This document shows, one piece after another, positions 1-30,136 of a stretch of 30,136 bases of DNA. The translations under genes and the position numbers were made by a program. The stretch lies in IMG/VR virus record IMGVR_UViG_3300046507_000397, positions 1 to 30,136 of that record. One strand, written 5' to 3'. Each line of letters begins with the position of its first letter. Position 1 is the first letter of the stretch. The DNA comes from a virus. Under the pieces are notes generated by a model. It was given only the letters and a program-made list of their open reading frames with translations, was not told the origin of the DNA and searched no databases.

Positions 1-614
1 CGACCGGCCGCCGCAGCGAAGCCCGCGAGGACCACGGAGTTCGACGGGGTGACCATGATGCGGGTCGGCTCTGCGCCGGCCACGAACGCGCTCTGCAGCG
101 CGGTCACGAGGGTCGCTTCGGACAGCGGGGTCGAGGTGCCGCCCGTGTAGGTCACGGTCGTGCTGTCGAGCTGCTGCTGGAAGGACGCCATCGTCGAGGC
201 AACCGAGCTGGAGCCCGAGGCCTTGACCTGCGCGTTGCCGATGAGGGCGATTTCGCGGTCACGCTTCACAGCGGCCGAGGACTTGGCCATCTGGTAGGCC
301 ATTTCCTTCTTGCGGCCGTAGGTCGACACGACGTCGGCGCGGTCGGAGACCTGCACGGCTTCGGTGAAGATCTGCGTGTAGTTGTTGCGCAGCTCGGTCG
401 GGACGACGGTGATGATCGAGGCGTCTGCGCCTTCAACCGCGGCGTTGGTCGCCGGGGCGCGCAGGCTGTCTTCCTGCCACTGGAACAGCGGCTGGGTGAC
501 CGTCTCGTTGCCGATACCGTTCTGGAACGGGGTCTTGCGCGGGGAGAGGTTGGTGATGACATCGGAGACCTGCTCCTTGATGCCGACCATCTGGTAGGTC
601 TGGTAGTTAGCCAT
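1..614 (-). CDS. Major capsid protein, DUF5309/SU10-like (C-terminus cut by window edge)
   Basis: About 204 N-terminal residues are present; the gene runs off position 1. The N-terminus begins MANYQTYQMVGIKEQVSDVI and continues with a TNLSPRKTPF stretch and a FQWQEDSLRAPATNAAVEGA stretch. I recognise this pattern from the DUF5309 (SU10-type) major capsid family, an HK97-fold shell protein. It does not resemble T7 gp10. The position directly downstream of the scaffold gene supports the call. The start ATG is at 614; an AAGAAG purine run lies upstream. The gene is the last one in the leftward structural operon within the window. The family call is recognition by eye; the role as major capsid is well supported by context. 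Confidence 0.85.
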   Translation of the reverse strand, partial: MANYQTYQMVGIKEQVSDVITNLSPRKTPFQNGIGNETVTQPLFQWQEDSLRAPATNAAVEGADASIITVVPTELRNNYTQIFTEAVQVSDRADVVSTYGRKKEMAYQMAKSSAAVKRDREIALIGNAQVKASGSSSVASTMASFQQQLDSTTVTYTGGTSTPLSEATLVTALQSAFVAGAEPTRIMVTPSNSVVLAGFAAAAG

Positions 615-645
615 AGTTCAAAATGTCTTCTTGAAAAGGGTGGTG

Positions 646-1713
646 TTAGTCTTCGCCTTCGAAGGCGAGGAATGCGTTGATCGCGTCGTCCTGAGAGCCG
701 GACTTGATGGCCTTGTTCACGGCCGATTTCGTCGTCACGGTCTTGGAGCTGGAGCGCGCAGCGGGCGCAGAGGCGGAGTTCTTCACAATCTTCGTCGGGG
801 TCTTGTTGACCTTCTGGGTCACGACCTTCTTCGAACCACGCGCAAACTGCATGGCCATGTGGAGAACCTTGAAGGCTCCGGGGTCGGTGAGGTTGTTCAC
901 AAGCTCCGCGTCGAGACCGACTTCGTCGGCAGCGAACTTGCGGATGTCATTGTAGAGAGCCTCGTTCCAGCCCTTGATGTGATGCTTGCTGTCAGCGGTG
1001 GTGATGCTCTTGAGGCAATCACGCGCCGCCACTTGGCGAGCCTTCATCTGATCGGCGGACACCTTCTGCATGAACCCGTCGATTTCATTCTTTAGGAATG
1101 ACTCGTCTTCCAGCGCCTTCTGAGCTTCAGCCTGCAGAGCTGCGAGCTGGTCGGCGGGAACGTTGGGATCTTTCATGAGCTGGGTCCACGGCAGCTCGCG
1201 ATACTGGTTCGCGCGCTCAGTCGACCGCTTCAGCAGGACGTCGTAGGCAGCGATGTTCTTCGCTTGATCAGCCTCGACAGCCTTGCGTACTTCGGCGACT
1301 TCTTGGGACTTGCGGGTAAGAGAAGCCTCTTGGCCGGCGAGACGCTTGAGGGATCCAAGGGTGACCTCTTGTTCTGCACCATCAACGGTGATCTTGAACT
1401 TGTGGTCGTCCTTGATTTCGATGGTCGACTGATCGTCGGCCTCGTCCTCTTTAGCTTCGTCCTGGCCTTCCTCCTCGGCGTCTTCGTCCGTCTCTTCCTC
1501 TGGAGTTTCCTCGGAGGCGTCCTCGTCGTCGGCGTCGGGCTGGTTGGTCTCTTCGTCTTCTTCAGCGACCTTTTCCGATGGCTTCTTCTTGGCAGGAGGA
1601 GCGTCGTCACCCTCTTCAGGGTCGGTCATAAATGCGTTCATGATGGCGTCGTCGCCGTCAATCGCGTCGGGGTATTCGTTCAGTAGAGCATCGCCCGTGA
1701 GGGTGGATGGCAT
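646..1713 (-). CDS. Scaffolding protein
   Basis: 355 residues with the usual organisation of a phage head scaffold. The N-terminal third (about residues 30-95) is extremely acidic, with long runs of D and E. The middle (about 110-230) is charged and predicted helical/coiled coil. The C-terminal segment (about 290-340) is rich in K, S, T and A, as in scaffolds whose basic tail docks onto the capsid shell. It would guide assembly of the capsid protein encoded directly downstream and then leave or be removed. It lies between a small virion-operon gene and the capsid gene, the standard scaffold position. No protease motif was seen, so a fused maturation protease is unlikely. Confidence 0.8.
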   Translation of the reverse strand: MPSTLTGDALLNEYPDAIDGDDAIMNAFMTDPEEGDDAPPAKKKPSEKVAEEDEETNQPDADDEDASEETPEEETDEDAEEEGQDEAKEDEADDQSTIEIKDDHKFKITVDGAEQEVTLGSLKRLAGQEASLTRKSQEVAEVRKAVEADQAKNIAAYDVLLKRSTERANQYRELPWTQLMKDPNVPADQLAALQAEAQKALEDESFLKNEIDGFMQKVSADQMKARQVAARDCLKSITTADSKHHIKGWNEALYNDIRKFAADEVGLDAELVNNLTDPGAFKVLHMAMQFARGSKKVVTQKVNKTPTKIVKNSASAPAARSSSKTVTTKSAVNKAIKSGSQDDAINAFLAFEGED

Positions 1714-1715
1714 GG

Positions 1716-2030
1716 TCAGTTCATTCCGTCATAAATGTCGTGCACACTCGGATCATCGAACGGATCTGGAGTGGAGACAGCGGGGTTGTTGTCTTGGTGC
1801 TGTGGGAGCTTGTCGAAGGCCTCGGCGAAGGACGCCATGAGCCCGAGAAACTCATCGAAACCCTGCGAAGTCGCGTAGATGAACTCGCGCTTCTTGGTCT
1901 CGTGCTGTTGCGTCTTGAGGATGTCGGCAGCGCACTGCTGTCGGAACATGGCCACAAGAGCCGTGAAGGCCTCGTGCCCCAGCAGCTCTTTGGAGAGACT
2001 GCCGAGGGAGAGGATCGTGTCGTCGTTCAT
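1716..2030 (-). CDS. Conserved small phage protein of the head operon, unknown function
   Basis: 104 residues, mostly helical in appearance, with the motif LSKELLGHEAFTALV near the N-terminus and a central ETKKREFIYATSQGFDEFLG stretch. I recall proteins of this size and motif layout between the portal and scaffold genes of other podoviruses, but I know no function for them. The C-terminus is acidic (DPFDDPSVHDIYD). It overlaps the upstream gene by 4 bp (ATGA-type junction), so translation is probably coupled. It lacks membrane segments and cysteine pairs. A virion or head-assembly role is inferred only from position. Confidence 0.6.
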   Translation of the reverse strand: MNDDTILSLGSLSKELLGHEAFTALVAMFRQQCAADILKTQQHETKKREFIYATSQGFDEFLGLMASFAEAFDKLPQHQDNNPAVSTPDPFDDPSVHDIYDGMN

Positions 2031-2647
2031 GCCTTGTTGTGCAGGTACGTCATCATCTTGGAGATGAGGTCGGGCCCGCGGACGCTTGAGGCGCCGCTCG
2101 GGTCGATCAGTTCTCCGGTTGAAGGATCACGCATCGACAACGCGTTGCGCATGAAGAAGCTGGTGTCCGGTTCGGCCTGTGGGGCCTCTGCCGGTCGTGC
2201 CTGGGGCATGGGCACCGGGGCGGCCTCAGGGGCCGTTGGTGCCGCAGGGGCAGGCGCCGGCTGCGGGGCCTGAGGCGCAGCTCCGGGAAACATCTTGGTC
2301 ATGTCGCCCGTCGCCCACCAGGGCAACTGCGGGTTCGGCACGGCCGGCTTGAGTTCGGCCTGCTTGTCCGCTTGCGCCTTGAAGTCACGCCATTCGGGCG
2401 CGAGTTCGGAAGGAGCCTGGGCGGCGCCGGGGACCGCCATGGACATCGGCGAGGCGCCCGCATTACTCATGAGCGAGGATGCGGTGCGCGCCAGTGTCGG
2501 CATGGCACGAATGGCGCCGCCCGCGGCGAGCCCTGGGGCCCCCAGGACCAGCGAACTGGCCGTGAGGGGTCCTGGGGTGTGCTCGTGGACGGTCTCACGG
2601 ATGCGCCGAAGCGTATCCGCGACCTTGTTGTAGTCGAATGTGGGCAT
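2027..2647 (-). CDS. Proline/alanine-rich structural-operon protein, unknown
   Basis: 206 residues of low complexity. After an N-terminal segment (MPTFDYNKVADTLRRIRETV) there is an Ala/Gly-rich, weakly hydrophobic stretch (about residues 28-75). A Pro/Ala/Gln-rich segment follows (about 105-165) and then a short charged C-terminus. The start ATG directly follows the portal stop codon (TAAATG). The composition resembles flexible virion or linker proteins rather than an enzyme. I do not recognise a family. The position between portal and scaffold suggests a minor virion or head-tail connector component, which is inference. Confidence 0.5.
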   Translation of the reverse strand: MPTFDYNKVADTLRRIRETVHEHTPGPLTASSLVLGAPGLAAGGAIRAMPTLARTASSLMSNAGASPMSMAVPGAAQAPSELAPEWRDFKAQADKQAELKPAVPNPQLPWWATGDMTKMFPGAAPQAPQPAPAPAAPTAPEAAPVPMPQARPAEAPQAEPDTSFFMRNALSMRDPSTGELIDPSGASSVRGPDLISKMMTYLHNKA

Positions 2648-4708
2648 TTACGCTCCAGGCGCCCGCGTGGGCTGTGCGGCCTTTGCGGCGGCGTTGCGTG
2701 CAGCAGTGCGCTCCTGCGCTTCGATCTTCTCCCGCTCGACTTCGAGCTGCTCCTCACCCAGTTGGATGCGGGCGGCAGTATCGGTGTCTTGGCGGTCGTT
2801 GGTACGATCAGCGTTGATCGCGTCGAGGTGCAGCTTCGCGCTCGCCTGCTCCAGCTTGGACTGGGTGGCGGCGAACAGACGGTTGTCTGCGGCCTGCTTG
2901 ACGTTGACGGCTGCAACTCCGGCGTCTGCGGTCTTCTCCTTGATGTCCAGCTCGCGAACCTTGAGCGGGTCTGGACCCGGAGGCTGCGCGTTGGGATCGA
3001 GGTAGGCTGCGAACCGGTTGAAGCCCTTGAGCTTCGCGATGTCGTGCAGCATCTCGTAACGGCCCTTCTGGCCCATCATGTTGCTGACGATGGGATCCTG
3101 GGACATCTCTTTGTATCCCATGCCCAGCTCGTTGGCCGCTGCGTCCTTCTCGCCGTGACCCAGGTGCTGGGAGACGGTGCAGGTCGTGCGCTCGGTCCAG
3201 GCTTCTGCCTCAACCTGCAGCGGAGCACCCGCGACTTCGATGACGCGCTTGTCCTTGTAGATGATGCCGAGACGGACCACTTCGAGCATGAGGGGCACGA
3301 AGAAGTTCATGGCGAAGTTGCGGGCCATGATCTTCGCTCTGCCGCCCGAGGCGCGCTGCATGTCATCCACCAGACCCCGAGAGTTCTGGGTCGAGATGGC
3401 GTCCTTGTTGAGGCCCTGCGACAGCATCGAGATGCCCGTGGACTTCTCGTTGTTCTCCGTCAGTGTGTTGAGCACTTGGAAGACGTACGGGTTCAGGTTG
3501 TTCTGAACGAACGGCGCCACGCTATCGGGACGGCGCACGTTGACGATGCCACCCAGGCGGTTGTCGAGCAACTCGCGGGGGTTCATCAGGCCGCCGTTGA
3601 CCACCATGTAACGCGGGTTGGTCGTGATGGCCGTGTGGTCGAGCACGCCGCGGAAGAGCACGGTGCGGGCGTTCTGCGTGTGGATCACGCGGGCCGCGAA
3701 GTTGTGGCCGTAGAACACGTGAGGCAGCGGGAGCGGCACATAGGCGAGGAACGGAGGCTTATCGACCTCCTGGGGCTCGTCGAGCAGCGTGTTGCCAGAG
3801 TGCAGGATCTTGTAGAGACGCACGCCCTTCGAGCGGTCGATCTCCATGCGGACGTAGCTCTCGAACAGAACCACGTACTCCATCATCTTGTCGATGGGCT
3901 CGTTGGTCGCGTCGTTGCTGTGCGTCGGCTGTGTGCGCGCGAGGACCTCGGGGCTGAACTGCATCTCGCGGTCGTCGGACGCGAGCTTCATCACGATGGA
4001 GCGCTTGATGCCCATCTCGATCAGCTCGGCGCGTGTCTTCGGCGTGCGGTGGCCGCAGTAGTTGGCGTCGAGGATGCACGTGGCCAGGGGCTCGATGAGG
4101 AACTCTTCGGGCGCGATGGGGTCGATGCAGGTCTTGCTGACGTCCTTCTTGCGCGAGAGCGTGCCGTGGAAGGTGCCGGTTGCCGGGTCGAGGTCGGCGT
4201 CGAAGCTGTCGACGTCTTCCTGCGCGGCGAGCGCGTGCGCTTGGTCGTACGGCAGGTTCTCGAAGGTCTCCTCGGAATAGGAGAACTTCTTTTCCCAGTA
4301 GATCTTCGCAACGCCAGCGCGGGCTGTGAGGCCATCATAGATGACGCTGCTGAAGATGTTGTAGCCGGGGTTGGCGCGAAATATGACGTAGGACGCATAT
4401 TCGGTCGCAACGCGGCACATCTCGGCGTTCATGTCGATGTCGGGATCGAACTGCGCAATGTGGTCGCCACCAGCGAACACCTCAAGCAGCTGGGCGCGTT
4501 GCATCTCGACGGAATCGTACACGTCACTGCTGACGTATGAGGATGAGCCCTCAGAGGTGCGCTTCGGCAGATCGCCATTGATGTAGCGCGTCACTCGTTC
4601 GCGCTCCTTAGCGAGACGCGAGTCAAACCAGGACACCGAGTTGGTGGCCTTAGCTTGGACTTTGGCGATCAGCTCCTCATCCGTTAGGGTAGTTGGCTTT
4701 TTCGCCAT
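2648..4708 (-). CDS. Portal protein (SU10/BPP-1-like)
   Basis: 686 residues, a usual length for portals of short-tailed phages. The N-terminus carries a helical segment with SSYVSSDVYDSVEMQRAQLL followed by an FAGGDHIAQFDP motif. This is the typical opening of portals in the SU10/BPP-1-like group. The central part has IAPEEFLIEP and FYGHNFAARVIHTQNARTVL; further on is STGISMLSQGLNKDAI. The C-terminal 100 residues are a long charged helix, as in portal barrel or crown regions. The portal forms the dodecameric DNA channel at one capsid vertex and binds the terminase. It is separated from the large terminase gene by a free-standing HNH gene, which looks like an insertion. The start ATG at 4708 is clear. 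Confidence 0.88.
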   Translation of the reverse strand: MAKKPTTLTDEELIAKVQAKATNSVSWFDSRLAKERERVTRYINGDLPKRTSEGSSSYVSSDVYDSVEMQRAQLLEVFAGGDHIAQFDPDIDMNAEMCRVATEYASYVIFRANPGYNIFSSVIYDGLTARAGVAKIYWEKKFSYSEETFENLPYDQAHALAAQEDVDSFDADLDPATGTFHGTLSRKKDVSKTCIDPIAPEEFLIEPLATCILDANYCGHRTPKTRAELIEMGIKRSIVMKLASDDREMQFSPEVLARTQPTHSNDATNEPIDKMMEYVVLFESYVRMEIDRSKGVRLYKILHSGNTLLDEPQEVDKPPFLAYVPLPLPHVFYGHNFAARVIHTQNARTVLFRGVLDHTAITTNPRYMVVNGGLMNPRELLDNRLGGIVNVRRPDSVAPFVQNNLNPYVFQVLNTLTENNEKSTGISMLSQGLNKDAISTQNSRGLVDDMQRASGGRAKIMARNFAMNFFVPLMLEVVRLGIIYKDKRVIEVAGAPLQVEAEAWTERTTCTVSQHLGHGEKDAAANELGMGYKEMSQDPIVSNMMGQKGRYEMLHDIAKLKGFNRFAAYLDPNAQPPGPDPLKVRELDIKEKTADAGVAAVNVKQAADNRLFAATQSKLEQASAKLHLDAINADRTNDRQDTDTAARIQLGEEQLEVEREKIEAQERTAARNAAAKAAQPTRAPGA

Positions 4709-4715
4709 AGTTGTC

Positions 4716-5060
4716 CTAGCTCAAGTATTGTATTGCTTTTTCGAGAATGATTTGATTGTCGCGCGCGTGCCCTAGTAGGTGATTGCACCGCTCGCACAGC
4801 ACGCCGCGCACCGCGCCGGTGGCGTGGTCGTGGTCTGTGTGCCAACCGCGTTTGTTGGCGGGATCATCTGAGGAGCAGATGGCGCAGCAACGCCCCTGGC
4901 TGTCGAACATCGCGTCCCACTCTTGGGAGGTAATGCCGAAGCGGGACTTGCGCCTGTACGACCGGTTCTTATCGGGGTTGTTCTTGTACCATTCGCGTTG
5001 ATAGGCGTTACGCTTCTCGCGCTTCTCTTCGTCAGATAGCTTCGGTGTAGAAATCGTCAC
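4716..5060 (-). CDS. HNH endonuclease, recombination endonuclease VII type (likely homing endonuclease)
   Basis: 114 residues. The C-terminal half is the endonuclease VII fold: a zinc site of two CxxC pairs (C59/C62 and C89/C92) brackets the catalytic segment WHTDHDHATG (residues 73-82, D76-H79), then RGVLCERCNHLLGHARDN. The N-terminus is a basic, tyrosine-rich DNA-binding helix (QREWYKNNPDKNRSYRRKSR). T4 gp49 resolves branched DNA. Short stand-alone copies like this one, wedged between essential genes, usually behave as homing endonucleases. Its first 29 bp overlap the 3' end of the large terminase gene, and it separates terminase from portal, which normally adjoin. A true Holliday-junction role cannot be excluded, but the phage also has a gp3-type resolvase at 27525. 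Confidence 0.85.
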   Translation of the reverse strand: MTISTPKLSDEEKREKRNAYQREWYKNNPDKNRSYRRKSRFGITSQEWDAMFDSQGRCCAICSSDDPANKRGWHTDHDHATGAVRGVLCERCNHLLGHARDNQIILEKAIQYLS

Positions 5061-6693
5061 TCACCTCAACAGGACGCCACTTGCCCTCATGGACATACGC
5101 AGCGATGGCCAAGGCCATAACTGTGTCGTCGTGCGTTCCAGCCTCGGCTTCCATTTTGCCGCTCTCGCTGACCACGAACGTCTTCATCTCTTTGAGGGTC
5201 GTCTCGTCGTTGATTTCAATTTCCCGCTCGCGGTCGAGCGCGCGGAGCTTGTCGATGATCAGGGGCTTGGTCGCTTCACTGGTGAAGAAGCCGAGCCTGA
5301 TGGTGTCGCGGTCAGCCTCCAGCGTGCCTTCCATCGTCTCCGTGTAGAGATATGGATAGTTGCTGTCGCGCAGGGCAACGCAGGTCACGAGGCCGTGGTT
5401 GTTGCGCTCGGGCGCGATGGTGGCGCTGTTGTAGTGGTAGCCTAGGGTCTCAAGGATCTTCGCGAATACGTCTGGGTGGCACAGGCCACGCCATACGGCG
5501 ACTTGGCGCATCTGGCTGTCGAGAATCTGGGCGACACTCGGGTCTCCGTCTTTCTTGCCTTTTATGCCCTGGCGCAGGCCCATGCCCACGTCGGCGCCGA
5601 TCACGTAGCTCTCTTGGGGGTCGAGCGTCCGGTAGACCTTCAGTTCACCACGGGGGTGCTCGCGGATCACACGCAGCGGCAGAGGACGACCGTTCTTCTC
5701 GTCGTACGTCTCTTCTACGGCCATGAGTGTCAGCGGCGTCTGCGGTGTGCGGAGGCGCTCGGTGACGTATTCGTTGTTGAAGATAGGGCGTCCGGTCGAG
5801 AGGAAGGCCTCTTCGGCGGTCGCCGGGTATTCTTGCTTGAACAGGTCGAGCCCGTTCGTTGCCACCTTTTTACGACGCCAGTAAAGTTGGTCGTTGGAGG
5901 TGAGCCCGCGGTCTGAGAAGGCCTTGATCAGGTCTTCTTCCTCGGGCGTCCGCTGAAAGTCAGCAGGTGCGGTCTCGCGGTACTCGGCGCTCTCGAACCA
6001 CGCAGAGAAGAACAGCTCGTAGCCGTTCCAGTGCTGGTCGGAGCGGTCGGCACCTTGGGCCATGTCGTAGAACTTGCCGGTCACACCTTGGGCGGTGCTC
6101 TCCAGAAAGATGAACGTGCCCGGTTCTTCAGGGATTGCCTGAACGAGGCCGTTGAAGTTGTTGTTGGCGAATGCGGGGGGCCAGAACGCGACCTCGGAGA
6201 GGTGAGCGAACGTGAGCATTTCGCCGCGCGCAACGCCGCGACCGCCAGCAGTAGCAACGCGAAGCGCACTATCCAGCTTGTCAAACACGAGTTCGGAGCG
6301 GGACGAATACTTCGTCGAAGGGCGTACGATGTCGGGAACGTTGTCATGGATGCGCCGATACATGTCGAACAGCGACGTCGTGCTCTCACTCTCGTGAGCC
6401 ATGACGAGACCCTTCTGGGCCTTACGCTGCGACAGCCACCAATACTGGAGGGCTGAGATGACGGTGGAGAGGCCCTGCTGGCGTGCCTTGAGCACGACCA
6501 TGCGGACCTTGCCGTTGTCGTCGAGCTGCGCGAGCACACGCTCCATGAAGCGCTCTTGCACGCGATTGAGAACGAGCGGGGCAATCTTACCCTGCTTCGT
6601 TCTGATCTTGATGCAGTGCTTGGCGTAGAACGCGAAGTCATCGTAGAGCCGCTTTCGAGCCTTCTTCTGGCTCTCGGACAGCTCCTCAGTCAT
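5032..6693 (-). CDS. terL: Terminase large subunit
   Basis: 553 residues, ATPase plus nuclease of the DNA packaging motor. The Walker A-like loop is KARQQGLST (residues 69-77). The Walker B region is MLTFAHLSE (159-167), and the coupling motif is ESTAQG (198-203). The RNase H-fold nuclease residues are D368 in YVIGADVG, E429 in IAPERNNHG and D522/D523 in the HDDTVMALAIA motif. Length and motif order are complete. It overlaps the preceding small subunit candidate by 8 bp and the following HNH gene by 29 bp. The overlap with the HNH gene leaves the terminase C-terminus (DDFYTEAI) apparently intact. Confidence 0.93.
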   Translation of the reverse strand: MTEELSESQKKARKRLYDDFAFYAKHCIKIRTKQGKIAPLVLNRVQERFMERVLAQLDDNGKVRMVVLKARQQGLSTVISALQYWWLSQRKAQKGLVMAHESESTTSLFDMYRRIHDNVPDIVRPSTKYSSRSELVFDKLDSALRVATAGGRGVARGEMLTFAHLSEVAFWPPAFANNNFNGLVQAIPEEPGTFIFLESTAQGVTGKFYDMAQGADRSDQHWNGYELFFSAWFESAEYRETAPADFQRTPEEEDLIKAFSDRGLTSNDQLYWRRKKVATNGLDLFKQEYPATAEEAFLSTGRPIFNNEYVTERLRTPQTPLTLMAVEETYDEKNGRPLPLRVIREHPRGELKVYRTLDPQESYVIGADVGMGLRQGIKGKKDGDPSVAQILDSQMRQVAVWRGLCHPDVFAKILETLGYHYNSATIAPERNNHGLVTCVALRDSNYPYLYTETMEGTLEADRDTIRLGFFTSEATKPLIIDKLRALDREREIEINDETTLKEMKTFVVSESGKMEAEAGTHDDTVMALAIAAYVHEGKWRPVEVSDDFYTEAI

Positions 6694-7243
6694 CGCCGCG
6701 GATGATCTCGTCGAGGAAGTCCTCGGCCTTGTTGAGCGTCAGTTTGGACTTGCTCTCGGGCTTCGACTTCGTGAAGTTCAAGACGGTGTTGATCGCCTGG
6801 ATCTTGATCTTCTGGTCGCTGGGGCCTACCGCGAGCACGAAGGCTTCCTTCAGCGCGGCCTCGGCCTTGCCGGTGTCCGTCACCGGGACCATCACGGTCT
6901 CAATGCCGTCCTGGGTGACCACCTCGACCTTCTCGTCGGGGAGTTCGCCTTTGTCTTTCATGATCTTGATAAACCTGTCTGCTAGTGCGTTCGCGCGCGC
7001 CCACAGGGGAGCCACGGTCTCGCGCGTGTGCCCTTTGGGGACACCGAGGCGCGAGTGTTTGGTGGGATCGGAGGCGTGCGATGCTTTGATCGCCGCGGAG
7101 TGGCGTGCGCGAAACTCCGGGTCCTCCCACTGCGCCTTCTTGAGAGCTGCGATGTCGGGACGCGGGCGTCGGCGCTTGTCTACTCGGCCGAAGAGGGGGA
7201 CCTTCTTGATCTTCTTGGTCCCCCCCGGATGCATCTGTGTCAT
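6686..7243 (-). CDS. Putative terminase small subunit
   Basis: 185 residues directly upstream of terL and overlapping it by 8 bp. The N-terminus is very basic (KKIKKVPLFGRVDKRRRPRP), followed by a helical segment ending in RLGVPKGHTRETVAPLWARA. Residues 125-160 (TGKAEAALKEAFVLAVGPSD and following) look like an oligomerisation helix bundle. Basic N-terminus, helical core and position are consistent with the DNA-recognition subunit of the packaging motor. I do not recognise a specific family, so the assignment is mainly positional. Two close ATG codons (7243 and 7234) are possible starts; the first overlaps the upstream stop (ATGA). Confidence 0.55.
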   Translation of the reverse strand: MTQMHPGGTKKIKKVPLFGRVDKRRRPRPDIAALKKAQWEDPEFRARHSAAIKASHASDPTKHSRLGVPKGHTRETVAPLWARANALADRFIKIMKDKGELPDEKVEVVTQDGIETVMVPVTDTGKAEAALKEAFVLAVGPSDQKIKIQAINTVLNFTKSKPESKSKLTLNKAEDFLDEIIRGDD

Positions 7244-9783
7244 TCTTTCCAGAGCTTCAGCAGTGGGGCCACGGCCTCATGGATCGCCTGCTTGGTCGCA
7301 GGGTCCATCTTGGACGTCCAATGCGCGAGGTGGCGCTTGACTTCCGACTGGCGGTGGCTGTGATCCATCTGGTGGTAGAGCCGGCCGATGGCAGAGCTGT
7401 CCACGTCGTTGGCTTCCGATGCGATGTCTTCAAGCCGGTTGCGCAGAGCCGAGCGCCTGAACACGATGTTCTTGGCGTACTTCTTCTGGAGACCGGGCTC
7501 GTAGTCGACGACCTCTTTGGCCGCGACCTGATCGTCGCTCAGATGTCGGCGCGTCAGCAGCTCGTCGGGGATCGGCTCGTAGGGAGCGTCTTCCTTCGGG
7601 GCGGCCTTGGGCTCCTCGGAGACGGCCTTGGGAGCCTTCACCTTGGCAGCAGCGGCTTTCACCTTGTCGGTGGCGGCCTTCGCCTCGACCTTGGCTTTCG
7701 CCAGCTCGGCCTTGTTGGCCTCCCGCTGCTTGACCTGTTCGGCCTTTGCGGCGGCTGCGTCGGCCTTGAGCTTCGCGCGCTCGGCCTGGGCCTGGGCACG
7801 CTCTGTGGCGGTCTTCTCACGCTCAGCGGCCTTGGCGGCGGCCTTCTCTTCACGCGCGGCCTGGGCTTCTGCCTGGGCCTGCTCACGTTCGGCGACGTCA
7901 GCGCCCGTGTATTTGCGCAGGGCGTTGGCCGCGCTCACGAGCTGTGATGCTCGCTTGCCTACCATCGGGTTCTGCGTGACGTCGAGAGGCGCCTCTTCCA
8001 CCAGGGGAGACGGGAGCCGGGACACCGCGGCGCGGGCCTGCTCTTTCTCGCGGATCTCTTGGACGGTCTTGATGCCGCCCATGAGGTTCTTCGCGGACTT
8101 CGTGATCGAGGTCGGAAGGTTCAGCGGGTCGAGCTGCGGGGCGGGCGCGGGGGCCGGAGGAGCCGCGGGAGCCTGGGGCTTCTGCAGCAGGGCGGCGTGC
8201 GCCATCGTCTGCGCGATCAGCGGGGAGTAGCCGGCAGGAGGGGCCTGCGGCGCCTGCGGGGGCGCCTGCTGGGGCACTGACTGCTGCGGGAGCGGCTTCG
8301 GTCCCCACGGTCCTTGGGCTTGCCCGCTGGGAGGCGGGGGAGCAGGAGGCGCAGGGGGCTGCTGCGTGGGGACGCGAAGCTGGGCGTTGCGGTCGGCGAA
8401 GTGTTCAGCGAACGTCTTCGCGGGCGAGCGCATGCCGGTGAGGTTGTCGATGACGCGCGCGGCGCCATAGGTGCCGGCGAGTGCGCCTCCGAACAGCGGG
8501 TTGCTCGTGCCGAGAAGGTGCATACCCAGGGCGGTCGCTGCAGCACCACCAGCAAGACGTGCGGGGTTCAGCAGGAATCCGAGGTTCTTGTCCATGACGC
8601 CCGAGAGACCACCAGCCCAACCGCGGTTGCTGTGGCCGCCGCGCTCCGATGCCATGTCGGCAACGTGCAACGTGCGGGACAGCAGGGCCGCGTTGGCTCC
8701 ATCGGGAGCGCTCGCGGTCTCGCGTTCGATGCGTGAGATTTCGTCGGGAGTAACCTTCTCGCCGCGCTGAAGTGCGCTGAGAGTGTTCTGGGCCTCTTGC
8801 GAGAGGCTGACTTGTTTGTTGACGTTGGAGGCTGCGGTGCCGAGTTCGTTCTTGAGGTCGGCCACCACACGCTGGTGCGCCGCCTCGTCGATCTTGGCCG
8901 AGCCGAGGTCGCCGTTGCCGGCCGTCTCGAGCCGGGTGGCGTAATTCTTGGACGCGGCTTCGTTGTCGCCGACGTACTTGCGGAGGGACGCTGCGCGCGT
9001 GACGTCACCAGCGAGCGCCGGGGTGGCGAGGGCGCCAGTCGTGACGCCGCCAGTGATGGCTGCGCCGCCGAGCCGCGAGGGATCGACGGTGAGGCCCTGG
9101 TCCGTGCCAGCCGTGGTGCCAATCTGTGTGGCGAGGTCTGATGCAGCGCCTCCAGCAACGCCGGAGCCTACGGTGGTCAGGGCCTTCGTGACAGCGTTCG
9201 CCGCCGCTTGGCCGCCTGCGCCCGCAACCTTGTTGAGGCCGGGGATGAGGCGAGCTGCGGGGACTGCACTGGCAGCGGCGCCTGCGCCGGCCGTGAGGTT
9301 GCCGATGACCTTGTCTTCGGTGGTCGGCGTCTCGTGCTTGTTGTTGGCAGCACGTTCGTTGATCGTGTCGCCCGACGACATGAGCCAGCCGGCACCCGCG
9401 GCGCCCAGGAGGGCGGCGGGGACCTTGAAGCGGCCGGGGGCTGCGGCTGCAGCGACCTTGCCGCCTGCGATGGCGGTGCCCATGCTGGGGAGGTTCTCAG
9501 CGACGAGCTGGGGCCACTGCCTCCAGTTGTACGGGTCGGCGGCGACGTAGTTCGGGTCGCGCTTGTCGAAGCCGTCACCGAGACCGAAGTTCTGCTTGGC
9601 GGTCTCAGCGATGCCGTGGGCAACCTGAGCCACGCCGTGCTTTGCGCCGGCCAGGGCGCCCGAGGGCTCCTGTGCCGGCATGCTGTCAGCGATGTGGGCT
9701 ACGGTGGCCTCTTGATCCTCACGCGGGAGGTCGCGGAAGCTGTCGTCGACAGTGACTTGCCTCCCGTTGATCGTGAGGTTCAT
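7240..9783 (-). CDS. Large internal virion / DNA-ejection protein
   Basis: 847 residues. The N-terminus (residues 1-40, GRQVTVDDSFRDLPREDQEA) matches a short domain often found at the start of phage ejection or virion enzymes. Next come Ala/Gly-rich hydrophobic segments (about 100-135, 165-260 and 405-445) that could insert into a membrane. A Pro/Gln/Ala-rich linker covers about 473-552, and a long Ala/Glu/Lys coiled coil about 630-745. The last 90 residues are charged and helical. This mix of membrane-active segments and coiled coil fits proteins injected with the DNA to form a trans-envelope channel, as with P22 gp16/gp20 or T7 gp14-16. No catalytic motif was found. The next gene upstream carries a lysozyme domain, so the two probably act together. 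Confidence 0.6.
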   Translation of the reverse strand: MNLTINGRQVTVDDSFRDLPREDQEATVAHIADSMPAQEPSGALAGAKHGVAQVAHGIAETAKQNFGLGDGFDKRDPNYVAADPYNWRQWPQLVAENLPSMGTAIAGGKVAAAAAPGRFKVPAALLGAAGAGWLMSSGDTINERAANNKHETPTTEDKVIGNLTAGAGAAASAVPAARLIPGLNKVAGAGGQAAANAVTKALTTVGSGVAGGAASDLATQIGTTAGTDQGLTVDPSRLGGAAITGGVTTGALATPALAGDVTRAASLRKYVGDNEAASKNYATRLETAGNGDLGSAKIDEAAHQRVVADLKNELGTAASNVNKQVSLSQEAQNTLSALQRGEKVTPDEISRIERETASAPDGANAALLSRTLHVADMASERGGHSNRGWAGGLSGVMDKNLGFLLNPARLAGGAAATALGMHLLGTSNPLFGGALAGTYGAARVIDNLTGMRSPAKTFAEHFADRNAQLRVPTQQPPAPPAPPPPSGQAQGPWGPKPLPQQSVPQQAPPQAPQAPPAGYSPLIAQTMAHAALLQKPQAPAAPPAPAPAPQLDPLNLPTSITKSAKNLMGGIKTVQEIREKEQARAAVSRLPSPLVEEAPLDVTQNPMVGKRASQLVSAANALRKYTGADVAEREQAQAEAQAAREEKAAAKAAEREKTATERAQAQAERAKLKADAAAAKAEQVKQREANKAELAKAKVEAKAATDKVKAAAAKVKAPKAVSEEPKAAPKEDAPYEPIPDELLTRRHLSDDQVAAKEVVDYEPGLQKKYAKNIVFRRSALRNRLEDIASEANDVDSSAIGRLYHQMDHSHRQSEVKRHLAHWTSKMDPATKQAIHEAVAPLLKLWKE

Positions 9784-9786
9784 GAG

Positions 9787-11253
9787 TTAGTAGCTCCAGT
9801 TGATCTTCTTGCCGCTCGGGCTTGTGAAGGTGTTGGTCTTCGGCGCAGCGCCGCTCTTGGAGGCTGCGGGTGCGTCTGCGGCAGCTTTCGCCTCGGCCGC
9901 GTTGCGTGCTTTGTCCTCGGCCGCCCACTGCTTCTGCAGCGCGCCGATTTCACTCTTCACGCTCGGCCGGTAGATGCCGCCGTTGGCGTCGAGGTGCGCC
10001 GCACGGGCCTGTTCGGCCTGCTGGGCGCGAGCGACCACGCGGTCGTACATGTCGAGCATGCGCTGGTTGGCGCCGGCTTCGTTGTTGAGCGACGTGGACA
10101 TCTGCTTGACGAAGTCGCGGTCGCTGTCCGAGAACGAGCCTGGGAGCAGCTTGCCAGCGCCGTTGTCCTGCACGAGCTTGAGCGCGAGCTTGTTGCTCAG
10201 CGCCTTCGCGATGTCGGCATCTGCGATGTTCTTGGCGCCTTCAGTGTCACCAGTGACGCCGGCGTACAGCTTGCGGGCGCTCTGCACCCACTCGCCGCCC
10301 TGGCCCTGGTAGACCGCAGGGTTGGAGAACACGCGGCGCAGTTCAGCGACGTCGCCGGCCAAACCGTTGGCGTTGGTGGCCTGCTGGGCTACGTTGTCGC
10401 CGTAATCCTGATTGGACTTGGCGCCGGCCACCTTAGCGGCCTTCTCGTATTCGTCGGTCTCGGGCTTCGCGAAGTTGCCGGGGACCTGAATGGTCTTGCG
10501 CGGATCCTTGCTGTTCGTCAGCAGGAGGCGGCCATCAGGGGTCATGATGTGAGACCACGTACCCTGGTCGACAGCCTGCTTCTGCATCGACGCGGCCTGC
10601 GCGGCAAGGACCTTGGCCTGATCAGGGTTGCTGATGCCGGCGAGGGAGGACCCCATGCCCGCGAGGGCCTGCCCGATGACGGACAGCTTGTCAGGTGAGC
10701 CGAGAGCGCCAGGACCCAGCGTCTCGTCGGCGCTTAGTGCGGGACTAGGCATGCTTCTCTTGCTTTCTGTTGGTGCGAATGCGGTCGTGAGGGCGCCCTC
10801 AGGAGCGTCGGGCGCGGGGGCGCCTCCGAACTGCTCCATGAGCTGTCGTGCGGACGCCATGCGCTTGGCACGCGTGCTGCCGTCCGAGCGCTCATAGAGG
10901 GCGTCCCAGGCGTGAGCGGCCTCTTCAGGCGTCTTCGCGGCCTGGAGTGCGCGGTAGGCTTTGCTCTCGGTGCTGTCCAACTCCTGACGCATGAAGGCCT
11001 GCTGGCCCTCAACGGTCTGGTAGTCGGGACGTGCCTTCAGGCGCGCGAGGCGGTCACCGCGCCATTGCGCCGTGCCCCAGGCGGTGCCGTTGTCGCCCGT
11101 AGGTCCCCAGGGGCTGAGGTCCTGGCCGCTTTCGTGGACGAGGTTGCCGACGATGCCTGCCGCCTGATGCGGAGCAAGCCCGAGGCCACCCGCTTCACGG
11201 GGCTGTTGTGCCCAGTTGAGCCATGAGCTGGCGCGTGAGCTTGATCCGATCAT
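9787..11253 (-). CDS. Virion-associated protein with phage tail lysozyme domain
   Basis: 488 residues. Residues about 10-145 form a lysozyme-like domain of the phage tail lysozyme type (Phage_lysozyme2). APHQAAGIVGNLVHESG carries the likely catalytic glutamate E41, followed by GPTGDNGTAWGTAQWRGDR. The rest is a long helical, Ala/Gln/Lys-rich region with TPDGRLLLTNSKDPRKTIQV near residue 240, ending in the basic tail PSGKKINWSY. It would open peptidoglycan during DNA entry rather than act in lysis, since it has no signal peptide and lies among virion genes. The start ATG directly follows the upstream stop (TAAATG). An additional role in release cannot be excluded because no separate endolysin is visible in the window. 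Confidence 0.75.
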   Translation of the reverse strand: MIGSSSRASSWLNWAQQPREAGGLGLAPHQAAGIVGNLVHESGQDLSPWGPTGDNGTAWGTAQWRGDRLARLKARPDYQTVEGQQAFMRQELDSTESKAYRALQAAKTPEEAAHAWDALYERSDGSTRAKRMASARQLMEQFGGAPAPDAPEGALTTAFAPTESKRSMPSPALSADETLGPGALGSPDKLSVIGQALAGMGSSLAGISNPDQAKVLAAQAASMQKQAVDQGTWSHIMTPDGRLLLTNSKDPRKTIQVPGNFAKPETDEYEKAAKVAGAKSNQDYGDNVAQQATNANGLAGDVAELRRVFSNPAVYQGQGGEWVQSARKLYAGVTGDTEGAKNIADADIAKALSNKLALKLVQDNGAGKLLPGSFSDSDRDFVKQMSTSLNNEAGANQRMLDMYDRVVARAQQAEQARAAHLDANGGIYRPSVKSEIGALQKQWAAEDKARNAAEAKAAADAPAASKSGAAPKTNTFTSPSGKKINWSY

Positions 11254-12249
11254 TTACTTGCCGAAAGGTTTCCAGCCGAGGCCGCCGAGGCCAGTGGCTG
11301 CGGAGCCCGCGGTGCCCAGGAGGCCGCCCATGACTTCCCACGCGCTCGGGGACTTCGTGGTCGTCGCGGTGCCGGTGGTCTGGCCGCCCCAGTTGTTGGA
11401 GCCGATGATGCCCATGAGCTGCTGAAGGGCCGCGTAGGGCGCCGACGTGCCGCTCTGGAATTGGGCGTTCTGGTTGTCGAGGTTCGCCTGCTGCGCCTGC
11501 TGCTGACCTGAGGCACCTGCGCCCGCGAGGTTGAACAGGTTGCCCTGGTCGTTGATCGCGGAGGACGATGCGTTGACACCTGAGTTCGCGGCGCTCGTTC
11601 CGGCACCCGCTGCGCTCGAGAGCGCACCGAGGGAGTTGGCGTTGTTCGCGTTGGCGTTCGACGAGGCGAGGCCGAGGCCGTCCTTGTAGGCCTGCGAGCG
11701 CAGGGATGCGCCGAGGTCTGCGGACTGCTGAGCGAGGCCTCGCTGCACCAGACCTTCAGCGATGCCCGTGCGGGAGCTGTTGGAGTTGCCGGTGATTGCG
11801 GCGTTCTGGTTGATCTGCGGGAGCGTTACGTCGCGCGCGGTCTGCGTAGCATTGAGCATCGCATTTCGGACTTGACTGTCGATGTCCTGCCCGGCGACGT
11901 ACTTGTTGGCGGCCGACGTGATGGCATCGGTGTTGTTCAGCTTGGTCGGATCGTAGCCGGTGAGGCCGGAGAGGGCCCCGGTGGTCGCGTTGGTGCCTGC
12001 GGTCTGCAAGGCGCCGCCCGTGGCTGATGTGCCTGCGGTCGAGGTGCCGGTGCCGTAGCCCATCATCGACTTGAAGACGTTGAGCTGGTCGGGCGTGAAC
12101 TGCGCGACGAAGTCTGTGGGAGCCTTCGCCTGCGACGCGGTGCCATAGGCCGTCTGGGCCTTGCCGAATGCGTCGGTAAGCGCAGCAGCCTGCGGAGCCC
12201 ACGGGGTCGTGTTCTCGTTCTTAGAGGTCTCTTGAGTAGACGAGCCCAT
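11254..12249 (-). CDS. Ala/Asn/Ser/Gly-rich ejection-type virion protein
   Basis: 331 residues from the ATG at 12249; the reading frame is open further upstream, but that part reads through the neighbouring gene and lacks gene-like composition. The N-terminus contains TTPWAPQAAALTDAFGKAQT, and a TPDQLNVFKSMMGYGTG segment follows. The middle contains DSQVRNAMLNATQTARDVTLPQ and NSNSSRTGIAEGLVQRGLAQ. The C-terminal third is rich in small and polar residues and ends in a Gly-rich, mildly hydrophobic tail. I have seen this layout in phage DNA-injection proteins encoded between the tail hub and the large ejection protein. The biochemical role is inferred from context only. Confidence 0.55.
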   Translation of the reverse strand: MGSSTQETSKNENTTPWAPQAAALTDAFGKAQTAYGTASQAKAPTDFVAQFTPDQLNVFKSMMGYGTGTSTAGTSATGGALQTAGTNATTGALSGLTGYDPTKLNNTDAITSAANKYVAGQDIDSQVRNAMLNATQTARDVTLPQINQNAAITGNSNSSRTGIAEGLVQRGLAQQSADLGASLRSQAYKDGLGLASSNANANNANSLGALSSAAGAGTSAANSGVNASSSAINDQGNLFNLAGAGASGQQQAQQANLDNQNAQFQSGTSAPYAALQQLMGIIGSNNWGGQTTGTATTTKSPSAWEVMGGLLGTAGSAATGLGGLGWKPFGK

Positions 12250-12257
12250 GTGGGATC

Positions 12258-12572
12258 CTAAATTGTGTGAATGTAGAGCGGGCGCTCGATGCCGTCGTGG
12301 CAGAGCACCGTCGAATAGGGACGCCAGCCCATCAGGGTAACAAACTTGACCCAGCGAGGGTCGTCCTGCATCGGGCTGGCGAAAAGCGGCACGGTGACCG
12401 CCTGTCGAAACACCGCCCAGTCGTGAGCGATGCGTCGGAGATAACTGAGGGACCACTTGTGTACGCGGAGATGGGCGAGGAGCATTTGCGCTCCCGCCTC
12501 ATCCCGGTATTCGTCGAGTTCGAACGTGCAGTAGTCCGTGTCGTGCGCGAGGTGGCGCTTAAGTAATACCAT
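12258..12572 (-). CDS. Small virion-operon protein, possibly GNAT-like
   Basis: 104 residues from the ATG at 12572 (MVLLKRHLAHDTDYCTFELD); the longer open frame upstream reads through the neighbouring gene and is Arg/Ser-rich noise. The C-terminal part contains VPLFASPMQDDPRWVKFVTL, then MGWRP. I associate this with short acetyltransferase-fold-like proteins found beside internal virion genes in podoviruses (T7 gp13 is a positional counterpart). No acetyl-CoA P-loop (R/QxxGxG/A) is visible, so enzymatic activity is unlikely. It overlaps the upstream 56-residue gene by 14 bp. Confidence 0.5.
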   Translation of the reverse strand: MVLLKRHLAHDTDYCTFELDEYRDEAGAQMLLAHLRVHKWSLSYLRRIAHDWAVFRQAVTVPLFASPMQDDPRWVKFVTLMGWRPYSTVLCHDGIERPLYIHTI

Positions 12573-12729
12573 GTGCGACGAGGACCGCTTTGATCTGCTC
12601 AAGCTCGACGATGATCGTCTTGATGCTCTGCGAGATGGACGCGAGTTCGGCCTGCAGGTACTTGGGGCTGTTGGCCTCAATGGTGCCCATGGGCCGCGGG
12701 ACGTACGTGGGGGCCTTGGTGATGGCCAT
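12559..12729 (-). CDS. 56-residue coiled-coil-like protein
   Basis: The ATG at 12729 overlaps the stop of the tail hub gene by one base (TAATG), and the product ends at 12559. It has a Pro-rich N-terminus (KAPTYVPRPMGTIEANSP), then a heptad-like helix (YLQAELASISQSIKTIIVEL). Similar short proteins with a proline-containing start and one coiled coil occur between tail hub and ejection genes in other podoviruses. Such a helix could form a small trimeric tail component, which is speculative. Coupled overlap on both sides supports it as a real gene. Confidence 0.55.
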   Translation of the reverse strand: MAITKAPTYVPRPMGTIEANSPKYLQAELASISQSIKTIIVELEQIKAVLVAHGIT

Positions 12730-14378
12730 TAGCGGCCTCCTGTGGTCCTGATGTCGAGGTCGAAGCCGGTGATCGTAAAGTTGCGGTAGTCATTCCACAG
12801 CAGCTTCATGGCGAGCCAGCGTCCCTCGGTGTTCACGTCGACCTTGTTGTTGCCGACGCCATCGTACGGCTGATAGTCGCCGTAGAGAGGCTCGTCGCTG
12901 CTCGGGTCATCCGAGGAGCCCGCGGCGATCAGCAGCGAGTTGCCGCCTGTGGTGTCGACACGCGCTTGCGGATAGATCGAGCGGAGCAGCTTGTACTGGC
13001 GCAGGTCGGCGCCAACCTCGTCGAGGTCGATGCCTGTGCGCTCAAGGAAGACCGGCGCGGTGGCGTTCGTGTCCACGGGGTACGGGGCGACAGATCCGGG
13101 GCCGTACAGGTCGAACGCGTAGAGCGTCGGCTGGAGGCCGTATTCGGCGTTGCCATCGCCCAGGCAGACCGCAACGCGCTTGCCGCCGTCCTCTTGGTCC
13201 TGATACGAGCCGCCGACGTCGCCGAAGCTGGCCGTCGCGGTCGCGTAGGTGAGGAGGTTGGACACCGGGCCGTCGTCGAACGAGTAGATCGACGGCAGGT
13301 CGTCGAAGGTCCAAGACTTGGTGGTCAGATTGTAGACCGCGGCGCGATTGCAGCCGTTGACGTTCTTGAACTTCACCAGTGGGTCGCCCGAGACGTAGCC
13401 GAAGCTGATCTCGTTGAGACGCGGGTTGAACTGCACGACGCACTTGTCGGCCGCGGAGATGTTCAGCGAGCCGTAGATGAAGTCGCGGGTCTTCTCGTCG
13501 CAGAGGCTCTCCTCGGAGATGCCGTCGTGCACCCAGATGTCGTCGATGCCGAAGCAGTAGTTCTTGCCGTCCAGCTCGATGGAGCAGTTCGTGTTCAAGA
13601 CGCCCTTTGCGGACGAGAGCTTCGTGTACGAGAACACCTCAATGGAGCCGTCTGCGTGCATGCGCCATGCTTCGCGCATCCCGTAGATGATCAGGTCGCT
13701 ACCGAGCTGGCAGGCGTCGGTGATCTCACCGTCCATTGCCTGAAGGATGTTCTCGGTCGCGAGGGTCGCGGGGTTCGTGATGTCCCAGGAAGCGGGGATG
13801 GTGCCGTTCTGCACGAGCGACGAGGTCTTCACCATCGTCGGGTACGTGGTGGCACCCTTGGTCACGTTGAGGGCGACGACAGCACCCCCGCACTGCGCGA
13901 TGATGCGCGCGGTCCACGTGGCGTCCCACTTGTCAGCGGGGGTGGAGTAGGTGGCCGAGCTTAGGAGCTGGTACTTGTTCGTCGAGGGCAGCAGATACCA
14001 CGGCGGGCGATCCTCACGGTTCACGTAGATCACGTTGCCGATGGTGTAGGAGGTCCAATGGGCCTCGACGCTGCTGTCAACGTAGCCGACAGGGGAGTAG
14101 TCGGTCTCGACCCCGTTGGCGTAGTAGTACACACGACCGGACTGATAGCCCAGGAAGAGGTCGTTGTTGCTGTTGCCGATACCTGCGGTGAAGGCGTAGC
14201 GGGGATTGGCTTCCGCCAGCGGCTGTTTCACAGCTCTGAACACCGGCGCTGGTGTGATCTTGTTGTTCCTGAACCTTACGTTCACACCAGACGAGAAAGC
14301 ACCAACAGGAAGGCTGTATGGGTCTTGATCAGTGACAATGCCATGAGTGGCAAGGTCCCTTAGTTTAACTAAAGGCAA
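12729..14378 (-). CDS. Tail hub/nozzle-like structural protein
   Basis: 549 residues, mostly beta-rich with many aromatic and Gly residues, consistent with a beta-propeller. The N-terminus (LRDLATHGIVTDQDPYSLPV then GAFSSGVNVRFRNNKITPAP) is typical of a family of podovirus tail proteins of the nozzle or P22 gp10-like stabiliser kind. CxxG-type metal motifs are absent. It would bind the portal end and hold the tail fibre encoded just upstream. The start is a TTG at 14378; no ATG or GTG lies near it. AAGGA 8-10 bp upstream supports it as the start. The start region is itself part of an imperfect palindrome (14358-14375). Confidence 0.65.
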   Translation of the reverse strand: MPLVKLRDLATHGIVTDQDPYSLPVGAFSSGVNVRFRNNKITPAPVFRAVKQPLAEANPRYAFTAGIGNSNNDLFLGYQSGRVYYYANGVETDYSPVGYVDSSVEAHWTSYTIGNVIYVNREDRPPWYLLPSTNKYQLLSSATYSTPADKWDATWTARIIAQCGGAVVALNVTKGATTYPTMVKTSSLVQNGTIPASWDITNPATLATENILQAMDGEITDACQLGSDLIIYGMREAWRMHADGSIEVFSYTKLSSAKGVLNTNCSIELDGKNYCFGIDDIWVHDGISEESLCDEKTRDFIYGSLNISAADKCVVQFNPRLNEISFGYVSGDPLVKFKNVNGCNRAAVYNLTTKSWTFDDLPSIYSFDDGPVSNLLTYATATASFGDVGGSYQDQEDGGKRVAVCLGDGNAEYGLQPTLYAFDLYGPGSVAPYPVDTNATAPVFLERTGIDLDEVGADLRQYKLLRSIYPQARVDTTGGNSLLIAAGSSDDPSSDEPLYGDYQPYDGVGNNKVDVNTEGRWLAMKLLWNDYRNFTITGFDLDIRTTGGR

Positions 14379-14527
14379 CGTAAGAATCCTTAGGGGTCCT
14401 AAGGGATACTTAGGAATATCTGAATTTGTTTATTATGATAATTACTGTAGGGAGTACGTAAGGAGACCTTAGGAAACTTAAGGATCCTAAGGCCCCCTTA
14501 CCCCCAAGGTCCGCGGCGACCGATGTG
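14379..14527 (-). promoter_or_regulatory. Intergenic control region with six CCTWAGG-type palindromes
   Basis: 149 bp between the fibre gene and the tail hub gene. The centre (about 14415-14445) is strongly AT-rich, unlike the rest of the window. It is flanked by CCTTAGG or CCTAAGG or near copies at 14388-14394, 14398-14404, 14409-14414, 14467-14473, 14477-14483 and 14486-14492. CCTTAGG and CCTAAGG are the same site read on opposite strands. An 11 bp palindrome ATTATGATAAT is at 14432-14442. The site is well placed to hold a leftward promoter for the long structural operon or a protein-binding array. I cannot name a promoter with confidence. Confidence 0.5.
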
Positions 14528-15439
14528 CTAGGTCTTCACTGCGAACACGAATGACATCGCCTCGGGGCGCGTCTCGGTCGTGCCGGTGTTCGCCGGGGTG
14601 CTCACGGTGAACGCGTGGTTGTGCGTGGCAGAGCGCCCAGCAGTGGTTCCGCTGAAGGCGTGTTCGTGGTCAGTGTTGGTGGTCCCGGTAACGCCTGCGA
14701 GGGGATTCCTGAGGCCACCGCTGCCGCCACCGGCGTTCACCGCACCGCCGTCCCAATTGTCCACACTGTGGGCGTGAGACGCGTTGCGGTTCATCGAGCC
14801 GGTCGTGCCCGAGAACGTGTGCGTGTGCTCCTGCGTCTCCGCAGCAGTCGTACCGGTGAAGTTGGGATGCGTATGGGGCCCAACGGTGTTCGCCTGCGCA
14901 GTCAACGCCGCTGTTGCAGCGGTGCGTGAGCGCGGGAAGCGGCCCGCCGTGTACATGTTTGGCAGGGTGAACGTCGAGCCACCTTGGCCGAGATACGCGG
15001 CGAGCGCCGGGTAGACGCTGTTCGGCCACGTAGCACCATCCAGCTCCAGAAACTCGTATGGCTGTCCCGCGGAGCCCTTTACGGCATTGCCGATGTTAGC
15101 AGCGTCAACGAGGAACATGTGGACCGAGCCCAGCGGGGCGGCGTTCTTCAGTTGGCCACCGCCCACCGAGATCACGCCCGCAGCAGACCTGTAGAGGCCT
15201 AGGGTGGGCTCGGCCGCGAACGAATACGCAGGCTTGGCCGAAGTGCCGGCCGCAGGGATCAACTGGTTGTCGGTGTTCGTCAGGGCGCCCGTGTGGGCCA
15301 GGGTGTTCTTGACGGTCGACTTCAGGAGGCGAAGGTGGTCGTCGGCGCCGCTCAGGGGATCCGAGGCGGCCGGATTGGACTGGACCAAGTCCGAAACGTA
15401 TGTGGCGGTCTCTAAGGGCACCGTGGGTTCCAATATCAA
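14528..15439 (-). CDS. Tail collar/fibre tip protein with HxH motifs
   Basis: About 303 residues. The N-terminus (TATYVSDLVQSNPAASDPLS then GADDHLRLLKSTVKNTLA) is the common virion-attachment start of phage fibre proteins. Residues 126-171 (PYEFLELDGATWPNSVYPAL and TFTLPNMYTAGRFPRSR) are a phage tail collar domain. The rest has five HxH pairs at H189/H191, H205/H207, H222/H224, H258/H260 and H273/H275, in the style of metal-coordinating fibre tips such as T4 gp37. It ends RPEAMSFVFAVKT. The start is uncertain: an in-frame stop lies at 15446-15448, and the candidates are TTG 15439, TTG 15433 and GTG 15421, none with a strong ribosome site. It is the first gene of the leftward structural block. 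Confidence 0.78.
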   Translation of the reverse strand: MILEPTVPLETATYVSDLVQSNPAASDPLSGADDHLRLLKSTVKNTLAHTGALTNTDNQLIPAAGTSAKPAYSFAAEPTLGLYRSAAGVISVGGGQLKNAAPLGSVHMFLVDAANIGNAVKGSAGQPYEFLELDGATWPNSVYPALAAYLGQGGSTFTLPNMYTAGRFPRSRTAATAALTAQANTVGPHTHPNFTGTTAAETQEHTHTFSGTTGSMNRNASHAHSVDNWDGGAVNAGGGSGGLRNPLAGVTGTTNTDHEHAFSGTTAGRSATHNHAFTVSTPANTGTTETRPEAMSFVFAVKT

Positions 15440-15560
15440 TTGTGGTCAAAATGAGAGACATCGTTGGCCTCTCTGGTATAGGTGGTGGTGACTTCCCCAT
15501 AACCCATTGATATTCCACACAATCATCTAAAAGTCGCGATTGGGCCCCAATGTTGCCTAG

Positions 15561-15747
15561 ATGGGACCCACCGATGGGACCCTAAGTCCGCGGCCACCGG
15601 TCCAGATGGGACCCAGATGGGACCCAGGTTTCCTGAGGAAGACGCGGCAGGCCGAAGCTCCGCCGCCGCCGCCCTTCAAGCCAAGGAAGCTTGAAGTCGG
15701 GTCGGGGATTGACCCCAAATTGGGACCCCTTTCGCCAGATGGGACCC
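15561..15747. repeat. Iteron-like array of ATGGGACCC
   Basis: Exact ATGGGACCC copies at 15561-15569, 15574-15582, 15606-15614, 15617-15625 and 15739-15747, plus a TTGGGACCC variant ending at 15728. All have the same orientation. The core GGGACCC is nearly palindromic. Spacings between starts of the first four copies are 13, 32 and 11 bp. Clustered same-strand short repeats in a non-coding region are typical of replication-initiator iterons or of repressor arrays. Confidence 0.8.
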
Positions 15748-15817
15748 TAAATTTCCCCTAGTCCCCCGCGCCATTCCCCCGCAGGCCTGCTATCCCATTG
15801 GTATCGCGTGCATTCAT

Positions 15818-15834
15818 CCGGTTATCATAACCGG
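15818..15834. promoter_or_regulatory. 17 bp perfect palindrome, operator candidate
   Basis: CCGGTTATCATAACCGG: 8 bp arms around a central C. Its core TTATCATAA recurs on the other strand inside the palindrome at 14432-14442, and TTATCAT recurs at 15901-15907 within GGATTATCATCC. Odd-length dyads of this size are typical binding sites for dimeric phage regulators. The protein is unknown; the MarR-like product at 19643 is one candidate. Confidence 0.6.
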
Positions 15835-15840
15835 CATTGG

Positions 15841-15900
15841 CATACGCGAGCGCGCATAGGCCGGGGACATACGAGGGCGCGTATAGGCCATGGCCGGGGA
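15841..15900. repeat. Imperfect tandem repeat (27 bp + 33 bp)
   Basis: The unit at 15841-15867 and the unit at 15868-15900 both begin CATACG, both contain GCGCRTATAGGCC-like sequence and both end GGGGA. The second has an extra ATGGCC block before its end. The repeat lies between two TTATCAT-containing sites and is therefore part of the same control region. Confidence 0.6.
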
Positions 15901-16050
15901 TTATCATCCGGGTATTAATCGCCTGTGATTATTGTGCGGATCAGTACATAATTGACGCAAAGGGGGCGGGATGTCGGGCCTTATATAGGTGACACCGGCT
16001 TTATGCCCCTAGGACGCCCAGAGCGCCCCGCTGATTCGTTCGTTTCCCTC

Positions 16051-16070
16051 AGGGCTAGTGGGATAGCCCT
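16051..16070. other. Short hairpin (7 bp stem, 6 nt loop)
   Basis: AGGGCTA and TAGCCCT form a perfect 7 bp stem around GTGGGA. No T-run follows on either strand, so it is not a standard intrinsic terminator. It could sit in the 5' leader of the early rightward transcript. Confidence 0.4.
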
Positions 16071-16225
16071 CGCCCCAATGGCCTCTCTACGGCCTCCCTA
16101 GCCCATCCGTATCCGCATAGCAGCCATGCATTCCCGCATGACGATTTCGGTTGCCACGGGGGGCCGGACGTGACCATGATGCGTTCACACAAGGCAATCA
16201 TTCACCACTAGGCACTGAGGACCAC

Positions 16226-16300
16226 ATGATCCTAATCGCACTCTTAGGCCTCGCAGCGGTCGCGGTCACGCAAATCGTCTACTTCACCATCGCTCAGTAA
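16226..16300 (+). CDS. 24-residue single-pass membrane peptide
   Basis: MILIALLGLAAVAVTQIVYF followed by TIAQ: almost the whole peptide is one hydrophobic helix. The ATG has a good ribosome site (TGAGG, 5 bp upstream). It is the first gene of the rightward early block and is followed at 10 bp by another 24-residue gene. Function unknown; tiny early membrane peptides in phages often modify host envelope functions, but nothing here shows that. Confidence 0.5.
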   Translation: MILIALLGLAAVAVTQIVYFTIAQ

Positions 16301-16310
16301 GGGGAACACA

Positions 16311-16385
16311 ATGAGCCACAAGCAAAAGCAAATCATCGCAGCAATCCGCAAGGCCGAATTGGCCGCATACCGCAACGGCAAGTGA
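16311..16385 (+). CDS. 24-residue basic peptide
   Basis: MSHKQKQIIAAIRKAELAAY followed by RNGK: a short amphipathic, lysine-rich helix. The ribosome site AAGGGG lies 6 bp before the ATG, which together with the tight spacing to its neighbours supports translation. No family recognised. A host-interacting early peptide is possible. Confidence 0.45.
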   Translation: MSHKQKQIIAAIRKAELAAYRNGK

Positions 16386-16397
16386 GAGGGGGCGGCA

Positions 16398-16568
16398 ATG
16401 CTTATATCCTTCCTGCAATTCTGGGCGCAACTGAACGTGGCACTCGCCGTCCGCGGTGAACCTGAGGCCCTCTATGGCGAGGCGCGGGATTGGTACGCCT
16501 CCCGCGTGTTCCCGGCCGTAGACGAGCGGCTAGTCAATCGCGTGATCAGTCAGCGCGCGCCCCTCTAG
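16398..16568 (+). CDS. 56-residue early protein, unknown
   Basis: The ATG at 16398 has a purine-rich GAGAGGGGG upstream. The product begins MLISFLQFWAQLNVALAVRG and continues with an acidic, aromatic helix (EPEALYGEARDWYASRVFPA). Its N-terminal 18 residues are hydrophobic and could lie on or in the membrane. No recognised family. The following 93 bp contain a dyad (GGCCCG with CGGGCC, about 16588-16621) and no gene. Confidence 0.5.
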   Translation: MLISFLQFWAQLNVALAVRGEPEALYGEARDWYASRVFPAVDERLVNRVISQRAPL

Positions 16569-16661
16569 CACCTAGCACCATACCCGAACGGCCCGCGGCG
16601 CATATGTGCTCCTACGGGCCTTAGGGCATTAGGAGACACACGCAACCGATAGGGGATCACC

Positions 16662-17054
16662 ATGGAATTGAACGTCACCCACATGATCGAGGCGATTAAC
16701 GACGCTCCGCCGCTAGTCGGCAGCATTGCCCAGTATGGGCCTGATGCAGCTGCAATGACCTGGGGCAACTCTAAGGCCTTTGGTCGTGAGCATCCGCTCT
16801 TGTCGACCGATGCGGAGCGTGAGGCCGCGCGGGATCACTTCCGCTCCTATGGCGCGTGGTCCGATGAAGAGATTGACGCATGGTCCGATGAGGAGCTGCA
16901 AGGCATCACGTGCCAAGAGGTTGCCCACCAGATCAGTGAATTGGAGATGTTCGCCACAGAGGAGGAATACCGCGAGGCGTCGGAGCGCGGCACCGTGAGC
17001 GGTCGCCTGTACAAAGGCGATGACGGCCAATGGTACTGTTATTTCGGGGACTAA
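16662..17054 (+). CDS. Acidic early protein, unknown
   Basis: 130 residues, rich in E and D, with WSDEEIDAWSDEELQGITCQ in the centre: a repeated WSDEE element (about residues 66-79). It ends with an aromatic YKGDDGQWYCYFGD. The ribosome site AGGGGA lies before the ATG. Small acidic early phage proteins are often DNA mimics or inhibitors of host enzymes, but this one has no recognisable fold. It is separated from the next gene by 50 bp with an AGGAG site. Confidence 0.6.
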   Translation: MELNVTHMIEAINDAPPLVGSIAQYGPDAAAMTWGNSKAFGREHPLLSTDAEREAARDHFRSYGAWSDEEIDAWSDEELQGITCQEVAHQISELEMFATEEEYREASERGTVSGRLYKGDDGQWYCYFGD

Positions 17055-17104
17055 CACCGCTCGAATTGCGTCCAATTAGCTGCCACATGATAGGAGTTTG
17101 ACAC

Positions 17105-17617
17105 ATGGCTAAGACTGACCGCACCCACATTGTTTGCCCTCTCACCAGCGAAGGCCTGACCATCACGCTGCAAGCGGTGCTCACCGAGGCCGCTAAGGAT
17201 CAGCGAGGCCAAGACGTATTCCACTGCACGCTCACCACGGATTATCCGGGCGAGATGGTTCTCACCTATCGCATGGGCACGGGCCATCGCGTGACGGGCT
17301 TTGCGAACAAGCGCCTTCGCTATCCTGCCACGGTGAACGATTGGGAACGCTCGCGCCCCGTAGCCCCCACGGTTGCCTCGGTGCTCACCAGCATCGGCAT
17401 GGATTGCCAGACGACCCGCGAGATGCCGCGCGATGAAGCGGAGGCCTGCGATTGGATTGTGGCCGAGATGGGCCTCGGGGACACGGGCAAGCCTGGGGAC
17501 ACGCTCCGCATGGTCCGCGCGCTCAATAAGCAACTCGACGACCTGCGGGCCTTGCTGCGTCACACGGGCGCTGATGTTGATCACTTCGCCGATTGGGCCG
17601 CTGGGTTGGAGGGCTGA
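17105..17617 (+). CDS. Early protein of 170 residues, unknown
   Basis: Begins MAKTDRTHIVCPLTSEGLTI; the first 75 residues look like a beta-sheet domain (DVFHCTLTTDYPGEMVLTYR, then MGTGHRVTGF). The second half is helical: PTVASVLTSIGMDCQTTREM, then DEAEACDWIVAEMGLGDTGK, ending in a DDLRALLRHTGADVDHFADW helix. A clear AGGAG lies 8 bp before the ATG. No enzyme motif recognised. It is followed after 3 bp by the next gene, whose GGAGG ribosome site is inside this gene's end, so the two are probably co-translated. Confidence 0.65.
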   Translation: MAKTDRTHIVCPLTSEGLTITLQAVLTEAAKDQRGQDVFHCTLTTDYPGEMVLTYRMGTGHRVTGFANKRLRYPATVNDWERSRPVAPTVASVLTSIGMDCQTTREMPRDEAEACDWIVAEMGLGDTGKPGDTLRMVRALNKQLDDLRALLRHTGADVDHFADWAAGLEG

Positions 17618-17620
17618 GCC

Positions 17621-17923
17621 ATGACGATCCTCAATCAACGCACCGCGCTGGGCACTGAGCTATCCGCCGCCGATCAACGGTACGTGCTGTCGGCTTTCAC
17701 TCATCGCTTCACGCGTGACCACAAGCCCGCATGGGCCCGCAAGCCCCGCGCGGATGGCACGGCGTATCCTGTGCAGTTCGCATCGGATGCCGACTGGCTC
17801 GCCCATACGCGCTTCGTGGTGACCAAATCGGGCCGCGTGTCCCGCAAGGCCTGCGAGTGCCAGTCTAGCCCTACGTGGCCGGATGGTCGCCCAGGCCTGC
17901 CCAATCCCTTCGTCGCCGCCTGA
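17621..17923 (+). CDS. 100-residue early protein, unknown
   Basis: Strong ribosome site (GGAGG, 8 bp before the ATG). Contains HRFTRDHKPAWARKPRADGT and FASDADWLAHTRFVVTKSGR, then the CECQSSPTWPDGRPGLPNPF tail. Basic and Trp-rich, with a single CxC pair. I associate the DADWLAHTRFVVTKSGRV style with short phage proteins of unknown role. No function assigned. Confidence 0.6.
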   Translation: MTILNQRTALGTELSAADQRYVLSAFTHRFTRDHKPAWARKPRADGTAYPVQFASDADWLAHTRFVVTKSGRVSRKACECQSSPTWPDGRPGLPNPFVAA

Positions 17924-17938
17924 CCAGCCCGAAACCTA

Positions 17939-17982
17939 GGGGAGCCCCACGCTCCCCAATGGTCGCCGCGTGTCCGCGCGGC
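17939..17982. other. Two adjacent hairpins between early genes
   Basis: Hairpin 1: GGGGAGC (17939-17945) and GCTCCCC (17951-17957) with loop CCCAC. Hairpin 2: GCCGCG (17965-17970) and CGCGGC (17977-17982) with a 6 nt loop. No T-run follows, so attenuation or transcript processing fits better than full termination. Confidence 0.45.
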
Positions 17983-18035
17983 CTGATGATGGGCAATGCC
18001 TCTATCAGCAAACACTAGGAAACAAGGGGTTTCCG

Positions 18036-18263
18036 ATGCGAACACACAAAGGCGTTTACTACTTCCCGACGTTCGACGCGGCCCGCGATTACGCCATGTC
18101 TCACCATTGGCCGCGTGATCGCATCATCTTCTACACACTGGGCTGGGCGATACAGCGCGGGATCTCAGGCGACTACATTGGTCCCGCGAGCGCGTCCGAA
18201 CGCGAGGACCGCGAGGCCCTGCAGTCTCTCGCCGACCTGGAGCAATCCCGCGATGCAGTCTGA
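18036..18263 (+). CDS. 75-residue early protein, unknown
   Basis: Start chosen at ATG 18036 because AAGGGG lies 6 bp upstream; the frame is open further upstream, but that part covers the two hairpins. The product has an aromatic first half (HKGVYYFPTFDAARDYAMSH then WPRDRIIFYTLGWAIQRGIS) and a charged helical tail. This resembles the small phage proteins that carry YYFP..eAA..YA in the first 20 residues. Unknown function. Confidence 0.6.
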   Translation: MRTHKGVYYFPTFDAARDYAMSHHWPRDRIIFYTLGWAIQRGISGDYIGPASASEREDREALQSLADLEQSRDAV

Positions 18264-18345
18264 TACCTGGGCTTTCTCATTCGGTGTCGCGCTGTGGCTT
18301 GGTGCCATGGCGTGGGGCATTGGGTTCATTGTGAGGTTCATATGA
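18253..18345 (+). CDS. 30-residue single-pass membrane peptide
   Basis: MQSDTWAFSFGVALWLGAMA then WGIGFIVRFI: one Trp-rich hydrophobic helix. It overlaps the previous gene by 11 bp and the next by 4 bp (ATGA), as in a translationally coupled series. Unknown role. Confidence 0.5.
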   Translation: MQSDTWAFSFGVALWLGAMAWGIGFIVRFI

Positions 18346-18704
18346 CAACTAAACCACATACGCACTTATCTGCCGACACGGCGCATGTTCTCAACGAATG
18401 GGCTGATCTTGGTAGCAACGCGCTCCAGTGGCTCAAAAATATCAAGGACGGCATATCGACGGCAGATGAAGCACTTGCGGACATGCAGTTTGATTATGAC
18501 CGCGTGCTGGCCCTGTCCCGCGCAGAACCGCAGGCATTGAGCGTGACGGATGAGGAATGGCAGCGCGCGCTCGACTGCGCCATGTCCTGCCTCAAGCCAC
18601 CGCTCTACGTCAGCCGCAGCGCAATGGATAACGCCATGCAGCACGCTTTCGGGATGCTGTCACTGGCGGTGACGCGCCCACAGCCCCGAGGTCCCCATGA
18701 CTGA
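18342..18704 (+). CDS. 120-residue early protein, unknown
   Basis: ATG at 18342, within the stop of the preceding peptide, with GAGG 5 bp upstream. Helical and mildly acidic: NEWADLGSNALQWLKNIKDG, then STADEALADMQFDYDRVLAL and EEWQRALDCAMSCLKPP. Ends with a Pro/Arg-rich tail. No motif recognised. Confidence 0.6.
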   Translation: MTTKPHTHLSADTAHVLNEWADLGSNALQWLKNIKDGISTADEALADMQFDYDRVLALSRAEPQALSVTDEEWQRALDCAMSCLKPPLYVSRSAMDNAMQHAFGMLSLAVTRPQPRGPHD

Positions 18705-18933
18705 CCAATGGCAACACTGGATCGATAAGGCCTTCCTGGCTGGCTGGCGTGTCCGCTGGTGCGATGACGTCGAGGGGCATGTGATTGTGTCCCCGGCGCG
18801 CCCCAGGCATCCCAGCGTGTCCCTGGGCCACTACACGGACGAACGCGCGGCATGGCGCGCCGCCGCGAACCTTGCGCACTTGCAGCATTGTAGGGATCCG
18901 ACCCATACAAAGGTTGCAGAGTTTTCCCGGTAG
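18697..18933 (+). CDS. 78-residue early protein, unknown
   Basis: Overlaps the previous gene by 8 bp. Small alpha/beta domain: HWIDKAFLAGWRVRWCDDVE, then HVIVSPARPRHPSVSLGHYT and ERAAWRAAANLAHLQHC. The last codons pass through a -10-like TAGAAT at 18931-18936 with no matching -35. Unknown role; last gene before the 18934-19046 control region. Confidence 0.55.
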   Translation: MTDQWQHWIDKAFLAGWRVRWCDDVEGHVIVSPARPRHPSVSLGHYTDERAAWRAAANLAHLQHCRDPTHTKVAEFSR

Positions 18934-18951
18934 AATACTGCCATGCTGATT

Positions 18952-18991
18952 TGTCACTTGACCACGGGTCGGGCGGGACTCAAAAGTGGCA
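18952..18991. promoter_or_regulatory. Inverted pair of TGYCACTT elements, operator candidate
   Basis: TGTCACTTGA (18952-18961) and, on the opposite strand, TGCCACTTTTGA (18980-18991) face each other over 18 bp upstream of the gene at 19047. The first copy overlaps a TTGACC (-35-like, 18958-18963), although no convincing -10 follows. The same element recurs at 19430 and around attP (21289, 21358, 21437). Confidence 0.45.
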
Positions 18992-19046
18992 ATTGGAAGG
19001 CGCACAACCCACAATAACTTAACATAAAAGCAGCGGTAATCTGGCA

Positions 19047-19424
19047 ATGAAACCCACGTTCACACTCGACAGCAATAGCCGTGCCCAATCCGACGTGAAG
19101 TCTAAGGTCCTGGCCCATGACATCACCGTAGGGACACCCGTGATCACAACGGCCCCCTACGTCACCGAGCGCGGCGTGCTGCCCACGGCTTCTAAAGGTT
19201 TCGTGAAGTACATTGATGAAACCACAAGCGAGGTGGGGATACTTATGGAAGGCATGGAGCCGGCGCTGGTGCACTGGGATAACATGCTGGTGCTGGTGCC
19301 ATACGACACTGAGGATCTGCTGGCTGTGCTGGAGTTCCAGAGGGCGAAGGGGGCCACCGAGCGGCGCCTGTTGACTTACGCGGGGATTGCGGCGGCGTAT
19401 CTGTTTGCCCTGTTTCAGCCTTGA
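19047..19424 (+). CDS. 125-residue protein with C-terminal membrane helix
   Basis: The N-terminal 95 residues look beta-rich and soluble (VGTPVITTAPYVTERGVLPT, then KGFVKYIDETTSEVGILMEG). The last about 20 residues (RLLTYAGIAAAYLFALFQP) form one membrane helix, so the protein is probably tail-anchored with its domain in the cytoplasm. No family recognised. TGCCACTT-type elements lie both before (18952-18991) and after it (19430), suggesting its own transcription unit. Confidence 0.6.
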   Translation: MKPTFTLDSNSRAQSDVKSKVLAHDITVGTPVITTAPYVTERGVLPTASKGFVKYIDETTSEVGILMEGMEPALVHWDNMLVLVPYDTEDLLAVLEFQRAKGATERRLLTYAGIAAAYLFALFQP

Positions 19425-19429
19425 AAAGC

Positions 19430-19442
19430 TGCCATTTGACTA
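19430..19442 (+). promoter_or_regulatory. TGCCATTTGACT element: -35-like hexamer overlapped by operator-like repeat
   Basis: TGCCATTTGA at 19430-19439 is a close copy of the TGCCACTTGT repeats at attP. The overlapping TTGACT (19437-19442) is a near-consensus -35. The -10 would fall near 19460-19466 (TGCTTA), which is weak. Transcription would enter the small membrane gene at 19504 and the regulator at 19643. Confidence 0.4.
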
Positions 19443-19468
19443 AAGACGTGCACGGTGCAATGCTTAAG

Positions 19469-19484
19469 GTTCCGTGTACGGAAC
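19469..19484. promoter_or_regulatory. 16 bp dyad GTTCCGT-GT-ACGGAAC
   Basis: Perfect 7 bp arms with a 2 bp spacer, directly downstream of the possible -10 and 20 bp before the ATG at 19504. The short spacer makes a protein-binding dyad more likely than an RNA hairpin. A site for the MarR-like product encoded nearby would fit autoregulation, which is inference. Confidence 0.5.
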
Positions 19485-19503
19485 GAAAGGGGAGGTAAGG
19501 CCG

Positions 19504-19623
19504 ATGGCTACACTAGGTTTCATCTTGGTATTTGGGGCGTGCGTCTTGGCGGCTTTACCTTGTCGGGGATTGATCAACGTATCCGTATTCATTCTGGGGC
19601 TCATTTTCATCTATCGAGGCTAG
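19504..19623 (+). CDS. 39-residue membrane peptide
   Basis: MATLGFILVFGACVLAALPC then RGLINVSVFILGLIFIYRG: two short hydrophobic helices joined by a PCRG turn. A strong ribosome site (GGGGAGG) lies upstream. It precedes the regulator by about 20 bp and is probably co-transcribed with it. Unknown function. Confidence 0.55.
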   Translation: MATLGFILVFGACVLAALPCRGLINVSVFILGLIFIYRG

Positions 19624-19642
19624 TATAGCAGGAGTGCCGATT

Positions 19643-20038
19643 ATGGAGACTGTGTTGATGGACCACGTTAAGCCCTCGATCCCCGAGCGCGAGATTGAGA
19701 ACTGGGAGGTCATGTTGGCTTCCATAGGTCCTTGGTTCAACCTAGGGCACGGCGTGCCACCTATTGCCTACATCCGCGCATTTGCACTGGTGGCAAGCAA
19801 AGAGGGCCTGACTGTTGCCGAGTATGCCGAGCGGGCGGGCATTGCGCCCACCGTGATGACGCGCAACCTGCTCGACCTGGGCGAGGTGAACAGGCAGCGA
19901 GAGGCGGGCCTAGGGCTGATCGTGCAGGAGCGCGACCCGTTCGACCTGCGCAAGCACAGGGCGCGCCTGACGGCCAAGGGCCGCAAGCTATCGCACGACC
20001 TCGACTTGGCCTACAGCCGCATCAGGGGCCGCAAGTGA
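19643..20038 (+). CDS. MarR-like winged-helix transcriptional regulator
   Basis: 131 residues from the ATG at 19643, which has AGGAG 8 bp upstream; a GTG at 19634 is too close to that site. The helix-turn-helix is at about residues 56-80 (LTVAEYAERAGIAPTVMTRN, then LLDLG). The wing follows: QERDPFDLRKHRARLTAKGR, the D-R-H-R-LT-KG pattern of MarR proteins. MarR proteins bind DNA dyads as dimers. This is the only clear regulator beside the integrase; no CI-like or Cro-like protein was found, so it is the best candidate for control of lysogeny or early promoters. Its targets are unknown; nearby dyads are at 19469, 15818 and 14432. Confidence 0.75.
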   Translation: METVLMDHVKPSIPEREIENWEVMLASIGPWFNLGHGVPPIAYIRAFALVASKEGLTVAEYAERAGIAPTVMTRNLLDLGEVNRQREAGLGLIVQERDPFDLRKHRARLTAKGRKLSHDLDLAYSRIRGRK

Positions 20039-20130
20039 ACTGGCTCCTCGACTATGACGCGGTGCTGGTGCTGGGGGTGCTCTTGGCGATGCACTTAATG
20101 GCGGGCGAGATAAGACGTCGGATCAGATGA
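20035..20130 (+). CDS. 31-residue membrane peptide, GTG start
   Basis: The GTG overlaps the stop of the regulator gene (GTGA), with AGGGG 6 bp upstream. MNWLLDYDAVLVLGVLLAMH then LMAGEIRRRIR: one helix followed by a basic tail, suggesting N-out/C-in orientation. Sits between the regulator and integrase genes, so probably co-expressed. Function unknown. Confidence 0.45.
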   Translation: MNWLLDYDAVLVLGVLLAMHLMAGEIRRRIR

Positions 20131-20151
20131 TGGCAGAAGAGGGAATGGCCT

Positions 20152-21285
20152 ATGTCCTACACTGAGAAGCGCAACGGCAAGCCCACGGGCGTCCACATCG
20201 GCGAGGTGTATCGCAAGGGCCGCACGTTCCGGCGCCGGTTCACCACCAAGAAGGACGCGGACGGCTACGAGCTGTATGTGAAGCTGACCGGCGAGGAGCC
20301 GCCTCGGCTCGACAACACGCAGTCCACGGGCGCCCCCACGTTCGCCGAGGTCACCGAGAAGGCCAAGGCCAAGGGAGGCCCCAAGGGCAAGTGGAAGGCC
20401 GGCCGCGACGGGAGCCTGATGCAGCGCCTGGACTTCTGCGTGACCGTGATCGGCACCTACGAGGTCCCCCAGGTCACCAGGGCGGTCCTGGGGCTCATTG
20501 TGGAGCGTCTGGAGAAGAAGCCGGCCAGCACCACCCGCAAGCGCCCCCTGTCGCCGGCGACGATCAACCGCTACCTCGCCGCGGCGCATGCTGTGCTCAC
20601 ATTCGCGCACCGGGAGAACATCATGTCCGAGCGGCCCCCCGAGGCGCCCTACCTTGAGGAGGAGCCCACCCGCAAGGCCCGTGACATCCTGCAGATCGGC
20701 CAGGACGAGGTGGTGTTCCGGCTGATGCGTGAGGCCGGCCACGAGGTCGATGCGCTGTGCTGCGAGTTCCTGCTCGAGACCGGGTTCCGCCGCGGGGAGC
20801 TGCTGCGGAAACTGACGCCCGAACAGATCACCATCGAACAGGTGATGGACGAAGACGGAACGCCTGTTCCTGTGGGGGTGGCAAGGCTTCATAAGGGACA
20901 GACGAAGAACAATAAGGGCCGTGTGGCAATCCTTTCGGCCGACTTGGCGAAGAACATCAGGGCTCTAATTGCGACCAAAAGCCTGCCAGATGGCTTGCTT
21001 CTGTTAAGGCACTTCCAAAATGCGTGCGCGGCTGCGGGGTACACTGGAAACCTCGTTCTGCACTCGCTGCGCCATACACGCAATACGCGTCTCCGTAAGG
21101 CGGGCATCACAATGGAAATGCGCAAGCGTTTACTTGGACATATGAGCGACGACGTCAACGAGATCTATAACCACACGGACCTTGAGGATCACCTCGTGGT
21201 TGCGAAAAAAGTCGAGGAGTATGCGGGGGACCGGCGCAAAAAAGTCCTCAAAGCGGAAGTTGTTGCATTCGGAAAAGTGAGCTGA
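20152..21285 (+). CDS. int: Tyrosine-family site-specific integrase
   Basis: 377 residues. The N-terminus (KGRTFRRRFTTKKDADGYEL) resembles an arm-type DNA-binding domain, about residues 90-165 a core-binding SAM-like domain, and 180-350 the catalytic domain. Catalytic set: R213 in ETGFRRGEL, K252 in KGQTKNNKGR, H304 and R307 in HSLRHTR, H330 in LLGHMSDD and the nucleophile Y339 in NEIYNH. It would integrate the phage at the tRNA-Cys-like core 18 bp downstream of its stop. The ATG at 20152 has AGAGGGA upstream. The first two thirds are about 65-70% GC, but from about 20820 the GC drops to about 50-57% with different codon choice, suggesting a recombined C-terminal part. Confidence 0.93.
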   Translation: MSYTEKRNGKPTGVHIGEVYRKGRTFRRRFTTKKDADGYELYVKLTGEEPPRLDNTQSTGAPTFAEVTEKAKAKGGPKGKWKAGRDGSLMQRLDFCVTVIGTYEVPQVTRAVLGLIVERLEKKPASTTRKRPLSPATINRYLAAAHAVLTFAHRENIMSERPPEAPYLEEEPTRKARDILQIGQDEVVFRLMREAGHEVDALCCEFLLETGFRRGELLRKLTPEQITIEQVMDEDGTPVPVGVARLHKGQTKNNKGRVAILSADLAKNIRALIATKSLPDGLLLLRHFQNACAAAGYTGNLVLHSLRHTRNTRLRKAGITMEMRKRLLGHMSDDVNEIYNHTDLEDHLVVAKKVEEYAGDRRKKVLKAEVVAFGKVS

Positions 21286-21288
21286 TAC

Positions 21289-21298
21289 AGCCACTTGT
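21289..21298 (+). promoter_or_regulatory. Arm-type repeat 1 (AGCCACTTGT)
   Basis: Shares GCCACTTGT exactly with the copy at 21359-21367. Lies between the int stop and the tRNA-Cys-like core, the normal place for an integrase arm site. Could also bind a regulator. Confidence 0.5.
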
Positions 21299-21303
21299 GT
21301 TGG

Positions 21304-21345
21304 GGCCACGTGGCGGAGTGGTTACGCGCCGGTCTGCAAAACCGA
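21304..21345 (+). other. attP: attP core: 5' half of a tRNA-Cys gene (GCA anticodon)
   Basis: The segment folds as the 5' part of a tRNA-Cys. GGCCACG (21304-21310) would be the acceptor 5' strand, then TG. The D-arm is GCG/CGC with loop GAGTGGTTA. The anticodon arm is CCGGT-CTGCAAA-ACCGA with GCA at 21336-21338. After 21345 there is no T-arm (no GTTCGA) and no matching acceptor 3' strand, so it is not a working tRNA. It lies 18 bp after the integrase gene. A crossover in the anticodon arm would join this 5' half to the host 3' half and rebuild the tRNA at the int end. Confidence 0.75.
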
Positions 21346-21357
21346 GTGTCGAGTAAC

Positions 21358-21368
21358 TGCCACTTGTA
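21358..21368 (+). promoter_or_regulatory. Arm-type/operator repeat 2 (TGCCACTTGTA)
   Basis: On the RNA polymerase side of the core. It overlaps the -35 hexamer TTGTAA (21364-21369) of the promoter before the RNA polymerase gene, so a protein bound here would block that promoter. Confidence 0.55.
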
Positions 21369-21391
21369 AATCCAATTTCCCTCCCTATAAG
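21364..21391 (+). promoter_or_regulatory. Sigma70-type promoter for the RNA polymerase gene
   Basis: -35 TTGTAA (21364-21369, 4 of 6), 16 bp spacer, -10 TATAAG (21386-21391, 5 of 6). Transcription would begin near 21398, about 63 bp before the RNA polymerase ATG. It lies downstream of the attP core and so stays with this gene after integration. Confidence 0.6.
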
Positions 21392-21397
21392 AACACC

Positions 21398-21422
21398 CAG
21401 GGTCGCTTCGGCGGCCCTGTTT
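21398..21422 (+). terminator. UUCG hairpin with TTT tail: weak terminator or 5' mRNA stem
   Basis: CAGGGTCGC (21398-21406) and GCGGCCCTG (21411-21419) pair over 9 bp with one G-T wobble around a TTCG tetraloop, followed by TTT. The short T-run makes termination weak. It begins where the promoter at 21364-21391 should start transcription, so it could also be a stabilising 5' stem of the RNA polymerase mRNA. Confidence 0.6.
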
Positions 21423-21436
21423 CACGACCGAATACC

Positions 21437-21447
21437 TGCCACCTGTA
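21437..21447 (+). promoter_or_regulatory. Arm-type/operator repeat 3 (TGCCACCTGTA)
   Basis: One mismatch to repeat 2 in 11 bp and also followed by an A-run. Lies 14 bp before the RNA polymerase ATG, close enough to affect its transcription elongation or translation start region. Confidence 0.5.
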
Positions 21448-21460
21448 AAAACACGGGGAA

Positions 21461-24133
21461 ATGACTACCCAAGTGAACATGTTCAAGGACTTAGCGGCAA
21501 GTCACCACCACCTTCACCAGAAAGCGCTCGAAAGGAACCGTCCCACGATGGACACGAATTCCCTCCTTAAGGATCCCCAGGTTCTCCACGTTGAACTCGA
21601 GTTGTCCGCTGAGAAGCAGGACAAGCTCTACGACCGAGCGATGGCCAACGTTGGCTATGGGGCGACCACGGGTGGATTGGCTATCACCAATCAATACCAC
21701 GCTCTGGTCACTCAGGCTGTCACTGAGAAGCTCACTGGGCCCCGTGCGCAGTCCCATAGCTTCGCCTTCCAGATCGAGCACCTGCTCAAGAAGCTCCCGC
21801 ATGAGGTGATTGCTCTGTGTGTGCTCCAGGCTGGCCTGCATGCCATCGCCATGGAGAGCACCCAGGTCTCCGCGGCCCTCACTATGGGCCACGCGATCAA
21901 CGACGAGCTTTGGGCCGCCGATCTGATCAAGGCCGACAAGAAGCTCGCTGAGCACATCGCCAAGCAGGCCCGCGAGGCCTATGGGTCCGTCAAGAACCGC
22001 AAGCAGCTCGCCAAGAAGCTCGCGGCCAAGCTGGGCGCCTTTACGCTGCCCGACTGGACCGAGGAGATGCTGAGCCACGCCGGCACCTGGGCGATGAACA
22101 TCCTGCTCCAGGCCATGCCTGACGTGTTCCACCTGTCGGAGCCCGTGCGTGTCTGCAACCCGCTCACGGGCGAGTTCGAGGAGCAGCGTGAGTGGCTGAT
22201 CTCGGACAAGGGCCTGGAGCTGGCCGAGCGGGCGGTGTCGGAGGCGGTGGCCAAGAGCCCCGTGTACCAGCCGCGCACCGAGGTGCCCAAGGCCTGGGAC
22301 CGGTTCACGATGAACGTGGCCGAGGACGACCGCACGATGGCGCGGGCCCAACTGCTGCGCACGTCCCACAAGGACATCATCAGCGCAGCGGCCCACGCGA
22401 TCCGCACTGGCACAGCAGCGCCGGCCCTCAAGGCCATCAATGCGCTGCAGGGCGTGCCGTTCAAGATCAACACGTGGATCATGGACGTCATCCAGCAGTG
22501 CTACGACAAGGGCATCCGCGTGGAGGGCCTGCCGTACCGCAACCAGTTCGCGGTGCCGCAGCGGCTGTCCTCCGCGGAGTTCAATGCGCTGTCCGTCGAG
22601 GCCCGCAAGCTCCACGCCAAGACCATCAAGGGCCTCAAGAAGGCCAACAAGGCCAACGTGGTCGACCGTGTCGCGTTCAAGCAGGACATGGACGTGGCCG
22701 CACGGCAGGCGGTCGTCGAGCAGTTCTACTGCCCGATGAACATGGACTGGCGCGGGCGTGTGTACAGCCTGACGCACTTCAACTTCCAGCGTGAGGACCG
22801 TGTGCGGTCGATGTTCCTGTTCGCCAATGGTGAAGCCATAGGTGAGGAGGGGATCTACTGGCTCAAGGTCCACGTGGCCAACTGCGGCGCATTCGAGAAG
22901 ATCGACAAGAAGCCAATCGAGGAGAGGGTGCAATGGGTGGACGAGAATATCGCGGCGATTGCGGCGGCTGTGGCCGACCCAACACCGACCAATGCGACTT
23001 GTGCCGCTCCATGGTGGACGCAAGCCGACAGCCCCTTTCTGTTTCTTGCGGCTGCTCGGGAATTGATAGCTGCAATCGAGACCGGGCCGAGTTTCGTCTG
23101 CCACATGCCTGTCTCGTTCGACGGGTCCTGCAGCGGTTTGCAGCATCTGGCTGCGATGACGCTTGCCCCCGAGGGGTCCCACGTCAACCTGACGAACAAC
23201 GCGACCCCGGCTGACGTCTACCAACTGGTGGCCGGCCTCGCCAAGAAGCGGATCGAGGCCGACCTCAACAGCGACGAGATGCTCGGCAAGGACGAGAAGG
23301 CCCGCCCCGTTAAGAAGCTGGCTGAACTCGCCCTGGCATACGGCGTCGACCGCAGCCTCGTGAAGCGCAACGTGATGACCTTCGCCTACTCCTCGAAAGA
23401 GTTCGGCATGTCCGAGCAGCACTTCGAGGACACCATGGAGCCGCTCGAACTGAAGCTCCTCAAGAAGGAAATCGACGCGCATCCGTTCGGCGAGAGCGAG
23501 GAAGAGTGGCGGCAATGCAGCCGCTACTTGGCCAAGCGGGTCCTGGCTTCCATCAAGGAGGTCGTGAGGGGCCCAGCGCAGGCCATGGAGTTCATGCAGA
23601 AGCTTGCGAAGGCCCTGGCCCACGAAGGCAAGCCCCTCTCATGGACGTCGCCGGCAGGGCTCCCGTGCATCAACCGCTACCACGAGAACACCACGGAGCG
23701 CGTGGAGCTGTGGTGCTACGACAAGGGCATCAGGGTGTCCACGCGGGTCACGGTTGCCACGGGATACGAGACGCCCATCGCGAAGGAGAAGGCGGCAGCA
23801 GGGATTGCTCCCAACTTCGTCCATTCGCACGACGCAGCGCATCTGCTGCTCACCGTTGCCGCCTCCGCGGACGAAGGCATCGCTGACATCGCAACGGTCC
23901 ACGACAGCTTCGGCTGTTTGCCCAGCAGGGCCACGCGCTTCAACCAGATCATTCGCGAGCAGTTTCTCCGAATGTACACCGACCACGACGTGCTCGCCGA
24001 ACTACTGGAGAGCGCGAGGACTGCACTGACGCCAGCGAACCACTGGCGACTTGATGAAGCCATTGCAGCGATGCCGCAGAAAGGCACGCTCGACCTCACG
24101 GAGATCCTACATGCGAAATATGCGTTTGCCTGA
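21461..24133 (+). CDS. T7-type single-subunit DNA-directed RNA polymerase
   Basis: 890 residues against 883 in T7. Catalytic D554 is in VSFDGSCSGLQH (T7 D537) and D815 with H814 in ATVHDSFG (T7 H811/D812). The O-helix is VDRSLVKRNVMTFAYSSKEF with R631, K635 and Y643 (T7 R627, K631, Y639). The residue after Y643 is serine where T7 has G640. The promoter-specificity loop is expected around residues 735-765 (INRYHENTTERVELWCYDKG). GIAPNFVHSHDAAH is also conserved. The 30 N-terminal residues are poorly supported: the ATG at 21461 has GGGG only 2 bp upstream, and ATG 21548 with AAGGA upstream is an alternative. It would transcribe phage genes from its own promoters, which I could not identify reliably. 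It lies directly after attP. Confidence 0.95.
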   Translation: MTTQVNMFKDLAASHHHLHQKALERNRPTMDTNSLLKDPQVLHVELELSAEKQDKLYDRAMANVGYGATTGGLAITNQYHALVTQAVTEKLTGPRAQSHSFAFQIEHLLKKLPHEVIALCVLQAGLHAIAMESTQVSAALTMGHAINDELWAADLIKADKKLAEHIAKQAREAYGSVKNRKQLAKKLAAKLGAFTLPDWTEEMLSHAGTWAMNILLQAMPDVFHLSEPVRVCNPLTGEFEEQREWLISDKGLELAERAVSEAVAKSPVYQPRTEVPKAWDRFTMNVAEDDRTMARAQLLRTSHKDIISAAAHAIRTGTAAPALKAINALQGVPFKINTWIMDVIQQCYDKGIRVEGLPYRNQFAVPQRLSSAEFNALSVEARKLHAKTIKGLKKANKANVVDRVAFKQDMDVAARQAVVEQFYCPMNMDWRGRVYSLTHFNFQREDRVRSMFLFANGEAIGEEGIYWLKVHVANCGAFEKIDKKPIEERVQWVDENIAAIAAAVADPTPTNATCAAPWWTQADSPFLFLAAARELIAAIETGPSFVCHMPVSFDGSCSGLQHLAAMTLAPEGSHVNLTNNATPADVYQLVAGLAKKRIEADLNSDEMLGKDEKARPVKKLAELALAYGVDRSLVKRNVMTFAYSSKEFGMSEQHFEDTMEPLELKLLKKEIDAHPFGESEEEWRQCSRYLAKRVLASIKEVVRGPAQAMEFMQKLAKALAHEGKPLSWTSPAGLPCINRYHENTTERVELWCYDKGIRVSTRVTVATGYETPIAKEKAAAGIAPNFVHSHDAAHLLLTVAASADEGIADIATVHDSFGCLPSRATRFNQIIREQFLRMYTDHDVLAELLESARTALTPANHWRLDEAIAAMPQKGTLDLTEILHAKYAFA

Positions 24134-24302
24134 TTACGACACCGTGCGCTCGCTGACGCTTCAGCAGCGCGTGTGGAACACCCTGATCCCGAAGGCGGCA
24201 GTGGAGTTCAAGATCGAGCCCGAGGGCGTGCGCTATCTGCACGCCACCAAGGGATGGAAGTGGGTCAGCAAGAAGCGCTTCGCAATCCGAGGAGTGTACT
24301 GA
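24111..24302 (+). CDS. 63-residue protein, unknown
   Basis: ATG at 24111 inside the end of the RNA polymerase gene (23 bp overlap), with GGAG 7 bp upstream. MRNMRLPDYDTVRSLTLQQR, then VEFKIEPEGVRYLHATKGWK; basic, with a beta-rich second half. Translational coupling to the polymerase suggests early-middle expression. No family recognised. Confidence 0.55.
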   Translation: MRNMRLPDYDTVRSLTLQQRVWNTLIPKAAVEFKIEPEGVRYLHATKGWKWVSKKRFAIRGVY

Positions 24303-24303
24303 G

Positions 24304-24468
24304 ATGGAATATCAGATCAAGCATTCGTCCCCCGACCGCGTCTTCCGTGCGGCTGTGCTCAACGGCGTCCCTGTGCCCGAGCAGGCCCGCGCGGTCCTTG
24401 AGGCTCGTGGTGTTGACACCGCGGAGCTGGAGCAGCGTCTTCGGCAGCAGATCGAGTGGAGAAACTAA
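24304..24468 (+). CDS. 54-residue helical protein, unknown
   Basis: GAGGAG about 8 bp before the ATG. MEYQIKHSSPDRVFRAAVLN, then PEQARAVLEARGVDTAELEQ: amphipathic helices, slightly basic. Placed 1 bp after the previous stop codon. Unknown function. Confidence 0.5.
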   Translation: MEYQIKHSSPDRVFRAAVLNGVPVPEQARAVLEARGVDTAELEQRLRQQIEWRN

Positions 24469-24470
24469 GC

Positions 24471-24575
24471 ATGTTCGTGACCGACTTCGACAGCAACGCT
24501 GAGTACGTCCTCTACCTCGTGCCCGGGCCTTCCTCTTGTATCTGGATGATCCCCGGGACGTGGGGTGATGCGTAA
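24471..24575 (+). CDS. 34-residue peptide beside the HNH gene
   Basis: MFVTDFDSNAEYVLYLVPGP then SSCIWMIPGTWGDA. GGAG about 9 bp upstream. It overlaps the start of the HNH gene by 8 bp. It could be a genuine small protein or the 5' remnant of a gene cut by HNH insertion; the sequence alone does not decide. Confidence 0.4.
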   Translation: MFVTDFDSNAEYVLYLVPGPSSCIWMIPGTWGDA

Positions 24576-25011
24576 GGACATCAAAGACAGGCTGCTTGCT
24601 AAAGTTGACATTGACGCAGGCAGCGGATGCTGGGTTTGGCGGGGCGCAACGTATCCAACAGGCTATGGCCGAGTTCGCGTAGGCGGAAAGAATCGTAGGG
24701 CACACCGCGTGTCTTACTCAGTCTTCCGGCAAAGCATACCGCCAGACACTTGTGTGTGCCATCTGTGCGACAACCGCCTCTGCGTCAATCCAGAGCACCT
24801 CTTCCTCGGCACACAGCGTGACAATGTCGCGGACATGATCGCTAAAGGCCGACAGGCGCGTGGCCAGCGCAACGGCCGCTCCAAACTAACAGCAGAAGAC
24901 ATCGAACGGATACGCACACCTTCTGGTGTGACGTGCCATGCGCTGGCTGCACAGTTCGGCGTCAGCCATCAACACATCTCTCACATAAGGCGAGGCAACG
25001 GATGGACGTGA
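24568..25011 (+). CDS. HNH_3-type homing endonuclease with C-terminal HTH
   Basis: 147 residues from ATG 24568. The N-terminal GCWVWRGATYPTGYGRVRVG and AHRVSY (H46) lead into CHLCDNRLCVNPEHLFLGT with C64, C67, C72, N74 and H77: a zinc-ribbon HNH_3 domain. NVADMIAKGR follows. The C-terminus (LAAQFGVSHQHISHIRRG) is a helix-turn-helix that would bind the target site. Codon use is more AT-rich than neighbouring genes, fitting a recently moved element. It overlaps the following gene by 10 bp. A paralogue is at 27983. Confidence 0.88.
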   Translation: MRKDIKDRLLAKVDIDAGSGCWVWRGATYPTGYGRVRVGGKNRRAHRVSYSVFRQSIPPDTCVCHLCDNRLCVNPEHLFLGTQRDNVADMIAKGRQARGQRNGRSKLTAEDIERIRTPSGVTCHALAAQFGVSHQHISHIRRGNGWT

Positions 25012-25127
25012 TCAAACTCAACGCAGCCGATTGGCATAGCGTAATGGCCCTCAAGGCCTACCGGGCGCGCAACTACGCGGCCTATCGTCGGCACATCGGC
25101 ATCGCGGACCAACTGAGGGCTGCGTGA
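25002..25127 (+). CDS. 41-residue basic protein, unknown
   Basis: ATG 25002 lies inside the HNH gene end. MDVIKLNAADWHSVMALKAY then RARNYAAYRRHIGIADQLRA: an Arg/Tyr-rich helix. Its stop overlaps the next start by one base (TGATG). Unknown role. Confidence 0.5.
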   Translation: MDVIKLNAADWHSVMALKAYRARNYAAYRRHIGIADQLRAA

Positions 25128-25294
25128 TGGAAGGTCCGTACACCGTCGTCCCGAATAAGGACGGCCGAGGCTACGACGTGGTCCGCATGGCGCCGACCGT
25201 CGTCTCCACTGAGCTGCGCATGGGAGAGGCGGAAGCCCTCGCGTTCGCGCTCAACACACAGATCCGACTGATCGAAGGGAAGCTGCCGCGATGA
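25127..25294 (+). CDS. 55-residue protein, unknown
   Basis: MEGPYTVVPNKDGRGYDVVR, then a STELRMGEAEALAFALNTQI helix. The beta-hairpin plus EAEALAFALN pattern is common in very small phage proteins that display or modify other proteins, but no function is known to me. Coupled on both sides (TGATG and ATGA). Confidence 0.55.
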   Translation: MEGPYTVVPNKDGRGYDVVRMAPTVVSTELRMGEAEALAFALNTQIRLIEGKLPR

Positions 25295-25494
25295 AGTTCA
25301 AGAACAACAACTGGGGCGAACGCGTCCTCAAGGTGAAGGACTTCGATGACGACCGGATCGAGGTGAAGGCGTTCACGAGCAACCTCGTGTTCAACACGAA
25401 GCACAAGGGCGAGGACTTAGGCCGCGCAGTCGTCATGGACCGCAACAAGGCCCGCAAATTCGCCGAGGCAATCCTGAAGGAGACCGCAAAGTGA
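25291..25494 (+). CDS. 67-residue basic protein, unknown
   Basis: MKFKNNNWGERVLKVKDFDD, then beta strands and DRNKARKFAEAILKETAK. Built like the previous protein (beta-rich start, helix with KARKFAEAIL), so the two may be distant paralogues. ATGA overlap with the preceding gene. Confidence 0.55.
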   Translation: MKFKNNNWGERVLKVKDFDDDRIEVKAFTSNLVFNTKHKGEDLGRAVVMDRNKARKFAEAILKETAK

Positions 25495-25658
25495 AGAACC
25501 GCAAGTTCAACGTCCTGATCCACATGGGCGCCTCCAAGTTCGACGTGACCGTGAAGAACGCCGCGGCCGAGAACGTGACGTTCGACCTCCACGCCATGAA
25601 CAAGGACGAGCGCCGCAACTTCCACCGCGAGTTCATGAAGGCCTACCGTGCAAGCTGA
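25491..25658 (+). CDS. 55-residue basic protein, GTG start
   Basis: The GTG at 25491 overlaps the previous stop (GTGA), and AAGGAG lies 8 bp upstream, which decides the start. MKNRKFNVLIHMGASKFDVT, then VTFDLHAMNKDERRNFHREF. Unknown function. Confidence 0.55.
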   Translation: MKNRKFNVLIHMGASKFDVTVKNAAAENVTFDLHAMNKDERRNFHREFMKAYRAS

Positions 25659-25872
25659 TCTGGAAGCCTACAAGCCTCACAAAGGCTCCCTAAAGGACTG
25701 GAAGCGCTACGAGCACGGCGACAAGGTCTGCATCTGGGGCACCTTCGTCGACCACCCGCACTTCGCAGGTCTCTATGGTCACACGAGCTACATCGTGAGC
25801 CACAACGAGGAGGCCGGTGAGGTCGAGACGCGCAACAGCCGTTACACGCTGGTCGGCCCTGAGCTGACCTGA
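25648..25872 (+). CDS. 74-residue SH3-like protein, GTG start
   Basis: Starts at GTG 25648, 11 bp inside the previous gene. The central HGDKVCIWGTFVDHPHFAGL and YIVSHNEEAGEVETRNSRYT stretches read as five short beta strands of an SH3-like barrel. The partner is unknown. Confidence 0.5.
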   Translation: MQADLEAYKPHKGSLKDWKRYEHGDKVCIWGTFVDHPHFAGLYGHTSYIVSHNEEAGEVETRNSRYTLVGPELT

Positions 25873-25946
25873 TGTTCGAGCATCTCTTCGTCGCCTACAT
25901 GGCGGCGATCCTGATCATCGGAGCGCTCTCATGCTTCGTCGACTAA
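25872..25946 (+). CDS. 24-residue membrane peptide
   Basis: MFEHLFVAYMAAILIIGALS then CFVD: one hydrophobic helix. Coupled to the previous gene by TGATG and overlapping the next by 16 bp. Same size class as the early membrane peptides at 16226 and 18253. Confidence 0.4.
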   Translation: MFEHLFVAYMAAILIIGALSCFVD

Positions 25947-26125
25947 CCGCGGGGGCCCTGGTGGCCCTCGTTTTCATTGGGGCAGCCCACGCAGGACCTT
26001 CCTGCACCATCGACTACCCGCGGGGATTTAAGGTCCCCAAGGGCACCAAGAAGAAGCCCCTGCGCATCTGCAAGGGCGACCTTCAAGCAACCTGGGGCAC
26101 CTGCGTGTCCCGCTACAGCACCTAA
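25931..26125 (+). CDS. 64-residue exported protein with signal peptide
   Basis: MLRRLTAGALVALVFIGAAH followed by A-GP: RR-containing n-region, hydrophobic core and an AHA cleavage site near residue 21. The mature part of about 43 residues is basic with three cysteines (PSCTIDYPRGFKVPKGTKKK). It would act in the periplasm or outside the cell. Candidates are superinfection exclusion or lysis timing, but nothing in the sequence proves either. Confidence 0.6.
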   Translation: MLRRLTAGALVALVFIGAAHAGPSCTIDYPRGFKVPKGTKKKPLRICKGDLQATWGTCVSRYST

Positions 26126-26140
26126 CGGAGCTAACGACTG

Positions 26141-26407
26141 ATGTTCTCCAAAGTTTACACCTTCTTCGGCGGCCTGATCGAGCTGGCCTTCAGCGTCGAG
26201 CGGCGCATCGAGCACGACGTCGAGGCGATCATCTCGGCCTTCACCGACACCGTCACCAAGCTGGAAGCTGCAGCGGAGGCCAAGCTGGCCGAAGCCCAGG
26301 AGCTGACCCGCCAGTCCATCGAGCTGGAATCCGCCGCTGACGTCGCGCACCTCGCCTCCGAGAAGGCCCGTGCGGTCGCCGGCAAGATCAAGGACCTCGT
26401 CGCCTAA
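26141..26407 (+). CDS. 88-residue coiled-coil protein
   Basis: An aromatic N-terminus (MFSKVYTFFGGLIELAFSVE) precedes an Ala/Glu/Lys-rich helix (LEAAAEAKLAEAQELTRQSI) of about 55 residues. It could associate with the membrane by its N-terminus. It is joined to the next gene by TAATG. A role with the following membrane protein is possible. Confidence 0.55.
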   Translation: MFSKVYTFFGGLIELAFSVERRIEHDVEAIISAFTDTVTKLEAAAEAKLAEAQELTRQSIELESAADVAHLASEKARAVAGKIKDLVA

Positions 26408-26958
26408 TGCCGACCCATCACCTCCACATCTCGACCGGCTTCATGTTCATGACGGCCCTGTTCGTGGTTGCCTTCGTCGCGGTCGTCTTCGCGTTCGTCC
26501 GCAGCATGAAGCGGGACCGCCTGGAAGCCGAGCGCATCGTGGCCGAGATCAAGGCCGAAGCCGAGGTCCGCAAGGCCAATCCCGTGCGCCCCACGGCCGA
26601 GCAGATCCAACAGGTACACGGCGAGCGCTACGAGACCCGTCAGGCCGTCAACGGCACCCCGATGGGTTCTGTTGGCGTCGGTCAGGCCCCGGCCTACAGC
26701 GGCATGGGCTTGGCCGTTGCGGCCCCCGTGTATCACGCGGACCCGTTCACCGGCCTCGCGACCGGCATGCTCATTGGCTCGGCCCTGGGCCACAGCCATA
26801 GCCACGACACGACCACCATCATTCACGACAGCGCGCCGTCCTACGTGGACAGCAGCCCCTCGTACAGCTCGTCGTCCTCTTCGGACAGCGGGTTCTCCTA
26901 CAGCGACAGCTCGTCCTCCTCGTCCGATTCCTCGGGCGGCTTCGACGCAAGCTGGTAA
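26407..26958 (+). CDS. 183-residue membrane protein with Ser/Asp-rich tail
   Basis: One membrane helix at about residues 12-32 (FMFMTALFVVAFVAVVFAFV), then a charged helix (RDRLEAERIVAEIKAEAEVR). A Gly/Ala-rich, weakly hydrophobic segment with GHSHSHD spans about residues 95-135. The last 40 residues are almost only S, D, Y, F and G. The tail is low-complexity and probably disordered. No known family. Possibly an envelope-acting phage protein. Confidence 0.55.
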   Translation: MPTHHLHISTGFMFMTALFVVAFVAVVFAFVRSMKRDRLEAERIVAEIKAEAEVRKANPVRPTAEQIQQVHGERYETRQAVNGTPMGSVGVGQAPAYSGMGLAVAAPVYHADPFTGLATGMLIGSALGHSHSHDTTTIIHDSAPSYVDSSPSYSSSSSSDSGFSYSDSSSSSSDSSGGFDASW

Positions 26959-26981
26959 TTTCGAAAGACCATACGCTTTTC

Positions 26982-27521
26982 ATGACCAAGAAGATTACTG
27001 TCACGCTGCCGAAGGGCACGCTCGTCTACCCGAAGCTCAATCAGGTCGACGAGTTCAAGGGCAAACGCCGCTTCATCACCCGCATCAAGTTCGACGACGA
27101 GAACCACCGCAAGGTCGATGCGTGGCTGAAGAAAGCCGCCAAGGAACTGGGCGCCCCTGAGGGCACCAAGCTGCCCTGGAAGAAGGACAAGAAGACCGGC
27201 GAGCTGACCATCCAGGCCACCTCGGGCGAGAAGTATCCGCCAGCTCTCCTCGACGCCAAGGGCCGCGAAGTCCCGCGCTCCAAGATCGAGGTCGGTGGTG
27301 GCACCGTGGCCAAGTGCGAAGTCACCGCGAACTACTACGATGGGTTCGGCGGCGGCATCAACCTCTACTTGGGCTTCGTCCAGATCCTCGAACTCAAGAA
27401 GCGCGGCTTCAACGTTCAGGAAGAGGAAGGGTTCACGTACGAGGACGATGGCTCGGCGGACGAGGGGGACGCTGAGGCCCCTAAGGCCAGCGAGGATCTC
27501 TCGGATGACCTGCCTTTCTAG
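26982..27521 (+). CDS. Single-stranded DNA-binding protein, T7 gp2.5-like
   Basis: 179 residues. The OB-fold-like body contains TLPKGTLVYPKLNQVDEFKG, then ITRIKFDDENHRKVDAWLKK and the VAKCEVTANYYDGFGGGINL to LYLGFVQILEL segment. This is the pattern of gp2.5-like proteins. The C-terminal 29 residues are acidic and end in DDLPF, equivalent to the acidic aromatic tail of gp2.5 that contacts polymerase and helicase. Gene order (ssDNA-binding protein, endonuclease I, primase-helicase) matches T7 genes 2.5, 3 and 4. The 23 bp before it lack a strong ribosome site. Confidence 0.85.
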   Translation: MTKKITVTLPKGTLVYPKLNQVDEFKGKRRFITRIKFDDENHRKVDAWLKKAAKELGAPEGTKLPWKKDKKTGELTIQATSGEKYPPALLDAKGREVPRSKIEVGGGTVAKCEVTANYYDGFGGGINLYLGFVQILELKKRGFNVQEEEGFTYEDDGSADEGDAEAPKASEDLSDDLPF

Positions 27522-27524
27522 CTG

Positions 27525-27986
27525 ATGTCTAAACCCGCCCTAACTATCGAACCTACTTTCCGAAGTGGGCTTGAGAAGAAGGTGGCGGAGCAGCTTGAAG
27601 CGGGCGGTGTATCGTACGGCCACGAAGCACAGTGGGTACGTTACACCGTCCCGGCTCGCGAGGCCAAATACCTGCCGGATTACACGATCAATGGCACCAA
27701 CATTCTGTTGGAGGCCAAGGGTCGGTTCGGCGGAGGCAACCCGCGTTTCAAGCAGCCCGCAGGCGATGGCGCGAAGGAGCGGCAAAAGCTGATCCTCTTG
27801 CGCGAGCAGCACCCGGAATTGGACATCCGACTTATCTTCCAGCGCGCGTCCACGCCCATCTACCCAGGAAGCAAGACCACCTACGCGAAGTGGGCAGAGG
27901 ATCATGGGTTTCCTTGGAGCGACAAGGGTCGCGTACCGGAGGACTGGATCGCCGAAATCAAGAAACTCCAGAAGAACCTGAAATGA
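27525..27986 (+). CDS. Endonuclease I (Holliday-junction resolvase), T7 gp3-like
   Basis: 153 residues, about the T7 gp3 length (149). Active-site set: E17 in FRSGLEKKVAEQL, D52 in YLPDYTI, and E63 with K65 in LLEAKGRF, matching T7 E20, D55, E65 and K67. It resolves branched DNA before packaging and, in T7, degrades host DNA. It starts 3 bp after the ssDNA-binding gene and overlaps the following HNH gene by 4 bp (ATGA). Confidence 0.9.
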   Translation: MSKPALTIEPTFRSGLEKKVAEQLEAGGVSYGHEAQWVRYTVPAREAKYLPDYTINGTNILLEAKGRFGGGNPRFKQPAGDGAKERQKLILLREQHPELDIRLIFQRASTPIYPGSKTTYAKWAEDHGFPWSDKGRVPEDWIAEIKKLQKNLK

Positions 27987-28444
27987 AGTACACGCGCGGA
28001 CGCTCCATAAGAGAGCGCCTGCTCGACAGTGTCGTGGCGGCTCACGGCGGCTGTTGGCACTCAACGTACAACAAAGACAAAGACGGCTACCCCAACTTCT
28101 CGATCAACTCCCGACGCAAGCGCGCTGCGAGAGTATCGTACGAGGAGTTTGGGGGCGAAATACCCAACGGCCTCCACGTCTGCCACTCCTGCGACAACCG
28201 CTCCTGCATCAACCCCGCGCACCTATTTCTAGGAACCAACCTAGAGAACCACAGGGACAAGGTGTCCAAGGGCCGGCAGGTGCGGGGAACGCGTGTTCAC
28301 ACCGCCCTCCTGACAGAGGGTGATGTGCGGCAGATACGCTCCCGCCATGACCAGACAGGGGCCGCGCTCGCTCGCGCGTTCGGCGTGCGCAAGGAGACCA
28401 TCTACGCCATCCGCAACGGCTCTTCTTGGAGCCACATCATCTGA
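27983..28444 (+). CDS. HNH_3-type homing endonuclease with C-terminal HTH
   Basis: 153 residues from ATG 27983, which overlaps the endonuclease I stop (ATGA). GGCWHSTYNKDKDGYPNFSI precedes the zinc/HNH core CHSCDNRSCINPAHLFLGT (C67, C70, C75, N77, H80). LARAFGVRKETIYAIRNGSS is the C-terminal helix-turn-helix. It is a paralogue of the gene at 24568, with the same domain order. The histidine in the AHRVSY segment of that paralogue is alanine here (AARVSY). It is lower in GC than neighbouring genes. Its location beside a DNA-metabolism gene is typical for homing elements. Confidence 0.87.
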   Translation: MKYTRGRSIRERLLDSVVAAHGGCWHSTYNKDKDGYPNFSINSRRKRAARVSYEEFGGEIPNGLHVCHSCDNRSCINPAHLFLGTNLENHRDKVSKGRQVRGTRVHTALLTEGDVRQIRSRHDQTGAALARAFGVRKETIYAIRNGSSWSHII

Positions 28445-28461
28445 AGAGAAAGTGACCTGAC

Positions 28462-28719
28462 ATGTCCAAGGGCGACACGTTCACCATCGGCTCCACGACT
28501 GATCTGACCACCGACATCAACCTCGCTCCGCAGTGCCGTACGATCCTGACGCACCTGAAGCGCGGTAAGACGATCACCAACAATGAGAGCATGCTGGTGT
28601 ACGGCATCTACCGCCTGTCGGACGTGATCAACAAGCTCCGCAACAAGGGTTACGACATCGAGACCGAAGTGAAGCGCGACGAAGTCGGCCGCCGCTACTC
28701 GTCGTACAAGCTCGCCTAA
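28462..28719 (+). CDS. Small helix-turn-helix protein (HTH_39-like)
   Basis: 85 residues. APQCRTILTHLKRGKTITNN, then ESMLVYGIYRLSDVINKLRN and KGYDIETEV follow the pattern of the phage helix-turn-helix family HTH_39, with a wing-like end. Its stop overlaps the primase-helicase start (TAATG). Probable DNA-binding protein; its target is unknown. Confidence 0.7.
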   Translation: MSKGDTFTIGSTTDLTTDINLAPQCRTILTHLKRGKTITNNESMLVYGIYRLSDVINKLRNKGYDIETEVKRDEVGRRYSSYKLA

Positions 28720-30136
28720 TGGCTTCCAGTAAAGGCCCCTGTCCCTGTGGCGTGAGCAGCGATGCGTTCACCACCTACGAGGACGGGGGCGTCTGGTGCT
28801 TCAGTTGCCAAGACCCCAAGAACTTCAGACAAGCAGGTAAGGTGCAGACACCCGACGACGACTTCGCAGAGAAGCCGAAGAAAACATTCGTCCCCATCAA
28901 GGGGCACTACGCCGACCTCGTGGCCCGTGGGATCACCGAGGAGACCTGCAAGAAGTGCGACTACCAGATCGGCGAGACGGACAGCGGCAAGAAGGTCCAC
29001 ATCCAGCTCATCAAGGATGACGCCGGCCGCCTGATCGACCAGAAGACCCGCGACAAGGACAAGCAGTTCTCGTGGGTCGGCGGCAGCAAGTACGCAGGCA
29101 TCATCGGCTCATGGTCCTGGCCGGCCAAGGGCAAGTCCGTGGTGATCACCGAGGGCGAGATTGACCGCATGTCGATCAGTCAGGCCTTCGACAACAAGTG
29201 GCCGACCGGGAGCCTCCCCAACGGCGCCTCTACGGCCAAGAAGGCGATCCTGGCCGACTACGAGAAGCTCTGCCGGTTCGACAACATCATCCTGTGCTTC
29301 GACAACGACGAGCCAGGACAGGAGGCCCGCAAGGTCGCCTGTGAGCTGCTCCCCGTGGGCAAGGTCAAGATCATGACCCTGCCGAAGAAGGATGCCAACG
29401 CGGTCCTGATGGATAAGACCATGGGCCCAGCGGTTCTCGTGAGGTCCTACTGGGACAGCACGCCCTACAGGCCCGATGGGATCCGTGAGGGCCGTGAGTT
29501 CACCAGGGAACGTCTGAAGCAGAAGCGGCGCGTAGGGCTCCCCATGCCGTGGCCCCGCATCAGCCAGATGTGGCTCGGGTCACGCGACGGCGAGCTGACG
29601 ACCATCTGCGCAGGCTCGGGCATCGGCAAGACGACCATCGCACGCGACTGGGCTTACAACGACCGCATCGAGCACGGCGCCAAGATCGGCAACATCTACC
29701 TTGAGGAAGACAACGACACCTCGGCGGCGGCCTATTGCGCCCTGCATGCCGGCGTGCCGCTCAAGCAGATCCTACAGGACCCCGAGAGCGTCTCCGACGA
29801 AGCCTGGGACGCTGCGCTCGCCGCAGTGATCTGGGACGGCATGATGTTCTACGACCACTTCGGTTCGCTGGAGAGCGACCGGCTGATGACCATGATGCGC
29901 TACATGGCCGCCAGTGGCTGCAGGCGCATCGTGCTCGACCACATCTCGATTGTCACCTCCGGTCTGGAGAGCGGCAGCGAGGGTGAGCGCAAGGACATCG
30001 ACATCCTCATGACCAAGCTGGCGTCCTTCGTGAAGGAGACCGGGGTCAGTGTGTACGCCATCGTCCATCTGAAGCGCAGCAACGGCAAGAACTTCAACGA
30101 GGGGGGCCAGATCAGCCTCAACGACATGCGCGGCTC
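28719..30136 (+). CDS. DNA primase-helicase, T7 gp4-like (C-terminus cut by window edge)
   Basis: 472 residues present of an expected 560 or so. The N-terminal zinc ribbon is CPCG (C8, C10) with WCFSC (C27, C30); T7 has CxxC in the first pair. The TOPRIM primase domain has E145 in VVITEGEIDR and D195/D197 in CFDNDEPG. The RecA-like helicase has Walker A AGSGIGKTT (298-306) and Walker B IVLDHIS (404-410), then VYAIVHLKR. It unwinds DNA at the fork and makes primers. It starts by TAATG coupling with the HTH gene. No stop is reached before 30136. Confidence 0.92.
   Translation, partial: MASSKGPCPCGVSSDAFTTYEDGGVWCFSCQDPKNFRQAGKVQTPDDDFAEKPKKTFVPIKGHYADLVARGITEETCKKCDYQIGETDSGKKVHIQLIKDDAGRLIDQKTRDKDKQFSWVGGSKYAGIIGSWSWPAKGKSVVITEGEIDRMSISQAFDNKWPTGSLPNGASTAKKAILADYEKLCRFDNIILCFDNDEPGQEARKVACELLPVGKVKIMTLPKKDANAVLMDKTMGPAVLVRSYWDSTPYRPDGIREGREFTRERLKQKRRVGLPMPWPRISQMWLGSRDGELTTICAGSGIGKTTIARDWAYNDRIEHGAKIGNIYLEEDNDTSAAAYCALHAGVPLKQILQDPESVSDEAWDAALAAVIWDGMMFYDHFGSLESDRLMTMMRYMAASGCRRIVLDHISIVTSGLESGSEGERKDIDILMTKLASFVKETGVSVYAIVHLKRSNGKNFNEGGQISLNDMRG

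Follow-up and report, generated by a model that had tools for sequence, protein, structure and literature searches.

A tRNA-Cys 5' half between the integrase and RNA polymerase genes as probable attachment site of a T7-like phage of Bradyrhizobium-type hosts

We analysed a 30-kb virus contig from IMG/VR (the whole stretch of 30,136 nucleotides, referred to here as the window), and found the exact 5' half of a tRNA-Cys(GCA) gene lying between the integrase gene (int) and a T7-like RNA polymerase (RNAP) gene. This site very probably serves as attP for a temperate T7-like phage whose hosts are of the Bradyrhizobium/Rhodopseudomonas type; integration there would rebuild tRNA-Cys behind int under phage transcription, while a hairpin would insulate the RNAP gene.

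The half (41 nt) starts 18 nt past the int stop codon and ends in the anticodon arm, and no intact tRNA was found in the window by ARAGORN. All close relatives keep the tRNA-Cys half at the same position. Since D-stem pairing is preserved in 5 variants of the half (GCG/CGC, GGA/TTC, GTC/GGC; D-stem/anticodon), we do not regard it as a chance match. The elements of the site are as follows.

21299 to 21344, plus strand: region of attP/attB identity, host tRNA-Cys with 5 nt of 5' flank (46 nt exact in 19/34 host genomes)
21304 to 21344, plus strand: 5' half of tRNA-Cys(GCA), comprising the acceptor 5' strand, D-arm and anticodon arm (host identity, paired variants)
21329 to 21344, plus strand: probable crossover core, anticodon arm CCGGT-CTGCAAA-ACCG (host identity stops at 21344)
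21290 to 21298, plus strand: arm-type repeat GCCACTTGT, int side (motif matches in the window)
21359 to 21367, plus strand: arm-type repeat GCCACTTGT, RNAP side (CTTGTAAA at the same place in relatives)
21438 to 21446, plus strand: arm-type repeat GCCACCTGT, the second one on the RNAP side (motif matches in the window)

GCCACYTGT has four matches in the 30-kb window, where 0.57 would be expected; three of them, at 21290, 21359 and 21438, flank the half and look like Int arm sites. A tyrosine recombinase gene (PF00589) adjoins the site, a block of 41-46 nt is identical to host tRNA and would restore the gene, and an intact tRNA together with a tRNA fragment bounds the integrated copies of two relatives, G494 (tRNA-Trp) and G351 (tRNA-Cys, 3' half). 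The preliminary description had called this site an attP and had proposed that the 5' part of the tRNA comes from the phage; the exact match to host tRNA and the integrations at matching tRNAs in relatives bear out the first claim, and the 41 nt identical to the front of host tRNA-Cys the second. The half itself was also placed correctly, except that its end, put at 21345, moves to 21344, where host identity stops.

Host tRNA-Cys genes sharing no identity with the half would have spoken against such a site; instead, the scan of GTDB reference genomes returned 34 in which the half is identical to the front of a complete tRNA-Cys, and in 19 of these the identity begins in the flank, at 21299. 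The 34 genomes are labelled Bradyrhizobium or Rhodopseudomonas, apart from one Xanthobacteraceae MAG and one 'Frankia sp. RB7'. The record with the latter title (JAUEPE010000003.1) carries a Bradyrhizobium-type tRNA-Cys with its flanks, and its organism label may be wrong. Each of the four Bradyrhizobium-genus genomes tested has a single match to tRNA-Cys. A second Bradyrhizobium-type tRNA-Cys (..ACGCAACGG..) occurs in host genes of G351, G494, G443 and G456, and it is the one that the halves in phages L027 and L029 match. For the variants of L003/L004/L006/L007 and L005/L013, whose D-stems (GGA/TTC, GTC/GGC) are changed yet paired, no host match was found in 392 sampled genomes of the family, and for the L003 and L005 variants this held when one mismatch was allowed. 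These unmatched variants may reflect either unsampled hosts or compensated drift.

The half stands within the following group of genes.

19634 to 20038, plus strand: predicted transcriptional regulator, just 5' of int (phrog_9665, 1e-17)
20152 to 21285, plus strand: tyrosine integrase gene int (PF00589, 5e-10), its tail inside the promoter-like stretch before the half
21548 to 24133, plus strand: T7-type single-subunit RNAP gene (PF00940, 1e-90; ATGGACA start conserved in relatives)

The RNAP gene had been thought to begin at 21461; its start is more probably 21548 (ATGGACAC...), which is conserved in relatives and preceded by an AAGGA box, so that about 200 nt separate att from RNAP. T7-type replication genes are present (gp4-type helicase-primase, endonuclease I), and two HNH-type endonuclease ORFs (PF13392; 24565-25011 and 27632-28444), possibly homing endonucleases, lie among them. 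Unlike in T7, the structural genes (portal, terminase and tail genes among them, at 0.6-15.4 kb; 646-15439) occupy the minus strand, opposite to the early, RNAP and replication genes at 16662-30136 on the plus strand. The same opposition is seen in the prophages of G351, G494 and G403. Because the structural genes are not on the RNAP strand, we leave membership in the Autographiviridae open. Homologues of the regulator adjoin int in G351, G494 and G403, and a regulator upstream of int is common to the window and other integrase-bearing T7-like phages. A 42-nt element including AAGTCACCACCACC is found twice, with 79% identity, at 15469-15510 (minus strand) and 21483-21524 (plus strand), just 5' of the first structural (tail-fibre-like) gene and of the RNAP gene; judging by sequence and position, it is a candidate phage promoter or leader.

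A scan with an RNAP alignment found 38 IMG/VR loci, which are not independent of one another. Many of them have, in the int-RNAP gap and running in the direction of int, a 5' half from either tRNA-Cys or tRNA-Ser(TGA). Reversed 3' halves are found in L148 (tRNA-Ser) and L164 (tRNA-Cys), and no tRNA piece was seen between int and RNAP in L160, L165, L166 and L175. In the tRNA cases of the group the tRNA homology lies on the int side of the core, and the difference between them is in how the core is oriented. On the RNAP tree, a quick tree with long outgroup branches, carriers must have switched between 5' and 3' halves at least twice, and the target must have changed at least 8 times, the latter count taking in the cyanophage and the suf-operon insertion. 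Identity of Int to that of the window is 81-85% in relatives, 50% in the lysogen G494 and 40% in G351. In three loci, L015 (12161-13255), L158 and L173, Int is without the EVVAF tail, yet the same tRNA-Cys half is present, and the -35-like element is TTGACG instead. L015 was considered as a host junction and rejected, as the DNA 5' of its half encodes a different integrase (28% identical to that of the window), making it a phage attP. Complete tRNA-Cys genes without a window-type int in L009 and L018 were read as unrelated host or prophage tRNAs, and seven T7-like RNAPs at about 30% identity (L095-L101) were dropped as no recognisable Int relative lay nearby. Searches of published phage records returned no close relative of the window phage (RNAP identity 32% or less), and a search with Int in a genome-contig database gave no match.

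Phages do pick up pieces of tRNA, and the tRNA-Leu genes of LUZ100 and of pelagiphages have been interpreted as relics of imprecise excision (PMC10134795). That the half in the window is a non-functional relic of this kind is very hard to reconcile with its fixed position across dozens of relatives, with its exact identity to host tRNA and flanking arm repeats, and with the real integrations at matching tRNAs in relatives, and we consider it highly improbable.

Lysogens were sought with RNAP in three sets of genomes, 266 from one genus, 392 sampled from its family and 16 from another genus; these searches yielded relatives, and no lysogen of the tRNA-Cys phage of the window. The most informative is a 45.4-kb prophage in tRNA-Trp of G494, a genome of the genus of G001, with RNAP 72% and Int 50% identical to those of the window. 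At its int end, the int stop codon is followed after 21 bp by an intact tRNA-Trp, the only full copy in G494, and then by secE-nusG (named by eye from the translation). At the far end, host upstream sequence runs into the first 43 nt of tRNA-Trp, after which come the phage arm, a hairpin and RNAP. The two junction copies have 43 nt in common, ending at the anticodon arm as in the window. In G403 the insertion site is uninterrupted, with an upstream part corresponding to G494 146799-148283 (84%) and a downstream part to G494 100181-101238 (92%). In a provirus of isolate genome 2927030885 (L178; RNAP 58%), whose int end is the part seen, int is followed by an intact tRNA-Ser.

The junctions predicted from the window are thus borne out in relatives. 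The intact tRNA is rebuilt at the int end (tRNA-Trp in G494, tRNA-Ser in 2927030885); a truncated 5' half, of 43 nt in G494, precedes RNAP at the other junction; the host tRNA promoter is left pointing at RNAP, host upstream region and 5' half preceding this gene in G494; and RNAP is indeed cut off from the early operon in G494, whose early genes lie, with int, at the opposite end of the prophage. A 44-kb relative in G351 (RNAP 44%, Int 40%) is of the opposite kind: an intact tRNA-Cys at the int end keeps its host promoter, and the RNAP end carries a reversed 3' fragment. Another relative prophage, in G403 (C1:188321-234323), occupies a non-tRNA site with a shared core of about 14 bp; it is flanked by cysteine-desulfurase-like and sufB-like ORFs (named by eye), and its int points at the latter.

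Following the G494 arrangement, Int of the window would recombine attP with the host's single tRNA-Cys gene within the anticodon arm that both contain. Since it is a 5' half, oriented like int, that the phage brings in, tRNA-Cys would be rebuilt behind int and would lose the host promoter. By this geometry, and as in G494, phage DNA would lie upstream, so that the rebuilt tRNA would have to be expressed from phage DNA, either from a promoter at the int end or by read-through from int. We were able to find one promoter-like element at the expected place.

21263 to 21291, plus strand: candidate substitute tRNA promoter TTGCAT-N17-TACAGC, 12 nt 5' of the half and extending beyond the int stop codon (p=0.16)

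This match is weak, at a level that chance would also give (p=0.16). A possible Int arm site overlaps TACAGC and could be an alternative reason for the conservation of that hexamer. Promoter-like elements stop 5-25 nt (in most cases 11-13 nt) short of the half. The best matches are in L178, with a -10 TATAAT overlapping the int stop codon (p=0.005), and in cyanophage P-SSP7 (L176), with TTGTTA-N16-TATAAT before its tRNA-Leu 5' half; those of L159 and L138 are also good. The scan was meant to separate 5'-half from 3'-half phages and gave no clean split: the 3'-half controls G351 and L179, which need no promoter, also reach p=0.005. Since the window match is weak and such controls score too, a dedicated phage promoter before the rebuilt tRNA may be put forward only as a guess. 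Its main alternative, expression of the rebuilt tRNA by read-through from the int promoter with no dedicated promoter at all, is a serious if lesser possibility: int and the half are on the same strand, 18 nt apart, the window promoter match is weak, and precisely this has been described for archaeal pTN3-like integrases (PMC8371274). However, an essential single-copy tRNA would then hinge on int transcription all through lysogeny, and -10-like elements are found 12-19 nt 5' of the tRNA in L178, L159, G494 and P-SSP7.

At the other end of the prophage, the host promoter and the truncated 5' half would stay behind, aimed at the phage RNAP. Between att and RNAP lies a further element.

21398 to 21422, plus strand: predicted hairpin terminator CAGGGTCGC-TTCG-GCGGCCCTG followed by TTT (-16.0 kcal/mol)

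The window hairpin was equalled in 1 of 100 shuffles, and its T-run is short. Nearly all relatives, and the G494 lysogen too, have a hairpin with T's about 53-65 nt past the core, with stem sequences that vary and pairing that is kept; at that place there is no clear hairpin in G351, L164 and L160. Because this conserved hairpin lies between att and RNAP before as well as after integration, transcription from the early operon or from the host tRNA promoter should not pass freely into RNAP, which the hairpin would thereby insulate. The preliminary description had gone further and suggested that integration itself is a switch, severing RNAP from the early operon and handing it to the host tRNA promoter so that integration controls the polymerase. 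G494 has the geometry for this: host sequence from upstream of tRNA-Trp and then the 5' half stand directly before RNAP in the same direction, with int and the early genes at the opposite prophage end; a clear hairpin is also missing in two of the three tRNA-reversed relatives (G351, L164). Against a switch, the hairpin stands between att and RNAP in both states and is present also in L148, where the tRNA is reversed, and in L165 and L175, where no tRNA was seen, and measurements in phage LUZ100 show a terminator after int as well as a phage promoter that serves RNAP (PMC10134795). With a terminator predicted before RNAP in nearly all relatives and in G494, the switch is not supported and appears improbable to us. 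An arrangement of phage promoter or int read-through, tRNA 5' half and RNAP-insulating terminator is the more likely of the two.

As a tentative extension, held at a little short of even confidence, we propose that this promoter, tRNA 5' half and terminator form a portable cassette. It would allow one phage group to move between essential single-copy tRNAs (Cys, Ser, Trp), with phage DNA transcribing each of them and the terminator shielding the polymerase from the orphaned host promoter. To our knowledge, an element that targets a tRNA hardly ever takes it away from its own promoter. In the present case phage control would extend to an essential host tRNA, and a potentially lethal phage RNAP gene would lie downstream of a strong host promoter. 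This opens testable questions on the prophage silence of a T7-like phage and on how integration sites change target and orientation, for which the lysogens in sequenced Bradyrhizobium-genus genomes are material.

That a phage-borne 5' half is a rare arrangement, as had been supposed, agrees with Islander, in which 3760 islands have 3' tRNA fragments and 159 have 5' fragments (159/3919; PMC4383910). Outside tRNA-borne phage sites, pTN3-like integrases (PMC8371274) and dusA islands (PMC4482086) resemble the window in that the element gives the 5' part of the target and hence a new promoter. The rebuilt tRNA of the pTN3-like elements is expressed from the integrase promoter, an arrangement called 'seldomly encountered' in bacteria (PMC8371274). 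Unlike the window, the former are archaeal plasmids and the latter have a protein-coding target, and neither has a phage RNAP downstream.

Several temperate T7-like phages share parts of the layout. LUZ100, of Pseudomonas, has a regulator and int ahead of RNAP (in one operon) and a terminator 3' of int, as in the window; there, both this terminator, immediately behind int, and a phage-specific RNAP promoter are measured features (PMC10134795). It differs in carrying a complete tRNA-Leu beside int, and a 5'-half attP is not described (PMC10134795). Among the temperate T7-like phages of Rhizobiales are vTRX32-1, of a group of vTRX32-1-like temperate Autographiviridae of Rhizobium, which integrates at tRNA-Leu (PMC8631192), and Rhizobium phage Pasto. 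Unlike the window, vTRX32-1 has a 12-bp shared motif and a complete phage-borne tRNA-Leu (PMC8631192), and Pasto a complete tRNA-Leu between int and RNAP. Pelagiphages HTVC019P and HTVC304P have the window's order of regulator, int, att and RNAP, and HTVC304P has a tRNA-Cys 5' half at that place; its half, in contrast, is antiparallel and on the RNAP side, and on our reading of the sequence its tRNA would be rebuilt at the RNAP end.

The closest precedent is in cyanophages P-SSP7 and S-TIP37 (Shitrit et al. 2021, PMC8776855), in which int is followed by an attP made of the first half of host tRNA-Leu and then by RNAP. Integration at tRNA-Leu was detected by PCR and no stable lysogens were found; in the main text of that paper the words 'terminator' and 'orientation' are absent, and 'promoter' occurs once, for a vector gene (PMC8776855). 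In P-SSP7, as in the window, the half is parallel to int and RNAP, a promoter-like element (strong in P-SSP7) precedes it and a hairpin with T's follows; the tRNA and the host of both cyanophages are different. Attachment sites with a 5' half are thus already known in T7-like cyanophages, and what is new here are lysogens with both junctions, a tRNA target that has changed repeatedly, and relatives that carry a 3' half and have the tRNA reversed.
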